From assembly GCF_014642855.1 (NCBI RefSeq), contig NZ_BMJB01000001.1, positions 1,674,001 through 1,738,000 on the forward strand: a stretch of DNA of 64,000 nt, given 5' to 3'. This stretch comes from Edaphobacter acidisoli (lineage in GTDB: Bacteria > Acidobacteriota > Terriglobia > Terriglobales > Acidobacteriaceae). A model generated the notes under the pieces. The model made no database searches. It was not told where the DNA came from and saw only the letters and a list, made by a program, of their open reading frames with translations. Both the position numbers and the translations under genes were made by a program. This document shows positions 1-64,000 of the stretch, in pieces (position 1 is the first letter of the stretch; the number at the start of each line of letters is the position of its first letter).

Positions 1-753
1 ACAGGCTGGGCCTCAGGCACCTGGTACCAGCAGGTCGATCTCCGCTCCGTCGTGCAGCACGTTCTGTTCATCGGCAGATACAACGACCAACAGTACAACA
101 CCGCCTTCTGGTCGCTGGTGCACGAAATGCGCATCTCGATCATCTTCCCCTTGCTCTTCTTGCTGGTAAACCGGACAAGGCGGTCCCTTGTCTTCCTGGT
201 CATTATCCTCTGCGAGCTTGCCGGGAATATTCACCACTACCAGCAGGGCATGTACACCATCCAGTACGCGGGCATCTTCATGCTTGGTATCCTGCTCGCC
301 AAACACCTCGACTCGATTCACCAATGGTTTTGCGCACGCAGCTTCATGCAGCGTGCTCTCTTCGCTCTCTTTGTGCTCGCCTTGTATCTGGGCGGAAGCC
401 ACGCAAGCGCCAACATGGGCAGTATCGTGATCTCCCTTGGCGCCGCGGGGCTAATGATCTTTGCACTGAATTCCACGGTGGTCCGCAATGCACTGCTGCA
501 CAGGACCCCGTCCTTTCTAGGTAAGATTTCCTACAGCCTCTACCTGGTACACGGAACTGTTCTGTTTGCCATGACAGCTATGCTGAAGAACAGGATCAGT
601 CATCTGTCCTTCTTTCTCATCTACGTTCCTCTATCTATCCTGCTCTCCTGGATATTCTTCAAGTTGGTCGAAGCGCCGTTCACAACGATGAGCCGCAACG
701 TTGGCAAAAAGCGTGTGACCCTGATCCCGGTGGCCACCGCATCCACAGACTGA
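1..753 (+). CDS. Acyltransferase family 3 membrane protein, 5' end missing
   Basis: The reading frame is open from the first base of the window, so the N-terminus lies upstream. The 250 visible residues are mostly hydrophobic helices. They include a segment resembling the FWSLxxE signature (FWSLVHEMR) of the OafA/YrhL-type acyltransferase-3 family, followed by about seven membrane spans. The C-terminal helix ends in a short basic tail. Known members O-acylate surface sugars or lipids at the cytoplasmic membrane. The substrate cannot be read here. A GTG at 52 could be an internal start, but the coding pattern continues upstream of it. The gene ends about 100 bp before cdsA on the same strand. 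The family call is fairly sure; the role is open. Confidence 0.75.
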   Translation, partial: TGWASGTWYQQVDLRSVVQHVLFIGRYNDQQYNTAFWSLVHEMRISIIFPLLFLLVNRTRRSLVFLVIILCELAGNIHHYQQGMYTIQYAGIFMLGILLAKHLDSIHQWFCARSFMQRALFALFVLALYLGGSHASANMGSIVISLGAAGLMIFALNSTVVRNALLHRTPSFLGKISYSLYLVHGTVLFAMTAMLKNRISHLSFFLIYVPLSILLSWIFFKLVEAPFTTMSRNVGKKRVTLIPVATASTD

Positions 754-854
754 TTACCTCTCTCAACTGAAGTAGCGGCGCAGCACATTCGGTCAACCGC
801 ACCCACCTACTCTGGCACCTCATCTGCGTCCCAACCTGTATCCTGCTCAAGGCC

Positions 855-1718
855 ATGAAACGAGTCATCACCGCAGTCATCCTCATCACCGCAGTCCTTG
901 CCCTCATCTTCTTCGGCAAGCTCTGGATGCTCACCCTCTTCGCCGCCATCATCGCCGAGCTGGCCGCCTACGAATACCTCCAGCTCGCAGCCATCGGCGC
1001 TGAGACCAACGGCGCCAAGCTCCGCATCCCGTTTTGGTGGATGGCCATCGCCACCGCGCTCGCCTTCATCGTCACGCTGCCCAACTTCCCCGTCGAAGAT
1101 CAGCTCCCCGTCCTCAGCGCGCTCACACTCGTTCTCTTCCTGTGGAATGGCTTCCGCGCTCCACTCAATCAGGTCCTGCCCGACACCGCACAAGGACTCT
1201 TCGGCCTCATCTACATCGCCTATCCACTCACGCTCATCCCGCTGCTCTGGAGCAAGGAGAACGGTCCCACACTCGTCCTCTTCCTCATGCTCTGCGTCTG
1301 GGTCGGCGACACCGCCGCACTCTACGTTGGCCGCGCCTTCGGCAAGCGCAAACTCGCCCCGCGCCTTAGCCCCGGCAAAACCTGGGCCGGCTCCCTCGCT
1401 TCCATCGCCGGCAGCGTCCTCATCGCCTTCGCACTCGCCGAAGCCGCCAGCGCACTCAACGCCCACGGCAGCGTCGTACTGCACATCTCCGAGCCACTCT
1501 GGCAGACACTCGTTCTCGCCGCCATCCTCAATATCGCCGCCCAACTCGGCGACCTGCTCGAATCAGCCATCAAGCGCGGAGCAGGCGTCAAAGACTCCGG
1601 CACCATGCTTCCCGGCCACGGAGGCATCCTCGACCGCATCGACGCCCTCCTCGTCGCCGCCCCAGTCCTCTGGTTCGCCCTGCTTCTCAAGGACTACTTC
1701 GGCCTCGGCCGCTTCTAA
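855..1718 (+). CDS. cdsA: Phosphatidate cytidylyltransferase
   Basis: A 287-residue polytopic membrane protein. It makes CDP-diacylglycerol from phosphatidic acid and CTP, the branch point of phospholipid synthesis at the inner membrane. The CDP-alcohol synthase signature is complete near the C-terminus: SAIKRGAGVKD, then PGHGGILDRID. About eight hydrophobic segments precede it, and the length is normal for CdsA. The ATG at 855 gives the family's usual short N-terminus. In many bacteria cdsA lies directly before dxr and rseP. Here a metallopeptidase gene and a repeat element separate cdsA from dxr. Confidence 0.95.
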   Translation: MKRVITAVILITAVLALIFFGKLWMLTLFAAIIAELAAYEYLQLAAIGAETNGAKLRIPFWWMAIATALAFIVTLPNFPVEDQLPVLSALTLVLFLWNGFRAPLNQVLPDTAQGLFGLIYIAYPLTLIPLLWSKENGPTLVLFLMLCVWVGDTAALYVGRAFGKRKLAPRLSPGKTWAGSLASIAGSVLIAFALAEAASALNAHGSVVLHISEPLWQTLVLAAILNIAAQLGDLLESAIKRGAGVKDSGTMLPGHGGILDRIDALLVAAPVLWFALLLKDYFGLGRF

Positions 1719-1797
1719 TTCCGCAGTTTAAGTTTCTGTCGCCATTCAAAGAGTGCGAATCCGAAACCCGCTCTATCCGGAACGCGTCCAACCCAGC

Positions 1798-2784
1798 ATG
1801 AGCGCCCAAACCCGCCGCGCCTTCCTCAGCTCCGCCATCGCCACCGCAGCAGCCATCGCGCTCAAGCCCACCCTCAACGCCAGCCCTCAGCGCGACGAGT
1901 TCCACGGCCCACCCTGGCGCCAGCCGGTCGCGTCGTCGAAAACCATCACCGTCGCCAACGCGACCATCCACATCGACCTCGCCCCCGGGACGTTCAACCT
2001 TCCCGAAGACGCCATCATCCGCTGGATCACCCGCGCAGCCCAGGCCGTCACCACCTACTACGGACGCTTCCCCGTTCCCTCCGCCCGCATCTACGTCCAG
2101 TCCACCCCCGGCAGCGGAGTCTTCGGCGGCACCACCTGGGGCAACGTCGGAGGCTCGCCCGCCTTCACCCGCATTCACGTCGGGCAAAACACCACACAAG
2201 CCGACCTCGACACCGACTGGATGATGACCCACGAGATCGTCCACTACGCCCTGCCCTCGCTGCCCGACGAAAACCACTGGCTCGAAGAAGGCATCGCCGT
2301 CTACGTCGAGCCCATCGCCCGCGTCCAGTCCGGCCAGCTCGCCGAAGCCGGCGTCTGGCACGACATGATCGAGAACATGCCGAAAGGTCAGCCCCGCGAC
2401 GGCGACCTCGGCCTCGACAACACCCACACCTGGGGCCGCACCTACTGGGGCGGAGCCGGTTTCTGCCTCCTCGCCGACGTCACCCTCCGCAAGCAAACGC
2501 AAAACCGCACCGGCCTCCAGCAAGCGCTGCGAGCCATCCTCACGGCAGGCGGAAACATCTCGCAAAACTGGGATATCCTCCCCACACTCCAGGCCGCCGA
2601 CAAAGCCACCGGCACCCAGGTCCTCACCACGCTCTACCAATCCATGAGCACGAAGCCAGTCCCCATCGACTTCACCACGCTCTGGCAACAACTAGGAGTC
2701 ACTCCCACCAGCAACACCGTCACCTACAACCCCAAAGCCCCCCTCGCCAAAGTCCGCCAGTCCATCTTCGCCACCGCCTCATAG
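1798..2784 (+). CDS. Tat-exported zinc metallopeptidase-like protein (gluzincin)
   Basis: The 328-residue product begins with a twin-arginine type leader: an RRAFLSS motif near residues 6-12, then an Ala-rich hydrophobic stretch. The mature part holds HEIVH at about residues 145-149, and 20 or so residues later WLEEGIAVYVEP. This is the HExxH plus downstream glutamate pattern of M1/M61-like gluzincins. A third recognisable stretch, TYWGGAGFCLLAD, resembles the helix after the active site in M61-type enzymes. The ATG at 1798 was chosen because it puts the twin arginine at the N-terminus; an in-frame start at 1753 would bury it. The substrate is unknown. The gene lies between cdsA and dxr, probably as a later insertion. 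Export and metal site are well supported, the exact family less so. Confidence 0.7.
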   Translation: MSAQTRRAFLSSAIATAAAIALKPTLNASPQRDEFHGPPWRQPVASSKTITVANATIHIDLAPGTFNLPEDAIIRWITRAAQAVTTYYGRFPVPSARIYVQSTPGSGVFGGTTWGNVGGSPAFTRIHVGQNTTQADLDTDWMMTHEIVHYALPSLPDENHWLEEGIAVYVEPIARVQSGQLAEAGVWHDMIENMPKGQPRDGDLGLDNTHTWGRTYWGGAGFCLLADVTLRKQTQNRTGLQQALRAILTAGGNISQNWDILPTLQAADKATGTQVLTTLYQSMSTKPVPIDFTTLWQQLGVTPTSNTVTYNPKAPLAKVRQSIFATAS

Positions 2785-2808
2785 CCAGAAGCGTCGCCAA
2801 CTATTCCA

Positions 2809-2837
2809 CTGTCATCCTGAGCGCAGCGAAGGACCCC
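2809..2837. repeat. Short dispersed-type intergenic motif
   Basis: The sequence TGTCATCCTGAGCGCAGCGA followed by AGGACCCC lies 25 bp after the metallopeptidase gene. From general knowledge, near-identical motifs (TGTCATnCTGAGCG...) recur in intergenic DNA of acidobacterial genomes. Only this copy was noticed in the window, so its repeat status here rests on that memory. Confidence 0.4.
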
Positions 2838-2889
2838 GGCGAACCCCAAACCCCACCCATACTGTCCAAATCCATTTCAGCCACAACAT

Positions 2890-3159
2890 CCTGTCAACCC
2901 CCATAAAATCGCAACCAATTCAAAACAAACAAGTTATTCCCCGAAACCCTTGGCGCGAAGTTATCACCGGTCTGCTATAATTAAAAAAGAGAACAAAAGC
3001 CCCGGCCAATTCCGGGGCTTTTCTCTTGAGCAACCATAACCAATTTATATTCAACCACTTACCATAACCCATTTCAATGGAAGACTTTACCAGGTACCCC
3101 CAACATAACCCAAGCAGAATGAGCAGTTTGGTACTCAAGTACCAGGGGGAGGGGTACCC
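2890..3159 (+). repeat. Dispersed leader element R1, copy 1 (upstream of dxr)
   Basis: In order the element holds: a 5' motif CTGTCAACCCCCA at 2891; TTGGCG at 2950-2955; an extended -10-like TGCTATAAT at 2973-2981; a strong GC hairpin with a T-run at 2995-3025; and the conserved 3' block TTTGGTACTCAAGTACC then GGGGGAGGGGTACCC at 3127-3159. The same parts in the same order recur at 25605-25800 and, reversed, at 39933-40112; the 3' block alone recurs at 10001-10036. The block ends 47 bp before the dxr start. It could be a mobile repeat, a promoter/leader cassette, or both. Confidence 0.7.
2995..3025 (+). terminator. Intrinsic terminator or attenuator hairpin within R1 copy 1
   Basis: AAAAGCCCCGG (2995-3005) pairs perfectly with CCGGGGCTTTT (3012-3022) around a six-base loop, followed by TTTTCTC. 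It lies 14 bp after an extended -10-like box and about 180 bp before dxr. It could therefore terminate transcription from cdsA and the peptidase gene, or attenuate a transcript started inside the element. Confidence 0.7.
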
Positions 3160-3206
3160 GCAAAAAGCACCACGCACCACCCCTAGCCTCTGAGAAAATA
3201 ACCATC

Positions 3207-4397
3207 GTGAAGAAGATCGCAATCCTCGGCTCCACCGGCTCCATCGGCAACAGCACCCTCTCCATCTGCGAGTCATTCCCCGACCGCTACAAGCCCATCG
3301 CGCTCGCCGCCGGACGCAACATCGAAGCCGCGCTGGCGCAGGCAATCCGCTGGCGCCCCAAGCTCATCTCGATGGCGACTGAAGAACTCGCCGACACCCT
3401 CCGCACGCGCCTCCGCGCCGGAGGCATCACCTGCGTCGAAGTCGTCCACGGCACCGAAGGCACAGTTCAGGTCGCCACGCTGCCAGAAGTAGATTTCGTC
3501 GTCTCCGCCATCGTAGGCGTCGCCGGACTCGAAGCCACCTACGCCGCTGTCTGCGCGGGCAAAACCATCGGCCTCGCCAACAAAGAGTGCCTCGTCGCCG
3601 CCGGCGAGCTCATCATCGCCGCGGCCCGCGAGCGCAACGTTGCCCTGCTCCCCATCGACTCCGAGCACAACGCCATCCACCAGTGCATGCGCGGAGGCAC
3701 CGCCGCCGAAGTCAAACAAATCTGGCTCACCGCCTCCGGAGGCCCGTTCCGCTCGACGCCCCTCAAAGACTTCAGCAACATCACGCCGCAGCAGGCCCTC
3801 AAGCACCCCACCTGGGTCATGGGTCAGCGCATCACCATCGATTCAGCCACCATGATGAACAAGGGCTTCGAGGTCATCGAAGCCTGCCGTCTCTTCAACC
3901 TGCCTCCCGCGCAGGTGCAGGTCACAGTCCATCCTCAGTCCACCGTCCACTCGCTGGTCGAGTTCGTCGACGGCAGCATCCTCGCGCAGATCTCTGTCAC
4001 CGACATGCGCCTACCCATCCTCTACGCCCTGGCCTACCCGGAGCGTGTCGCAGTCGCCGAAAAAGATCGCCTCACCTTCGACCTCAAGACCCTCAGCCAA
4101 CTGGACTTCTCGCAACCCGACTTCAACCGCTTCCCTTGCCTTCGCCTGGCCTACGAAGCAGCCGAAGCTGGAGGCAAAGCTCCCATCGCTCTCAATGCCG
4201 CCGACGAGATCGCCGTCGCCGCGTTCCTCGAAGGTCGTATCGCATTCATGGACATCCCACGTACAATAGAGCAAGTGCTCCAGGTAACTACCGGCCCCCG
4301 GCCCGCGTCTATCGTTGAGGTGCTCGAAGCTGATCTTGCCGCGCGTCAAGCAGCGCGCGAAGTGATTGCCACGCAGTTTGCCCCAGTCTCGCATTAG
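3207..4397 (+). CDS. dxr: 1-deoxy-D-xylulose 5-phosphate reductoisomerase
   Basis: A 396-residue cytoplasmic enzyme of the MEP isoprenoid pathway. It converts DXP to 2-C-methyl-D-erythritol 4-phosphate with NADPH. Visible landmarks are the NADPH loop GSTGSIG at residues 8-14, NKEC, the metal/substrate segment DSEHNAIHQ, the TASGGPFR loop, and MNKGFEVIEACRLF. The start is a GTG at 3207, which places the Rossmann motif at the usual distance. It lies 40 bp before rseP and is probably cotranscribed with it. R1 copy 1 and its hairpin lie directly upstream and may set its expression. The product feeds the same pathway as the prenyl synthase at 8986. Confidence 0.97.
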   Translation: MKKIAILGSTGSIGNSTLSICESFPDRYKPIALAAGRNIEAALAQAIRWRPKLISMATEELADTLRTRLRAGGITCVEVVHGTEGTVQVATLPEVDFVVSAIVGVAGLEATYAAVCAGKTIGLANKECLVAAGELIIAAARERNVALLPIDSEHNAIHQCMRGGTAAEVKQIWLTASGGPFRSTPLKDFSNITPQQALKHPTWVMGQRITIDSATMMNKGFEVIEACRLFNLPPAQVQVTVHPQSTVHSLVEFVDGSILAQISVTDMRLPILYALAYPERVAVAEKDRLTFDLKTLSQLDFSQPDFNRFPCLRLAYEAAEAGGKAPIALNAADEIAVAAFLEGRIAFMDIPRTIEQVLQVTTGPRPASIVEVLEADLAARQAAREVIATQFAPVSH

Positions 4398-4436
4398 CGC
4401 GCCCAGCACCTACACACACGAGGTCTTCACTCCTAT

Positions 4437-5831
4437 ATGTCCACCGTCATCCAGCTAGCCATCGTCCTTGGGATCATGGTTCTGGTCCACGAATTCGGCC
4501 ACTTCGTCGTGGCCAAACTCTGCGGCATCCGCGTCGAAGTCTTCTCCATCGGCTTCGGCAAGCGCCTCATCGGCTTCAAGCGCGGCGACACCGAGTACCA
4601 GATCGCCGTCGTCCCCCTCGGCGGCTACGTCAAAATGGCCGGAGAGATGGGGGGCGACGGCACCATGGCGCTCCCCGATAAGACCGAGACCGACGCGGAC
4701 GATCGCGGCAACTTCAACACACACCCGCGCTGGCAACGCATGCTGGTCGCCTTTGCCGGCCCTATCGCCAACTTCCTGCTCGCCTTCGCTCTGATGATCG
4801 GCGTCTCCATGCTTCACAACGAGGTGCAGCAGTACCTGAGCGCACCCGCCCAGACCGACTACGTTCCCACCAACACGCAGGTCGCGCGCACCGGCATCGA
4901 GAGTGGCGACACCATCGTCCGCTACGACACCGTCAACAACCCCACCTGGGACCAGGTTGCCGTCCGCTCCATGCTCAACCTGAACCAGAGCATCGACTTC
5001 TCCTACGTCCACGACGGCAAACGGGTGAATACAAAGCTCTTCGTCGAAGACAAGAATGGCCCGGACAACTTCTCCCTCGATGAGCTTGGCCTGATCCCCA
5101 TCATGCAGACCACGCCTGTCGAGGTTGACTCGCTCGAACCCAACATGCCGGCAATTCACGCCGGCCTCAAGTCCGGCGACAAGATCACCGCCATCGACGG
5201 CCTGCGCCTCCACTCGGTCCCGGCAATCCTCGCCTATCTCCAGGACCAGGCTGGCAAGCCAGCAACCCTGACCGTCCTGCGCACTGGACCGAACAAGACT
5301 GTCGAGACCGTCGACGTTAACATCACGCCGCAAATGGCCGATGCAGGAGATGGGACCAAAGAGTACCGTCTCGGTTTCAGCTATATTTCGCCGCCGGTCA
5401 AAGTCGAGCGGCTCCCTTTCGGCAAAGCAGTGGAAGCCTCGTGGAAGTTCAACAAGAAAGGCTCGCTCCTCATCGTCGAGGTCATCAAGCGCCTCTTCAC
5501 CCGTCAGGTCTCGGTCAAGAGCCTCTCAAGCCCCATCGGCATCGGCCAGCAGATTCACCAGGCGGCCGAGATGCCCGGCTGGATGCCGCTCATCGGCCTG
5601 ATGGCCTACATCTCGCTGAACCTCGGCATCTTCAATCTGTTGCCAATCCCGATCCTCGATGGCGGCATGATCATGTTCCTAGTCATTGAATCGATCATGC
5701 GCCGCGACGTCAACCAGCAGTTCAAGGAGCGTGTCTATCAGGTCGCCTTCGTCTGCCTGCTGGCCTTCTTCGCCTTCGTCATCTTCAACGACATCACCAA
5801 GCTCAGCTTCTTCACCAAAGTAAAGCCGTAA
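4437..5831 (+). CDS. rseP: RIP-type zinc metalloprotease, site-2 protease RseP
   Basis: A 464-residue inner-membrane protease. The first helix holds HEFGH at residues 18-22, the zinc site. The C-terminal helices carry the second metal-ligand region, NLLPIPILDGG. PDZ-like segments lie between, around residues 115-210 and 220-290. The family cleaves membrane-embedded anti-sigma factors and leftover signal peptides. The order dxr-rseP is conserved in many bacteria. The ATG at 4437 gives the short N-terminus typical of the family. The gene ends 10 bp before a long inverted repeat. Confidence 0.95.
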   Translation: MSTVIQLAIVLGIMVLVHEFGHFVVAKLCGIRVEVFSIGFGKRLIGFKRGDTEYQIAVVPLGGYVKMAGEMGGDGTMALPDKTETDADDRGNFNTHPRWQRMLVAFAGPIANFLLAFALMIGVSMLHNEVQQYLSAPAQTDYVPTNTQVARTGIESGDTIVRYDTVNNPTWDQVAVRSMLNLNQSIDFSYVHDGKRVNTKLFVEDKNGPDNFSLDELGLIPIMQTTPVEVDSLEPNMPAIHAGLKSGDKITAIDGLRLHSVPAILAYLQDQAGKPATLTVLRTGPNKTVETVDVNITPQMADAGDGTKEYRLGFSYISPPVKVERLPFGKAVEASWKFNKKGSLLIVEVIKRLFTRQVSVKSLSSPIGIGQQIHQAAEMPGWMPLIGLMAYISLNLGIFNLLPIPILDGGMIMFLVIESIMRRDVNQQFKERVYQVAFVCLLAFFAFVIFNDITKLSFFTKVKP

Positions 5832-5840
5832 ACAAAACCT

Positions 5841-5911
5841 GACCGCGGATTTCACGGATGAGCACGGATTGAGAACTACTTTATCCGTGCTCATCCGCGC
5901 AATCCGCGGTC
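5841..5911. repeat. Long inverted repeat between convergent genes
   Basis: Arms of 29 bp (5841-5869 and 5883-5911) are inverted complements with two mismatches, around a 13-base loop. The arms begin with GACCGCGGATT. The element fills the space between the rseP stop and the DHH phosphoesterase stop. It could act as a bidirectional terminator, but it has no long T-run, and the arms read like a repeat palindrome. Confidence 0.75.
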
Positions 5912-5916
5912 GTGTT

Positions 5917-6897
5917 TTACGCCGTTGCGCGTAGCTCCGCAACAATCTCCGCCGCGGCCTTGCGCGCTTCATCTTCGCAATCCGGAGGAAAGCTGATCGC
6001 GCCCACACGCGCGTGACCGCCTCCACCATAGCGCTCGCAGATCACCGCAAGATTCACCAGCTTCTCCGCAGGCACCTTAGTCCACGGATTCGTGCCCACC
6101 GCAACCTTCGTCCTGAACGAAGACTTGCTCAGCCCTACGTTGTACACCGCATCCGGAAACAGATAGTACGGAATGAACTTGTTGTAGCCCTCGGTCGGCT
6201 GGTCCGTGATATCGAACGTAATCACGCCGCGATCCATCACCGCGCGCTGACGAATCAGGTCAAGCGCAGCCCAATGCCGCTCCATCAGCGGTCCCAGCAA
6301 CTCCTGCACGAACGGCTGGTCGAGAACATCCTGCAAGCTCATCTCCGTCAGCAGCGGGATCAGCTTCGGCACCAGAGAATGGTCCTGCGCGCTCTCGATC
6401 ACCATCGTCAGCTTCATCGCCGGAGCAGCCATCTCGACAGCAGCTTCGGCGCTCTCATACTTCGCACCGTCCACAATGTTCGCCCACTTCACCAGATCGG
6501 CCAGCGGCTTCACATCGAAGCCGAACTTCGCCGCCCCAACATCAGCAATCAGCCCGGTGCACGAGACATACTTCGGATCGAAAAACTTCCGCATCGCCGT
6601 CGAGCCATCCGCCTGCCCGCGCCGAAAGTCAGCCTCATCGGCAGGCGTCAAAAACGCGCTCTGGTGATGATCGAACCACCACGTCACCTTCGGCGAAGTC
6701 GAGTACTTGAAGTCAACAACCGCGTTCTCACCCTCGATAAACGCGTTCTCGTCAAACAACGCTCCCGCGCGATGCACGAGCCCATAAAAAGAGAACCTGT
6801 CCGCAGTCTTCACGCACTCCCGGTGAAACCGCGCAAACACCGAAGCCGAACACGCCCCATCGAAACACTTATCGTGATAAAAAACTCTGCACTCCAA
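5917..6897 (-). CDS. DHH-family phosphoesterase
   Basis: The 326-residue product starts with FYHDKCFDGACSA, the first Asp/His metal motif of DHH enzymes. It continues with VVDF and the name-giving DHH at WWFDHHQSAF. It ends with GGGGH in a DHHA1-like domain (YGGGGHARVGA). DHH proteins hydrolyse nano-RNA, cyclic dinucleotides, pAp or polyphosphate; which applies here is not visible. I chose a TTG at 6897 because GCGAGGA precedes it at good spacing and the catalytic motif then begins at residue 6, as usual. In-frame ATG/TTG codons up to 6978 would add about 27 unconserved residues. The gene converges on rseP. Confidence 0.8.
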   Translation of the reverse strand: MECRVFYHDKCFDGACSASVFARFHRECVKTADRFSFYGLVHRAGALFDENAFIEGENAVVDFKYSTSPKVTWWFDHHQSAFLTPADEADFRRGQADGSTAMRKFFDPKYVSCTGLIADVGAAKFGFDVKPLADLVKWANIVDGAKYESAEAAVEMAAPAMKLTMVIESAQDHSLVPKLIPLLTEMSLQDVLDQPFVQELLGPLMERHWAALDLIRQRAVMDRGVITFDITDQPTEGYNKFIPYYLFPDAVYNVGLSKSSFRTKVAVGTNPWTKVPAEKLVNLAVICERYGGGGHARVGAISFPPDCEDEARKAAAEIVAELRATA

Positions 6898-6999
6898 CGC
6901 CTGAGTCCTCGCTTTAGGAAAACACCAATGTAGATTGCCGCGAATCTCTAAGCATATTCGCCTGTTCATTCCTGTCAAGCAGCGACCCTCGATAGAAGA

Positions 7000-7203
7000 T
7001 CATTCAGGGCTCAAAGCCGCCTGATAGCGCGCCTCCGACAGGTCGAGTTCGCGTTCCAGCTTGCGCAGCGTATCGTCGCCAATCCGTCCCTGGTCGCGCA
7101 ACCCGATCAGCGTCCTGCGATACTCCATCGCTGCTTCGATCGACAACCGCCTCGCCTCTTGCTCTTCGTACCGGCGTGCTGTTCCCACAGTAAAACAGCC
7201 CAC
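7000..7203 (-). pseudogene. Orphan C-terminal tail of a CPA1-type Na+/H+ antiporter (remnant)
   Basis: The 67 residues contain RRTLIGLRDQGRIGDD and LRKLERELDLSEAR. This pattern resembles the cytoplasmic end of NhaP/CPA1 sodium-proton antiporters. No membrane domain accompanies it: only 40 bp separate its first codon from the divergent membrane gene at 7244. Most likely it is what remains of a deleted antiporter gene. A functional small charged helical protein cannot be excluded. Confidence 0.45.
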
Positions 7204-7243
7204 CCCACTCGTTCGTCAATCCGCGCAATGTCACAATGAAGAC

Positions 7244-8935
7244 ATGCCTACGCGAGAGAACCGTCTGCACCTGCTGCTGCTTCCTCTCGCTGCGTTTATC
7301 GTCGTCGTGCCGCTCATCGTCAACGGCTGCTCTTGCGGACACGACTTCGACTTCCACATCGTGAGCTGGCTCGAAGCCGCCCGCCAGTTTGCGCACGGCA
7401 ACATGCATCCCCACTGGGCATTCACACCCGCATACAACGCAGGCGAGCCGCGCTTCGTCTTCTATCCTCCAATCTCGTGGACCATCGGAGCCCTGCTTGG
7501 CTTCGTCATGCCGTGGACGTGGACGCCGATCGTCTACACCTGGATCGCGCTGAGCGGCGCAGGCCTCGCTCTTTACTACTCCGCACGCGACTTCGCCTCC
7601 CATAACGCAGCACTGCTCGCCGCAGCGTTCTACATCGTCAACCCATACACGCTCTTCACCACATACGAGCGCACTGCCTACGCTGAACTCCTCGCAGCTG
7701 CGTGGATTCCGCTGCTTCTGCACGCCATCCTGCGCGAACGCATCACCATCCCTCGCATCGCCATCCCGGTCGCGCTGCTATGGCTTACCAACGCGCCAGC
7801 CGCGGTGATGGGCTGCTACGCGTTCGCATTGCTTGCGGTCACCCGCATCGCCATAAATCGGGCCGCTCCATTCATCCCGCAGCCATATCTCGACACAGGT
7901 GGGATCTCATCGCGTCAAGAAATATTCAACATTGCCGCCGGAGCCTCTCTCGGGCTGGGACTGGCAGCGTTCTTTATCGTTCCCGCAGCGTGGGAGCGAC
8001 GATACGTCCAGATCAAGATGGCCGTAATCGATAACATGAGGGTCGAAAACAACTTCCTCTTTGGGCACACAGCAGACTCCGATCACGACCAGGTTTTATT
8101 CACCGCTTCGGTTGTCGCTCTTATCCTCATCGTCATCACCGCCGTTGCCCTTCTTATCGCCAGCAAGACAGCAAAATCCAGCATCCATCAGAATTCCTCA
8201 TATTCCGTCTCTAGAGGAGTCATCGTCCCGCTCGCAATCCTCTCCGCTGTCATCGTCCTGCTGCTGACGCCCATCAGCACACCCATCTGGAACCACACGC
8301 CCGAGATGCGCTTCCTGCAATTCCCATGGCGTCTCCTTGCAATCCTTGCGACAGCCATGACCATCGCTATCGCCATCGCTTTATCTTCGCGCAGAATCAA
8401 GGCAGCTCCTGCCATCGCCCTCGTGCTCGCAACCGCGCTCAGCGCAGCCAACTACGCCGTCTTCCATCAATCCTGCGACGAAGAAGACACCGTCCAGGCG
8501 CGGCTTGCGCTCTTTCACTCCAATCGCGGTACTGACCCAACCGACGAATACACACCGATCACTGCCGACAACGACCCCCTCGCCGACTCCAACCCAGGCT
8601 GGTGGCTCACCAACGACCCCTCCATTGATGCACCTGCTAACTCCACACCCGGGCGAGCGCCCATGCACCTCGCGCTCAGCCTGCCAACCGCGCAGACGCT
8701 CATCCTGAACCTGCGCAACTATCCCGCATGGCACATCACAAACAATGGCAAGCCAGTCACGGAACGCGACGAGCGCGAGGACGGCCTTATCGCCATTCCG
8801 GTTCCGGCCGGCAACTCAATCATCGCCATCACCTACACACACTCCCTCGATCAGTCCATCGGCGATACCCTCACCGTGCTCAGCGTTCTCCTGCTTCTGC
8901 TCTCTCTCAGGAGACGAAAGATAGCTCCGATCTAA
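7244..8935 (+). CDS. Polytopic membrane protein, PTPS-related / GT-C-like
   Basis: A 563-residue protein with about ten predicted membrane helices and a soluble C-terminal part closed by one more helix and a basic tail. Near the N-terminus an extracytoplasmic loop reads GHDFDFHIVSW, with PHWAF and YPPISW further on. This resembles the acidic first loop of the '6-pyruvoyl-tetrahydropterin synthase-related' membrane family, which has a GT-C glycosyltransferase-like build. The ATG at 7244 was preferred over an upstream in-frame start at 7061, because the latter would add 61 non-hydrophobic residues overlapping the antiporter remnant. The substrate is unknown; transfer of sugars from a lipid carrier is an inference from fold type only. 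Confidence 0.55.
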   Translation: MPTRENRLHLLLLPLAAFIVVVPLIVNGCSCGHDFDFHIVSWLEAARQFAHGNMHPHWAFTPAYNAGEPRFVFYPPISWTIGALLGFVMPWTWTPIVYTWIALSGAGLALYYSARDFASHNAALLAAAFYIVNPYTLFTTYERTAYAELLAAAWIPLLLHAILRERITIPRIAIPVALLWLTNAPAAVMGCYAFALLAVTRIAINRAAPFIPQPYLDTGGISSRQEIFNIAAGASLGLGLAAFFIVPAAWERRYVQIKMAVIDNMRVENNFLFGHTADSDHDQVLFTASVVALILIVITAVALLIASKTAKSSIHQNSSYSVSRGVIVPLAILSAVIVLLLTPISTPIWNHTPEMRFLQFPWRLLAILATAMTIAIAIALSSRRIKAAPAIALVLATALSAANYAVFHQSCDEEDTVQARLALFHSNRGTDPTDEYTPITADNDPLADSNPGWWLTNDPSIDAPANSTPGRAPMHLALSLPTAQTLILNLRNYPAWHITNNGKPVTERDEREDGLIAIPVPAGNSIIAITYTHSLDQSIGDTLTVLSVLLLLLSLRRRKIAPI

Positions 8936-8985
8936 GCCCGGAAACTAGAGACTGCAAGCGGTACTCATTTATCATCAAGACCTGA

Positions 8986-9918
8986 ATGCAACTCAACGTA
9001 CAAGACCTGCTTCGCTCCGGCGCCGAGATCACCGATCAGGCCCTCGAACGCCTTCTGCCTTCGCCCGACACGCTCCCCCACTCCATCCATCGCGCCATGC
9101 GCCACAGCACCTTCGCTGGAGGCAAGCGCCTTCGCCCCATCCTTGCGATGGAGGCAGCCCGCATGACCGCTGGCACCGGAGAGATTCCCGCCGGAGCAGC
9201 CGACCTCGGCGCAGCCATCGAGATGCTGCACACCTACTCGCTCATCCACGATGACCTGCCCGCGCTCGACAACGACGACCTACGCCGCGGCAAGCCCACC
9301 TGCCACGTCGCCTTCGGCGAAGCCATCGCCATCCTCGCGGGCGACGCGCTCCAGACGCTCGCCTTCCAGACCATCGCCTCGCTTCCCACCCCGCCCGCCA
9401 CAACGGTCGCCATTCTGCGCGAAATCTCACTCGCAGTCGGCACAGGCGTCGGCCCCAACAGCCCGCTACCCCCAGGAATGATCGGTGGACAGGTAGTCGA
9501 TATCGAATCCGAAGGCAAGCAGCCCACCGCCGAGCTAGTGGAATCCATCCACCGCGCCAAAACCGGCGCTCTCATCACAACCAGCATCGTCTCAGGCGGG
9601 CTCTATGGCATAGCCTCTCACTCAGCCTCAGAAAACACCATCGAGCGCCTACGCACCTTTGGCGAAAAGGCCGGCCTCGCCTTCCAGATCGTCGACGACG
9701 TGCTCGACATGACCCAAAGCTCCGAGGAACTCGGCAAGACCGCCGGCAAGGACACCGCCAGCGTCAAAGCCACCTGGCCAGCCATCTATGGCATCGATCA
9801 ATCCCGCAAAGACGCAGCCGAGCTCATCGCCGACGCCTTTGCCGCTCTCGAACCCTTCGGCCAGCAAGCAGATGCGCTCAAGGCCCTCGCCAACTACCTC
9901 GTCGAACGCAAGCACTAG
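8986..9918 (+). CDS. ispA: Polyprenyl diphosphate synthase (farnesyl/geranylgeranyl type)
   Basis: A 310-residue trans-prenyltransferase that condenses isopentenyl diphosphate with allylic diphosphates. The first aspartate-rich motif is DDLPALDND at about residues 88-96. The second is FQIVDDVLD at about 229-237. GGKRLRP, the substrate-binding arginine segment, lies at 45-51. Product chain length (C15 or C20) cannot be read with certainty. It supplies precursors for undecaprenyl phosphate, quinones or carotenoids, downstream of Dxr. It lies 50 bp after the membrane gene on the same strand. Confidence 0.9.
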   Translation: MQLNVQDLLRSGAEITDQALERLLPSPDTLPHSIHRAMRHSTFAGGKRLRPILAMEAARMTAGTGEIPAGAADLGAAIEMLHTYSLIHDDLPALDNDDLRRGKPTCHVAFGEAIAILAGDALQTLAFQTIASLPTPPATTVAILREISLAVGTGVGPNSPLPPGMIGGQVVDIESEGKQPTAELVESIHRAKTGALITTSIVSGGLYGIASHSASENTIERLRTFGEKAGLAFQIVDDVLDMTQSSEELGKTAGKDTASVKATWPAIYGIDQSRKDAAELIADAFAALEPFGQQADALKALANYLVERKH

Positions 9919-10000
9919 GACTTGACAAAACCCACCTCGGGAACGCCCCCTCTTTTGCCGCCAGGGGCCAAAGTGCCCCATACCTAAGCCATCTCTTTGG

Positions 10001-10036
10001 AATACTTTAGTACTTAAGTACGGGGAGGGGGTACCC
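10001..10036 (+). repeat. Dispersed leader element R1, copy 2 (3' block only)
   Basis: AATACTTTAGTACTTAAGTA at 10001 continues as CGGGGAGGGGGTACCC. The block is almost identical to those at 25764 and (reversed) 39933. It ends 19 bp before the ATG of the MIP18-family gene, in that gene's orientation. The upstream promoter-like part of R1 is not clearly present; a GC hairpin of different sequence lies around 9945-9970. Confidence 0.7.
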
Positions 10037-10055
10037 ACCCGTATCATGAAGAAAG

Positions 10056-10427
10056 ATGCTCACCGAAGCCGACATCCTGACCGCTTTACGCGACTGCTAC
10101 GACCCGTCACTCCCCTGCAATATCGTGGACCTCGGCCTCGTCCAGAAGGTCACCATCACACTCGATAAAGACGCTCCCGGCACAGGAATTCCCGGAGTCC
10201 CCCAAAAGCACCGCATCCAGATCGCCCTCATCCTCACCAATCCCACAGAAGAAACCACTGCACAGCTCATCGCCCAGATCGAAAATCGTCTCGCGGGTCT
10301 CGAACAAGTAAGCCATGCATCCGTAACTGTGCTCGATCTTCCCCTGTGGACACCTGCGAGCATCACATCCGCAGGCCGTCGCATCCTCGGGCTCGATGGC
10401 AACCCCAGTCTCGTCCAGATTCGCTAA
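10056..10427 (+). CDS. MIP18/DUF59-family protein, Fe-S assembly type
   Basis: A 123-residue protein of the MIP18 (DUF59) family. The N-terminal signature reads CYDPSLPCNIVDLGLV, and the C-terminus has PLWTPASITSAGRRILGL, as in SufT/PaaD-type members. These proteins assist iron-sulfur cluster maturation or act as ring-hydroxylation accessory subunits. No suf or paa genes are nearby, so the partner is unknown. The usual DPE is DPS here. An R1 block ends 19 bp upstream. The methyltransferase starts two bases after the stop, which suggests translational coupling. Confidence 0.8.
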   Translation: MLTEADILTALRDCYDPSLPCNIVDLGLVQKVTITLDKDAPGTGIPGVPQKHRIQIALILTNPTEETTAQLIAQIENRLAGLEQVSHASVTVLDLPLWTPASITSAGRRILGLDGNPSLVQIR

Positions 10428-10429
10428 CT

Positions 10430-11194
10430 ATGCCACCGCGCAAACGCCCTCACGACCTGCTCAAAGCGACAGCTTTTCCGATCCACCCCTTCGACCAGAT
10501 CCACGGCGTCGACACCAGCGGACTTGTCCCTTCCGGTCATCTCGCCACTGGTCACCCGAATGACGAACACATCACCGCGTACTATGGAGTCGCGCCCAGC
10601 ATCCTACGCACACTCATCCAGAACTGGCGCGAAACTGTACCACCTCACCCTATTCACAGCTACACCTTCCTCGACATCGGATGCGGCAAGGGTCGCGCAG
10701 TGCTCATCGCCAGCGAGTTTGGTTTCCGCAAGGTGATCGGAGTCGATCTGAATCCACAGATGATTGCCATCGCGCAACTCAATACGCGTCACTGGGAGCA
10801 GGCTCACACCCACGACACAACTGCTCCGTCGCTAGCCCCTATTGAGATAGCCGAACAAGACGCGCTGGACTATACCTTCCCGCGTACTCCGACCCTCCTG
10901 TTCCTCTTTCACCCATTTGAAGCACCTGTGCTGAAGTCGCTCATTCGTCGCATTGAGACACAATTTGCCAAACGTCCTGGCACACTCGATCTCGTCTACG
11001 TCAACGCCGAATGCGCTCACCTGCTCGACAACCACCCTGCATTTGCACGGCTCTTTCGTGGCCATGTGGCTATGTCTCCCGAGGATCATGCCGCAGACCT
11101 CGAGGCCATCGCACAGCAAAAAGAGTATGGCTCAACCGGCGACGAAGAGTGCGCCATCTATCGTTACACGGGACGCGCATCAAAACCCCATTAG
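10430..11194 (+). CDS. Class I SAM-dependent methyltransferase
   Basis: A 254-residue cytoplasmic protein with the class I SAM-binding motif FLDIGCGKGRAV (about residues 79-90), then VIGVDLN as the acidic end of strand two. The N-terminal HPFDQIHGVDTSG and AYYGVAPS segments are seen in bacterial 'methyltransferase-like' proteins of unknown substrate. The ATG at 10430 follows the previous gene's stop by two bases, so it is almost certainly translated from the same message. Nothing in the sequence identifies the substrate. Confidence 0.75.
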   Translation: MPPRKRPHDLLKATAFPIHPFDQIHGVDTSGLVPSGHLATGHPNDEHITAYYGVAPSILRTLIQNWRETVPPHPIHSYTFLDIGCGKGRAVLIASEFGFRKVIGVDLNPQMIAIAQLNTRHWEQAHTHDTTAPSLAPIEIAEQDALDYTFPRTPTLLFLFHPFEAPVLKSLIRRIETQFAKRPGTLDLVYVNAECAHLLDNHPAFARLFRGHVAMSPEDHAADLEAIAQQKEYGSTGDEECAIYRYTGRASKPH

Positions 11195-11215
11195 TCGCGC
11201 TGTCGACTCCAAAGC

Positions 11216-11665
11216 TCACTTCACACGCACATGAAACATCCGCTCGTCACCGCCAGCGTGCTCGATCTCAATCTCCCCGTCAGCGCGCTCCATTACACTG
11301 GAGAACTTCTCTCCCCATTCGACGAGTACAAGAGCGTCCGGCGTCTCCGCCATCTCATCGAGCCCCAAAGTCAGCAACTCGCGCTCCGTCTCCAGACGAT
11401 AAAGGTCAAGATGATACAGTCGCGTCTTCGCGCCTACATATTCATGCACCAGCGTGAAGGTCGGACTCGTTACGTCTTCAGCTTGCGCCGCACCAAGAGA
11501 GGCAGCAATCCCCTTCACCAGTGTGGTCTTCCCTGCTCCCAGTTCACCGCGCAGCACAATCAGCTTCGGCGCAGGCGCAAGCATCTCAGCGACGCGTTCA
11601 CCCATTGCCAAAGTACCAGATTCACTCCGTGTCTTAAAATGCTTTATCTTGCGAAAATCGCTCAA
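11216..11665 (-). CDS. tsaE: tRNA threonylcarbamoyladenosine biosynthesis ATPase TsaE
   Basis: A 149-residue P-loop protein needed with TsaB/TsaD to make t6A37 on ANN-decoding tRNAs. Walker A is GELGAGKTT; the family's TSPTFTLVHEY follows, then YHLDLYRL and VEWGEKF. I chose a TTG at 11665 because GGTGGAGG lies just before it; a second in-frame TTG at 11680 is possible. It starts about 40 bp after nnr on the same strand. The nnr-tsaE pairing is common (in E. coli yjeF-yjeE), so the two are likely cotranscribed. Confidence 0.92.
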   Translation of the reverse strand: MSDFRKIKHFKTRSESGTLAMGERVAEMLAPAPKLIVLRGELGAGKTTLVKGIAASLGAAQAEDVTSPTFTLVHEYVGAKTRLYHLDLYRLETERELLTLGLDEMAETPDALVLVEWGEKFSSVMERADGEIEIEHAGGDERMFHVRVK

Positions 11666-11706
11666 ACTGCCTCCACCCAAATGATATTGCTTTGCGGGAA
11701 CAACAT

Positions 11707-13353
11707 TTAGTTATTGCCGCGCAATCCGCATATCCAGGTCAAACCATCAGCATCGACGCTTCTGTAGCGAAAAGCATCTGAGAGATATTTAACCGTATCT
11801 GTAGCAAGCACCGTGTGCTCATCCATCGCGTGTGCAGCGAAATCACCAGCCAATCCGTGCAGATAGACGGCTGATTCCACGGCCTGCGCAGGGTCATCAG
11901 GATACTGCGCCAGCATTGCCGCAACGATCCCAGTCAAAATGTCTCCGCTTCCGCCCTTTGCCATCGCAGGATTACCCGAGGTGTTTACAGCCACGCGACC
12001 ATCGGGATGCGCAACCAGGGTCCTCCAGCCCTTCAACACAAGCGTCAATTGATGCTTCGTGGCAAAGCTTCGCGCAAGCCTCAACCTGTCCGCCTCTACC
12101 TCCTGCACGGTCATGCCAACTAGTCGCGCCATCTCACCTGGGTGTGGCGTCAGCACCAATGTTCGACGGGAGCCATCCAGCAGATTCGTTTTACCAGCAA
12201 GAGCATTCAGTGCATCGGCATCAACAACTATTGGCTGTGAGGTTTTCTCAATCATCTGCCGCGCAAACGCAGGCGCATCACCTTCTGTCGAAAGCCCTGG
12301 TCCAAGCGCCACCACAGTAATCCTCTTGAGGAGCGTATCAAGCTTTCCTCCATAAAGCTGTTTGAACGAGACTGCACCAAGTGCGCCTTCTGCCAGCGGC
12401 ACGGTCATCAACTCGGGAGCAATGTGTGCAACAGTATCAAGTACCCCCGTCGGGACAGCGGCAGTCACCAACCCTGCGCCAGTACGAAGCGCAGCCAACG
12501 AAGCCATCGCTGGCGCACCTGCTTTGCCATAGCTTCCACCCACTACAAGCACATGGCCAAATCTACCCTTGTTTGCGTCCACGGGTCGCGGCGTTTCTGC
12601 CAGGCTCTTCGACGCCCCAGTCCAGGTCAAACGTGTTGACGACTCCACAGCCGTGGCTGGCGAGCCTATTTCAACAACGGCAACTGGGCCAGATGCATCG
12701 TATGTCAGGTGCCCAAAAACGTGCGCCAGTTTGGGGGCAGTAAAAGTCACGACAGCATCTGCGCGAAATGCTCCTTCATTGTGGAGCGCCATCGAATCAG
12801 CGTCCCATCCAGAGGGCAGGTCAACGGCTACTACTGGAGACGCCGTCTTTTCGAGTAGCGTGCGTAACGCAACCGCAAGGCCACGCAGCGGGGGTTTGAA
12901 ACCCGTTCCCACGACCGCATCGATTACAAGCTCCGCGCCATCCAGAATACCTGTCAGGCCCGCTTCGTCCATCACCTCGACCAATGCAGTAGAGCCTCTA
13001 CCCACGTCTGCAATGCCTGCGCCGACATGAGAGCTCCATGCCGCCCCGCCCACAGCTTCAAGCAGGCTAAGTGCTTCCGCGGCTTCCCCTTTTACCTCGT
13101 GCGCACGTCCCAGCAAGGCAACTCGCACGGTCTTTCCAGCACGCGCAAGTTCCCGTGCAGCAATGAAACCGTCTCCCCCATTGTTACCTTTGCCACAAAG
13201 GACAACGACGCGACGCGCCCAAGGATATTGACGCAAACAAAACTTCGCTACAGCAGTGCCGGCCCTTTCCATCAACGAGCCAAGCGACACACCAAATTCC
13301 GAGGCTGTACGCCTGTCCGTCGCAGCCATCTCAGCAGACGTCAGAATCTTCAT
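11707..13353 (-). CDS. nnr: Bifunctional NAD(P)H-hydrate epimerase/dehydratase
   Basis: A 548-residue metabolite-repair enzyme. The N-terminal half is the YjeF_N epimerase: GKGNNGGDG near residue 54 and VDLPSGWDAD near 178. The C-terminal half is the ribokinase-like dehydratase: VVGGSYGKAGAPAMAS near 271, LTPHPGEMARL, and KGGSGDILTGIVAAMLAQ. Together they restore hydrated NADH and NADPH. The length fits the fused form. It starts at the ATG at 13353 (MKILTSAEM), as usual. It is the upstream partner of tsaE. Confidence 0.95.
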   Translation of the reverse strand: MKILTSAEMAATDRRTASEFGVSLGSLMERAGTAVAKFCLRQYPWARRVVVLCGKGNNGGDGFIAARELARAGKTVRVALLGRAHEVKGEAAEALSLLEAVGGAAWSSHVGAGIADVGRGSTALVEVMDEAGLTGILDGAELVIDAVVGTGFKPPLRGLAVALRTLLEKTASPVVAVDLPSGWDADSMALHNEGAFRADAVVTFTAPKLAHVFGHLTYDASGPVAVVEIGSPATAVESSTRLTWTGASKSLAETPRPVDANKGRFGHVLVVGGSYGKAGAPAMASLAALRTGAGLVTAAVPTGVLDTVAHIAPELMTVPLAEGALGAVSFKQLYGGKLDTLLKRITVVALGPGLSTEGDAPAFARQMIEKTSQPIVVDADALNALAGKTNLLDGSRRTLVLTPHPGEMARLVGMTVQEVEADRLRLARSFATKHQLTLVLKGWRTLVAHPDGRVAVNTSGNPAMAKGGSGDILTGIVAAMLAQYPDDPAQAVESAVYLHGLAGDFAAHAMDEHTVLATDTVKYLSDAFRYRSVDADGLTWICGLRGNN

Positions 13354-13493
13354 CGATACCTTCTATGCCGTCCCACCCGGACCGACGCTAAAACAAAACA
13401 ATACACCAAGTGCGGATGCGCAACATACATTCGCGGGCAGATTCAGAATTTTGATTGATTGTGTGAAACCAGTTCTGCAACTATTTGGTCGAA

Positions 13494-14774
13494 TTACTCA
13501 GATGCTCCAATTGAGCCGGTTTCAACGGATGGCTCTGGCTTGGTGCCAAAATAGCTCTTGTCCCAGAGTGCCTGGTAGAACTCTCCTGTCAGAGAGGCGG
13601 CTTTGGGCCCGAACGTAGGCCGTCCTCCTTCGAGGAAGAAGACCGTCACAATTGGTCCACGTGGCGTGTCAGCATATGACCCGAACCACCCGAAACGCGT
13701 CCCGTCGTCCGAACAGGTACCAGTCTTCCCCATCACAGGAAACTCACTGAAGTTAGCCTTCAGTGAACGCGCCGTGCCATATTGCACTGCACCAGCCATG
13801 CCATCCTCGATCTCCGGGATCAGCGGCGCAATGTTCAGCTTGCGCTTCACCATCGGAGTAAAGGAAGCGATGTCTTCCGGCGTTTCAGGATGCTGCAAAT
13901 AATAGAGCGTACCGCCATTAGCGATCGCGGAGATCAGCGCACCCAATTGCAATGGCGTCATCGACACGCTCTGACCGAATGAGCACATCTTACCTACGCC
14001 ACCTTCTGATGCCGGCAACACCTGGTCGGGATACGTGCCCAGATGCTCCCCAGGAATGTGATATCCAGCCAATTCGCCAAGGCCAAATTCATTCGCGTAA
14101 TGCTTCACGCGATCGAAGCCAAGCTCACGTCCCAGCGTCTCGAAATAAAGATTGTTCGAGTGCGCGAGTGCCTCTGTCATCGTCATGCTGAAGCGTCGCC
14201 CCAGCTTCACCGGAGTGTCGCGTGTAACGATCCCCTCTTCTAGCGCCGCCAACGCAACGGAGAGCTTAATCGTAGAACAAGGTTCGGCGCCACGGCTGAG
14301 GGCAAGCTTCTGATTCACCATTGCGAGAATGCGACCGTTCGTCGGATCAATCGCGACTACGGTGCCGTTCATGTTGCCTAGAGCCTGAATAGCAGCTTGA
14401 CGAACAACTGGATCTTCACCTGCAGTCACATCGCCCTGAATCAGGTTGCTTGCGTCAATAAAAGAACTGGCCGTAAAGATTTCACGGTAGCGATAACGCC
14501 GATGATAGTGACTGTAGGTATAACGCGCACGCACGAGATGCGCCCCGTGTCTGGTCCGTACTGAGGACACGCGACGGGTTGTTCTCGTGGTGACGTGGTG
14601 CGTAGTGCTTATCTTGTGCGAGTGTGTAGCAGCGCTTGTATGTCTGCGTACTGAAATATGTGCGGTTGTAGCGGCATGGTGCTTCTTTGCCGTTGTCGTT
14701 GCGCCCGCATCCACTCCAGCACCCAAAACAAGGCCGAAGAGGATTGCGCCTGCCAGCTTCATCATCTTTAACAT
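13494..14774 (-). CDS. Penicillin-binding protein, transpeptidase domain, with His/Arg/Tyr-rich linker
   Basis: A 426-residue secreted or membrane-anchored protein. It has an N-terminal hydrophobic leader (residues 5-25), a low-complexity His/Thr/Arg/Tyr-rich segment (29-98) and a transpeptidase domain. The active-site motifs are all present: STIK with Ser167, SNN at 206-208 and KTG at 350-352. It would cross-link peptidoglycan stems or bind beta-lactams. The usual dimerisation domain of class B PBPs is absent, so it is shorter than PBP2/FtsI. The ATG at 14774 has AGAGGA in front; a start at 14813 would push the leader inward. It lies 149 bp downstream of ftsZ on the same strand, which suggests a septal role, though this is an inference. 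Confidence 0.8.
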   Translation of the reverse strand: MLKMMKLAGAILFGLVLGAGVDAGATTTAKKHHAATTAHISVRRHTSAATHSHKISTTHHVTTRTTRRVSSVRTRHGAHLVRARYTYSHYHRRYRYREIFTASSFIDASNLIQGDVTAGEDPVVRQAAIQALGNMNGTVVAIDPTNGRILAMVNQKLALSRGAEPCSTIKLSVALAALEEGIVTRDTPVKLGRRFSMTMTEALAHSNNLYFETLGRELGFDRVKHYANEFGLGELAGYHIPGEHLGTYPDQVLPASEGGVGKMCSFGQSVSMTPLQLGALISAIANGGTLYYLQHPETPEDIASFTPMVKRKLNIAPLIPEIEDGMAGAVQYGTARSLKANFSEFPVMGKTGTCSDDGTRFGWFGSYADTPRGPIVTVFFLEGGRPTFGPKAASLTGEFYQALWDKSYFGTKPEPSVETGSIGASE

Positions 14775-14923
14775 CGGCAATTCCTCTTTACTACTTACTG
14801 AGACAGCAATCAACCTGCCATTCGCCCGAAAAAGCTCCAGCGAAACAATATTTATTCAACTACACTCCACTCCATGCCGCTGTGCCTCTTTGGTGCTATC
14901 CGGCGTAAACCACTTTCATCACA

Positions 14924-16369
14924 TCAATTTCCACGCCGCAAAAATGCCGGAATATCCAACTCATCGGGTTCTTCACGCACCACCTCTGCAGCCGCCGACC
15001 CATTGTGCGAAGCTACACGAACCGCAGCCTCGTCAACAGGAGTAGACACTGTTGCGCCCCATGTCTCCGCCGATTGGACGCGGACAGATGTACCCTGGTG
15101 AGCCCGCTCCTCCATTCGTGGCGTATCTTCCTCTTCGAGATCGAACTCCGGAAGCTGCTTGTTGTCGCGAAAAAAATCATCGTCGAAGACAGAGGCCGGA
15201 ACGGGAACAAGCTCGGGTTGAATACTCGTCTCGGGTAAATGTGCTGGAACCGTTTGAGATTCGGCTTCGCTGGCAAACCTGGGCGACGATGCTCTCTGAT
15301 TCGTGACTCGCGGCTGTACAGGCACCTCGAAGCGCACTGTCGGCAAAGTGGCCTCAGCAAGCATTCTCTCGCGCCGCTGTGGCATCTCTTGTTGCTTGAA
15401 GCCGGTCGCAATTACAGTGATCTTCACCTCGTCGCCCATCGACTCATCCTGAACCGCGCCGAAGATGATGTTGGCATCTTCATGGGCTGCGTTCTGAATG
15501 ATCGTCGAAGCTTCATTTACTTCGCTTAGCTTCAATGAGCTTGACCCTGTAATGTTGATCAGAATTCCGCGCGCTCCATCAATCGCGCCAGCTTCCAGCA
15601 AAGGCGATGCCATTGCTGCCATTGCTGCCTGCACAGCACGGTCTTTGCCGGAGCGCACAGACGTACCCATCACCGCATAGCCCATGCCCGCCATCGTCGT
15701 CTTCACGTCGGCAAAGTCGCGGTTGATGACGCCAGGAATCGTAATGATGTCCGAAATTCCCTGCACGCCCTGTCGCAGCACATCGTCCGCAATTCGGAAG
15801 CTCTCGAAGAACCCAGCATCTTTCGCAACAGCCAGCAGCTTTTCGTTAGGAATCACAATCACCGTATCAACGGAGTCTAGTAACTCCTGCAAGCCGCGCT
15901 CGGCCTGCATCATTCGGCGCTTACCTTCAAACGCAAATGGACGCGTTACTACGGCTACGGTCAGAGCACCCATCTCGCTAGCGAGCGAAGCGATCACCGG
16001 AGCTGCACCTGTTCCCGTTCCACCGCCAAGGCCCGCTGTCACAAATACCATGTCCGCGCCTTCAAGAGCCTCAATAATCTTGTCCGAATCTTCAAGCGCG
16101 GCCCGCCGCCCTACGTCTGGGTTCGCTCCGGCGCCAAGACCGCTGGTCAGCTTCACCCCAAGCTGTAATTTCACCGGAGCGTTTGACACTTGAAGCGCCT
16201 GTACGTCGGTGTTGGCTGCAATAAATTCCACGCCGACTACGTTGGCTGCAATCATGCGGTTCACAGCGTTGTTTCCGCCACCGCCAACGCCAATGACCTT
16301 GATCTTCGCCCCTTGGGGAACCTCATCGTGATAGTGGATGCGAATGGCGTCGTCGGGCAGATTAGGCAT
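14924..16369 (-). CDS. ftsZ: Cell division GTPase FtsZ
   Basis: A 481-residue tubulin homologue that forms the cytokinetic ring. The tubulin signature GGGTGTG lies at residues 115-121. [12 protein letters not shown] is near the start and NRDFADV is in the T7 region. The protein ends with [11 protein letters not shown], the conserved tail that binds FtsA. A linker of about 150 residues separates the GTPase core from the tail. AAGGAG lies ten bases before the ATG at 16369; another in-frame ATG at 16405 has no well-placed ribosome site. No ftsA or ftsQ is adjacent: the upstream neighbour is a divergent secreted-protein gene. Confidence 0.96.
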
Positions 16370-16673
16370 GTATTCAATACTCCTTATTGGATTTAATTCT
16401 CCCATCCTCTACCCAAAGTAATGCCCCTGTTTTTCCACCATCCGAACCACAGATGGTTCAGTACTCCCAGAGATTCAATACCTTCCCATTTGTCTAAAGT
16501 GCCAATGCATAATTCCTTGCACGTATCTCTCCAAAAAATTAAGCTTTTCCGCGCTATGTTTGTGCTAAAAAGACAGTTACCAATTTGGGCTCTGCCTCCG
16601 ACAGTCGAGTTCTTTTGCAAGCAGAGCCTCCAGTTATCAAAGTTCAGGTGTCCCGCAACGTGTGAGGCCCCAA

Positions 16674-19529
16674 ATGAAAGTCCCTTCCACTCAGCTTCTT
16701 CTTTCCCTTGGCATACTCTTCCTCGCTTCACTTCCTTGCTTCGCACAATGCCCGTCTTCACCAACGATCAGTCAAATACAAGGCAACAAACTTACCACGG
16801 CTGCGGTTATTTCGCCCTGTGCCGGGCAGACCGTAACAACCTCGGGCATTGTCACCGCCATCACTCCCACCGGCTTCTTTATCCAAACGCCCGATCCGAG
16901 CCCACACCCAACTGAAGGCATCTACATCAACATCGGCGTGGCGGCGACGGCTCCAGTTGTCATCGGCAACAACCTTCAGGTCACAGGCGTCGTCTCCACC
17001 GTTCCCCTGACAACACAAAGCCACATCCCCGGAACGGAAATCACTGTTGATCCCACCTCGGGCATCAACCTCATCAGCGGAAATAATCCGCTACCCGCGC
17101 CCATCGTACTCACATCAGCCAATCTTTCCTCCACTGGCAGCATCTACCAGCTCACGCCTTATGAAGGAATGCGTGTCGCCTTCAGCTCGCTCACGGCCGT
17201 CTCTGGCACCGGTGGCACGCTCGATGAGGCCTCCGAGACCTACACCTCCAACGGCCAGTTCTACGCCGTCCTCACCACATCTGGCTCCACTGTCCGCCCG
17301 TTCCGCGGGCCCGGTATCGACGTACGCGATTCCCCCGTCCCCGGCGCCCCATCCGGAGTCGCTCAATTCGACGACAATCCCCAGCGCATCCTCGTCGACT
17401 CCGGCACACCAGTAGGAGGCACTCCCATCGATCTGGCATCCGGAACGAACCTTAATGGCCCCTCTGGCGTACTCGACTTCACTAGCAGTTATGACAACAC
17501 CTACACACCCGCGCGGCTGCTCCTCGATCCCTCTTGGGGTAGAACGAACGTTGATCCATCCACGGCCTTGACCATCCAACCCGTGACAGCGGCAACATCA
17601 AGCCAGTTCACTGTTGCCTCCTTCAACATCGACCGCTTCTATAACACAAGCTCCTCCGACGACATCTACTATGTTCCGCCAAAAGTTGTCGCCAATAATG
17701 GGACCACCTCTACTGGTGCAACTTTCACCACCACCGCCGTCGACGTCAGCTCTGCAGCCTACACTCGCCGCGTACAGAAGACCGCGCTCGCTATTTGCAA
17801 CATCCTCAAGACACCCGACATCATTGCGCTCGAAGGAATCGAAAACCAAAGCGTCGCCAACGACGTCGCTACGCAAGTCAACACTACCTGCTCCGTATCC
17901 TACGCCGCGTTCGGCACCGACAATATCAACACCTACACGCTCGACAACACCGGCATCTCCGTAGGCTTTCTCATCAAGAATTCCACCGTCGATGAGCTCA
18001 ACTTCTTCCAGGGGGGAGGCTGTGCGGCCTACACCAACCCGCCGACTGGCTGCGAAACCTTCACGCCTACCACAGGCAGCGCCACGCCAATCACGAGCAA
18101 CGACCGGCCATGGCTCATTCTCACTGCTGGCATCAAGCGCCCCAATGCCAAGGACTATCCTATCGTCGTCATCGTCAACGATCTCGCCGATATGACCGGA
18201 GAAAATAGCACAACGAGCACAGCAGTACGGCAAAAGAAAGAGCAGCAAGCCGAAGAGGTGTCCACATACATCCAGACCCTTCAGGCCAATGGCCAGCATG
18301 TCATCTCCGTCGGCAACTTCAATGCCTTCGAGTTCTCCGACGGCTACACCGACACACTCGCCACCTACACGAATAACAACGTCCTGCCATCCAATCAGGT
18401 TGTCGAGCCGGGCAAGTCAGGAATCACCACTCCTCCGCTCACCGACATGACCTTGCAGCTGCCTGACACCCCGCCGGACCCGCGATGGTCCTACGTCGAT
18501 AACGGCAACGCCGAAGCTATCGAACACTTCGTCATCACTTCCGACCTCGTGTCAACTTCGCAATTCAGCTACGTGCATTTCAACGCGGATTTTCCTGCGG
18601 TTGATTTGAACGATGCGACCATAGCCACTCGTGTCTCCAGTCATGATGCGGCCATCGGTTACTTTGCTATTCCCGCGCCCGTACTGGGAGTCTTTCTCTC
18701 ACCCAACACGGCCGCCTTCGGCAATGTCACCGTTGGCACATCGTCATCCGCTCAAGCATTTACCTTGACCAATATCGGCGAAGGCCCGGTAACCATCAAC
18801 AGCATAGCCGCCAGCGGTGACTTCTCCGAGACCAACAACTGCCCAGTCGCTCCAACCACTCTCGCGCTCAACGCAAGCTGCACGATCAACGTTGTCTTCA
18901 AGCCAACAGTTGCTGGTCCGCGCACCGGCACGCTCTCTGCTCTAACGAATGCGGGCACATCCGCAGCAACAGCCTCACTCAGCGGCGTCGGAGCTGGGTT
19001 CACTCTCACCGACTCTCAAGGCAATACCAGCACGACAGTCACCACCGCGGCCGGATCAACCGGAACATCCACGCTGGTCTTCACTCCCTTTGGCAATTTC
19101 AGTGGGACCATCTCAACCACCTGCACCGCGCAAGGCACCGCGCCTACAGGAGTCACCTGCACCGCGCCTCAAAGCTTCGCTCTCTCAGGCACAGCAGCCG
19201 TCAATCAGAGTGTTTCTTTTTCCACTACATCGCGCATCCTCGCAAGTGGTCTCGCACTCGGATCCTCACGCTCACCCTGGTCTGCGGCGCTTGTCCTCGC
19301 ATTGGCTGGCCTGCTGATGCTGCTCGCCGGACGCACTCGCCGCCTGGCCCGCATCAGCGGACTGCTCGTCCTTCTGCTAGCCATCTTCATCCCCGCAATC
19401 GGGTGCTCCGGTGGAGGCGGCCCTCACAACAATCCCAACGGCACCCCCGCCGGAAGCTACACCTACGCGGTTACAGCAACCAGCGGCAGCATCAGCGCAA
19501 CCGAGACCGTAACACTCGTCGTACAGTAA
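16674..19529 (+). CDS. Secreted endonuclease/exonuclease/phosphatase-like protein with Hydin-type domain
   Basis: A 951-residue exported protein. A signal peptide ends near residue 24 (LPCFAQ). An OB-like region (about 30-130) precedes an EEP-type domain (about 300-670) with VASFNIDRF and IIALEGIEN. A choice-of-anchor D/ASPM-SPD-2-Hydin-like domain (about 680-780) starts at FGNVTVG. Two hydrophobic stretches near 860-900 precede GCSGGGG and an Ig-like end. The architecture resembles secreted extracellular nucleases. The late catalytic motifs look degraded: GDFN reads GNFN, and SDH reads SSHD, so activity is doubtful. GAGG in front of the ATG at 16674 supports that start. It is divergent from ftsZ. 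Confidence 0.65.
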   Translation: MKVPSTQLLLSLGILFLASLPCFAQCPSSPTISQIQGNKLTTAAVISPCAGQTVTTSGIVTAITPTGFFIQTPDPSPHPTEGIYINIGVAATAPVVIGNNLQVTGVVSTVPLTTQSHIPGTEITVDPTSGINLISGNNPLPAPIVLTSANLSSTGSIYQLTPYEGMRVAFSSLTAVSGTGGTLDEASETYTSNGQFYAVLTTSGSTVRPFRGPGIDVRDSPVPGAPSGVAQFDDNPQRILVDSGTPVGGTPIDLASGTNLNGPSGVLDFTSSYDNTYTPARLLLDPSWGRTNVDPSTALTIQPVTAATSSQFTVASFNIDRFYNTSSSDDIYYVPPKVVANNGTTSTGATFTTTAVDVSSAAYTRRVQKTALAICNILKTPDIIALEGIENQSVANDVATQVNTTCSVSYAAFGTDNINTYTLDNTGISVGFLIKNSTVDELNFFQGGGCAAYTNPPTGCETFTPTTGSATPITSNDRPWLILTAGIKRPNAKDYPIVVIVNDLADMTGENSTTSTAVRQKKEQQAEEVSTYIQTLQANGQHVISVGNFNAFEFSDGYTDTLATYTNNNVLPSNQVVEPGKSGITTPPLTDMTLQLPDTPPDPRWSYVDNGNAEAIEHFVITSDLVSTSQFSYVHFNADFPAVDLNDATIATRVSSHDAAIGYFAIPAPVLGVFLSPNTAAFGNVTVGTSSSAQAFTLTNIGEGPVTINSIAASGDFSETNNCPVAPTTLALNASCTINVVFKPTVAGPRTGTLSALTNAGTSAATASLSGVGAGFTLTDSQGNTSTTVTTAAGSTGTSTLVFTPFGNFSGTISTTCTAQGTAPTGVTCTAPQSFALSGTAAVNQSVSFSTTSRILASGLALGSSRSPWSAALVLALAGLLMLLAGRTRRLARISGLLVLLLAIFIPAIGCSGGGGPHNNPNGTPAGSYTYAVTATSGSISATETVTLVVQ

Positions 19530-19571
19530 CCAGCTTGTTGTCTTAAGAAAGTGACTTGCATCCGCACGCAC

Positions 19572-20537
19572 TCACTTCGCGCGCGGATGCGTCTCGTCGT
19601 ACACGCGCTGCACCTGCCCCACGGTGAGCTGCGTGTAACGCTGTGTCGTCGAGAGCCGTTCGTGCCCCAGCATCTCCTGAATCGCCCTCAGGTCCGCGCC
19701 TTCCTCCAGCATGTGCGTGCCAAACGCATGGCGCAGCGTATGCGGATGCACATCTGCTGCAAGTCCGCGCGACAGCGCAATCGCCTTCACAATTCGCCCC
19801 ACACTGCGCGTCGTCAACCTGCAATCGCCGCGCATCCGCAGGTTCGTCAGCAGCGGCCCTTCATGCACCAGCGCGCCTTTACCCGCAGCAATCAATTTCG
19901 CTTCCCGCAAAGGCAGGTAGACGCGGAGAGCAGCAGCAGCCTCATCGCCCAGAGGAACCAGCCGCTCCTTGCGCCCTTTGCCGCGCACCAGCACAGCATC
20001 GTCGCGCCACTTCACGCTGCTCATATCCAGCCCCACCAGCTCCGAGTTGCGAATCCCACACCCATACAACAGCTCGAAAATCACACGGTCCCGCTCCGGC
20101 CAAGCCGCCGCCTCCTCCGCATCTTTCTTCGCTGGTTTGTCCAGCGAATCGAGCACCCGGTTCACCTCTTCCACACTCGGCACCCTCGGCAGATGCTTCG
20201 GCAACTTCGGCGTACTCACCAGCAGCGCAGGATTCTGCTCGACCTTGCCTTCCTTCGCCAGCCACTTGAACCAGCTCCGGATCGCCGCCAACGCTCGCGC
20301 CGCACTCGCCTTCGTCAAACCGCGCTCATACAACACGCCGAGATAAGCGCGAATATGCAGATGCTCCACCGCGCAGATCTTCGCCCCATCACCCAGCGTC
20401 TCGCGCAAATGCTCGGCAAAGCTCCGCACCTCCCGCGCATAGGCCCGCACCGTATGCTCCGACGCCCCGCGCTCATTCGCAAGCATCGCCAGAAAGCCTT
20501 CCGCCAATTCGGCAACTTCGTTCTTCGCCGCGCTCAT
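19572..20537 (-). CDS. xerC: Tyrosine recombinase XerC-like
   Basis: A 321-residue site-specific recombinase. It has an N-terminal SAM-like DNA-binding domain ([23 protein letters not shown]). The catalytic domain shows the Arg of [10 protein letters not shown], the Lys-turn [21 protein letters not shown], the second His of [10 protein letters not shown], and the nucleophile Tyr in TTQRYTQL. The family resolves chromosome dimers at dif together with a partner. A second recombinase gene ends 34 bp upstream on the same strand. Which of the two is XerC and which XerD is a guess from general resemblance. Confidence 0.85.
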
Positions 20538-20571
20538 CCACCACCCTCAACCAACTAACAACCAGCAACCA

Positions 20572-21498
20572 TCAACTTGCTTTCCGCTTCCCTCTCGGAT
20601 GATGCATCCGATGCACCTGCTTCAGCCTGCCCAATGCCACATGCGTATACACCTGCGTAGTCGCAATATCGGCATGACCCAGCAAAGTCTGAACGCTGCG
20701 CAGGTCCGCACCATGCTCCACCATATGCGTCGCGCAGCTATGCCGCAGCTTGTGAGGACTGGCATGGCGGTTCGTCGAACGCACCATCTCCCAAACCCAC
20801 TGCCGCGTCAGAGCCTTGCCGCGAACCGACAGGAACAAACTCCGCTGCACACCGCCACGCACCAACCCCGGACGCCCCAACTTCAAATACCGCTCCAGTG
20901 CATCCACAGCACTTCGCCCCAGCGGAACAATCCGCTCCTTATCGCCCTTGCCGCGAACCTGCGCCCGCCCCAGATCAAGATGCAGGTCCTCCACTCGCAG
21001 CGAACAAATCTCCGCCACGCGCAGCCCGCCCGCATACAGCAGCTCCAGAATCGCATGATCGCGCAACGCCAGGCCATCCGCATCCGCAGCACGAGCCGCA
21101 ACACCGGTGCGCTCCAGCATCTCGGCAACCTCGCCCTCGGCAAGTGACTTCGGCAGCACCTTCCAACTTGCCGGAGTTTCTACATTCACCGTCGGATCGC
21201 GATCAATCCGCTTGTCCATCAGCAGCCAGCGATAAAACCCACGTAGACAGCTCAGCTTTCGCGCAATCGACCGCGACTCCACCCCATGCCCGCGCATCCC
21301 TTCCATGAACCCGCTCACATCAGCCTGTTCCGCGGTTATCAGCAACCCGCTGCGCCCTTCCAGATGTTCGGCAAACTGCTCCAGGTCACGTCCGTACGCC
21401 TCGCACGTCGCCGGACGCATGCCCTTCTCGACACGCAGGTACACCACAAACTCCCGCACCATCCGCGCGTTTCCCGTCACCTGGCCCTCGTCCCGCAT
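20572..21498 (-). CDS. xerD: Tyrosine recombinase XerD-like
   Basis: A 308-residue tyrosine recombinase. It carries the N-terminal core-binding domain (REFVVYLRVEKGMRPATCEAYGRDL). The catalytic set is present: AGGLRVAEICSL, KGDKERIVPLG, HKLRHSCATHMVEHG, LGHADIATTQ and the Tyr of TTQVYTHV. I chose the ATG at 21498 because the 30 residues before it, from 21588, are unconserved. It starts about 150 bp from the divergent ffh gene. With the following xerC-like gene it forms a tandem pair, probably one transcription unit. Confidence 0.85.
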   Translation of the reverse strand: MRDEGQVTGNARMVREFVVYLRVEKGMRPATCEAYGRDLEQFAEHLEGRSGLLITAEQADVSGFMEGMRGHGVESRSIARKLSCLRGFYRWLLMDKRIDRDPTVNVETPASWKVLPKSLAEGEVAEMLERTGVAARAADADGLALRDHAILELLYAGGLRVAEICSLRVEDLHLDLGRAQVRGKGDKERIVPLGRSAVDALERYLKLGRPGLVRGGVQRSLFLSVRGKALTRQWVWEMVRSTNRHASPHKLRHSCATHMVEHGADLRSVQTLLGHADIATTQVYTHVALGRLKQVHRMHHPRGKRKAS

Positions 21499-21646
21499 AG
21501 CCCCAATTATCCGCGCCCGCGCCGACCAAATTGGAGCCCATCCCATCCGCAGTACCCACCTCGCCAGCACCAATCTAGCCACTTCCAATCCACAAACTCA
21601 GTCCAACACAGCTTAGTCATTCTGCGCTGATAAACTGAGAGACAGT

Positions 21647-23032
<1,386 letters not shown>

Positions 23033-24724
23033 CTACGATGGAATACCGTTTCGATTTGGGTTATCAAACCACTGCTTCATTTCAGCAATAAACTCCCAGA
23101 CGTCATCTGTACCAGGCTTCACGTACCCGGTAGCCTCTGGATCTTCACCCATCCTTTCGAAAATTTCTACTAGCCAATTAGTCCCTTTACCCGTCGCTCC
23201 TAGTTGGGAAAGCCATGACTCCAACTCGCCCCGGCGAAGCACAAATAATCCGTATTTGGCTAACATATCAAACAGATTGTTCGCGGCTTCTTTGTCCGAC
23301 GCAGATAACACGTCGATGCCGCCATCTTTCTTCATATTTTTTCCGGTGGCATTAAACTTATCCAGAACAGCTTTCCGGCTCGTTGCCAGTGCCTGACAAT
23401 CAATGTCGGGAATGAAACCGCCCTCTTTTAGAAACGAAGACCATTCCGATCCGCCGTCCTTGATAATGTCTACATCGACAATCGCCGCAGCAGGTATCCC
23501 AAGTTCACGCAGTGGGCGGATTATCGTCTTAACAGTTTGTTTATTTTGCGCGTTAAGAAAAAGGCAGTTTGGAATGCCACGCGAAGGACTAAAACGAAGC
23601 AATCTCTCATTAATTTCCTGATAGAAAGCCCGGTCTGTGTCGGATTCAGTCACAACAACGAATTCATAAGACAAAGCGTTAAGCACGCCTGTTGAGCGAA
23701 GAAGTGGATTCCGCATCAACCTAAAAACGTCCTTGTTATCTAAAACCCGAGCGGTCGCTACACCGGCCCTATAGGTTAAGCGAATGATATTTACAGGCAC
23801 GCCTGATTGAATGCAGCCCATAACGAAATGGGAACTGTGTGTTGAAACAAAGAGGTTTTTGTTTGCCTTTGCAGTGAGACGTGACATCTCGTTACCGAGT
23901 TGAAACGCAAGAGGAGGGTGCAAGAACGCTTCAGGCTCATCGACAACTAAAACGAGTGGGTCTCCTGCAACAATCTCAGTGATTATTCCGGTAAATGCCT
24001 TTACGCCGTCACTAGTTATTTCAATGGGTGTAGCTTCTCTGTAATATTTCAGAGCTCCCTCATTCAGCCCCTGTTCTTCAACCTCGGATGTGGGTTCGCG
24101 TTCTGAAAAAACAAGCCTCAGATGTCCCCCATTAGATGGGTCTATAACCAAGTGCTGCGCAAACGCCTCATACAGTACGCGCCGTACCTCGCTGCGCTTG
24201 GCTGTATCTCTAAAAAGAACTTGGAAGCTAGAAGTTGGATGACCACTCCTCAGATCGCCCATTGCCTGCTGATTGACCAAGTTGATCCGGTTGGCGCCGC
24301 TCAAGATCAAGGTGGCGTGTTGTAGATACCATTGGCATCTTTGTAGAGAAATCGGACCTGTCAATGCTGCTATCAGTTGCTCCCTAGGAACTTGTACAGG
24401 TTGATAAGGGCGTCTACCGAAAAGGACAAAACCCGCCGGGAGCGTGCGACTATGTTCATTTTCAATTTTGTATTTCTCAATAAGTTCTTCTGCCTCGCCC
24501 CGTGAGAAAGGGGTTATACCGAGTGATTGGATGATCTTATTGTTCGGCGCGCTTTGGTGATTGCCAACACAATAGTTCTGAATTTCGCTTAAGACTACGC
24601 TCTTGCCAGAATTATTCGGCCCCACAAAAACTGTAATTGGGCTAAGTCTAATGACTTCGGGTGCGGAGGTCGCACTCTTACCGAACTTCAACAGAAGCTC
24701 TCCTACGCTTAACAAGCTGTACAC
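23033..24724 (-). CDS. OLD-like ATPase with C-terminal TOPRIM-type domain
   Basis: A 563-residue protein. The N-terminal half is an SMC-like/AAA ATPase: Walker A GPNNSGKS (about 35-42), Walker B VLVVDEPEAFLHPP and the histidine switch STHSSHF. The C-terminal half has VVTESDTDRAFY and AIVDVD, the pattern of a TOPRIM nuclease core. This is the build of OLD-family nucleases, some of which defend against phages. No UvrD-type helicase partner is present, so it is not a Gabija pair. Base composition is visibly more A+T-rich than in ffh, which suggests acquisition. The GTG start at 24724 is uncertain; a TTG at 24691 after GGAGAG is an alternative. Confidence 0.75.
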   Translation of the reverse strand: MYSLLSVGELLLKFGKSATSAPEVIRLSPITVFVGPNNSGKSVVLSEIQNYCVGNHQSAPNNKIIQSLGITPFSRGEAEELIEKYKIENEHSRTLPAGFVLFGRRPYQPVQVPREQLIAALTGPISLQRCQWYLQHATLILSGANRINLVNQQAMGDLRSGHPTSSFQVLFRDTAKRSEVRRVLYEAFAQHLVIDPSNGGHLRLVFSEREPTSEVEEQGLNEGALKYYREATPIEITSDGVKAFTGIITEIVAGDPLVLVVDEPEAFLHPPLAFQLGNEMSRLTAKANKNLFVSTHSSHFVMGCIQSGVPVNIIRLTYRAGVATARVLDNKDVFRLMRNPLLRSTGVLNALSYEFVVVTESDTDRAFYQEINERLLRFSPSRGIPNCLFLNAQNKQTVKTIIRPLRELGIPAAAIVDVDIIKDGGSEWSSFLKEGGFIPDIDCQALATSRKAVLDKFNATGKNMKKDGGIDVLSASDKEAANNLFDMLAKYGLFVLRRGELESWLSQLGATGKGTNWLVEIFERMGEDPEATGYVKPGTDDVWEFIAEMKQWFDNPNRNGIPS

Positions 24725-24800
24725 CTCGCATGTAGTTGCGATAACTTTGTTATCGAAGAATCCTTACATTCATAAACCATCACATTCACGTTTATACAGC

Positions 24801-24840
24801 CGGGTGCCCCATGTCGCGCCAGCGGGTGGCCCATACACAC
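24801..24840 (+). repeat. Dispersed hairpin repeat R2, copy A
   Basis: CGGGTGCCCCATGTCGCGCC followed by AGCGGGTGGCCCAT. It shares the head GGGTGCCCCAT with a reversed copy at 40145 and resembles the hairpin at 26335. It lies between the divergent OLD-like gene and the DUF4160 gene. The stem here is imperfect. Confidence 0.5.
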
Positions 24841-24891
24841 GGTATCAAAATTCCCTGCACTAACCCAACAAGCTTAGGTTATGATTGAGCC

Positions 24892-25152
24892 GTGGGTTCG
24901 CTTATATTTCCTCCCGTCCGTTTCGTGGTCCATACGAACGACCATCTTCCCCGGCACGTTCATGGGAGTATGAGTGAGACAGAGGTCATCGTTGATCTGC
25001 TGGAAGACGGAAACGTAGCGCTGGCCAACCGAAGGGACGCTATACGGCCCGCGAATGCGAAGCGGTCGGACGTGAAGAAAATCCTACGCTCCGCCGCCGA
25101 GCACTTCGACGACCTGGTAGCCCTATGGGAGAAGACTCATGACAAAGCATAA
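24892..25152 (+). CDS. DUF4160 family protein
   Basis: An 86-residue protein. VRFVVHTNDHLPRHVHG matches the DUF4160 pattern (short strand, then DHxPxHVHV). The C-terminal helix VKKILRSAAEHFDDLVALWEKTHD is also typical. The start is a GTG at 24892. DUF4160 genes are very often followed by a DUF2442 gene, as here, with a 14-base overlap. The pair is suspected to be a toxin-antitoxin or regulatory couple, but I know of no settled function. It is divergent from the OLD-like gene. Confidence 0.75.
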   Translation: MGSLIFPPVRFVVHTNDHLPRHVHGSMSETEVIVDLLEDGNVALANRRDAIRPANAKRSDVKKILRSAAEHFDDLVALWEKTHDKA

Positions 25153-25579
25153 GGTAGTGACGACAGATACCGAGATTGACCGAGCGATTCGCGCGGCGAA
25201 GCAGTTAACTGACGAGCCGCGCGTAGTACAGGTTGAGTACAGACCGGGACACGGCCTCGACCTGCTCATTCTGAAGATGAGCGATGGCAGGAGAGTGCTG
25301 ATTCCCCGCGAAGACCTCGAAGGCCTACAGAATGCCCGCCGCGAAGAGATTGCAGAGATAGAAATCTCTCCGAACGGAACGGCGCTGCACTGGCCCCGTC
25401 TCGATCTCGACTACTACGTCCCGAACCTGCTGCGGCACATCTACGGCAGCAAACGCTGGATGTCGCATGTCGGGCGACGCGGCGGAAAAGCAAAGAGCGC
25501 CGCAAAAGCCGAAGCCGCCCGTGCCAACGGATTGAAGGGCGGCCGCCCGTCCACAAAGCATGTAGGAATGGTGGCCTAG
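25139..25579 (+). CDS. DUF2442 family protein with Lys/Ala-rich tail
   Basis: A 146-residue protein. The middle region, with VQVEYRPGHGLDLLILKMSDG, LIPREDLEGL and LHWPRLDLDYYVPNLL, follows the DUF2442 plan (ligand-like beta domain, then a W-P-LD-D motif). The tail GRRGGKAKSAAKAEAARANG then GGRPS is a basic extension seen on several antitoxin-like proteins and could bind nucleic acid. Its ATG lies inside the end of the DUF4160 gene, so the two are translationally coupled. Function unknown. Confidence 0.75.
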   Translation: MTKHKVVTTDTEIDRAIRAAKQLTDEPRVVQVEYRPGHGLDLLILKMSDGRRVLIPREDLEGLQNARREEIAEIEISPNGTALHWPRLDLDYYVPNLLRHIYGSKRWMSHVGRRGGKAKSAAKAEAARANGLKGGRPSTKHVGMVA

Positions 25580-25604
25580 CGGCACGATTGTGCATTTGCC
25601 AGCC

Positions 25605-25800
25605 AAAATCGCATGTCAAGCCACATTCATCCATAAGCCACACAAATAGAGCAACATCCACGTGGCGGTTTAGTTTTCTCCGCTCGCTATACTTAAATCA
25701 GAGGCAAATCTACTGCTGGCAAATGCTGCACCCACATATCTCGTACTTAAGCCAAATAGAATGAATACTTTGGTACTTAAGTACGGGGAGGGGGTACCCC
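25605..25800 (+). repeat. Dispersed leader element R1, copy 3
   Basis: The parts run in the same order as in copy 1: TGTCAAGCCAC near 25613; TGGCGGTTTAGTTTTC at 25663; GCTATACTTAAATCAG from 25686, with the -10-like TATACT at 25688-25693; and the 3' block ATACTTTGGTACTTAAGTAC then GGGGAGGGGGTACCCC ending at 25800. The stretch from TGGCGGTTTAG to AAATCAG matches the reversed copy at 40020-40060 closely. The next gene start on the same strand is 124 bp further on. Confidence 0.75.
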
Positions 25801-25924
25801 GACATGCCAGGTGCCCATTCCCAATCCTCCTATCAGGATTTAATTCCGTCAGCCATCTCCAGAGCTACAATTGCGCACTCCCCGGGTACACAATTCAAGT
25901 CTCGTGAAAGTGAGAGAACAAATC

Positions 25925-26323
25925 ATGCTCGGAAATCAGATAGGCGAAACGAAAGGAAAAAGGCTTGTACGACGGGTCATCTCCGTCACCCCACCAACCG
26001 CAGAAGTGTCCTTTGAAGACTCCGGCCATCTACTCGGCATCAACGTCACCGGCATGGGGACCTACACCTCCGTCGTCCGCCCCGATGGCTCCATCTTCGG
26101 CAACGGACAAGGCCTCAGTACAACAGCAGACGGCGAGTCCGTCATCTGGACCGGAAGCGGCCTCGGCAAATTCGGCCCCGGCGGCTCCGTCAGCTACCGC
26201 GGCATGCTCTTCTACCAGACAAACTCCGCAAAGTTAGCCGCTCTCAACAACGCCTGCGCAGCCTTCGAGTTCGAGACAGATCCCTCCGGCCAAACTACCG
26301 CCAAGCTCTGGGAATGGAAGTAG
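25925..26323 (+). CDS. Conserved-looking hypothetical protein, Gly-rich beta-type
   Basis: A 132-residue protein with no signal peptide or membrane segment. It is rich in Gly, Ser and Thr, and the alternating pattern suggests beta-strands: VTGMGTYTSVVRPDGSIFG, then GLGKFGPGGSVSYRGMLFYQ. It ends with LNNACAAFEFETDPSG and KLWEWK. The coding pattern is good throughout, with strong third-position G/C preference. The ATG at 25925 lies after a weak GAGAGA. I do not recognise the family. R1 copy 3 lies upstream and an R2-type hairpin directly follows the stop. Confidence 0.6.
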   Translation: MLGNQIGETKGKRLVRRVISVTPPTAEVSFEDSGHLLGINVTGMGTYTSVVRPDGSIFGNGQGLSTTADGESVIWTGSGLGKFGPGGSVSYRGMLFYQTNSAKLAALNNACAAFEFETDPSGQTTAKLWEWK

Positions 26324-26334
26324 GCATAGCAACC

Positions 26335-26378
26335 CGGGTGGCCGTGTGCCCCACATCTCGCCTTTAAGATGTGGGGCA
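26335..26378 (+). repeat. Hairpin repeat R2, copy B
   Basis: TGCCCCACATCT (26347-26358) pairs perfectly with AGATGTGGGGCA (26367-26378) around an eight-base loop, preceded by CCGGGTGGCC. It lies 24 bp after the stop of the hypothetical gene. It could end that transcript, although there is no T-run. The GGGTGcCCCAT head relates it to copies A and C. Confidence 0.55.
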
Positions 26379-26580
26379 TTCGCGAAGCGCGCACCACTTT
26401 GTCACGTACTCGTTCGGCATACGGGCAATCTCGATGCCCCGATGCAACTCAGCCTAACTCTGACGCAAACGGTGCAGCCACCATCCACCTTCGAGTGCTG
26501 ACGTCATTGATGTCCCTGATTACACTCTGAAAACAAATCCGCTTCGTTTGGGTTCCTACGAGCTAGGATTCCGCGAGGGT

Positions 26581-27330
26581 ATGTACGTGAACCCGTTCGA
26601 CGTCAATATCATCCACTTCCTCAATCAGTTCGCCCAACAATCGCACTTCCGCGACTACTTCATCGACACCGTTTCCACCAATCGGCTTCTCACTACAGCA
26701 TTCCTCTCCAGCATCCTCTGGTGGGCCTGGTTTCGCAACGACATCACTGGACAAAGTTCTGAGCAGGCAGGCGTGCTTTGCGAAGACAGAAAGATCATCA
26801 CCACAGGTGTCATCCTTTGCATCCTGGCAATCTTTATGGCTCGTGCCCTCGCTGTCCTGCTTCCCTTTCGCGAACGCCCTCTGCGCAATCCAGCTCTGCA
26901 CTTTCACCTGCCATTCGGACTCAATACCAACAATCTGTTCGGATGGAGCTCCTTCCCGAGCGATCATGCCACCTTCTTCTTCGCTCTTGGAATGACTATA
27001 TTCTGCATCTCTCGAAAGCTCGGAATCGCCGTCTGGTGTTATTCCTTCTTTGTCGCATGTGTACCGCTCGTCTATCAGGGGATTCACTATCCAACCGGCA
27101 TTCTCGCCGGGGCATTAATCGGCACTGCTATAGGAAGCCTGAATCTCAATAAGCGTGTAAGGGCATCTCTCAGCTCCGCACCACTGCGCTGGGTGGCACA
27201 GTCTCCGCGTACCTTTTATCCCTGCCTTTTCCTCATCACTTTCCTGTTCGGAGTCTTGTTCAATCCCGTTCGGCTCATCGCCACGGCCTCCCAGCACGCC
27301 ATTCGAGATATTCTCCACCACCATTTCTAA
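26581..27330 (+). CDS. PAP2-family membrane phosphatase
   Basis: A 249-residue protein with six hydrophobic segments and the three phosphatase motifs: a first motif ending FRERP, the second SSFPSDHAT, and the third VYQGIHYPTGILAG. The PSDH form (rather than PSGH) is also seen in BcrC-type undecaprenyl-diphosphate phosphatases, so recycling of the undecaprenyl carrier is a plausible role. Other phospholipid phosphatases share the fold. The ATG at 26581 was preferred to an in-frame TTG at 26548. The 256 bp before it hold the R2 hairpin and no other gene I can see. Confidence 0.8.
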   Translation: MYVNPFDVNIIHFLNQFAQQSHFRDYFIDTVSTNRLLTTAFLSSILWWAWFRNDITGQSSEQAGVLCEDRKIITTGVILCILAIFMARALAVLLPFRERPLRNPALHFHLPFGLNTNNLFGWSSFPSDHATFFFALGMTIFCISRKLGIAVWCYSFFVACVPLVYQGIHYPTGILAGALIGTAIGSLNLNKRVRASLSSAPLRWVAQSPRTFYPCLFLITFLFGVLFNPVRLIATASQHAIRDILHHHF

Positions 27331-27548
27331 CGATTTATTCCCATGACTGCCCATCGCCGACTTCAGTCATAGTCGCCACTCATTCTGGCGTTTAAACTGG
27401 AGCTATTCGCATTGCCCGCAGGCTCTTGCCATGTCATCAAAACCGTATTCATCTCGAATAGTCCTTCCTTCGAACAAGCACGCCTCGAACCTGATTCGCA
27501 ATTCGCGCATCAGACTCAAAACGACGCGGACTTTCGAGGAGGGACCAA

Positions 27549-27695
27549 ATGCTACTGATCATTCTCATTATTCTGATTCTGATCTTCGGTTTTGGCGGCT
27601 ATCGCATGGGGCCGGGGCTCGGCTATTACGGCGGCGGCAGCATCAGCCTTATTCTTCTCATCATCCTGATCCTGCTCCTACTACGGGTCTTCTAA
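27549..27695 (+). CDS. DUF3309-type tiny membrane protein
   Basis: A 48-residue product made of two Leu/Ile stretches around a short Gly-rich turn (FGFGGYRMGPGLGYYGGG). This is the pattern of DUF3309 mini-proteins. GAGGAGGGA lies just before the ATG, an excellent ribosome site, so it is very likely translated. It starts 218 bp after the PAP2 gene and ends 36 bp before the haemoglobin gene. Function unknown; membrane localisation is inferred from composition. Confidence 0.75.
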   Translation: MLLIILIILILIFGFGGYRMGPGLGYYGGGSISLILLIILILLLLRVF

Positions 27696-27731
27696 ACAGC
27701 AACCGCTTCATGACAGCTCCATCAGGATTCC

Positions 27732-28103
27732 ATGCACATTACTGAAGAAGAGATTAGTACGCTTGTCGACCGCTTCTACGCCAAAGTCCGCCAGGACGAA
27801 GAGATCGGCCCCATCTTCAACGCCATCGTCGACGACTGGCCGCACCATCTCGCCAAGCTCAAGGACTTCTGGTCCAGTACGATGCTCGGCAGCGGTCGTT
27901 ACAAAGGCCACCCGATGATGACCCACCTTCAGCTCCCTCTCGACCCGCCCCACTTCCATCGCTGGCTCACTCTCTTTGAAGAGACCGCCAGCGAGACACT
28001 GCGGCCCACCGCCGCCGCCGAAATCCTCGACAAAGCCCACCGCATCGCCCAGAACTTCCAGGCAGGCATCGCCTACCAACGCGCCGCTTCCACATCTGAC
28101 TGA
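27732..28103 (+). CDS. Group III truncated haemoglobin
   Basis: A 123-residue globin. ITEEEISTLVDRFYAKVRQDEEIGPIF is the A-B helix start. DDWPHHLAKLKDFWSSTMLGSGRYKGHPM contains the E-helix and the KGHPM segment typical of group III. HFHRWLTLFEETASETL carries the proximal His on the F helix. Such proteins bind oxygen, nitric oxide or peroxide with haem. The start ATG is the natural globin N-terminus. No regulator is visible. Confidence 0.9.
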   Translation: MHITEEEISTLVDRFYAKVRQDEEIGPIFNAIVDDWPHHLAKLKDFWSSTMLGSGRYKGHPMMTHLQLPLDPPHFHRWLTLFEETASETLRPTAAAEILDKAHRIAQNFQAGIAYQRAASTSD

Positions 28104-28181
28104 TCAAAACTTACTTGCAGAAAACCTGTCTTGCTCATTACAGTGGCACGGTAAACGATTTCTATCCCGACAGGTTTCCAA

Positions 28182-29759
28182 ATGCTCTTTACCCGCCGCC
28201 GTGCCCTCCAGTTGATGGCCTCCGGAGCATCTGCGCTCGCCCTCCGCCCATCCTTCGCACAACAAAGCGCCAGCCTCCCCATCGCCGCAGGCCCATTCAA
28301 GGGCACGCGCGAATCGCTGGCTGCCTACACTGTCCCCGCGTGGTTCGCTGAAGCCAAATTCGGCATCTGGTCACACTGGGGCCCGCAGTCCGCCGTTGAA
28401 TACGGCGATTGGTACGCCCGCACCATGTACATCCAAGGCTCCAGCGAGTACTACTACCACGTCGAAACCTACGGCCATCCCTCCAAAGTCGGCTACAAAG
28501 ACCTCATCCCCCAATTCAAAGCCGCGCGCTGGGATCCTGACCATCTCATGGACCTCTACGTCAAGGCTGGCGCAAAGTACTTCTTCTCTATGGGTGTCCA
28601 CCACGACAACTTCGACATGTGGAACTCCAAATATCAACCACGCTGGAACGCCGTCGCCACCGGCCCCCAACGCGACATCGTCGGCGAGTGGAAGACCGCC
28701 GCCCGCAAACGCGGCCTGCGCTTCGGCGTCAGCGAGCACCTCTCCAACTCCTTCGACTGGTTCGCCCCCGCGCACACCAGCGACTCCACCGGCCCGCTCG
28801 CCGGCGTCCCCTACGACGGCACACTCTCCGACTACGCCGACCTCTACCACGACTACTCCGGCATGCCTGCCAACTTCGCCAAAACCGCAGAAGCCATGGG
28901 CCGCGTCGCACCCACCTGGTGGAAGCTCCAGTACTTTAACCGCGTCAAAGACCTCATCGACCAGCACCAGCCCGACATCCTCTACACAGACGGAGGCATT
29001 CCCTTCGATGAGTACGGCTTCTCGCTCGTCGCCAATCTCTACAACGTCAGCGCCGCCCGCCACAATGGCGCGGTCGAAGCCGTCTACACCAGCAAGACGC
29101 GCACCGACTGCGAAACCGGCACCTGCGCACTCGACCGCGAGCGTGGCGTCCTCGACGACATCTCACCCACGCCCTGGCAGACCGACACCTGCATTGGGGG
29201 CTGGCACTACAAACGTGGCATCAAATACAAGTCCGCGAAAAAAGTCATCGACCTGCTGGTCGATATCGTCAGCAAAAACGGCAATCTGCTCCTCAACTTC
29301 CCCCTGCCCAACTCCGGCGAACTCGATTACGAAGAGATGGTCACGCTCAATGGCATCACCGCATGGATGCAGACCAACAGCGAAGGCATCTACGCCACAC
29401 GCCCGTGGAAAGCCTACGGCGAAGGCCCCGCAATGAAGGTCGTCATTCCATCCAACGGTAAAGAGTTCGATCCCAACGAAGGCAGGAAGCCAGACCTCGG
29501 TCCAACGGACATCCGCTTCACCACCAAACCCGGGATCCTCTTCGCATTCGTTCAAGGCTGGCCCGGCGCAGAAGCCGTCATCACATCGCTCGGCACAACC
29601 AGCGCACAGAACCCACCCAAAATCACAAGCGCCACCATGCTAGGCCACGATGCGCAACTGAAGTTCACGCAAAGCAGCGACGCACTCCGCGTCAAACTCC
29701 CCGGCAACCGTCCAAGCACAGCCGACATCGGTATCGCACTCAAGCTCACCACCGCCTGA
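28182..29759 (+). CDS. Alpha-L-fucosidase, GH29
   Basis: A 525-residue exported glycosidase. The leader FTRRRALQLMASGASALAL is Tat-like, and cleavage likely follows SFAQ. The GH29 catalytic region shows KFGIWSHWGPQS, EYGDWYARTMY, VHHDNFDMWNS and DILYTDGGIPF, in which Asp270 fits the nucleophile position. The product would remove terminal fucose from plant or microbial glycans. The final 120 residues form a beta-rich C-terminal domain. It shares a terminator with the convergent SDR gene. Confidence 0.9.
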   Translation: MLFTRRRALQLMASGASALALRPSFAQQSASLPIAAGPFKGTRESLAAYTVPAWFAEAKFGIWSHWGPQSAVEYGDWYARTMYIQGSSEYYYHVETYGHPSKVGYKDLIPQFKAARWDPDHLMDLYVKAGAKYFFSMGVHHDNFDMWNSKYQPRWNAVATGPQRDIVGEWKTAARKRGLRFGVSEHLSNSFDWFAPAHTSDSTGPLAGVPYDGTLSDYADLYHDYSGMPANFAKTAEAMGRVAPTWWKLQYFNRVKDLIDQHQPDILYTDGGIPFDEYGFSLVANLYNVSAARHNGAVEAVYTSKTRTDCETGTCALDRERGVLDDISPTPWQTDTCIGGWHYKRGIKYKSAKKVIDLLVDIVSKNGNLLLNFPLPNSGELDYEEMVTLNGITAWMQTNSEGIYATRPWKAYGEGPAMKVVIPSNGKEFDPNEGRKPDLGPTDIRFTTKPGILFAFVQGWPGAEAVITSLGTTSAQNPPKITSATMLGHDAQLKFTQSSDALRVKLPGNRPSTADIGIALKLTTA

Positions 29760-29780
29760 GTCCCCATCGTGGACACAAAA

Positions 29781-29812
29781 GAAAAGCCCCGGACAACCCC
29801 GGGGCTTTCCTT
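29781..29812. terminator. Bidirectional intrinsic terminator
   Basis: AAAAGCCCCGG and CCGGGGCTTT form a stem around a short loop, flanked by A- and T-rich ends. It lies between the GH29 gene and the convergent end of the hexuronate operon and can serve both. Confidence 0.8.
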
Positions 29813-29832
29813 TCAAACCAGGCTCGACGAAA

Positions 29833-30609
29833 TTACTGATTCACACCGCTGGCCAAAAATCCACCATCCACCACCAAAATCTCCCCAGTAACAAACGCCG
29901 AAGCATCGCTGGCCAAAAAGATCGCCGACCCCACCAACTCCTCCGTCTTGCCAAACCGCCCCATCGGCGTCCGCATCAACAGCTCCTTGCCGCGCTCGCT
30001 CTCATCCAGCAGCTTCGCATTCAATGCAGTCCGAAACACTCCAGGAGCAATCGCATTCACAGTCACGCCCTGCGAGCTCCACTCCACCGCCAGCGACTTC
30101 GTCAGCGCGCCAACCGCGGCCTTGCTCGCCGCGTAGGCCGTCACTTCCTTCAGACTCACAAACGTATTCAGCGACGCGATGTTGATGATGCGTCCATACC
30201 CGCGCTCCAGCATGTGCTTGCCGAAGATCTGGCAGGCCCGCAGCGTACCCGTCACGTTCGTGTTCATGATGTCGTTCCAAGTTTCTTCCGGAACCGTCAA
30301 CGTAGGCTCGCGCTTGATCTTGCCCGCGCAATTAATCAGAATGTCCACCTTGCCAAACGCTTTCAACGTTCCATCAAGCAGGGTCTGCAGAGTCGCGCGA
30401 TCGCCCACGTCCGAGGTCAGCCGCAGCGACCGCCGCCCCGTCGCTTCAATTGCCTTGGCGGCCTCGTCTACCTGCTCCTGACGGCGCGAACTTGCCACCA
30501 CATCGGCCCCGGCCTCTGCCAGTCCGATTGCCATCGCCAGGCCGATACCCGACGTTCCGCCCACCACTACAGCCGACTTGCCGCTCAGATCAAACAACGG
30601 ATGACCCAT
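29833..30609 (-). CDS. Short-chain dehydrogenase, gluconate 5-dehydrogenase/KduD type
   Basis: A 258-residue classical SDR. It has the cofactor loop GGTSGIG at 18-24, NCAG at 93-96, catalytic Ser146, Tyr159 and Lys163, and the closing VTGEILVVDGG. It most resembles IdnO/KduD-type sugar-acid reductases. In this operon a 5-keto acid reductase acting on fructuronate or tagaturonate would fit, because no UxaB/UxuB gene is present; that is an inference. The ATG at 30609 has GGAGAGG nine bases before it. A TTG overlapping the gntK stop at 30633 lacks such a site. Last gene of the operon. Confidence 0.8.
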   Translation of the reverse strand: MGHPLFDLSGKSAVVVGGTSGIGLAMAIGLAEAGADVVASSRRQEQVDEAAKAIEATGRRSLRLTSDVGDRATLQTLLDGTLKAFGKVDILINCAGKIKREPTLTVPEETWNDIMNTNVTGTLRACQIFGKHMLERGYGRIINIASLNTFVSLKEVTAYAASKAAVGALTKSLAVEWSSQGVTVNAIAPGVFRTALNAKLLDESERGKELLMRTPMGRFGKTEELVGSAIFLASDASAFVTGEILVVDGGFLASGVNQ

Positions 30610-30629
30610 CGAAAATGTCCTCTCCTCTT

Positions 30630-31151
30630 TCAAAAAATCTGTTGCCCATGAGCTGTTCGAGAAGCTGCAAGATACTCCAGTATCCGGCCCGCAACCTCCT
30701 CCGGCGCGCGGTCGTTGACGACATGCAGCGCATCCGTGGGTCTCTCCAGAGTAGCAAGCTGGCTGTCCAGAAGCTTCGGATTCATATATTCATGCCGGCG
30801 TTTTGCCAGACGCGTCGCAATCAGCTCTTTCGGCCCATCCAAAAATATAAACTGCAGATGAGCAGGAACCACACCGTCTTTCAGCGTCTCCTGATATTTC
30901 ACCTTCAGTGCAGAACACGCCAGCACACCGCTCGTGCCATCGCCGTCCCACCCACGCAGCAGCCGGTTCAAGTCGTGCAACCAGGGCGCGCGCTCCTCAT
31001 CGGTCAGCGCGGTGCCGCCCGCCATCTTCTGCTTGTGTGATGGAGGAAAGTAATCGTCAGCATCGGCGAACATCCATCCCGCACGATTGGCAATAAGCCG
31101 GCCAATCGTCGTCTTTCCGCATCCGCTCACACCCATCAGCACCGCAATCAT
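30630..31151 (-). CDS. gntK: Gluconokinase
   Basis: A 173-residue P-loop kinase that phosphorylates D-gluconate to 6-phosphogluconate. Walker A is GVSGCGKTT at 7-15. DADDYFPPSHKQKMAGGTALTDEER holds the substrate-binding segment of the GntK family. ACSALKVKYQ and FLDG follow. The length is normal. It lies between kdgK and the SDR gene in the hexuronate operon. Gluconate is not a normal intermediate of uronate breakdown, which makes this neighbour informative. Confidence 0.92.
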   Translation of the reverse strand: MIAVLMGVSGCGKTTIGRLIANRAGWMFADADDYFPPSHKQKMAGGTALTDEERAPWLHDLNRLLRGWDGDGTSGVLACSALKVKYQETLKDGVVPAHLQFIFLDGPKELIATRLAKRRHEYMNPKLLDSQLATLERPTDALHVVNDRAPEEVAGRILEYLAASRTAHGQQIF

Positions 31152-31225
31152 TCACACTCCCGCGTTGGCGGACGCGCCACAGGCCCCGAGTACAACAGGC
31201 CATAGACGCGCCCGCTTCCGAGCCT

Positions 31226-32308
31226 CTACCTCTGAATCCGCGCAGAGCCGCCGCTGGCAAACGCCTTCACCTGGTCCAGCGTCGCCATCGTCGTATCGCC
31301 TGGGAAGGTCGTCATCAGCGCGCCATGCGCCCAGCCTAGTTTGATCGCCTCTTCCGGCGTGTTTCCGTTCAGCAGCCCATAGATAAAGCCGGCAGCAAAG
31401 CCGTCGCCGCCGCCCACACGGTCCAGCACATCCAATTCGCACGTTGGAGCATACACAGCTTTGCCGTTCACCCACGCCACAGCGCTCCACGTGTGATGGT
31501 TCGTCGTATGCACCTCGCGCAGAGTCGTCGCCACGACCTTCACCTTCGGGAACTTCTTCACGACGTTCTCAATCATCCCGAGAAACACGCTCGTATCCAG
31601 CTTCGACTTGGCCGTCACCTCCGGCCCGGCCACCCCAAGTCCCTTCTGTAGGTCCTCTTCGTTGCCCACCAGCACGTCCACGTTCTCGACAATCGCGCCC
31701 AACACCTTGTGCGCACGCTCCATGCCGCCCTGCGGCTTCCACAGCTTCTCCCGGTAGTTCAAATCAAAAGAGCAGATCGCGCCAGCGGCCTTAGCAGCCT
31801 TCATCGCCTCAATCGCCAACTCCGCCGTCGTCTCCGAAAGCGATGCAAAAATTCCGCCGCTATGGAACCATCGCACGCCCTCACCGAAGATCGCCTTCCA
31901 GTCGAAGTCGCCCGGCTTCATCAGCGCCGCCGCCTCGTTGCATCGGTTGTAGAACACCACCGGAGCGCGCACTCCCAGCCCCTGGTCGCTATACACCGTG
32001 GCCATATTCGGCCCGCGCACGCCGTCATGCTCAAACCGCTTGTAAAGCGGACGCACGCCCATCGCCAGCACGCGCTCGGCAATCAGGTCGCCAATCGGAT
32101 AGTTCACCATCGCCGTCGCAATGCCCGTGCGCTGCTTAAAACAATCCGACAGGTTCGCCGCCACATTGAACTCGCCGCCACTCACATGCACCGCAAAGTT
32201 CGTGGCTTTGCGAAACGGGATGATCCCCGGGTCCAGCCGGTTCACCATTGCACCCAGCGAAAGCAGATCCAGTGATCCCTTCTCAGGGATATTGAAGCCT
32301 AGACTCAC
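31226..32308 (-). CDS. kdgK: PfkB-family sugar kinase, probable 2-keto-3-deoxygluconate kinase
   Basis: A 360-residue ribokinase-family enzyme. The N-terminus has VSGGEFNVAANLSD, a sugar-binding Gly-Gly segment. The C-terminus has DRVGGGDGFAAGFIYGLL, with the anion hole and catalytic Asp. The gene context (uxaC, uxaE) points to 2-keto-3-deoxygluconate, whose phosphorylation gives KDPG for the Entner-Doudoroff aldolase. A GTG at 32308 follows a perfect GAGGAGG; an in-frame TTG at 32368 would add 20 basic, unconserved residues. KDG specificity is inferred; another keto-sugar is possible. Confidence 0.8.
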   Translation of the reverse strand: MSLGFNIPEKGSLDLLSLGAMVNRLDPGIIPFRKATNFAVHVSGGEFNVAANLSDCFKQRTGIATAMVNYPIGDLIAERVLAMGVRPLYKRFEHDGVRGPNMATVYSDQGLGVRAPVVFYNRCNEAAALMKPGDFDWKAIFGEGVRWFHSGGIFASLSETTAELAIEAMKAAKAAGAICSFDLNYREKLWKPQGGMERAHKVLGAIVENVDVLVGNEEDLQKGLGVAGPEVTAKSKLDTSVFLGMIENVVKKFPKVKVVATTLREVHTTNHHTWSAVAWVNGKAVYAPTCELDVLDRVGGGDGFAAGFIYGLLNGNTPEEAIKLGWAHGALMTTFPGDTTMATLDQVKAFASGGSARIQR

Positions 32309-32376
32309 GACATTCCTCCTCAAAGTTCTCCGACGCCTTCCAAGGCCATCGAGTTTACTCTCTCTCAACGACTTTG

Positions 32377-33639
32377 TTACTTGCCCAGAAACACAGGTTT
32401 GATGTGGCGCTCATAAAGATTAGTTGTCACATTTCGCGCAACCACCTCTTCATTCGCCTCCAGAGCCTTCAGATATCGATCACCCATCTTCGCCGCCACC
32501 TTGAATCCCACATGCAGCAACTGACGGAAGCTTGGGTTGTAAGCCTTATTGCCCTGATCATGCCGCAGTGCTGACGTGTATTGCGCGCTGGTCCATCCAT
32601 TCACTTCTTCTGGCTTCGGCAACTTCGCAGGATCAATATCGATCACCGTCGCATAAGGCGCGCACAACTCTTCGGCATGAGCAAACGCCTCGGCATAAAC
32701 CTCCTTGGCAATCTCCAACCCTGTCCCGCCAGCTTCAGCCAGGCCAATCAGCTCCTCAAGCCAAGTCGTGCCCGCAGTCTTCATGTGGACGCCCGCACCA
32801 AACTTCTTCACCCCATCATGAATCGCTTTATAGATCGAAAACTTGTCCGAACCCGAGTGCACACTCAGCTTCAAATTCTCCGGCAGCCCATAGCGCTTCA
32901 CCGCAAACGCAATCGTCGCCAGATCATCGGTGAACTCCTTCGTGAACTGCGCCACATCGCCCACATAGTCCACACCCTTGTTGAACCGCCCGGTAAACTT
33001 CGGCGCAATCGTCTGGATCGGAATCTTCTCATCCGCAATCGCCGCCAGAATAATCAGCAACTCCACCGGCGTCTGCGGCGAATCAGTCTCGTCCATCGAG
33101 ACCTCAGCAATAAACTTGCCCTCGCCCTTCTTCTCCACTAGATACCGATAGATCTTCCCTGCATCCTGCACCGCGGCCAGAAACTTATTCGCCACCGCCG
33201 TCACAAACGCCACATCCGTCTTGAACGGCTGATTGATCTGCGGAATCGTCACCGTCCCCACCAACTCCGGATGCCGCGCCACAAACGCAGCAACGTCCTT
33301 CGCATCCGCAGGCTGGCCAATCATCTCCGCCACATCCAGCGTAAAGAAATCGCACGGCGTCAGAAAGCGGTCCACCGTCTTCAAATTGATATGGTCTGCA
33401 TCCAGAAAGTAAGGCTTCGTCCACTGCAGCGCCTTCACCGCTGCATCAGCCTCAACCCGCGTCTGGCTCGGCTCCGAACCGATGATTGTGTGCTCGCGGT
33501 TCGATTTGTTCCACACCGGAACTACCTCAACGCCGGCTTCACCCGCCATCACGCAGGCCGCCAACTGCGCCTTTGCCTGGTGCGCAAATCTGTCCCCCAC
33601 ACCCAAAGAAAACTTAGGAAGCCTCAACCCCTCACTCAT
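32377..33639 (-). CDS. uxaE: Tagaturonate epimerase UxaE-like
   Basis: A 420-residue cytoplasmic protein. The opening MSEGLRLPKFSLGVGDRF, the segment YFLDADHINLKTVDRF, SMDETDSPQTPVELL and LKLSVHSGSDKFSIY match the family I know as UxaE (described from Thermotoga). That enzyme interconverts D-tagaturonate and D-fructuronate, linking galacturonate to the glucuronate branch. The neighbour uxaC supplies the substrate. A palindromic operator-like site lies 28-46 bp before the start. Confidence 0.8.
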   Translation of the reverse strand: MSEGLRLPKFSLGVGDRFAHQAKAQLAACVMAGEAGVEVVPVWNKSNREHTIIGSEPSQTRVEADAAVKALQWTKPYFLDADHINLKTVDRFLTPCDFFTLDVAEMIGQPADAKDVAAFVARHPELVGTVTIPQINQPFKTDVAFVTAVANKFLAAVQDAGKIYRYLVEKKGEGKFIAEVSMDETDSPQTPVELLIILAAIADEKIPIQTIAPKFTGRFNKGVDYVGDVAQFTKEFTDDLATIAFAVKRYGLPENLKLSVHSGSDKFSIYKAIHDGVKKFGAGVHMKTAGTTWLEELIGLAEAGGTGLEIAKEVYAEAFAHAEELCAPYATVIDIDPAKLPKPEEVNGWTSAQYTSALRHDQGNKAYNPSFRQLLHVGFKVAAKMGDRYLKALEANEEVVARNVTTNLYERHIKPVFLGK

Positions 33640-33666
33640 CGCAAACGCTCTTTTCTACCCTCAATT

Positions 33667-33685
33667 AAATTGGTTCGACCAATTT
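33667..33685. promoter_or_regulatory. GntR-type operator palindrome upstream of uxaE
   Basis: AAATTGGT-TCG-ACCAATTT: two perfect eight-base half-sites around a three-base centre. The half-site ATTGGT/ACCAAT is like that of enterobacterial UxuR/ExuR operators, which have a shorter centre. It lies 28 bp before the uxaE start. A related site lies before uxaC at 36433. No regulator gene is in view. Confidence 0.65.
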
Positions 33686-33728
33686 CGGATTGTCCCAGCA
33701 TACCGGCAAACCCACCCAGTTGCAAACA

Positions 33729-35006
33729 CTAATCCTTGAACCGCCCCTCATAAGCCCAAAGCCCCAGCCCAGGATTCGAGATATAGAAGATCTCCTCCCC
33801 ATCCACCACATTCCACCCATCCTTCAGCTTCGCCGGGTCATACTTGGCCGAATACTCCTTCAAATCCCCATAAGCAAAGTGCACACTCTCAATCTCCTCG
33901 CGCGTCAGGTGCCCAGGACAATACCGAATCGTGAACCGCCCCTCGCTCGATCCGTGAATCAAATGCGCCGCCGCACTCAGGTTCCTCGCCAGCGCCGGAT
34001 CTTCCTTCACCAACTCCAGCGTCTTCGGAGTCCCACAGTACCCATACTTGCGAATCAGCTTGTCAATCGCCGCATCCTCGCCAAACTCATGCACCCCGGG
34101 AGCCAGCACAATCAACTCCGCATTGTCCGCCAGCGCCATCCGCGTCCGGTACACACTCTTGTTCCCCAGCCAGGTGCTCCTGAACTCATGCGGATCAAGA
34201 AACACAACCGCCTTCTTGATCTCACGGTTCATCATCTGAAAGTTCACCTTCAAACTCAGCGCCGCTGCCAGCTCAAAACACTCCGTATCGTCACCGATAT
34301 ACAACCCGCGAATTACCAGATCACCAGCGTCATTCTTCCCCACCACCGTCTGCACATACACAATTGGCGGCATGTGCTTGCCGAAGTGCTCGCTCGCATA
34401 GTTCAGCACCCGCCGCACAGGAGTATCCGCGCGACCCATCATGCGCTCCATGCCATACACCGCACCCAGAAAATGGCTGCGATGAATCCCAATCGACCCA
34501 CCCGTCCCCACAAAAATATTCTTGTTGTAGTTCGCCATGCCGATCACTTCATGCGGAACCACCTGCCCAATTGACAAAATCAAATCATGCCCGCCATCCC
34601 GCAGCAGCTTATTCACCTGCGCCGGCCACGGATAATCAACCTTGCCCTCACTCACGTCATACAAAAAGCTTCCCGGCACCTCGCCCAGCGTCACCACATC
34701 GTTCCGCCAGTCATGCACGCGAAATAGCCCACGCGGAGTCGCCCCAAACATCGTCGCAATCTCCGTATCGGTCATCGCCTTATGCGTGCCCAGCGCAGGC
34801 AGCACGTCCGTCAGGCGCTCGCCATAGTACTGCCAGGCCATCGCCGTCAACACACCGCTCTGCGAATGCATCCGCGTAAAGTCCGGCGGCACAGCCAGCA
34901 CCTTCTTGCGAGCGCCCAGCTTATCCAGCGCAGAAAACAGCCCCGCCTTCACCTCAGCCAGAGACATCTCGGTTGTCGGCGATCCAGCACCAAAATACAG
35001 ACTCAT
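33729..35006 (-). CDS. LarA-like nickel-pincer enzyme (lactate racemase superfamily)
   Basis: A 425-residue cytoplasmic protein. VPPDFTR (39-45) is the LarA-type N-terminal motif. LGTHK carries His75, VVPHEVIG carries His152 and the nearby NYNK carries Lys162, the positions where LarA has its two catalytic His and cofactor-linked Lys. GIHRSH (174-179) follows. LarA homologues use a nickel pincer nucleotide to shuttle hydride at alpha-hydroxy acids; one studied group epimerises gluconate to mannonate at C2. In this operon a mannonate/gluconate or altronate epimerisation would fit, but this is inferred. Its start is 13 bp after uxaC, so both share one message. larB/C/E cofactor genes are not in the window. 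Confidence 0.75.
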   Translation of the reverse strand: MSLYFGAGSPTTEMSLAEVKAGLFSALDKLGARKKVLAVPPDFTRMHSQSGVLTAMAWQYYGERLTDVLPALGTHKAMTDTEIATMFGATPRGLFRVHDWRNDVVTLGEVPGSFLYDVSEGKVDYPWPAQVNKLLRDGGHDLILSIGQVVPHEVIGMANYNKNIFVGTGGSIGIHRSHFLGAVYGMERMMGRADTPVRRVLNYASEHFGKHMPPIVYVQTVVGKNDAGDLVIRGLYIGDDTECFELAAALSLKVNFQMMNREIKKAVVFLDPHEFRSTWLGNKSVYRTRMALADNAELIVLAPGVHEFGEDAAIDKLIRKYGYCGTPKTLELVKEDPALARNLSAAAHLIHGSSEGRFTIRYCPGHLTREEIESVHFAYGDLKEYSAKYDPAKLKDGWNVVDGEEIFYISNPGLGLWAYEGRFKD

Positions 35007-35019
35007 CGCTCTCTCCGAA

Positions 35020-36417
35020 CTACAGCTTGTAAGCCTTCTTCACCAGATCGACCGTCAACTGACGAGCCACTTCAAACGCCTCATCCTCATCCAGCCTATG
35101 CTCGGCAACCAACCGCCCCAGAAACGCGCAGTCGATGCGTCGCGCCACATCATGCCGTGCCGGAATCGAAAGAAACGCACGCGTGTCATCGTTGAACCCA
35201 ACCGTGTTGTAGAACCCAGCCGTCTCCGTCGCCTGTTCGCGGAACCGCATCATCCCCTCAGGCGAATCCTGGAACCACCACGGCGGCCCTAGCCGCAGCG
35301 ACGGATAGTGACCCGCCAGCGGCGCCAGCTCACGCGAGTAAGTCGTCTCATCCAGTGTGAACAAGATAAACGTCAGCCGCGAATCGTTCCCGTACTTGTT
35401 CAACAGAGGCCGCAACCCGCGCACATAGTCCGTAGGAGCAGGAATGTCCGCGCCCTTATCGCGCCCAAACTTCTCGAACAGCTTTTGATTATGGTTTCGC
35501 ACCGACCCCGGATGAAGCTGCATCGTCAGCCCATCCTCCACGCTCATGCCGGCCATCTCCGTCAGCATCTGCGCCTGGAAAAGCTCAATATCCTGCGAGC
35601 AAGCGCGCCCCGTCAAAATCCGTCCATACAGTGCCGAAGCCTCCTGCTCCGAAAGATCCGCTGTCTGCGCCGTCAGATGTCCGTGGTCAGTCGCCGTCGC
35701 GCCCATCGACTTGAAGAACGCGCGCCGGTTCCGCAGAGCATTCAGATAGCCCTTATACGTCCCCACATTCTCGCCCGACAGCGCGCCCAGCTTCTCAATG
35801 TTCTCGACAAACCCTACATACTCCGCATCAATCACCGAATCCGGCCGGAACGTCGGCAATACCCTGCCCTTCCACCCAGAAGCTCGCATTGCCTTGTGAT
35901 AATCCAGCGTGTCGATCGCCGTATCGGTCGTCGAAAGCACCTCAATATTGAAGCTCTCAAACAGCGCCCGAGGCCGAAACTCCGGCGTCTCCAGCCTCTT
36001 CGCAATCAGGTCGTAGTACTCGTCCGCATTGTCCGGTCCCAGCCGCTTCTTCAGACCAAACTGCTTCTCGAACGCATAGTCGATCCACAGCCGCGTAGGC
36101 GTTCCGCGAAACAAATAATAGTGCTTCGCGAATATCCGCCAAACCTCTCGCGGGTCCGCCGACTGCTTCCCATCCACCTGCGGAATCCCCAGCGACTCCA
36201 TCGAAACGCCCTGCGAGTACAGCATCCGGAAGATGTAATGGTCAGGCTGAATGAACAATGCCGTGGGGTTCGGAAACGCGCCATTCTCCGCAAACCAGCG
36301 CGGGTCGCAATGTCCGTGCGGCGAGATGATCGGCAAATTCCTGATAGCCTCATATAACTTCACCGCTACCGCACGCGCCGCACCCTCTGCCGGAAACAGC
36401 CTGTTTTCATTCAGCAT
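35020..36417 (-). CDS. uxaC: Uronate isomerase
   Basis: A 465-residue enzyme of the amidohydrolase superfamily that converts D-glucuronate to D-fructuronate and D-galacturonate to D-tagaturonate. ISPHGHCDPRWF holds the HxH metal motif (about residues 34-36). DHYIFRMLYSQG, the mid-protein LPTFRPDSV, and MQLHPGSVRNHN near 280 are all characteristic. The length is as in E. coli UxaC. It is the first gene of the six-gene operon, with an operator-like palindrome about 20 bp upstream. Confidence 0.95.
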   Translation of the reverse strand: MLNENRLFPAEGAARAVAVKLYEAIRNLPIISPHGHCDPRWFAENGAFPNPTALFIQPDHYIFRMLYSQGVSMESLGIPQVDGKQSADPREVWRIFAKHYYLFRGTPTRLWIDYAFEKQFGLKKRLGPDNADEYYDLIAKRLETPEFRPRALFESFNIEVLSTTDTAIDTLDYHKAMRASGWKGRVLPTFRPDSVIDAEYVGFVENIEKLGALSGENVGTYKGYLNALRNRRAFFKSMGATATDHGHLTAQTADLSEQEASALYGRILTGRACSQDIELFQAQMLTEMAGMSVEDGLTMQLHPGSVRNHNQKLFEKFGRDKGADIPAPTDYVRGLRPLLNKYGNDSRLTFILFTLDETTYSRELAPLAGHYPSLRLGPPWWFQDSPEGMMRFREQATETAGFYNTVGFNDDTRAFLSIPARHDVARRIDCAFLGRLVAEHRLDEDEAFEVARQLTVDLVKKAYKL

Positions 36418-36432
36418 TCTCTTTCATCCCCC

Positions 36433-36449
36433 AAGTGGTACTACCAGCG
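36433..36449. promoter_or_regulatory. Operator-like palindrome upstream of uxaC
   Basis: AAGTGGT-ACT-ACCAGCG: TGGT and ACCA half-sites around a three-base centre, the same spacing as the site before uxaE. The outer bases are less symmetric. The position, just before the first gene of the operon, suits a repressor site. Confidence 0.5.
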
Positions 36450-37061
36450 TCCCGTTTCAAAACAATAACATTTAGAAGCCTATCAAATTTGTTCGCACCA
36501 CGAGCAATATCTTTATCGTGTCTCAGAAATTGCGCTTTTATGCCATTCAAGCCCCTTATGAAACATCGTCTTAACGCACTGGGATTCTGCTCTAGTGTTA
36601 GCTAGCCGCCGCGATGGTGCCAGTAGCAGATCAGCGTTGCCCAGTATGGGTACTGCTCTATCAACAGGAATTATTCCTGCTCTGCCTAACCAGAAGTACG
36701 AAGCGTTGTCTAACGGGCAAAAGAACAGGCGATTGTTGCGAATTCCATTTTTCGTCACTGGCTGATGTTAACGATTGGAACTGTTTCACGTTGTATTGCG
36801 TAGAAGAGGTCGAGGGCAGATCGGCAAGAAGAGCTTGATTCTGAAGCTAGCCCTGAACAGATTGGTAAGTTCTCGATGATCTGAGTTTTGTCGTGCGATC
36901 AGGGCCGCAGTGAACGATACCTCGTTGTATTTCATCTTTTGAATCTCTGAAGAACTTCTGGAGTGTCTTGCGCGCCATAGGCGTGACCGCAGTCATGCGT
37001 GCGATGGAGCGAATGAGAAGTCGTGTCTTAAACGCGCCCTGCTGGGCATGTGGGAGGACGT
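36450..37061. other. Intergenic region between divergent uxaC and TPR genes
   Basis: About 610 bp with lower G+C than the neighbours. The first part should contain the uxaC promoter. The rest holds only short frames with poor coding character; I see no RNA gene, no repeat shared with other gaps and no clear regulator. GGGAGGAC at its end is the ribosome site of the TPR gene. Some of it may be decayed coding sequence. Confidence 0.4.
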
Positions 37062-38048
37062 ATGAGCACTCGTTTGATCTTGGGATGGATCGTCGTGCTG
37101 GGAATAGTCGCGAATGGTTTTTCGCAGCAGATGCCGCGGGTAGTAGTGAACACATCGGATGTCACGGAGAGCGCAGGCGCAGTTCAGCAACGACTGCTCA
37201 ATAGGGTTGCGGCATTCGAAGCAATGGTTCGGAAAGCGGAACAGGAGCATATGACGGGGCTGCCGATAGCCAGGCTTTATTGGCAGTTGGGTATGTCGTA
37301 TGAGGATGCAGGTGAGATTGGACGAGCGGACGCGACACTTCAACATGCGGAGGCATTGTTCAGACAGTCAGACAGCAAAGGCGGAGAATTGGCGGAGGCA
37401 CTCGACAGCCTTGCCGTATTGGATGGGGCCACGGGAAGAGTTCCAGATGCCATGAAGGAAGAGCTGGAGGCATTGCAGCTCCGGCAAAAGTTAGGTAATC
37501 GTCTATTGATGGCGAGGAGTTGGAACACACTTGGAGCACTTGCGCTTAAACAGAAGAAGTTCGATCAGGCAAGAGCATTTTCGCAGAAGGCCGCGGACGA
37601 ATTTGAAGGAAATAAGGACGCCACCTTGAACGACAAGTTAGCTGCCAGATATGGACTGGGCATGGCGTTATGCGGGCAGAAAGATTACACAACTGCGGTC
37701 TCGGTACTGAAGAATGCCGTCACAGATGCGCGTTCCATGCCTTCAGTGGAGCCAATCCCGATTGGGATTGGTGAGTTTCTCCTCGGGTATGCCTATTGGC
37801 ATTCAGGAGATGCGACTGATGCCGGAATTGAAATGAAGACAGGGGTGAACACGCTCAATGCTCAGTTAGGCTGGGGCGCTCCATCGTATGTGCAGGTGCT
37901 GAAGATCTATGCGAAGTATCTGCATCTGACGCGGAATGTAGAAGAGGCAAATGAAGTGGACCGTCGCATACAGCAGGCAGACTCAGTCGTGAGCGTTGGT
38001 GCACTGCAGTCGAGTGCTGGGGTGTTTGGATTTGACAGCCTGCGGTAG
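37062..38048 (+). CDS. Secreted tetratricopeptide-repeat protein
   Basis: A 328-residue protein with a short signal peptide (ILGWIVVLGIVANGFSQQ), then mostly helical TPR-like units. Recognisable repeats are ARLYWQLGMSYEDAGEIGRADATL, ARSWNTLGALALKQKKFDQARAF and ARYGLGMALCGQKDYTTAVSVL. It is probably periplasmic and binds protein partners. GGGAGGAC directly before the ATG at 37062 supports this start. I cannot assign a role; the neighbours do not help. Confidence 0.65.
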   Translation: MSTRLILGWIVVLGIVANGFSQQMPRVVVNTSDVTESAGAVQQRLLNRVAAFEAMVRKAEQEHMTGLPIARLYWQLGMSYEDAGEIGRADATLQHAEALFRQSDSKGGELAEALDSLAVLDGATGRVPDAMKEELEALQLRQKLGNRLLMARSWNTLGALALKQKKFDQARAFSQKAADEFEGNKDATLNDKLAARYGLGMALCGQKDYTTAVSVLKNAVTDARSMPSVEPIPIGIGEFLLGYAYWHSGDATDAGIEMKTGVNTLNAQLGWGAPSYVQVLKIYAKYLHLTRNVEEANEVDRRIQQADSVVSVGALQSSAGVFGFDSLR

Positions 38049-38081
38049 CAGGTTGTGTTAGACCGCCTTACGGCCTCACTT

Positions 38082-39149
38082 CTAGATGAGAGGGCGACCT
38101 TCGATGTCGAGAGCGATATGGTAAAGCGCGTCGCGAGTGGCGAGGGCAGCGTTGCCATCTTCGAGGAAGGTGAGGCCGACGAGGTTGTTGCCGCTGATGG
38201 CAAGTGTGGCTTCGGCGGCGGGCGTGATGCGGACGATGCCTCGCTGACCGTGGAGGCTGGCGGCGACGTAGAGGTTGCCGTCGATGTCGAAGGCCATGCC
38301 CTGCGCGCGACCGAGGCCCCGATAGAAGACGGAGATGTTGCCGGCGTGGTCGATGGCGTGGATGGCCTGGTTGCTGGAGGTCGTCGGGCCGGTGACGAAG
38401 AGTGTGCCGGCATTGTTGAAGGCGAGATGATAGGCAGCGACTGAGGGTTCGAGCGTGGCGAAGACAAAAGTTTCGCCGCTTGCACCGGGCGTTGAGCCAG
38501 GGGCGATCTTGAAGATGGTGCCGGAGCGGTCGCCTACATAGAGACTGCCTTCGTGGTCGAAGGCAATGCCTGTGGCGATGCCGAGGCCTTCGGCGTAGGT
38601 GGTAAAGGTGCCTTCGGCAGTGATGCGGTAGACGGTTCCTTCAGCGCGAGAGCTGACATAGAGGTTGCCGTCAGGGCCGAAGGCGAGGCCTGTGGCGTTG
38701 AGGATTTCGCGGACGAAAGGCGTGATCTGGAAGTCGCGCTGGATTTTGAAGATGGAGACCGGGGTGGACTGGCCTCGCTGGCCGGAGAGCGTGGCGTAGA
38801 CGTTGCCGTCGGCGTCGACGGCGGGGTTGGCGACGGGGTGGAGGTTTTCGGCCATGGGCACTGCGATGCTGACGGGGAGGTGATTGCTTTCGTGGCCGTT
38901 GCGATGGAGGACGAGGTCGCCGGAGATGGCTCCTTCAGGTACGGTGACAGTGGCGCGGGTGGGGCGGCTGAGGGTGACGGGAGATGGGGTGTCGCCGATG
39001 GTGGCCTGCGGGATGTGCGCTGCGATGGGCTCGAGGTTGGCTCCAAGGACGTCGATCTGACCGCCAGGCATGGCTGCGGATGGAGATGCACTGTCGAGGT
39101 GCGGAAGCGGATGCGTGTCGTGGTGGAGCAGTGAGCGAAGCGTGGTCAT
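38082..39149 (-). CDS. NHL/SMP-30-like beta-propeller protein
   Basis: A 355-residue protein. The first 100 residues look like an IPT/TIG-type beta domain (GGQIDVLGANLEP... ATVTVPEGAISGDLVL). Five or six propeller units follow, each with a G-x-L/V-Y-V/A pattern: DADGNVYATLS, GPDGNLYVSSR, DHEGSLYVGDR, NNAGTLFVTG and DIDGNLYVAAS. No signal peptide is seen. Similar proteins bind or hydrolyse lactones or simply act as sensors; no catalytic residues were identified. The ATG at 39149 was chosen over 39188, which lies in unpatterned sequence. Confidence 0.65.
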   Translation of the reverse strand: MTTLRSLLHHDTHPLPHLDSASPSAAMPGGQIDVLGANLEPIAAHIPQATIGDTPSPVTLSRPTRATVTVPEGAISGDLVLHRNGHESNHLPVSIAVPMAENLHPVANPAVDADGNVYATLSGQRGQSTPVSIFKIQRDFQITPFVREILNATGLAFGPDGNLYVSSRAEGTVYRITAEGTFTTYAEGLGIATGIAFDHEGSLYVGDRSGTIFKIAPGSTPGASGETFVFATLEPSVAAYHLAFNNAGTLFVTGPTTSSNQAIHAIDHAGNISVFYRGLGRAQGMAFDIDGNLYVAASLHGQRGIVRITPAAEATLAISGNNLVGLTFLEDGNAALATRDALYHIALDIEGRPLI

Positions 39150-39206
39150 GCTGGATTTAGCGTAGACGGGCGGTGTGGGGGAGTGCAAATGTGACGTGCT
39201 GGCTAG

Positions 39207-39710
39207 CTAATAGATGAGGTGGATAAGGGAGAAGATGGCGAGAGCGTAGAGGCCGGCGGCAATGTCGTCGAGCATGATGCCGGTGCCTTCGGGGAGGCGC
39301 TCGAGTTGGCGGATGGGTGGGGGCTTGAGGATGTCGAAAGCGCGGAAGAGCAGGAAGGCGAGGATGGCGTGCGCCCAGTTGGGCGGGCAGATGGCGAGGG
39401 CGATGAGCTGGCCGGCGACTTCGTCGATGACGACGTGTCCGGGGTCTTCGAGGCCGGATTCGCGCGCGACGATGGTGGCGGCGGGGATGCCGATGAGTGT
39501 GACGGCGACGGCCGCGATGATGGTGGCGATGGTGAGATGTGCGGGATGGAGCGTCTGGGCGAGGGTAATCCAGATGACGAGCGCGGCGGCGGAGCCGTAG
39601 GTGCCGGGGCCGGGTTTGAGCAGGCCGAATCCGAAGAAGGTTGCGGTGGTCCAGGCCCAGAGGGTCTTGTGCGCGGCGGGAGGGTGGATTTGGGTGGTGG
39701 AGTTGGGCAC
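39207..39710 (-). CDS. pgpA: Phosphatidylglycerophosphatase A
   Basis: A 167-residue membrane enzyme that dephosphorylates phosphatidylglycerol phosphate. The family motifs are all present: GLLKPGPGTYGSAAA, HVVIDEVAGQ and RAFDILKPPPIRQLERLPEGTGIMLDD. Four hydrophobic segments fit the fold. The start is a GTG at 39710, one base after the yacG stop, giving the usual length. An upstream in-frame start would overlap yacG with low-complexity residues. It draws on the CdsA product, though cdsA is far away in the window. Confidence 0.93.
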   Translation of the reverse strand: MPNSTTQIHPPAAHKTLWAWTTATFFGFGLLKPGPGTYGSAAALVIWITLAQTLHPAHLTIATIIAAVAVTLIGIPAATIVARESGLEDPGHVVIDEVAGQLIALAICPPNWAHAILAFLLFRAFDILKPPPIRQLERLPEGTGIMLDDIAAGLYALAIFSLIHLIY

Positions 39711-39711
39711 G

Positions 39712-39924
39712 CTAGTCTTCGTCTTCGTGTTTCGGGTTGTCGCGTTTGGAGCGGGAGAGTTCTTCGAGGAGGTCGGGGTCCTGGATGGGGGTGGAGACCT
39801 TGTAGCCTCCGGAGGCCCACTTACCGAGGTCGAGGAGACGGCAGCGGTCGGAGCAGAAGGGGAAGTTCTCGTCGGTGGCAAGGACGACCTTGTGACACGT
39901 CGGGCAGAAGAGAGCTTTCGACAT
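39712..39924 (-). CDS. yacG: DNA gyrase inhibitor/zinc-binding protein YacG
   Basis: A 70-residue zinc-ribbon protein. Cys7 and Cys10 (CPTC) with Cys24 and Cys28 (FCSDRC) form the zinc site. RCRLLDLGKWASGGY is the family core, and the tail is acidic. E. coli YacG binds GyrB and inhibits gyrase. It is one base upstream of pgpA, so the two are coupled. R1 copy 4 ends eight bases before its ATG and may supply its promoter and leader. Confidence 0.92.
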   Translation of the reverse strand: MSKALFCPTCHKVVLATDENFPFCSDRCRLLDLGKWASGGYKVSTPIQDPDLLEELSRSKRDNPKHEDED

Positions 39925-39932
39925 GGATTTAA

Positions 39933-40112
39933 GGGTACCCCCTACCCCTACTTAAGTACTAAAGTATTGATTTAAAACGGCCAAGTACCGGGGTACTTGG
40001 CCACCGCCTTTTCTATCGCCTGATTTAAGTATAGCAATTCAGGAAAACTAAACCGCCAAGTGGATGTGATTGATTTGGCTTCGGTTAGAGGTTTTTGGGG
40101 GTTGACAGGTTT
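39933..40112 (-). repeat. Dispersed leader element R1, copy 4 (upstream of yacG)
   Basis: Read on the minus strand: CCTGTCAACCCCCA near 40109; TTGGCGGTTTAGTTTTCC from 40059; TTGCTATACTTAAATCAGG with the -10-like TATACT at 40033-40028; a perfect hairpin GGCCAAGTACC/GGTACTTGGCC at 40003-39980 followed by GTTTTAAAT; and the 3' block AATACTTTAGTACTTAAGTA then GGGGTAGGGGGTACCC ending at 39933. The yacG ATG is eight bases further. Confidence 0.75.
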
Positions 40113-40144
40113 TTAGAGCGTTGGCTGAGCAAGCGCGTACTTCC

Positions 40145-40181
40145 CACCCATCGCATGAAGCCGCGATGGATGGGGCACCCG
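40145..40181 (-). repeat. Hairpin repeat R2, copy C
   Basis: On the minus strand CGGGTGCCCCAT is followed by CCATCGC, an eight-base loop and GCGATGG, a perfect seven-base stem, then GTGGG. The head matches copy A at 24801. It lies in the gap between R1 copy 4 and the end of the GH20 gene. Confidence 0.5.
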
Positions 40182-40269
40182 AGCGTTTGTGGCTGAACGA
40201 GTCAACAGCAGATTCCTTCCCCTTCGACTTTGCTCAGGGTACGGAATGGAAATACAAAAGAGCAGACGA

Positions 40270-42393
40270 TTACGGCGTTGGGGTTGGCGGCAGAGGGATG
40301 CCTAGGGTGCTTGCCGGTGGGATGGTGTGGTTAAGGGCCCAGCCACGTTGGACGGAGCGGATCTGGTCGATGCGGTTGAGCCAGAGCTGGATGGTCTGGT
40401 CGTAGCGCTCGAGGTTGTTGGTGAGGAAGTAGGGGCGGTTGGATTTGAGCCACGCTTCTTTGTAGAGGTCGCGGATGAGCGAGTAGCCGTTGCGGAGGTC
40501 TTCGAGCTTGCCGTTGACGCCGTTGATCTCTCCGAGGCGGCGAGCGACTTCGACGCGGTCTTCGCGCTGGCGGGAGTTTTGCAGGGCATAGGCAGTGGCG
40601 TAGTCCTGAGCGATCTCGTCGGCGATCTGGAATTTGAGGCCGATGAGGTCCATGCGGCGCGCGCCGAGGTCGAGGGCATCGAGGGCATCGTCTTCGCGGA
40701 GGTTGGGGTTGGCGTTGCGGGCTTTGGCGATGAGGATGATGGCTTGCTCGGCGTCGAGGCGCACCTGCGAGAGGATGGGACGGATTTGTCCGGCCTCGCG
40801 CTGGCCGTCGGGTGAGAAGGGATCGATCCAGAAGACGAGGTCGGAGCCGTCGGCTTCGAGGGGCGAGTCGTGGAGGAGCTGGTGGGCGGCCATCATTTCT
40901 TTCTGGGCCTGATCGATGTCGCCGGTGAGGTCGCCGTGGAAGTTTGCACCGAAGGCTGACTGGAAGTCGGGTATGGAGGCTTCGCCCTGGTGCCAGGCGG
41001 CTTCGGCGCCGAAGAGGATGCCGTACCAGTTGTTGTTGGCGAGGGCTTCGCCGTCGTCGTCCCAGATGGTGTTGAGCTGGCCGGTGGCGCCGAGGCGCTG
41101 GCCGTCGAGGGTGAACTGCTGGATGTTGTTGAGGCCGTTGTTGTAGTTGGGATAGACGCGCGACCAGTTGTTGATGCCGGGAGCGACCCAGGTTTCCATG
41201 TGCGCGTCGGTGAAGGGCTTGATGAAGCGGTCGTAGCCGCGCGGCTGCGGGTTATAGACCCATGGGACGGCGATGACGGTTTGCTTGAAGCTGTCGGGCA
41301 TCTGCTTGACGAGGTCGGGGTCGTGCATGGCGATGTCTCCCCAGAAGAGGAGCTTGCGATGGAGCGGCTGGAGTGCGGTGACGATCTTCTGGAGATAGTC
41401 GAGATAGACGGCACCGAGGCCCTGCGCGTCGACCTGTGGCTTGGTCTGGCCTTTGCCGAGATCGACCGTTTCGTCTGCTCCTAGATGGAGGAATGGGCCG
41501 GGGTAGATCTGCGCCAGTTCGGAGAACATGTCTTTGGTGACCTGGAGCGAGCCGGGCTGGCCGGGCGCGAGGACGTATCCGTGCGGGGTTTCGGCGAGTG
41601 GTGCGTACTGCTCCCAGTTGAGCATGTAGTGGAGATGGCCGAAGGCTTCCTGCTCGGGGATGATGGTGACGTGATATTGGGCGGCGTAGGCGACGAGCTC
41701 GCGCGCCTGCTGCTGCGTGAGGGTGCCGCCGGGAGGTCCCATGAGCGGATGCGAGAGGTACTGCATGGTGTGCTCGAAGTAGGGCGAGTAGATGTTGATC
41801 TTGTAGGCGGCGATGGTGCGGATCTGCTTCTTCTGGAAGTCGAGTGTGGGAACGGGGCCGCGAGAGAGATCGTCGTCGAGGCCGCGGTACTTGAGCGCGG
41901 GCCAGTCGCGGATGGTGGCGGTGTGGAGGATGGCATTCGTTCCGTTGCCGACGATGAGCTGCTTGACGGTCTGGATGGCGTAGAAGACACCGGAGGCGGT
42001 GAAGCCGGTGAGGGCGACACCTTGTCTGTCGGGGATGATGGCGTAGCCTTCGGGCTGGATCTGGGGTGTGGGTTCGGTGGATTCGCCGGGCAGGAGTGAG
42101 TCTTTGTAGATGGACTTCGACAGTGGCGAACCGTAGCGCTCGATGAGGATGTGGACGGGAGCGGAGTCGGAGACGGTGATGCCGCGCTGGGTGAGGAAGT
42201 CCTTGAGGTCGTTGGTGGCGAAGGTGTCGTCGGCGTCGCAGGGTGTGGCGCAGGTGACGGAGATGCCGTTCGTGAGAGGCTGGTCGGCGGCTGGACGGAC
42301 TTCGCGGGGAACCGGGATGAGATGGAGAGGGTTCTGGGCCGAGGCAAAGGTGGCAAAGGCCAGGGTGAGGAGGCCGAGGCGAATTTTCAACAT
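40270..42393 (-). CDS. Beta-N-acetylhexosaminidase, GH20
   Basis: A 707-residue exported glycosidase. A signal peptide ends at about residue 20 (ATFASAQ). A GH20 N-terminal domain (22-165) has HLIPVPREVRP and GYAIIP. The catalytic barrel starts at YRGLDDDLSRG (169-178), with HVTIIPEQEAFGHLHYML and the catalytic pair Asp307-Glu308 in HLGADETVDLG. A helical region of about 180 residues follows. It would release GlcNAc/GalNAc ends from chitin or peptidoglycan fragments. The 260 bp before it separate it from the divergent porin gene. Confidence 0.9.
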   Translation of the reverse strand: MLKIRLGLLTLAFATFASAQNPLHLIPVPREVRPAADQPLTNGISVTCATPCDADDTFATNDLKDFLTQRGITVSDSAPVHILIERYGSPLSKSIYKDSLLPGESTEPTPQIQPEGYAIIPDRQGVALTGFTASGVFYAIQTVKQLIVGNGTNAILHTATIRDWPALKYRGLDDDLSRGPVPTLDFQKKQIRTIAAYKINIYSPYFEHTMQYLSHPLMGPPGGTLTQQQARELVAYAAQYHVTIIPEQEAFGHLHYMLNWEQYAPLAETPHGYVLAPGQPGSLQVTKDMFSELAQIYPGPFLHLGADETVDLGKGQTKPQVDAQGLGAVYLDYLQKIVTALQPLHRKLLFWGDIAMHDPDLVKQMPDSFKQTVIAVPWVYNPQPRGYDRFIKPFTDAHMETWVAPGINNWSRVYPNYNNGLNNIQQFTLDGQRLGATGQLNTIWDDDGEALANNNWYGILFGAEAAWHQGEASIPDFQSAFGANFHGDLTGDIDQAQKEMMAAHQLLHDSPLEADGSDLVFWIDPFSPDGQREAGQIRPILSQVRLDAEQAIILIAKARNANPNLREDDALDALDLGARRMDLIGLKFQIADEIAQDYATAYALQNSRQREDRVEVARRLGEINGVNGKLEDLRNGYSLIRDLYKEAWLKSNRPYFLTNNLERYDQTIQLWLNRIDQIRSVQRGWALNHTIPPASTLGIPLPPTPTP

Positions 42394-42653
42394 GCAGATA
42401 ACCCTAAATGAGTTTGGAGATGAGTGGAAAGCTGCGGTCGCAGTCTTTGCGCAGTGATATGGAGATCACAACGGCTGCTGTAACTCCAATCGAATTGTGA
42501 TTTTTATGTGAATAGACTGCAAATTCTTCTTCTATTCACATTCGATGGGCACGATGGAGACAAAGAGCAAAAGGGGAGAGTTTGCATGGGCTATTGCAGC
42601 CCTGCTGCTTTTCTGTATGTCCTTCGGCTTTCAAGAAAAACCTGTGAGGTTCC

Positions 42654-44426
42654 ATGACGAAGCAACTAAGAGCAGCCTTGGCAGCGGTACTGGTGTTGAG
42701 TACCGTGTCGTTGCAGGCGCAGAGCACGACGACGGCGCATAGCAAGAAGGTGGTCAAGAAGAAGACCACGAATGCAACGGAGCAGGAGATACAGGAACTG
42801 CGCGATGCGCTGCATCAGCAGCAGGCCCAGATCGACGCGTTGAAGCAGGAGAACGCGGAGAAGGACGAGAAGCTGCACGAGGCCCAGCAGTCGGCGCAGG
42901 GCGCTGAGGCGGCGGCGAATGAGGCCGCGGCGAAGGCAGACACTGCAAGCTCGAGCTCGTCGCAGAATACGGCGGCGGTTGCCGATCTGAACAATGCAGT
43001 GACGAGCTTGAAAGAGTCCAATGCCGGACTGGTGAAGACGGTTGATGAGACGAAGAAGACGGTCAAGCAGGCGATTGAGTCGCCGATGACGTTGCACTAC
43101 CGCGGCGTGAAGATTACTCCGATTGCCTTCTTCGCGGGTGAATCTGTGTGGCGGCAGAAGTCGGTCAACTCCGATATCAATACACCGTTCACAAGCACAC
43201 CGTTTGCGAACTCGGGCAATGCCTATGTGAGCGAGTTCAACTTCTCTGGACGGCAGAGCCGCGTGGGCGGATTGTTTGAAGGAGATGCTGGCCCGTTCAA
43301 GCTGTCGGGATACGTCGAGGCCGACTTTCTTTCGAGCGGCACGACGAGCAATGACAACCAGAGCAACAGCTATACGCTGCGCCAACGCCAGATCTGGGGC
43401 CAGGCCGCGACGAAGAGCGGATTTGCTGTGACCGGCGGACAGATGTGGTCGCTGGTTACGGAGACCAAGAAGGGGACGGACAATCGCACGGAGAATCTGC
43501 CGATGACGATCGATGCGCAATACCAGGTTGGCTTCAGCTGGATGCGCGTGCCCGCGATGCGGTTCCAGCAGCGGCTGGGATCGATGACGACGGTGGCGAT
43601 GTCGCTTGAGAACGGTCAGATCATCGGCCTGAATGTCGCGAACGGACCTACAAACTACTTCTACGGCGGCACGGGAAATAACGGCGGCCTTTACAACAAC
43701 TCCACAACGTACACCAACAATGTTGCTCCCGACATTATCGCGAAGGCAGCGTTTGATCCGAAGATGGCGCACATTGAAGTTGGCGGCCTGGCACGGTTCT
43801 TCCGCGATCGCTACTATCCGAATGCGACGTCGACTCCTACTTCGTCGGCTGGCGCGACCAACGACACGAAGGTTGGGGGTGGTGGGTTCTTCAATGTGCG
43901 GGTGAAGGCGACGAAGTTTGCCGATGTGGGTGTTCACTTCCTGGGCGGCGATGGCGTGGGCCGGTATGGTACGTCGGGCCTGTCGGACGTGACGGTGCAC
44001 CCGGATGGCACGCTGGAGCCTCTGCGGGCTTATCAGGGGCTCGGTTCACTGGAACTGCACCCGGCACCCAAGGTGGACCTGTTCGGCTACTACGGCACAG
44101 AGTATGTGCAGCGGACGCTGTATTTGAACGCCAAGGGACAGCAGGTGGGCTATGCTCCGCTGACACAGAACAACACTGGCTGCTATGTGGAAGCATTGCC
44201 CACGAGCGGAACCGCTCCGGCTGCATCCTGTGGCGCGCTGACGAAGACTATGACGGAAGCAACTGCCGGGTTCACCTATCGCGTCTACAACAGCCCGCAG
44301 TTCGGCCGGCTCCAGTACCAGTTCCAGTACAGCTATCTGGACAAGCACACCTGGGCGGGAGTTGGTGGCGCACCAAAGGCGCTCAACAATATGTTCTTCA
44401 CAAGCATGCGTTACTACATCCCGTAG
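42654..44426 (+). CDS. Outer-membrane porin with N-terminal coiled coil
   Basis: A 590-residue protein: signal peptide (1-23), a Lys-rich stretch, a coiled coil of about 110 residues with Gln/Glu/Ala heptads (EIQELRDALHQQQAQIDALKQENAEK first), then a beta-rich barrel domain. The barrel starts near LHYRGVKITPIAFFAGES and ends with an aromatic-rich strand, NNMFFTSMRYYIP, as outer-membrane barrels do. The coiled coil may contact peptidoglycan or trimerise. The substrate is unknown. A clean terminator follows. Divergent from GH20. Confidence 0.75.
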   Translation: MTKQLRAALAAVLVLSTVSLQAQSTTTAHSKKVVKKKTTNATEQEIQELRDALHQQQAQIDALKQENAEKDEKLHEAQQSAQGAEAAANEAAAKADTASSSSSQNTAAVADLNNAVTSLKESNAGLVKTVDETKKTVKQAIESPMTLHYRGVKITPIAFFAGESVWRQKSVNSDINTPFTSTPFANSGNAYVSEFNFSGRQSRVGGLFEGDAGPFKLSGYVEADFLSSGTTSNDNQSNSYTLRQRQIWGQAATKSGFAVTGGQMWSLVTETKKGTDNRTENLPMTIDAQYQVGFSWMRVPAMRFQQRLGSMTTVAMSLENGQIIGLNVANGPTNYFYGGTGNNGGLYNNSTTYTNNVAPDIIAKAAFDPKMAHIEVGGLARFFRDRYYPNATSTPTSSAGATNDTKVGGGGFFNVRVKATKFADVGVHFLGGDGVGRYGTSGLSDVTVHPDGTLEPLRAYQGLGSLELHPAPKVDLFGYYGTEYVQRTLYLNAKGQQVGYAPLTQNNTGCYVEALPTSGTAPAASCGALTKTMTEATAGFTYRVYNSPQFGRLQYQFQYSYLDKHTWAGVGGAPKALNNMFFTSMRYYIP

Positions 44427-44452
44427 ATAACGTAAGCCTCTAAATAAGAATG

Positions 44453-44482
44453 GCCCCGGCTCTGTCGGGGCTGTTCTTTTTA
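44453..44482 (+). terminator. Intrinsic terminator after the porin gene
   Basis: GCCCCG and CGGGGC form a stem around a seven-base loop, followed by TGTTCTTTTTAAG. It lies 26 bp after the porin stop. Confidence 0.8.
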
Positions 44483-44515
44483 AGCTTCAGGCTTCCGAAA
44501 TTTGTTGAGTAGAGT

Positions 44516-45760
44516 TCAAGTGCGCTCGAACACTACCGCGAAAAAGCCATCGCACTCGTGGACGCCCGGCAGTGTCCTCAATGCTCCATCTCTCACTGCT
44601 GATTCCAGGCTCGCTTCATCCTGAAGAATCCGGTTTCGGTTCAGCTCGCCGAGCAAGCCTTCAACCGGAACCCGGCGCACTCCTGTAACTCCACTCACGA
44701 CTTGCTCGCACTCTTCTGGCTCCAACGAGCAGGTGGAATAGACGAGGCGCCCACCAGAAGCCAGCCGCCTGAGCGCGCCTTTGAGGACCATCCGCTGGCG
44801 CGCTGCCTGTCGCGCGAGATCTGCCGGTTGTAGCCGATGCCGTATCTCAGGATTCGCTGCCAGTGTCCCCGTCCCGCTGCATGGCGCATCGCATACGATC
44901 AGGTTAAACTCGCCCTGGACGCTGTCGGCATCCGCCGCATCTGCCACCACGCACTCAATTCGCTCGGCAAAATCCAACCGCCGGAATCGAGCCTTCATCG
45001 CGGCCAGTCTCTTCGCACTCACGTCGCTGGCAATGATTGAGGCAGCAGCCAGCCGCTTCGCTAATACCAGAGTCTTTCCACCGGGCGCTGCGCAGCAGTC
45101 CCACACCCGCTTCGCCTCCGGAGCTGCAGCTGCAGCGAGTTCTGCCACCAGGCGCGAGCCGTCGTCCATCACCGGCATGTCATCGTACTCGGTGAACATC
45201 TTGCCTTCAGATGGCTCCCGCTGGTCTGCCTCGCAGATCATCTGAGCCGCCTCGCGCCCGTACACTGCAGCCCATCTCTCCACCAGCCACGCCGGATGCC
45301 CCAGCCGTTCTGCAAGCGCCGCTACGGACTCGTAGATAGGCGCGCCTGGCTTCTTTGAAGAGGTCAACTTTCGCAGCACTGCATTGACCATCCCGGCTGC
45401 ATACGGATGCCCAGCCTCCCGGCACAGTTCGACGCTCTCATTCAACGCCGCATGGGCCGGAACGCGGTCGAGGTACAGCAATTGAAACGCTCCCATTCGG
45501 AGCGCAATCGCCACCGGGTCCGCCAGTCGTTGCTCCGGCCGCTGCAGCAGTCCGCGCAGCCGCGCATCGAGTGCGATCTGCCACCGCAGCACGCCCATCA
45601 CTAATGTTGTGCAAAGATTGCGGTCCTCAGGTGAGAGCGTATCGACATGCTTCGAGTGCAACAGCTCATCGCTGTGCCCTGTCCCACTACCAACGGCAGC
45701 CAGGATCTCGAACGCAGCCAGACGCGAAGGCGAAACCTTCGGCGTTCCCCTACCGCCCAT
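44516..45760 (-). CDS. rsmB: 16S rRNA (cytosine-967-C5)-methyltransferase RsmB
   Basis: A 414-residue enzyme. The N-terminal NusB-like domain (SRLAAFEILAAV to about 140) binds rRNA. The C-terminal methyltransferase has DCCAAPGGKTLVLAKRL, DAPCSGTGTLAANPEIRH with one Cys of the pair, and YSTCSLEPEE with the other catalytic Cys. The ATG at 45760 overlaps the end of fmt by 11 bases, so translation is coupled. The order fmt-rsmB is widespread. Confidence 0.93.
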   Translation of the reverse strand: MGGRGTPKVSPSRLAAFEILAAVGSGTGHSDELLHSKHVDTLSPEDRNLCTTLVMGVLRWQIALDARLRGLLQRPEQRLADPVAIALRMGAFQLLYLDRVPAHAALNESVELCREAGHPYAAGMVNAVLRKLTSSKKPGAPIYESVAALAERLGHPAWLVERWAAVYGREAAQMICEADQREPSEGKMFTEYDDMPVMDDGSRLVAELAAAAAPEAKRVWDCCAAPGGKTLVLAKRLAAASIIASDVSAKRLAAMKARFRRLDFAERIECVVADAADADSVQGEFNLIVCDAPCSGTGTLAANPEIRHRLQPADLARQAARQRMVLKGALRRLASGGRLVYSTCSLEPEECEQVVSGVTGVRRVPVEGLLGELNRNRILQDEASLESAVRDGALRTLPGVHECDGFFAVVFERT

Positions 45761-46691
45761 TTCCCAACCGCTCACCGCTCTTAATCTGGTGCCCACGCAG
45801 AAAGTCGGCAGCGCTCATCCTGCGCTTTCCCTCCATCTGCACCTCGTCCAGAACAAGCATCGTCCCGCCGCCGCAGCCCACCGACAACACGTTATCCTCG
45901 ACTGCGATCATCCCTTCATCCAGTCCAAGTGATTTCTCCGCCGGATGCATGCGATGCACAATCAGCTTCTTTCCGCGGACTACAGTGTGAGCGCCGGGCC
46001 ATGGCTGAAAGCCGCGCCATCGGTCTTGTATCTGCTTTGCGGTGCGCGAAAAATCAATCGACCCATCCTCACGCTTCAGAATAGGAGCGAGAGTCGCCAA
46101 CGAGTGGTCCTGCGGTTGCGGCCAGATCGAACCTTCCGCCAAACCTGAAAGCGTCTCGACCATCAGCTTTGCACCGGCGTCGGCCAGACACTCGTAGACA
46201 TCAACAGCGGTCTCTTCCAAGCCTACCGGCATCACCTGCGCGAGCAGCAGGTCGCCTGTGTCGAGACCAGCATCCAGCCGCATCGTCGTTACACCGGTCA
46301 CGACCTCACCGTTCGCCACTGCCCACTGGATCGGCGCGGCACCACGGTACTTCGGCAGAAGCGAGCCATGCAGATTGATGCAGCCTAGCCTCGGCAACGC
46401 GAGCATCCAATCAGGAATAATCCGTCCGTACGCTACAACCAGAATTGCGTCTGGAGCAATGCTCTCCAACTGCGTCTGAAACGCTCTGTTGTTTTTGATC
46501 TTCTCCGGCTGAACAAGGGGGATTCCTCGCTCCAGCGCCACTTGCTTTACCGGAGGAGCGTGCAGCGTCTGCTCGCGGCCTACTGCACGGTCGGGCTGCG
46601 TGACCACCAGCCGCACCTCATGTCCGGCCTCGATCACAGCCTCCAGCGTGGGCACTGCAAACTGAGGCGTCCCACAAAAGACGAGCTTCAC
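45750..46691 (-). CDS. fmt: Methionyl-tRNA formyltransferase
   Basis: A 313-residue enzyme that formylates the initiator Met-tRNA. The start MKLVFCGTPQFAVPTLEA is typical. The catalytic region reads LLPKYRGAAPIQWAVANGE with VTTMRLDAGLDTGDLL. The C-terminal domain has WRGFQPWPGAHT. The start is GTG. It lies just after def, whose product removes the formyl group, and overlaps rsmB. Confidence 0.96.
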   Translation of the reverse strand: MKLVFCGTPQFAVPTLEAVIEAGHEVRLVVTQPDRAVGREQTLHAPPVKQVALERGIPLVQPEKIKNNRAFQTQLESIAPDAILVVAYGRIIPDWMLALPRLGCINLHGSLLPKYRGAAPIQWAVANGEVVTGVTTMRLDAGLDTGDLLLAQVMPVGLEETAVDVYECLADAGAKLMVETLSGLAEGSIWPQPQDHSLATLAPILKREDGSIDFSRTAKQIQDRWRGFQPWPGAHTVVRGKKLIVHRMHPAEKSLGLDEGMIAVEDNVLSVGCGGGTMLVLDEVQMEGKRRMSAADFLRGHQIKSGERLGNGR

Positions 46692-46692
46692 C

Positions 46693-47220
46693 CTACCACT
46701 CCCCGTTCTTCTGCATCTTTTTTATCTTCCGGACCAAAAGGTCGCGCTTCAAACGGCTCATCCGGTCGATGAAGAGCACTCCGTCCAGATGGTCGATCTC
46801 GTGTTGCATCGCACGCGCCAGCAGTTCGGTTCCTTCTATCTCGAACCACTCGCCCTTCACGTCCTGTGCTTTCACCTTCACCCACGCGGCACGAGACACC
46901 TTCTCCCGAATCTCCGGCAAGCTGAGGCAGCCCTCCTCCTCCAACTGCTTGCCCTTGCGCTCCACAATCTCTGGATTGATGAGCACAACCTTCTGCTCGG
47001 GATCTTTCCTGAAGCTGCAATCGATGACCGTCAGCCGTTGAGACAGGCCAATCTGCGGCGCAGCCAGGCCAATTCCCTGCGCCGCGTACATGGATTCGAA
47101 CATCTCCTCGACGAGCTGTTTCAGTTTCGCATCGAAGACGGTGATGGGTGCGCCGCGCTTCATCAGCACCGGGTCTGGATACTTGACGATCTCGTGTACC
47201 TTTGCCGTTGTCTCGCCCAC
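46693..47220 (-). CDS. def: Peptide deformylase
   Basis: A 175-residue metalloenzyme that removes the formyl group from nascent proteins. Its three motifs are present: GIGLAAPQIG, EGCLSLP (metal Cys) and QHEIDHLDG (HExxH). The GTG start directly follows the aroC stop codon. With fmt it forms the usual formylation/deformylation pair. Confidence 0.96.
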   Translation of the reverse strand: MGETTAKVHEIVKYPDPVLMKRGAPITVFDAKLKQLVEEMFESMYAAQGIGLAAPQIGLSQRLTVIDCSFRKDPEQKVVLINPEIVERKGKQLEEEGCLSLPEIREKVSRAAWVKVKAQDVKGEWFEIEGTELLARAMQHEIDHLDGVLFIDRMSRLKRDLLVRKIKKMQKNGEW

Positions 47221-48390
47221 TCAATACGCTCGAATCTGCTCGCAATAGCCGTTGAAGTTGCGTTGAAGTTCGCGCAGCGAGTCGCCGCCGAACTTGTCGA
47301 TCACAAGCCGCGCTACGGTCAGGGCAACCATTGCCTCCGCCGCGACTCCCGCAGCAGGAACCACACAGACATCGCTGCGCTCGTAGGCTGCCTTCACTGG
47401 CTCGCGCGTCTCGAAGCTCACGCTCGCCAGCGGGCGGCGCAGTGTCGAGATCGGCTTCAAATAGCCGCGCACCACGATGTCCTCACCATTTGAGATGCCG
47501 CCCTCGAGGCCACCGGCGTTGTTGTGCTCGCGGGAAAACTTTGTAAAGCTGTGGCCTTCGTAGCCGATTGCGTCGTGCACGGAAGAGCCTACTGACTCGG
47601 CAGCCGTCACGCCACGTCCAATCTCGACTGCCTTCACCGCTTGCAGGCTCATCACGGCCTGCGCCAGCAAGCCGTCCATGCGCTCGTCCCAGTTCACGTG
47701 CGTGCCGACGCCAGGAGGAAGTCCGTGCACGATGACTTCAAAGACCCCGCCGACCGTGTCGCCGGTGCGGAGTACTGCGTCCACCTCAGCCTTCATCGCG
47801 GCTTCGCTCTCGGGATCAACACAGTTCAGCAGAACCTCGTCCTTCGCCTGCAATGCGGCAATCTCATCCCAGGTTGCGGGGCGAGAAAGCTCGGCCTTGC
47901 CCACGCGAATCACATGGCTCGCTACCTCAACACCCAGTGCGCGCAGCAACAGCTTTGCGATGGCACCTGCGGCGACGCGGGCCGCGCTCTCACGCGCGCT
48001 GGCACGCTCAAGAACATAGCGCGCGTCGGGGAAGTCGTACTTCAGGCTGCCCGCAAGGTCCGCATGGCCAGGGCGTGGAGACGCGACGGCCTTATGCTTT
48101 TCAGCGTCACCTGCCTCGACCGGAAGAATCTCAGTCCAGTTCTTCCAGTCGTTGTTGGCCAGCGTCATGGCAATGGGCGAACCGATGGTTTTGCCGTGCC
48201 GCACACCGCTGAGGATGTGAGCCGTGTCGCGCTCGATACGCATGCGCCCGCCGCGGCCGTAGCCCTTCTGCCTGCGCCACAGCTCGCGATTGATGAACTC
48301 CTGGTCTACGGTGACGCCTGCCGGCATACCGCTGACTAACGCCACGAGGCTCTCGCCGTGGCTTTCTCCTGCTGTTGAAAATCGCAACAT
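47221..48390 (-). CDS. aroC: Chorismate synthase
   Basis: A 389-residue enzyme for the last step of the shikimate pathway, EPSP to chorismate with reduced FMN. GESHGESLVALVSGMPAG and RRQKGYGRGGRMRIE are the N-terminal signatures. RASARESAARVAAGAIAK and NNAGGLEGGISNGEDIVVR follow. I chose the ATG at 48390 (MLRFSTAGESHG), the common N-terminus; a GTG lies nine bases upstream. It starts the aroC-def-fmt-rsmB run, whose spacings are zero to a few bases. Confidence 0.95.
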   Translation of the reverse strand: MLRFSTAGESHGESLVALVSGMPAGVTVDQEFINRELWRRQKGYGRGGRMRIERDTAHILSGVRHGKTIGSPIAMTLANNDWKNWTEILPVEAGDAEKHKAVASPRPGHADLAGSLKYDFPDARYVLERASARESAARVAAGAIAKLLLRALGVEVASHVIRVGKAELSRPATWDEIAALQAKDEVLLNCVDPESEAAMKAEVDAVLRTGDTVGGVFEVIVHGLPPGVGTHVNWDERMDGLLAQAVMSLQAVKAVEIGRGVTAAESVGSSVHDAIGYEGHSFTKFSREHNNAGGLEGGISNGEDIVVRGYLKPISTLRRPLASVSFETREPVKAAYERSDVCVVPAAGVAAEAMVALTVARLVIDKFGGDSLRELQRNFNGYCEQIRAY

Positions 48391-48453
48391 TTGTCTCACT
48401 CGGACCTGAACTTAAATTGTAGCAATCAAGGCAAATCGCAGGGTATTTCCGGG

Positions 48454-49434
48454 TTATTCACCCCTGAGATAGGCGCGGCTGTTCAGCACGGGCCGGTCAA
48501 GACTGCGGACCCAGTCCGTCACCTCGCCTGCGTCCTTGCCGCCGGCAACCGACGCGGCGAATTCATTGCGCATGGCCTGCATCTTCGCTTCGAGATCGTC
48601 GAGCGCGCTGAGCAAGAGCGCTTCAGGCGTCATCGGCAGCTTCGGCGAGCCGAATTCATACTTGCCGTGATGACTCAGGATCATGTGCTCGACCAGAATG
48701 CGCAGCTTCTCAGGAAACGGCGCGATGGACTGCACCTTTTCGCGCAACATTCCCTGCGCGATGCTGATGTGGCCGATCATCTGACCTTCCAGCGTGTAGT
48801 TGAAGCTCGACTTCCAGCCGAGCTCGCGAATCTTGCCGATGTCGTGCAGGACTGCGCCCGTCACCAGCAGGTCAGGATCAACCTCGGGATAAAACGGCGC
48901 GGCAGCCAGGCAAACTCGCACCAGCGTCAGCACGTGCTCGAGCAGCCCGCCCAACCATGCATGATGCAGTCTCATGGCCGCAGGTGCAGCCTTGTAAGCT
49001 GATGCAATCTCATCGTCGTCGAGAAATGCGAAGACCAGCCGCTTCAAATCTTCGTTGGAGAACCGGGAAACATAGCCACGTAGTTCCGCCCACATCTCGT
49101 CTACGCTGAAGCGCGTCGCGGGCTGGTAGTCTCCGGGCTCGATCTCAGACTCCGCTGCACGACGCAACTGCTGAACGGTGATCTGGAATTTGCCTTGATA
49201 TCTGCCGATGCGGCCCTGCACCTTGACATAGCAGCCTTCGGAACAGGAGCTGGACGCCGCCTCAAAGTTCTCCCACATCGTCCCCGCGAGCAGGCCGGTC
49301 TTATCGGCCAGCGTCAGCGAGAGGAACTGCCCACCCTGTTTCTTCTCCCGCACCTGAATCGAAGTCAGCACAAAGAACGACGTTACTAACTCGTTGTCGA
49401 ACTTCGCAGCATCCGCGATAAAAAAGTCTTTCAT
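48454..49434 (-). CDS. YhaM-type 3'-5' exoribonuclease (OB fold plus HD domain)
   Basis: A 326-residue protein. An OB-fold domain (about 20-105) contains FLSLTLADKTGLLAGTMWEN and YVKVQGRIGRYQGKFQITV. An HD domain has HHAWLGGLLEHVLTL (His ligands), LLVTGAVLHDIGKIREL (the HD pair) and HMILSHHGKYEFGSPKLP. This matches the YhaM/CBF1 family, which trims RNA or DNA 3' ends in a Mn-dependent way. It lies 64 bp upstream of aroC on the same strand. Confidence 0.85.
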   Translation of the reverse strand: MKDFFIADAAKFDNELVTSFFVLTSIQVREKKQGGQFLSLTLADKTGLLAGTMWENFEAASSSCSEGCYVKVQGRIGRYQGKFQITVQQLRRAAESEIEPGDYQPATRFSVDEMWAELRGYVSRFSNEDLKRLVFAFLDDDEIASAYKAAPAAMRLHHAWLGGLLEHVLTLVRVCLAAAPFYPEVDPDLLVTGAVLHDIGKIRELGWKSSFNYTLEGQMIGHISIAQGMLREKVQSIAPFPEKLRILVEHMILSHHGKYEFGSPKLPMTPEALLLSALDDLEAKMQAMRNEFAASVAGGKDAGEVTDWVRSLDRPVLNSRAYLRGE

Positions 49435-49458
49435 CCCAATCAGAATACCTTGTCCACA

Positions 49459-49489
49459 AAAGTAAAACGCGAGGGCCGAAGCCCTCGCG
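49459..49489 (-). terminator. Intrinsic terminator after the SurA-like gene
   Basis: On the minus strand CGCGAGGGC-TTCG-GCCCTCGCG gives a perfect nine-pair stem capped by a UUCG tetraloop, followed by TTTTACTTTTG. It lies 20 bp after the gene's stop and before the YhaM-like gene. Confidence 0.9.
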
Positions 49490-49508
49490 CGATACCAAAT
49501 CTCCGGAC

Positions 49509-51347
49509 TCAGTTCTGCGTTGATGGCGGGGCAGCGGGAGCAGGCTTGCCTGCGTCCGGTGTACCTTCCTGCGGAGTAGCGCGGCCTGGAGCTGTTGCCG
49601 GGGTCTCAACCGGGGCCGGTTTGGGAGAAGCGGGAGCCTGCTGCTGCATGCGCTCCTTCTTACCGCCCTTCACCTTCTTCTTTTTCTTCTTCTTTGCGGT
49701 GTCACCGTTCAGGCCAAGCGGAGCGGACTGCACCTGCTGTGTGGTCTTCTCCTCTGCAGTCTCCGGAGTAGGCGTGGCAGCAGTCTTCTCCTTTGCCTTC
49801 AAAACCTTCTGTTTCTTCTTCTTTGCTTCGAACTCTTTCTGGCGGTCGCTGAAGCGCGTCTTCTTGTGAACAGTCGTCTGCTGGTCGAGTGGATTGTAGT
49901 CCGGGTTGGCATTAGCCTCGGCTTCGATCGGAGCAATTGCCGTGCCTGGCGCTGCCGCCTGCCCCGCACCAAGCGAAGCTGAATTGGCTCCTGCTCCCTG
50001 ATCGGTCCCAGTCGAGGTTTCCAACGGGCCTGCAGGTAAAGCATTGCGCGGCGCCTGACCAAAACGGATCTTCTCCTTCTTGATCTTCACCTTCTTATGC
50101 TTCTTATTCGAGGCCACAAGGTTGGCGCCAGACGGGGCGGCTGATACTGGCTTAGCCGCCACAGCCTTCCTCTGCGAGAGGCGCCCTGTGCGGTCGAACC
50201 GGGTCTTTTCCACCACCTTCTTTTTCTTGACTGTAGGCAGAGCATAAGACGTGTAGACAGGCCGCGTCTCCCGTGGGCTTGCACCGGAATCAACGAATCC
50301 GTCTTTGATCTCGATATAGGCGTCTTCGCGCAGCTTGGTCAGGTATGCGCGAAGTGCGGGCTGCATCTGCGCCATATATATCGCTTCCTGAATCTGCGGT
50401 TCGATGTCCTTGAGCGGAGGAACCCCGGCCTTCTGGTGGTCCGTCACCTTCAAAATTACGAAGCCTTGCCGCGTGCGGATCGGTGCAGTCACACCACCCG
50501 TCTGTAAATCAAAGGTCTGATCTTCAAGCACCTTCGCCAGCGCGCCACGCTTATACGTTCCCAGATCGCCCCCCTGCGTTCCGGTCGGGTCGGACGAATA
50601 CTGTTTGGCCAAGTCTGCGAAGTTTTGCCCTGCTTTGATCTTTGCCGAGACCTCGTCGGCCTTGGCCTTCGCAGCAGCAACTTGCGCATCGCTGGGGTCA
50701 GAAGGCGTTGAGATCAAAATTTCGCTCAGCCGCACCTGCTCAGGCTGGGCAAACTCCTGCTTGTGCTGCTCGTAGTACTCCTGCTCCTGGCTGGGCGAGA
50801 GTTGCAGCTTGCTGCCCACCTCGTCGCGCACTACTTCCTGCGTAATGATGCTGTTACGGATATTTGCCTTGAAGTCTTCAAATGAGACGCCCTGCGACTC
50901 AGCAGCCTTCTGCAGCTCCTCCATTGAGCTCATGTGGTTCTGCTTGCGAATTTCATCGAGTCGGCGGATGACCTCAGCATCTGCATTGATCCCCAGGTCC
51001 TTGCCGCGCGAAAGCAGCAGCTGCTGGTCAATCAGGTCGCGGAGCAGATTCTTCTGGCGTTCAGCGGTCTGCTGTGGAGAATCGTTGTCCTGACGCTCCT
51101 CCTGGGTCAATTCTCGCGCCGCGCGCTCGTAGTCGCTGCGGGTGATGATGCGGTCATTCACACGGGCAACAATGTCCTCAACAACCGAACCATTCGGTGT
51201 AATCGGTGTGGGAGCAGGCAAGGCAGCCGCAGGCTGAGCGGCCGTGGACAAGGGACCTTGGTATTGGGGCACCTGCGCCAGGGCGCCCGGCGTAATCAGC
51301 AGGCCAAGCCCGCACAGCACAACAATCTCGGAGATCTTCAAATTCAT
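49509..51347 (-). CDS. SurA-like periplasmic peptidyl-prolyl isomerase with long Lys-rich tail
   Basis: A 612-residue exported protein. A signal peptide ends near residue 24 (GALAQ). SurA-type N-terminal helices follow (about 50-190: VNDRIITRSDYERAA, LIDQQLLLSRG). A parvulin-like rotamase domain covers about 215-310 (VRLSEILIS, GGDLGTYKRGALAKVLED, GFVILKVTDHQ). The remaining 260 residues are unusual: low complexity, many Lys clusters (such as KKHKKVKIKKEKIRFG and KKKKKKKVKGGKK) mixed with Ala/Pro/Gln. The family helps outer-membrane proteins fold. An ATG at 51347 gives the signal peptide at the N-terminus. Divergent from the S41 protease. Confidence 0.8.
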   Translation of the reverse strand: MNLKISEIVVLCGLGLLITPGALAQVPQYQGPLSTAAQPAAALPAPTPITPNGSVVEDIVARVNDRIITRSDYERAARELTQEERQDNDSPQQTAERQKNLLRDLIDQQLLLSRGKDLGINADAEVIRRLDEIRKQNHMSSMEELQKAAESQGVSFEDFKANIRNSIITQEVVRDEVGSKLQLSPSQEQEYYEQHKQEFAQPEQVRLSEILISTPSDPSDAQVAAAKAKADEVSAKIKAGQNFADLAKQYSSDPTGTQGGDLGTYKRGALAKVLEDQTFDLQTGGVTAPIRTRQGFVILKVTDHQKAGVPPLKDIEPQIQEAIYMAQMQPALRAYLTKLREDAYIEIKDGFVDSGASPRETRPVYTSYALPTVKKKKVVEKTRFDRTGRLSQRKAVAAKPVSAAPSGANLVASNKKHKKVKIKKEKIRFGQAPRNALPAGPLETSTGTDQGAGANSASLGAGQAAAPGTAIAPIEAEANANPDYNPLDQQTTVHKKTRFSDRQKEFEAKKKKQKVLKAKEKTAATPTPETAEEKTTQQVQSAPLGLNGDTAKKKKKKKVKGGKKERMQQQAPASPKPAPVETPATAPGRATPQEGTPDAGKPAPAAPPSTQN

Positions 51348-51623
51348 CTTCACTCGTATCGTGACCAGCATCCGCGACCTGGCTTTCATCGCGCAGACAA
51401 GCGCCCTCACCAACTTAGACTTCCGGCAGGCAGTGGACGGTATCCGTCCCATCATTCTAACTGTCCGGAGGCGAACAAGCGAATCCCACATTGGTCTGCC
51501 ATTTCGCCGCCGGAGTTCAAGGCACGTGCTTACCCCCGGATGCTATACTCCGTCCAAAGTAGGACACTTCCGCTCGCGCGCTGTCCTGCGCAGTTTTCAC
51601 GGTTTCCGAGGTTGTCCGAGCCT

Positions 51624-53246
51624 ATGCATTCCCATACACGCCGCGCACTCTTTTCCGTCACCGTCTTTCTCGCAACGTGCGCCTTGCTTGGTTCACTGAT
51701 CAACCGCAACGTGGCTGCACAGTCAGCTACGGACGAGTCCACACTGCGCGACGACTTGCATGACTTCACCAATGTTTATGCTCTGGTCGAACAGAATTAC
51801 GCTGAAAAGCTGGATGGCGACAAGGTCGATAAAGCGATCTACGACGGAGCCATTCCGGCAATGCTCCACGTCCTCGATCCTCACTCCAACTTTTACGATC
51901 CCAAGGCCTTCGCCCAGATGCGCGAAGACCAGCATGGCAAGTATTACGGCGTCGGTATGTCCATTCAGCCGCAGCCTGATCCGACAGCCAAGAACGGCAT
52001 GAAGATCGTGGTTCTTGCGCCGTTTGAAGGAACACCATCCTACCGTGCAGGTATCCGCCCGGGTGACGTCATCGTCGCAATTGACGGCAAATCGACCACT
52101 GGCATGGACTCGGTCATGGTGGCTTCGCTTTTGAAAGGGCCCAAGGGCACGCACGTGTCGGTCACGATGCAGCGTGAAGGCTCTCCCAAGCCGCTGGTAT
52201 TCGACCTCACACGCGACGAGATTCCACGCTACTCGGTCGATCTTGCTTTTATGATTCGGCCCGGCATTGGCTACATCCACATCACGAACTTCATGGAGAC
52301 GACCAGTCGCGAAGTTGGCGATGCGCTGGATAAGTTTGGCGATATCCATGGCCTGGTTATCGACCTGCGCGGCAATCCTGGCGGCCTGCTCAACGAAGCC
52401 GTCAACACTGCCGACAAGTTCCTTCAGAAAGGCCAGATCGTGGTTTCGCAACATGGACGGGCCTTCCCCGATCAGGTCTATCGCGTCGGCCATGGCGAGC
52501 AGGGTCCACACTTCCCCATCGTTGTGCTGGTGAACCGTAACACTGCTTCGGCCGCTGAGATTGTCTCGGGGGCGCTTCAGGATCATGACCGCGCGCTCAT
52601 CGTCGGCGAGACTACTTTCGGCAAGGGTCTGGTTCAGACCGTCTTCCAGACATCAGACAACACCGGCCTGGCTTTGACCACATACCACTACTACACCCCG
52701 TCTGGACGCCTCATTCAACGCAATTACGATCACGTCTCGCTCTATGACTACTATTACGTCCGCGACGATGTGCCGACGAACAATGCAGACCGCGAGGTCA
52801 AGCTGACTGACTCTGGCCGTACTGTCTACGGCGGCGGCGGCATCACGCCTGACGAGAAGATCGCTCAACCACAGGCGAATACGTTCCAGGATAATATGCT
52901 TCGGAACTACGCCTTCTTCAACTTCACCCGCTCATATCTGGCAAACCGTGCGATCACGCGCGACTTTACAGTCGACGATGCGGTCATGCAGCAGTTCAAG
53001 AACTTCCTCAAATCGCAGCAGATTGACTACACGGATGCAGACCTCAACAGCAACCTCGATTGGGTAAAGAGCAACATTAAGGCTGAAATCTTCACATCCC
53101 AATTTGGACAGCTCGAAGGTCTTAAGGTGCGTGCAGAGTGGGACCCGCAGATAGCCAAGGCTCTCACTTTTTTGCCCGAGGCGCAGGCCTTGGCCGACCG
53201 TTCAGTCAAGGCAGACCAGAAGACCACCGCCAGCCTGACCCAGTAA
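51624..53246 (+). CDS. S41-family C-terminal processing protease (CtpA-like)
   Basis: A 540-residue exported serine protease. A signal anchor (8-32) precedes a PDZ domain (about 110-185: GVGMSI, YRAGIRPGDVIVAIDG). The catalytic domain has LVIDLRGNPGGLL, the nucleophile Ser309 in NTASAAEIVSGAL and the base Lys334 in TTFGKGLVQT. The family trims C-termini of periplasmic proteins. A longer upstream frame exists, but it lacks coding character before 51624. It is divergent from the SurA-like gene, so two envelope quality-control genes share a 280-bp control region. Confidence 0.92.
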   Translation: MHSHTRRALFSVTVFLATCALLGSLINRNVAAQSATDESTLRDDLHDFTNVYALVEQNYAEKLDGDKVDKAIYDGAIPAMLHVLDPHSNFYDPKAFAQMREDQHGKYYGVGMSIQPQPDPTAKNGMKIVVLAPFEGTPSYRAGIRPGDVIVAIDGKSTTGMDSVMVASLLKGPKGTHVSVTMQREGSPKPLVFDLTRDEIPRYSVDLAFMIRPGIGYIHITNFMETTSREVGDALDKFGDIHGLVIDLRGNPGGLLNEAVNTADKFLQKGQIVVSQHGRAFPDQVYRVGHGEQGPHFPIVVLVNRNTASAAEIVSGALQDHDRALIVGETTFGKGLVQTVFQTSDNTGLALTTYHYYTPSGRLIQRNYDHVSLYDYYYVRDDVPTNNADREVKLTDSGRTVYGGGGITPDEKIAQPQANTFQDNMLRNYAFFNFTRSYLANRAITRDFTVDDAVMQQFKNFLKSQQIDYTDADLNSNLDWVKSNIKAEIFTSQFGQLEGLKVRAEWDPQIAKALTFLPEAQALADRSVKADQKTTASLTQ

Positions 53247-53360
53247 CCACTTGAAGAACGCTCTAGAATAAGCGCTGAAAAGCACGACAATAAAGCATAT
53301 AAGCTGAGCCGGAAGACAGGATTGTACCCGCCTGTTCTTCAACGGGGTACTCCCTGTGGG

Positions 53361-54851
53361 GTGAACTGCGTGCGACTCCGCTTCTGGCAGAAACTTACCA
53401 GCTTTCCGGCGATGCTTATCAGCACTCTTTTTGTCTCGCCGTTTTTCGCCTCGCTGGATGTACAGCAGGGCGGCCCAGTGATGCGCGATCCGGACATCTG
53501 GTGGCATCTGCGTAATGCTCAGATGCTTCTCTCCACACACCATTTCATCCGCGCTGATGCCTATTCCTTCACCACTCTGGGGCAACCATGGATCAATCCT
53601 GAGTGGCTCGCGGAAATCCCTTACTATCTAGCCTTCAGGCTCTTTGCCGAGCGCGGCATCTTCCTGATGATGCTTCTTGTTGTGGACATCATCATCGCAG
53701 GCGTATTGCTGCTTTGCTATCGTCGTTCACAGAATATTGGCGCGGCATGGCTCGCCACATGGATTGCAGTTCTACTCGCGGCCATCAACATAGGCCCGCG
53801 CACCATCCTCTTCGGGTGGCTCTGCTTTTTAGCAGAATTGATACTCCTCGACAATTTTCGCCGCGGGCGGAATGGCCTCTGGCTGCTTGTCCCTCTCTTT
53901 GCTCTCTGGATTAACCTGCACGGATCATGGCTGATTGGTTTCTCCTTCTTCCTGGTCTTCATCGCGTCCGGCGTCGTACAAGGCTCGTGGGGCAGCATTG
54001 AGTCCGTCCGCTGGTCTGCTAAGCAATGGCGCACGCTAATCGTGGTTGCCTTTGGCAGCCTCGCCGCTCTCTTCATCAACCCATACGGCTGGCGACTCGC
54101 GGCCTATCCATTCGACGTGATCTTTCATCAACGTCTTAACATCGTTGTGGTTGACGAGTGGAGTAGCGTCAATTTCCAGAGTTATTATGGCGTTCTGATT
54201 TTTCTAATTGCTGCCGGACTCATGTTATTTACGCTCGGGCAGCGGCGCCGCTGGCTACTCTCTGATGTGCTATTTGCTCTTCTTGCCCTGTACGCTGGGG
54301 TCTCGCATAAGCGGTTCCTTTTTCTTGCCGGAATCGTCATTTGCCCAATACTGGCGGTCGAATTGGGCAATCATGTGTTCTCCCCGTACGATCCCAGAAA
54401 AGATAAGCGCTGGCTCAATGTCCTCATCATGGCAGCATTCTATTTCTTTGCTGTTCGCCATGTTCCGCCATCAGCTAAGCTTCACGCGGCCGAGGCGCAA
54501 TACTTCCCTGCCGCTGCTCTACCTGCACTCAATAGCAATTGCGCCGGCCAACACCTGTTCAATCTCTATGAGTGGGGAGGCTATCTGATCTGGAATGCGC
54601 GCGGTGTTCCGGTTTTTATTGACAGCCGGACGGACATCTTTGAACACCATGGCGTTCTTCTCGACTACCTCAACATGGTCACTCTCCGGAACTCTCTCAA
54701 AGTTCTCGACAAGTACCAAATCGGCTGCGTACTGCTCAACCCAGATTCTGGGCTGGTGTATTTGCTGAGAAACTCACCAGACTGGAGTATTGCGCACGAA
54801 GATACTATAAGTGTGCTGCTGATTCGTAAAGCGAGCGAGAACAGGAACTGA
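53361..54851 (+). CDS. Polytopic membrane protein, GT-C-like
   Basis: A protein of about 496 residues with some ten membrane helices. The first extracytoplasmic loop holds RDPDIWWHLRNAQ, an acidic motif at the place where GT-C glycosyltransferases have their catalytic Asp. NPEWLAEIPYYLAF follows. The C-terminal soluble part reads NLYEWGGYLIWNARGVPVFIDSR, often found in this type of acidobacterial membrane protein. The function is not established; transfer of a lipid-linked sugar is one possibility. The start is uncertain: GTG at 53361 is a guess, with TTG at 53322 and ATG at 53412 as alternatives. Confidence 0.6.
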   Translation: MNCVRLRFWQKLTSFPAMLISTLFVSPFFASLDVQQGGPVMRDPDIWWHLRNAQMLLSTHHFIRADAYSFTTLGQPWINPEWLAEIPYYLAFRLFAERGIFLMMLLVVDIIIAGVLLLCYRRSQNIGAAWLATWIAVLLAAINIGPRTILFGWLCFLAELILLDNFRRGRNGLWLLVPLFALWINLHGSWLIGFSFFLVFIASGVVQGSWGSIESVRWSAKQWRTLIVVAFGSLAALFINPYGWRLAAYPFDVIFHQRLNIVVVDEWSSVNFQSYYGVLIFLIAAGLMLFTLGQRRRWLLSDVLFALLALYAGVSHKRFLFLAGIVICPILAVELGNHVFSPYDPRKDKRWLNVLIMAAFYFFAVRHVPPSAKLHAAEAQYFPAAALPALNSNCAGQHLFNLYEWGGYLIWNARGVPVFIDSRTDIFEHHGVLLDYLNMVTLRNSLKVLDKYQIGCVLLNPDSGLVYLLRNSPDWSIAHEDTISVLLIRKASENRN

Positions 54852-54875
54852 CATTGAGCGCTGGAACATCTCGAG

Positions 54876-55085
54876 ATGGCTAAGACTTTTAAGATAGGCG
54901 ACCACGTACGTTGGAACTCTGAGGCAGGTTGGGTGACAGGCACAATCATTGCTATTCACACCAGCAACTTTAATTACAAGGGTTACGTGCATCACGCTTC
55001 GGAAAACGAGCCGCAATATGAAATTAAAAGCGACAAGACGGATCATGTCGCTGCCCACAAAGGGAGTGCTCTCGAGCTTTTATAA
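54876..55085 (+). CDS. DUF2945/HVA1-type small Tudor-like protein
   Basis: A 69-residue protein with GDHVRWNSEAGWVTGTII and YEIKSDKTDHVAAHKGSALELL. This is the whole of the DUF2945 ('hypervirulence-associated, Tudor') family: a small SH3-like barrel and an AxHKxxAL ending. The molecular role is unknown. It starts 24 bp after the membrane gene, perhaps in the same message. Confidence 0.85.
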   Translation: MAKTFKIGDHVRWNSEAGWVTGTIIAIHTSNFNYKGYVHHASENEPQYEIKSDKTDHVAAHKGSALELL

Positions 55086-55144
55086 GGTGGCCGCGGGCAT
55101 GAATATTGCGGGGGCCATGATCAGCCCTAAACCATGGAACACCT

Positions 55145-56365
55145 TTAAGGTATGGGAGCCTTTGCGCTACCGGTTGGGGCTGTGTCGATCGACTGTGGCG
55201 TTATCTCGTCAACAGCATTTGGTTTGCGCAGTGTCACAGGGATGGTCTTGTGAATCTTTTGGAAGGTAGCAAGTGCTTGTCGCTGACCGTCTAGATTTCC
55301 AATGGCACGATCGGCCTGTGCAAGACGCCACCAAGCGACTTCATCGCCAGGCCTGAGATGGGTCGCACGCTCCAGCGGGCGAACAGCGTCGGCAGGCTTT
55401 TGCAGAGCAAGATTAGCACTGGCCAATCCAACGAGCGCTTCTTCAAAATCAGGAAACTGTTGGAGGAGACGTTCGTACTGCTGACGTGCGGCGTCCGAGT
55501 TGCCGAGTTGTGCCTGATGGTTGGCCAGTTCGTAGGCAGCGTTGCCGTTCTGAGGATCTACGTCAAGTTCGGCGGTGAACTCGCGCATGGCCTGCTCCTG
55601 GTCGGCAGAATTGAGGGTGTCGTGGAAGCGCGAAAGATAGATGCGTCCCAACTGGTAGTGAATGCCCGGGCGGTGCGGGTCGAGCGTGAGGACGCGGTTG
55701 AAGGCGACAATTGCAGCATCCCATTGCTTCTGGCTCTCGTTAGCTTCGCCCTGCGCCATCAGCATCCAGACAGAACCAGGAGCTGTGTCATGGAGCCGCT
55801 CCATAATGTTGTAGGCCTGGCTGCCGTAGATGCGACCGGTGTGGTAGAGGACTTCAGGATCATTTGGGTAGAGCTTATTAAGTGCAAGCGCTGTCTCGAC
55901 AGCATCTGCATCGCGCTCCATTTCGGAATAAGTGCGGAGAAGCTCCAGACCGCACATGCGTCGAACTTCGGGATCTGCGGTCTGATGAAAGCCCTTTTCG
56001 AGAGGCGGCAGGGCTTCGCTGAAGCGTCCCATCTCTGCGAGTGAGAGCCCGAGCAAGCTGTCCAGCTTTGACAGTCCAGGCTTGAGTCGTTGCGCTGCGC
56101 GGACTTCGTGTACGGCTTGATCGTAGTCGCGCTGTTTAAAGCTAATAGCCGCCAGCGTGGCATGAATCTCAGCTACGCCAGGCTCGAGCGCCGCGAGCTT
56201 TTTAAACGCTTCTTCAGCATCGGCATAGTCATTCCTTGCCAGCGCTTGCTGTCCGTCAGTGGCATACTGCGCTGCCTTGCTGGCCCTGCTGGTTTGCGCG
56301 GGAGCGGCCAGGATGACGATACAGCAGGCGGTCAGGAGCGCGGCGCATTTGGGCCATTTCATCAT
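55145..56365 (-). CDS. Secreted TPR protein
   Basis: A 406-residue protein with a signal peptide (about 1-24) and at least seven TPR units. Examples are GQQALARNDYADAEEAFKKLAALEPG, ATLAAISFKQRDYDQAVHEV, GEANESQKQWDAAIVAFNRVL, YELANHQAQLGNSDAARQQYERLL and LASANLALQKPADAVRPLERA. It is probably a periplasmic scaffold. It follows the TonB receptor on the same strand, but a terminator separates them, so its link to uptake is only positional. Confidence 0.8.
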   Translation of the reverse strand: MMKWPKCAALLTACCIVILAAPAQTSRASKAAQYATDGQQALARNDYADAEEAFKKLAALEPGVAEIHATLAAISFKQRDYDQAVHEVRAAQRLKPGLSKLDSLLGLSLAEMGRFSEALPPLEKGFHQTADPEVRRMCGLELLRTYSEMERDADAVETALALNKLYPNDPEVLYHTGRIYGSQAYNIMERLHDTAPGSVWMLMAQGEANESQKQWDAAIVAFNRVLTLDPHRPGIHYQLGRIYLSRFHDTLNSADQEQAMREFTAELDVDPQNGNAAYELANHQAQLGNSDAARQQYERLLQQFPDFEEALVGLASANLALQKPADAVRPLERATHLRPGDEVAWWRLAQADRAIGNLDGQRQALATFQKIHKTIPVTLRKPNAVDEITPQSIDTAPTGSAKAPIP

Positions 56366-56385
56366 GGACGTCCTCTACTCCCAAT

Positions 56386-56420
56386 AAAAATACACCGCCA
56401 CATCATGGAGGTGGCGGTGT
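56386..56420 (-). terminator. Intrinsic terminator after the TonB-dependent receptor gene
   Basis: On the minus strand ACACCGCCAC and GTGGCGGTGT form a perfect ten-pair stem around a nine-base loop, followed by ATTTTTATTGGG. It lies 25 bp after the receptor stop codon. Confidence 0.85.
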
Positions 56421-56444
56421 AGTCAATCAAGGTGCTTTTCGGGA

Positions 56445-59400
56445 TCAGAATGTTAGCTTTCCGCTAAGTTGCACGATGCGCGATGGACCTGCGCTCGTAA
56501 TCAAGCCTTGTAGCGGATTGCCGACTGCGTTCTGGATGGATGAGCCTCCTCCCGATCCGCTTGTAGCGAGGCCGCCGACGTTGACGACGTACTGATGGTG
56601 ATTGAAGGTGTTGAAGGTATCGAAGCGCATGGAGAGCCCGGCGCGTTCGGTGATATGGAAGTCCTTCGTCAGACCCATGTCCCAGTTATTGAGTCCGGGC
56701 TGACGGAGGAAATTGCGAGCGCTGCTGCCGAAGGTTCCAGGCCCCGGCTGCGTGAAGCAAGACATGTTGATTCGCTGGAACCGCTGGGTAAGGCCGCTGT
56801 GGACATTGCAGCCAGTGGTGTAATTGGCGCGTTGGAATTGGGTGTCGTCGAGACCCGCGGCGTCGGTGGCAGTGATGCTGAACGGGAAGCCGGACTGGAA
56901 GGTAGTGATTCCGGCAAGCTGCCAGCCGCCGACCACCAGGTCTGCCGCACGGCCAACATTGCCGAGGAACTTCTTGCCTCGCCCGACTGGCAGTGGATAG
57001 ACGTAGCTGGAGACGAAGCGCTGCGACACGCTGAAATCAGACGGGCCGTAGTCGAGCTGCGGAGCATGGTTGTTCATGAAGCCCTGATATCCGGCGCCCG
57101 TGGCGCCTACACCGGCAGCGGCGGACTTATCGTCCTTGCTGTTGGCCCAGGTATAGATGGCGGTCACCGCCAGATTGCCGGCGCGGTGCTGGAAGTTGAC
57201 GTTCATGGCGTTGTAGTGAGAATAGCCGTGGAAATCGCTATCGATATAGAAGCCGGTGAAGTTGGGATAAGGCAAACGTGACGATGTTGGGCAATCGTGT
57301 GTCACGTCGTTGGGATTTGCCTGGCAGGCTGCCAGATTGGCGGCGGATATCTGATACGGCTGAGCGATGTTATGCCGGTCGAGGAGGTGGACGGCGTGTG
57401 TACCGATGTAATTGACCTCAAGCGTAGTGTTCGGTGTGAGCGCCCGCTCGACGGAACCTGTCCAGGACTGGACGTAGGGGTCGATGGGGTTTTCGGACTC
57501 GATTACTGCGATGAAGGAGAGGGTGGACTGGGGGAATGGAGTGAGTGTGGTGAAGCTTGGGAACATCTGGTTTCCGAACTTGGGCAGGGATGCGACCTGC
57601 GTTGGGTTTTCTGAGAGACGGATGCTGTAGGGATAGATGTCGGCGGAGTCGTCGATCTCGCGTCCCTCGTAGGAATCGAAGAAGATTCCGTATCCGCCAC
57701 GGATTACGGTCTTGTCGGTGAGGCGGTAGTTGAGGCCGAAACGAGGAGCGAAGGGCGTCTTCTGGCCGGGATGCGGCACGGAGCCACAGTAACGGAGGAT
57801 GGGTCCGCCGTTAACTCCGACTCCAGGTGCGACTCCGTCGGTTTTGAGTTGGGGATCGGCGAAGCAGAGGCCACCCTGGCTGTTCTGGGTATCAAGCCAG
57901 AAGAAGTGGTTCTTCGCCTCATAAGCCGCGGCACGATAATCCCAGCGCAGTCCCACGTTCATGGTCAGTTTCTGCGTAACTTTCCAATCGTCCTGTGCGT
58001 ATGGCGCGAAGTAACCGAAGATGTGGTCCTGGGGATTGCCTGCCTGATCGGTTGGGCTCAAGGGTCCTGGCATGAATCCTGCCGTGTTGTTGTAGTAACC
58101 GAGAAGCATGTCAGCGACCGCGTTTCCAGTGCCGCATAGGCTGCTAGGTGCTCCACCGCCGACGGAGACGGGGGCGTTGGGGCATCCATTGCTGTTGCTC
58201 AGAATGGTTGCAGCCTGGAACTGCCAGTCTCCGTGGAAGTCGTCGTCCAGGTTGCGGATCAAGTGCCAGTGGCGGTAGTCGAAACCAACGCTGATGGTGT
58301 GACGGCCATGGACGGTGGAGAAGCTGTCGGCAAACTCCCAGGCGGGGTTGTCCGATCCTGTGTAAGCGTTCACTGGACCGCCGGTGGTGGTGTACTGCGA
58401 GAGCGCCAGGCTGGGCCAGCTTTCCTGCAGTGCGGCAAAGTGCGTGAACACTCCCGTTTGGGCCAGCATTGAGACTGCGTCGGAGGATGGCGCGGGCGCT
58501 CCCTGCGGGGCTTGCGCGTCGAGGTAGCCGAAGCGGAAGTTGTTAACGTTGGCGGCGCCAAAGCTGATGGTATGCGAAACCTCCCAGTTCTTCTGCTTCT
58601 CGTACTGAGTCAGCAGGCCATAGCTCAGGCTCCCCGTATCCAAGCTGCTGTTCTGATAGGTCGAGTAGGTTCCGCGGCCGAAGATGGAGCCGAAGCGTCC
58701 GAGAGTCTGGTCGAGGCGGTAAGTCTGCTGGTTTGTCGTAAGCCGAAGTCCAACGTTACGGATGAAGTTGATGTTGCCTTCCGGCTGGTTTGCCAGTGTA
58801 GGCGACTGCCAGTAACCATATTTGAGGGCCACCTGCGCCAGATGATTGGTTATTTCGCCGGAAGGAATCTGGTTATTCGGAAAGGGCTGCCCAGTTGTCG
58901 GATCTACGGGCATGCAATTTTGATTAATGTTGAGAAGAGCAGTGCAGGCAGCAGTTCCATAAGCCGGGAGCGGAGTTCCGCCAGAAGTGAGCTCTCCGTT
59001 GAAGTTTCCGGTCAGGACTGCGGGGTTGGGCACCATCTCCGTTTCTCTGATGCCATTGTTGATGCGCCAGCCTTCGTAGTTGGCCATCCAGAAAGTCTTG
59101 TTGTGACCGTCGTAGATTTTGGGCAGGTACACTGGACCATCTGCCACGAAGCCAAATTGGTTTTGGCGAAGAACCGGGTTGGCTGTGGGGGTGTTGGCTT
59201 GATAATCCGAAGCAGTGGGAAAGGGTTTTGCATCGAAGGCATCGTTGCGGTTGTATTCAAACAATGCTCCGTGTAGTGAGTTGCTGCCGCCTTTGCTAAC
59301 GATGTTGATTTGGCTTGCGCTGAACCCGTACTCGGCTGAATAGGTTCCACTCTCAACTTTGAATTCCTGAATGGCGTCTTGAGAGAGGATGACAGCAGGT

Positions 59401-60020
59401 GTGACCAATGCCTGGTCTGTATTGATGAGACCGTCCAAGGTGTAGTTATTCCCTTCGGGCCGCCCTCCATTGATGCTGACCGCGTTGCCTTCACCCTGAC
59501 GCATAGTGCCTTGTTCGCCGCCGACGGTCACCGCTCCTGCACCTACGAGAAGCAGCTGCATGAAGTTTCTTCCATTCAGAGGAAGCTGTTGCACCTGGTT
59601 CTGACTCATGAGTTGGGACAGCGCCGTTGTGTCCGTATCGAGCGCGACGGCTTGCGCCGTGACCTCAGTCGCCTGTGTGACCTCGCCTGGTTTGAGACTG
59701 ATGTTGATGCGTACTTTTTCATCGACCGTAAGGATGACACCGTTGGTCACCGCTTTTTGAAACCCCGGCGATTGTGCCGAGACGGAATATGTGCCCGGGT
59801 TGAGCGACGGAGCGTTGTAGTCGCCTGAGGAAGAGGTCGCAGTATGGAAGGGTACGTTGGTCGCCTGGTTGGTAATAGTAATTTTCACGTTAGGGATCAC
59901 AGCTCCGGTGGAGTCTGTGACCGTGCCCAGGATTGAGCCTGTGGCTCCGGCCTGTCCAAACGCCGCGCTAGATAGAGTCAGCAGTAGCGTCAGCACAAAG
60001 CTAAATCGCATAATTCGCAT
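56445..60020 (-). CDS. TonB-dependent receptor with carboxypeptidase-regulatory domain (Oar-like)
   Basis: A 1191-residue outer-membrane protein. A signal peptide ends at about residue 22. A CarboxypepD_reg-like beta-sandwich (about 24-110: GSILGTVTDSTGAVIPNVKITITN) comes before the plug (LPLNGRNFMQLLL, SINGGRPEGNNYTLDG, IQEFKVESGTYSAEYG) and a very long barrel ending GPSRIVQLSGKLTF. This acidobacterial type is thought to import large oligomers, often sugars or peptides. The ATG at 60020 has AGGGAGACC in front. It is divergent from a GH106 gene, which suggests a rhamnose-containing ligand. The TonB box was not located. Confidence 0.9.
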   Translation of the reverse strand: MRIMRFSFVLTLLLTLSSAAFGQAGATGSILGTVTDSTGAVIPNVKITITNQATNVPFHTATSSSGDYNAPSLNPGTYSVSAQSPGFQKAVTNGVILTVDEKVRINISLKPGEVTQATEVTAQAVALDTDTTALSQLMSQNQVQQLPLNGRNFMQLLLVGAGAVTVGGEQGTMRQGEGNAVSINGGRPEGNNYTLDGLINTDQALVTPAVILSQDAIQEFKVESGTYSAEYGFSASQINIVSKGGSNSLHGALFEYNRNDAFDAKPFPTASDYQANTPTANPVLRQNQFGFVADGPVYLPKIYDGHNKTFWMANYEGWRINNGIRETEMVPNPAVLTGNFNGELTSGGTPLPAYGTAACTALLNINQNCMPVDPTTGQPFPNNQIPSGEITNHLAQVALKYGYWQSPTLANQPEGNINFIRNVGLRLTTNQQTYRLDQTLGRFGSIFGRGTYSTYQNSSLDTGSLSYGLLTQYEKQKNWEVSHTISFGAANVNNFRFGYLDAQAPQGAPAPSSDAVSMLAQTGVFTHFAALQESWPSLALSQYTTTGGPVNAYTGSDNPAWEFADSFSTVHGRHTISVGFDYRHWHLIRNLDDDFHGDWQFQAATILSNSNGCPNAPVSVGGGAPSSLCGTGNAVADMLLGYYNNTAGFMPGPLSPTDQAGNPQDHIFGYFAPYAQDDWKVTQKLTMNVGLRWDYRAAAYEAKNHFFWLDTQNSQGGLCFADPQLKTDGVAPGVGVNGGPILRYCGSVPHPGQKTPFAPRFGLNYRLTDKTVIRGGYGIFFDSYEGREIDDSADIYPYSIRLSENPTQVASLPKFGNQMFPSFTTLTPFPQSTLSFIAVIESENPIDPYVQSWTGSVERALTPNTTLEVNYIGTHAVHLLDRHNIAQPYQISAANLAACQANPNDVTHDCPTSSRLPYPNFTGFYIDSDFHGYSHYNAMNVNFQHRAGNLAVTAIYTWANSKDDKSAAAGVGATGAGYQGFMNNHAPQLDYGPSDFSVSQRFVSSYVYPLPVGRGKKFLGNVGRAADLVVGGWQLAGITTFQSGFPFSITATDAAGLDDTQFQRANYTTGCNVHSGLTQRFQRINMSCFTQPGPGTFGSSARNFLRQPGLNNWDMGLTKDFHITERAGLSMRFDTFNTFNHHQYVVNVGGLATSGSGGGSSIQNAVGNPLQGLITSAGPSRIVQLSGKLTF

Positions 60021-60664
60021 TTCTGGTCTCCCTGAATGAGCGTTGCCGACAGATTTGCTGGGACAACAAGCCAGTGATGGGGGAATGCTGGAGTGCACGA
60101 ACGGTCTGCTGGTTTTCCCAACGGCCGAAACAATACGCATGAGGCCGGAAAGTGTCAAGGGAAATTTTATTTCTCTTTTGAAATATAAACACTAAACATG
60201 CAGTGGTACGTCCAAAAAGACTATGTCTTCGAAGTCAGCACCAGAATGACTACTTCATTGATTGCCGAACACGCATGACGAATAACAGATGAGACGAACT
60301 CGTTAGTCCAGGACGAGTACACACGGAATCCCATTGTTTATGCCCATCAGCCACACATCTGTATTAGTCCATGCAATGTGTGTGATGACAGAGAATGGTG
60401 AACCAATCATCGATGGATGATCACTGTAGAGTTGTCTGACTTCTTTTTGTGAGACACGTTGCCTCGACTGCGAAAGGCGTTCCGGCAAGCGGAAGCGTGA
60501 CCAAATTTCATATGGAAGATAATTTTTCTTCCGAAAATCGCAGAACTAATGCTAGGCTGTTGGCCATATTTTCGTACCCGTTTTTTCTGCTGAGCGCGTA
60601 ACGGAGGCAGTGACAGACCCAAATTCGGCCACTGCGGCCTGACTGATTCGACAAAGGAGAAGCG
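60021..60664. other. Divergent control region between TonB receptor and GH106
   Basis: About 640 bp with no convincing gene. GGAAGA-TAATTTT-TCTTCC at 60515-60533 is a perfect six-base inverted repeat, 130 bp before the GH106 start, and could be an operator. A similar A/T-rich run, GGGAAATTTTATTTCTC, lies about 140 bp before the receptor start. AAGGAG just before 60665 is the ribosome site of the GH106 gene. Confidence 0.45.
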
Positions 60665-63600
60665 ATGAGACACCACAGGACAGGCCTTAGTGCCGCCATC
60701 ATGATGATTGTGGGTTTGGCGGCCGCAGCGGCCCAGAACAAGACGGACGCTCTCAAGAGCGGGTTTGAGAACCCTCCGGCTCAAGCACGTCCGTTGGTGT
60801 GGTGGCACTGGATGAACGGCAATATTACCCAGGAAGGCATCAAGCTCGATCTGGACTGGATGCACAAGGTGGGATTGGATGGGTTCCAAACATTTGATGC
60901 GGCCTTGTCCACGCCGCAAGTAGTCGAAAAGCGCCTGGTATATATGACGCCAGAGTGGAAAGACGCATTTCGCTATGCAACACAGTTGGCTGATCAATAC
61001 GGGATGGAAGAAGGCATTGCTGGGTCGCCAGGGTGGAGTGAGTCCGGTGGACCGTGGGTTCCTGCTTCTGAAGGGATGAAGAAATATGTGTGGAGCGTGA
61101 CGGATGTGGAGGGAGACGCGGCGTTCACGGGAAAGCTAGCTCATCCACCGGAGAATACGGGAGCATTTCAGGACATTGGTATCCGCGATGCGCTTCAGTT
61201 TGAGGCGGGGAAGGCACCTCCGCAGTACTATGCGGATTCGGTTGTGATTGCGTATCGGAGGCCGGAGAGCGACGTGTCGCTTGAGTCGTTGCATCCAGTG
61301 ATTACAGCCAGCGGAGGATCGCCTGACTTTGCAATGCTGACCGATGGCGATCTGGAGAAGACCACGGGGATACCCATTCCGGCTGTTGGCGAGAAGGCGT
61401 GGATTGAGTACGCATTTGCGGAGCCTGAGACCATTCGCTCCATCACGCTTGTGACGAAAAACCCGAACCGGATAGTAGCGATGATCTCCGGCATTGCTGC
61501 GCCAGAGAAAGCTCTTGAAGCGAGTGACGATGGGCAGAATTTTCATGAAGTGACGAAACTGTCGGACGACAATTCGCCGGAGACTACGATCTCGTTCGCG
61601 CCTGTGACGGCGAAGTACTTTCGCGTAACGTTCAAACGAGGAACGCCACCTCCGGTCCCTGCGTGGGCGAAGGGGATTGATCCGAAGTCGTTTGGATTGG
61701 ATCCAAATATGTTGAAGGCGCCGACGAGCTATGAGGTTGCCGAGCTTGTTTTACATCCAGGTGCTCGTGTGAACCACTTTGAAGAGAAGGCCGCGTTTGT
61801 CCCTGTGCCCGACCTTTATGGCTTTGCTACGCCTGATTACGCGGGCAACGATGCAGTCAACAAAGCCGATGTGATCAATCTAACGGGCAAAATGCGTCCC
61901 GACGGGACACTGGATTGGACACCACCGCCGGGACACTGGGCGGTGGTGCGGTTTGGCTACAGTTTGCTCGGCATTACAAACCACCCCGCCACAAAAGAGG
62001 CGACGGGACTGGAGGTTGATAAGCTCGACCATCGCTATGTGCGGCAGTACATGGAGAAGTATCTGGACAGCTACAAGCAGACGGTAGGTCCTGAGTTCAT
62101 GGGCAAGAGGGGCATTCGCGAAGTGATCAATGACAGCTGGGAGGCGGGCTCGCAGAACTGGACCGACAACATGATCGAGCAATTTCGCAAGCGGCGTGGA
62201 TACGACCCGGTGCCATGGATGCCTGTGCTGACTGGGGAGGTAGTGGAGAGTTCGGCTGCGAGCGACCGCTTCCTATGGGACTTTCGTAAGACGATATCGG
62301 ACCTGATTGCCGACGAGCACTATGGCGAGTTGGAGGATGTTCTGCATCAATGGGGCATGATCCACTACAGCGAATCGCATGAAAGCGGTCGCGCCTTTGT
62401 TGCAGATGGAATGGAAGTGAAGAAGTTCAGCGAAGTGCCCATGAGCGCTATGTGGACACAGACGCCTGGGGTCAACAATATCCAATACGGCTACAACGCG
62501 GATGACCGCGAATCGGCATCAGTTGCGCATATCTACGGACGCCAGATGGTTGCTGCTGAATCGATGACAGCTGCGGCTGGGCCGTGGGCCTGGTCACCCG
62601 CAACACTAAAGCCGACTGCAGATATGGAATTTCTCAACGGCATCAACCGCATCGTTGTTCACGAATCATCGCACCAGCCGCTGGTAAACAAAAAGCCAGG
62701 ACTGAGCCTGGGACCATTCGGCCAGTGGTTCAATCGTAACGAAACCTGGGCTGATGAGGCTGGGCCATGGGTCAGCTATCTAGCGCGGAGCAGCTATCTG
62801 CTACAGCAGGGCACTTTTGGAGCGGACCTCATTTACTTCTATGGGGAGGACTCTAATCTGACGGCGATCTACGAGCACAAGTCTCCCGATGTGCCGGCAG
62901 GTTATGGATTCGACTATGCGAATGCTGATGCCCTGATTCACGAATTAAGCGTGGATCACGGAAATATTGTTACTCCGGGAGGTACAAGTTATCGGCTGCT
63001 GGGGCTGGCTCCATATAGTAGTCATATGTCGCTGCCGGTGTTGCACGCGATTTATAACCTGGTGCAGAAAGGAGCGGTTGTTGCTGGTCCCATGCCAACA
63101 GACGATCCGAGTCTTGCGGACAACCAGAGCGAATTTAAGACATTGCGTACGCAGTTGTTTGGTGACGGCACCGGAGTGCACCATGTAGGCGAAGGAACAG
63201 TGTATGCCGGACAAACTCCAGCAGAGGCATTCGAAGCGATGCATGTAGCGCCAGACTTCGATTACACAAAACCGTCGAGCGACACGCATCTGCTCTTTGT
63301 CCACCGCAAACTTGCTGGGACCGACGTGTACTTTGTAGAAAACCGCAGTGATAGCAGCCAGAACGTGGATGCTACTTTCCGAGTGTCGGGCAAAGCACCT
63401 GAACTTTGGCATGCAGAGACCGGAGAGACCGAGCCTGCGTCTTATACGATTGCGAGTGGCCGCACGACGGTGCCATTGAAGCTCGAGCCATGGGGAACTA
63501 TGTTCGTCGTATTTCGCAAGCCAACCAAGTCAACATCCCGTGCCATTCCTTCGCCGGTTCGGACAGAACTCGCAACTGTAAGCGGGCCATGGACGCTCAG

Positions 63601-64000
63601 CTTCCCTCCTGATTGGGGAGCTCCGCCCTCTGTCACCATGAATACACTCGCCTCGTGGAGTGATAGCCAGGATAATGGAGTGAAGTATTTCTCGGGTACA
63701 GGAACTTACACAAAGACGTTCCGCGCCCCAACGTCGTGGTTCAAGCGAGGCGTGCAGGTGTGGATTGATCTTGGCGATGTAAAGAACCTGGCTGAAGTCA
63801 CAGTTAATGGCAAGCCGCTGGGTATCGTATGGCATACGCCTTACTGTATAGAGATGACTTCGGCTCTGAAGCCAGGATTAAACCAGCTCTCGATCAAGGT
63901 AACGAATGCATGGGTCAACCGTATGATTGGAGATCAGCAGCCTGATGCTAAGAAATATACGTTCACTACTGTAAAACCCTACAGGGCCGATTCGCCGCTG
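60665..64000 (+). CDS. Alpha-L-rhamnosidase-like GH106 protein, 3' end cut by window
   Basis: The frame is open from the ATG at 60665 to the last base: 1112 codons. A signal peptide ends near residue 21 (AAAAAQ). ARPLVWWHWMNGNITQEGIKLDLDWM, split over residues 35-60, is the GH106 start motif. Further marks are GSPGWSESGGPWVP, VINDSWEAGSQNWTDNM (with acidic residues near the expected catalytic site) and HYSESHESGR. A C-terminal beta domain holds VWIDLGDVKNLAEVTVNGKPLG. GH106 enzymes remove L-rhamnose from pectin or other glycans. The last visible residues are close to a normal C-terminus, so little is missing. AAGGAG supports the start. Confidence 0.85.
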   Translation, partial: MRHHRTGLSAAIMMIVGLAAAAAQNKTDALKSGFENPPAQARPLVWWHWMNGNITQEGIKLDLDWMHKVGLDGFQTFDAALSTPQVVEKRLVYMTPEWKDAFRYATQLADQYGMEEGIAGSPGWSESGGPWVPASEGMKKYVWSVTDVEGDAAFTGKLAHPPENTGAFQDIGIRDALQFEAGKAPPQYYADSVVIAYRRPESDVSLESLHPVITASGGSPDFAMLTDGDLEKTTGIPIPAVGEKAWIEYAFAEPETIRSITLVTKNPNRIVAMISGIAAPEKALEASDDGQNFHEVTKLSDDNSPETTISFAPVTAKYFRVTFKRGTPPPVPAWAKGIDPKSFGLDPNMLKAPTSYEVAELVLHPGARVNHFEEKAAFVPVPDLYGFATPDYAGNDAVNKADVINLTGKMRPDGTLDWTPPPGHWAVVRFGYSLLGITNHPATKEATGLEVDKLDHRYVRQYMEKYLDSYKQTVGPEFMGKRGIREVINDSWEAGSQNWTDNMIEQFRKRRGYDPVPWMPVLTGEVVESSAASDRFLWDFRKTISDLIADEHYGELEDVLHQWGMIHYSESHESGRAFVADGMEVKKFSEVPMSAMWTQTPGVNNIQYGYNADDRESASVAHIYGRQMVAAESMTAAAGPWAWSPATLKPTADMEFLNGINRIVVHESSHQPLVNKKPGLSLGPFGQWFNRNETWADEAGPWVSYLARSSYLLQQGTFGADLIYFYGEDSNLTAIYEHKSPDVPAGYGFDYANADALIHELSVDHGNIVTPGGTSYRLLGLAPYSSHMSLPVLHAIYNLVQKGAVVAGPMPTDDPSLADNQSEFKTLRTQLFGDGTGVHHVGEGTVYAGQTPAEAFEAMHVAPDFDYTKPSSDTHLLFVHRKLAGTDVYFVENRSDSSQNVDATFRVSGKAPELWHAETGETEPASYTIASGRTTVPLKLEPWGTMFVVFRKPTKSTSRAIPSPVRTELATVSGPWTLSFPPDWGAPPSVTMNTLASWSDSQDNGVKYFSGTGTYTKTFRAPTSWFKRGVQVWIDLGDVKNLAEVTVNGKPLGIVWHTPYCIEMTSALKPGLNQLSIKVTNAWVNRMIGDQQPDAKKYTFTTVKPYRADSPL

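Follow-up and report, generated by a model that had tools for sequence, protein, structure and literature searches.

A branch of hexuronate catabolism in which D-mannonate is turned into D-gluconate was proposed for Thermotoga by Rodionova et al. in 2012, with homologues in Acidobacterium and Terriglobus, as told in PMC6978723. In T. maritima, the UxaR locus comprises gnd, uxaE, uxaD, gntE, and gntK, and a kdgA-kdgK-uxuB-uxuA operon provides a second, classical route (PMC3750489, PMC6978723); the mannonate oxidoreductase activity of its SDR is told in PMC5673643. The D-mannonate/D-gluconate 2-epimerase activity of Thermotoga GntE, a LarA-type protein, was assayed in 2020, and unphosphorylated D-mannonate is given as the substrate of the LarA homologues of T. 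maritima and C. glutamicum. According to PMC7583248 (section 8), LarA groups 18–20 carry a hexonate signature consisting of an E-V/S loop and a W in helix 11; group 18 is said there only to epimerise "a hexonate", and another native substrate is suspected for group 19. No assay of a group-18 LarA was found in the literature consulted. Two further systems are relevant: the isomerase-phosphoketolase route of Lactobacillus suebicus, which links the isomerase route of galacturonate to 6-phosphogluconate without a dehydratase (PMC6978723), and the classical isomerase pathway of UxaC, UxuB, UxuA, KdgK, and Eda.

Layout of the hexuronate operon

The window, meaning the whole stretch of DNA analysed, consisted of 64,000 nt of Edaphobacter acidisoli (GCF_014642855.1, contig NZ_BMJB01000001.1, 1,674,001-1,738,000). 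Six ORFs were confirmed between 36417 and 29833, all on the minus strand and separated by gaps of less than 100 bases throughout, in the order given by the earlier note (uxaC, larA-like, uxaE, kdgK, gntK, and SDR); the label "kdgK" for the PfkB kinase is doubtful. The features are as follows.

36475..36494, minus strand: candidate operator or promoter element upstream of uxaC (alignment of 12 upstream regions from relatives; conservation varies)
35020..36417, minus strand: uxaC, glucuronate/galacturonate isomerase (NF002794, 577.9 bits, cut-off 387; PF02614)
33729..35006, minus strand: group-18 LarA homologue, predicted D-mannonate/D-gluconate 2-epimerase with nickel-pincer nucleotide (NF052594, 649.2 bits, cut-off 500)
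32377..33639, minus strand: uxaE, tagaturonate/fructuronate epimerase (PF16257, 160.3 bits, cut-off 27.1; PDB UxaE 6ilb, E 1.6e-26)
31226..32368, minus strand: PfkB-family kinase ("kdgK") of the larA-linked clade, predicted to phosphorylate gluconate or mannonate at C6, KDG kinase being the alternative (PF00294, 62.2 bits, cut-off 25.8; clade and pocket residues)
30630..31151, minus strand: gntK, P-loop gluconokinase of GntK/IdnK type (TIGR01313, 132.4 bits, cut-off 113.75)
29833..30633, minus strand: SDR oxidoreductase, predicted fructuronate reductase (PF13561; likely ATG start at 30609)

In profile searches, the uxaE protein matched no NCBIfam model at E ≤ 0.001. By comparison with homologues, translation of the PfkB kinase probably begins some 20 codons downstream of the start of the listed ORF, and the overlap between SDR and gntK arises because the SDR was called from a TTG, an ATG 24 bases downstream being likelier. 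Family profile searches detected no UxuA-, UxaA- or UxuB-type gene among the six, which bears out the earlier description of the operon. A fuzzy pattern for the block upstream of uxaC matched at that place in 5 relatives, plus one weak match in locus L058, and was too strict for the window's own copy; in the fetched DNA this pattern, which missed even that copy, gave no match at uxuA.

The operon shares with the T. maritima UxaR locus the combination of UxaE, an SDR assigned to mannonate oxidation-reduction, a LarA-type epimerase, and a gluconokinase, and both genomes encode a second, classical route (PMC3750489, PMC6978723). Unlike in T. maritima, the LarA belongs to group 18 rather than 20, the gluconokinase is of the P-loop type (that of T. 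maritima is listed as FGGY in PMC3245297), uxaC and a PfkB kinase lie inside the operon, gnd lies outside it, and no UxuB-family protein was found in the genome.

The LarA homologue, its cofactor genes and its neighbours

The LarA homologue is a member of the LarA superfamily by its domain, its residues, and its predicted fold. It fitted NPN_18_hexonate (NF052594, the NCBIfam "putative hexonate epimerase") far over the cut-off and contained the Lar_N domain (PF09861, 30.4 bits, cut-off 23.3). All of the catalytic and NPN-binding residues of LarA (D72, R75, H108, H174, K184, H200, and K298) were matched, and the residues D42, R45, H75, H152, K162, H178, and K283 of the homologue were invariant in 12/12 aligned proteins. 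The only convincing PDB sequence match was 4nar (T. maritima GntE2), and in this alignment the Asp, Arg, His, His-Glu, Lys, His, and Trp...Lys positions, which are catalytic, cofactor-binding or signature residues per PMC7583248, were kept. The hexonate signature was present as E153, V154, and W279. With the predicted structure (mean pLDDT 86.8), the top fold match was again 4nar (E 1.5e-28), and all 19 fold matches at E ≤ 0.001 were LarA-family entries. Malate racemase was rejected (only 27 bits against the 500 of that model), as was lactate racemase, since E-V follows the catalytic His where LarA has F-F.

Catalytic, cofactor, and loop residues, the predicted fold, and gluconate or hexuronate gene neighbours are thus shared with GntE, the gluconate 2-epimerase that the earlier note had taken as a precedent. 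Unlike GntE (groups 19 and 20), the homologue falls in group 18 and is 24% identical in sequence to GntE2 when the folds are aligned, and the T. maritima protein scores below the NF052594 cut-off.

A Lar_N search found one larA in the genome. The genes for the nickel-pincer cofactor, which the earlier note had proposed to look for, were all present and each over its curated cut-off: larB, adjoining larC, and larE. Among the best 80 of 572 relatives, 10 loci had larC and/or larE in the fetched DNA up to 10 kb from larA, each of the two genes being present in 9.

These 80 loci were ranked by similarity to the LarA of the operon and are therefore not a random sample. Neighbours were tallied by tblastn, as ORF picks include shadow ORFs in GC-rich loci; in 27 of the 80 loci, larA is flanked on one or both sides by less than 4 kb, and absence means no match in the fetched DNA. 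Within 5 kb of larA, gnd was found in 37/80 loci and gntK in 21/80, both in none and either in 58/80; for loci with 4 kb or more on each side, the counts were 26/53, 18/53, and 44/53 for gnd, gntK, and either, respectively. The remaining 22 loci, some of them short, had neither gene within 5 kb, and in several full-length acidobacterial loci (L020, L021, L026, and L028) larA stood without nearby uxaC, uxaE, SDR, gntK or gnd. Six acidobacterial loci without uxaE retained uxaC, larA, gntK, and SDR, a complete set from glucuronate to 6-phosphogluconate. The gnd-linked loci spanned names of 8 phyla, taken from record titles of which some look misbinned; this linkage of group-18 LarA to 6-phosphogluconate dehydrogenase in eight phyla is new.

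Classical enzymes and the probable mannonate-forming step

The genome inventory was based on a 4.2 Mb assembly that is 99.55% complete. A uxuA gene with its own SDR was found 1.5 Mb from the operon, and kduI-kdgK2-eda formed a separate operon with KduD close by, kdgK2 being identified by PfkB models and its position beside eda. "No dehydratase in the genome" was consequently rejected, and the earlier phrase "instead of dehydratases" is true of the operon and not of the genome. With uxuA, kdgK2, and eda present, the classical route is also available, and it could take up the whole of the mannonate for conversion to KDG. The earlier note had allowed for the classical route if a dehydratase lay elsewhere; its reading of the operon's "kdgK" as a mark of this route is doubtful in view of the clade and pocket residues of the kinase. 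Three UxaA/GarD-family (GD_AH_C) proteins were also found, one of them a galactarate dehydratase over cut-off and two not placed. The genome has zwf and two 6-phosphogluconate dehydrogenases, with gnd matches at 2.10 and 2.21 Mb of the contig and the operon at 1.70-1.71 Mb. No Edd was detected: the two ILVD/EDD proteins best fit the xylonate dehydratase and dihydroxy-acid dehydratase models (331/573 residues of the ilvD-like one scanned).

The classical isomerase pathway is thus represented by uxaC in the operon and by uxuA, kdgK2, and eda elsewhere; unlike that pathway, no dehydratase is in the operon and no UxuB/UxaB-family protein (PF01232, polyol-type dehydrogenase) was found in the genome by a search that was positive in 7/14 control genomes. 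As no UxuB-family reductase was found, an SDR probably performs the reduction of fructuronate. The operon SDR passed the cut-off of no sugar-acid-specific model, including kduD, gluconate 5-dehydrogenase, and D-mannonate oxidoreductase (226 bits, cut-off 281), and, among 25 listed of 236 models, passed only a broad subfamily named glucose 1-dehydrogenase (224, cut-off 215). Its best NCBIfam model was kduD (253.8 bits, below the cut-off of 338.85); assignment as KduD was rejected, the better KduD near kduI scoring 338.1, itself just under the cut-off. The SDR of another acidobacterial locus (L060) was also under the D-mannonate oxidoreductase cut-off (234.5), and the SDR near larA was over it in 5/5 non-acidobacterial loci given, counts drawn from a large family that do not imply orthology. 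T. maritima TM0441 (1vl8) was among the four best PDB matches of the operon SDR.

Proposed route, rival readings and the PfkB kinase

The operon quite probably channels D-galacturonate and D-glucuronate via gluconate into the pentose phosphate pathway, with the classical branch in parallel. UxaC would convert galacturonate to tagaturonate and glucuronate to fructuronate, and UxaE would epimerise tagaturonate to fructuronate. The SDR would reduce fructuronate to D-mannonate, which the LarA homologue, with the nickel-pincer nucleotide, would invert at C2 to D-gluconate; GntK would then yield 6-phosphogluconate, and the distant gnd product ribulose 5-phosphate. The classical branch encoded elsewhere, in which UxuA and the SDR beside it are followed by KdgK2 and Eda, would probably share the mannonate pool. 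Families, gene order, and genome inventory are observed, and the substrates of LarA, SDR, and PfkB are inferred; with the former two so assigned, the Thermotoga-type set (UxaC, UxaE, SDR reductase, GntE-like LarA, gluconokinase, and Gnd) is complete in the genome. The route to 6-phosphogluconate is the best explanation in view of LarA itself (family, residues, and predicted fold), the genes for its nickel-pincer cofactor, and the linkage of gnd or gntK to larA in relatives, and the sequence of steps put forward in the earlier note is supported to this extent. Its claim of an unreported wiring fails because Rodionova et al. had proposed the mannonate-to-gluconate branch (per PMC6978723). Group-18 LarA gains a concrete substrate prediction, D-mannonate/D-gluconate, from the cross-phylum linkage to gnd or gluconokinase. 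The analysis also suggests that, in Bacteroidota and Acidobacteriota, hexuronate carbon often passes through a nickel enzyme on its way to the pentose phosphate pathway.

Several points count against this route, including the location of gnd outside the operon, the presence of uxuA, kdgK2, and eda in the genome, and the score of the SDR under the D-mannonate oxidoreductase cut-off. It is unlikely that the kinase acts first, with GntK or PfkB phosphorylating mannonate and LarA epimerising 6-phosphomannonate to 6-phosphogluconate. Extract activities of L. suebicus suggest such an order, unlike that of the proposed route, and in many relatives the PfkB gene sits between SDR and larA; PMC6978723, however, identifies neither the epimerase nor the kinase gene of L. 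suebicus, the LarA homologues of T. maritima and C. glutamicum use the unphosphorylated acid, and the operon GntK is over the gluconokinase cut-off.

An operon mainly feeding the classical route, in which mannonate from the SDR would pass to the distant UxuA, KDG to the operon PfkB kinase and then to Eda, with LarA and GntK only salvaging gluconate, is likewise improbable. The existence of uxuA and eda, the best solved match of the PfkB protein (KDG kinase), the best model of the SDR (KduD), and one locus (L035) with kdgK and eda directly behind uxaC, larA, gntK, and SDR are in its favour, but uxuA is remote and has its own SDR, kduI-kdgK2-eda is a separate operon with KduD nearby, just 2 of the 80 loci (best 80 of 572) have uxuA at 10 kb or less from larA, and the PfkB protein lies outside the eda-linked and solved KDG kinase groups. 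Action of LarA on another hexonate or an aldarate (e.g. altronate to allonate), with gntK serving free gluconate, is very improbable: the wording of PMC7583248 on groups 18 and 19 and the two additional UxaA/GarD-family proteins would allow it, and the larA-gnd linkage in eight phyla and the lack of a UxaB-family protein in the genome search to make altronate argue against it.

The PfkB kinase had 2afb, a KDG kinase, as its best PDB match and shares with KDG kinases (2afb, 1v19) the family and the catalytic Asp in a G-G/A-G-D motif. In the tree, 32 larA-linked PfkB rows split from 17 KdgK-type and 3 PDB rows with branch support 99/96.9, the operon kinase falling among the former; clade B sits on a long branch (3.01), and long-branch attraction may have inflated its grouping with clade A despite this support. 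Clade B includes Bacteroidota kinases, for example from Marinilabilia, near which no GntK was found. Of the best 80 of 572 loci, 33 had larA-linked PfkB genes by tblastn class, and the tree contained such kinases from 31 as well as from the window. In 9/37 gnd-linked loci of this sample, no gntK, clade A/B PfkB or PPi-PFK-like gene was within range.

Unlike KDG kinase, the larA-linked clade has Glu in place of Ser/Thr three residues past a conserved Arg, and its catalytic Asp is followed by Gly. The place of the operon kinase in this clade, with altered pocket residues, is new, like the gnd linkage. The operon kinase is possibly a gluconate or mannonate kinase, KDG kinase being the alternative; it looks mis-labelled and may represent a new type of sugar-acid kinase. 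A broader proposal, tentative and somewhat short of an even chance, is that the clade phosphorylates D-gluconate (or D-mannonate) at C6 as a third gluconokinase family beside P-loop GntK and FGGY and, in Bacteroidota, Ignavibacteriota, Planctomycetota, and Verrucomicrobiota, among others, supplies the kinase of an SDR-PfkB-LarA-Gnd pathway; Acidobacteriaceae would have recruited P-loop GntK and mostly lost PfkB, this genome (with L006 and L009) keeping both. These PfkB proteins are flagged here as a set whose best solved relative is KDG kinase, yet whose pocket residues and pathway position suggest a different sugar acid as substrate.

The operon and its LarA homologue

All six genes described in the earlier note were present. 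Models from NCBIfam and Pfam assigned them, in order, to glucuronate isomerase (uxaC), a LarA homologue, tagaturonate epimerase (uxaE), a PfkB kinase, a GntK-type gluconokinase and an SDR. The features in the window were:

36417-29833, minus strand: the six-gene hexuronate operon
36475-36494, minus strand: block upstream of uxaC, variably conserved in an alignment of the window's upstream region with those of 11 relatives (12 in all), which may be an operator

Near the operon, at 28182-29759 and 40270-42393, lay genes for a GH29 alpha-L-fucosidase and a GH20-type protein; the latter had relatives in 13 of 80 larA loci.

The LarA homologue scored 649 bits with NF052594, the model for group-18 LarA named "nickel-dependent putative hexonate epimerase" (cut-off 500), and its nearest relatives among the best 80 of 572 were Edaphobacter and Granulicella records (best 89%), which would place the genome within Acidobacteriaceae, probably near Edaphobacter. 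The sole convincing solved-structure relative by sequence was 4nar (E 1.5e-32 with the single sequence, 2e-47 with a 12-sequence profile). This is T. maritima GntE2, shown to convert D-mannonate to D-gluconate (PMC7583248). Residues D42, R45, H75, H152, K162, H178 and K283, aligned with 4nar and invariant in 12 of 12 proteins, correspond to catalytic or cofactor-binding positions listed in that paper. There, groups 18, 19 and 20 (the latter two being GntE, D-gluconate 2-epimerases) have in common an E-V/S loop, a W and a third feature in helix 14; the operon protein was compared for the first two, and has E-V directly after H152 and retains W279. For group 18, the prediction of the paper goes no further than epimerisation of a hexonate. 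The predicted model had a mean pLDDT of 86.8, with the cofactor loop (residues 154-162) poorly predicted; in a fold search, 4nar was the top match, and each of the 19 matches with E<=0.001 was a LarA-family entry.

By the proposed route, UxaC, UxaE and the SDR would yield D-mannonate, and LarA, with its nickel-pincer cofactor, would invert C2 of this product through proton-coupled hydride transfer, a mechanism taken from the LarA literature (PMC7583248). GntK would then form 6-phosphogluconate, and Gnd (6-phosphogluconate dehydrogenase) would convert it to ribulose 5-phosphate, CO2 and NADPH, which would return the reducing power spent by the SDR if both enzymes use NADPH. PMC6978723 notes that the route it describes is redox-neutral, reports gntE homologues in Lactobacillus, Acidobacterium and Terriglobus, and attributes mannonate epimerisation to gluconate to a proposal of Rodionova et al. 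2012; the pathway that the earlier note took as unreported had thus already been proposed. No assay of a group-18 LarA was found in literature titles and abstract starts, few subscription papers being among them.

The D-mannonate oxidoreductase model (cut-off 281) was exceeded by 5 of 5 scanned non-Acidobacteriota SDRs near larA (362.8 to 389.4) and missed by the SDRs of the window (226) and of relative locus L060 (234.5). The window SDR resembled T. maritima TM0441 (1vl8; E 7.7e-53), which we take to be UxaD, fitting the T. maritima locus. PMC3922912 gives 1vl8 as TM0441, and PMC5673643, citing Rodionova 2012, reports that UxaD of T. maritima is active as a mannonate oxidoreductase.

A search of the genome for the nickel cofactor genes, as the note had suggested, recovered larC with larB adjoining, and larE, all above curated cut-offs. 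Since the Lar_N search returned one LarA only, the nickel-pincer nucleotide pathway would serve the operon protein alone, as far as the models used can see. The larE gene was far from larB-larC and had the kduI-kdgK2-eda operon about 7 kb away (L101, own-genome DNA: 6801-7670 and 14474-17091). In 10 kb fetched around larA in relatives, larC occurred in 9 and larE in 9 of the best 80 of 572 loci (either, 10/80).

Neighbourhoods of larA in relatives

Neighbours were sought by tblastn (E<=1e-15) in the loci of the best 80 of 572 LarA relatives. Within 5 kb of larA, gnd was found in 37 and gntK in 21 of the 80, both in none and either in 58; the gntK count stayed at 21 with E<=1e-3. Among 53 loci with at least 4 kb on each side, the counts were 26, 18 and 44 (either). 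Acidobacteriota accounted for 20 of the 21 gntK-linked loci, and the gnd-linked loci carried names of eight phyla:

gnd-linked larA loci by phylum name
Acidobacteriota: 2
Bacteroidota: 22
Calditrichota: 1
Chlorobiota: 1
Fidelibacterota: 1
Ignavibacteriota: 5
Planctomycetota: 4
Verrucomicrobiota: 1

This linkage of group-18 LarA to gnd or gntK across phyla is new here; Table S1 of PMC7583248 may include group-18 neighbours.

Only 2 of 80 loci had uxuA within 10 kb. Eight loci carried uxaC, larA, uxaE, gntK and the SDR jointly, one of them (L006) also with a PfkB gene. Six (L010, L011, L014, L016, L022 and L035) had uxaC, larA, gntK and the SDR without a uxaE match, which is still a whole glucuronate-to-6-phosphogluconate gene set. 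In the fetched flanks of four acidobacterial group-18 loci (L020, L021, L026 and L028), no uxaC, uxaE, SDR, gntK or gnd was found; kduI was present in L026. Contigs labelled Rhodanobacteraceae (L023) and Arcobacter (L045) carried larA 77% and 69% identical to that of the window, and look like binning errors or transfer.

Across the phylum, 45 of 396 genomes exceeded the NF052594 cut-off and 155 matched at E<=1e-3, many of these below the cut-off and hence probably of other LarA groups. Each of the 21 listed genomes of the same genus, the own one among them, was above it, and none of the genus was among 20 listed of 241 misses.

The PfkB kinase of the operon

The PfkB protein of the operon had the KDG kinase 2afb as its best solved match (E 3.4e-47), but the kdgK label of the note became doubtful. 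In the tree, PfkB proteins linked to larA formed one clade of 32 rows (support 99/96.9), comprising clade A (the window protein and 9 others) and clade B (22, mostly Bacteroidota), separate from three PfkB kinases of solved structure and from 17 KdgK-type proteins, 14 of which were encoded next to eda. Three residues past the conserved Arg, whose region presumably contacts KDG in solved KDG kinases, Glu stood in 32 of 32 larA-linked rows; KdgK-type rows had Ser (15/17) or Thr (2/17), and 2afb, 4gm6, 3ktn and 1v19 had Ser. Gly directly followed the Asp that we take to be catalytic in 32/32 larA-linked versus 1/17 KdgK-type rows. This doubt over the kinase is also new.

Of the 80 loci, 33 had a clade A or B gene no more than 3 kb from larA; 26 of these also had gnd, and 2 had gntK (Fisher p 0.0006, relatedness among loci ignored). 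Several loci carried an eda-linked KdgK as well as a larA-linked PfkB. Read most simply, this pattern has 6-phosphogluconate made by the larA-linked kinase where GntK is absent. Against such a substitution count the presence of both kinases in the own genome, nine gnd-linked loci without any kinase sought, the union of clades A and B coming partly from a long branch, and the 45% identity of the operon protein to kdgK2 from elsewhere in the genome. No PfkB-type gluconokinase was found in literature titles and abstract starts, few subscription papers being covered.

A PPi-type phosphofructokinase-like protein was seen near larA in 3 of 80 loci (L053:7810-9090, L078:7733-9013 and L058:143-1423), matched PRK14072 in both scanned cases (L058, L078), and may be another protein that fills the kinase step; a HAD-like-looking protein accompanied it in L053 and L078.

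Competing and downstream routes in the genome

For the dehydratase route that the note left open, uxuA was present outside the operon (C1:160007; 451.7 bits, cut-off 191), its end overlapped by an SDR; no UxuB/UxaB-family protein was found in the own genome. The kduI-kdgK2-eda operon lay at C1:295-298 kb, with KduD nearby (338.1 bits, cut-off 338.85). The best models for two ILVD/EDD proteins were xylonate dehydratase (above cut-off) and dihydroxy-acid dehydratase (scanned in part), and therefore no phosphogluconate dehydratase was found. One of three UxaA/GarD-family proteins was a galactarate dehydratase above cut-off. The genome had one gnd and a second 6-phosphogluconate dehydrogenase adjoining zwf. 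The gluconate and KDG routes can thus both be drawn, as in T. maritima.

The regulator divergent from uxuA (L084, own-genome DNA: 10377-11663; C1 about 161.4-162.7 kb) matched Pfam models for an IclR-type HTH and a periplasmic-binding-protein-like domain, a pairing that strikes us as unusual.
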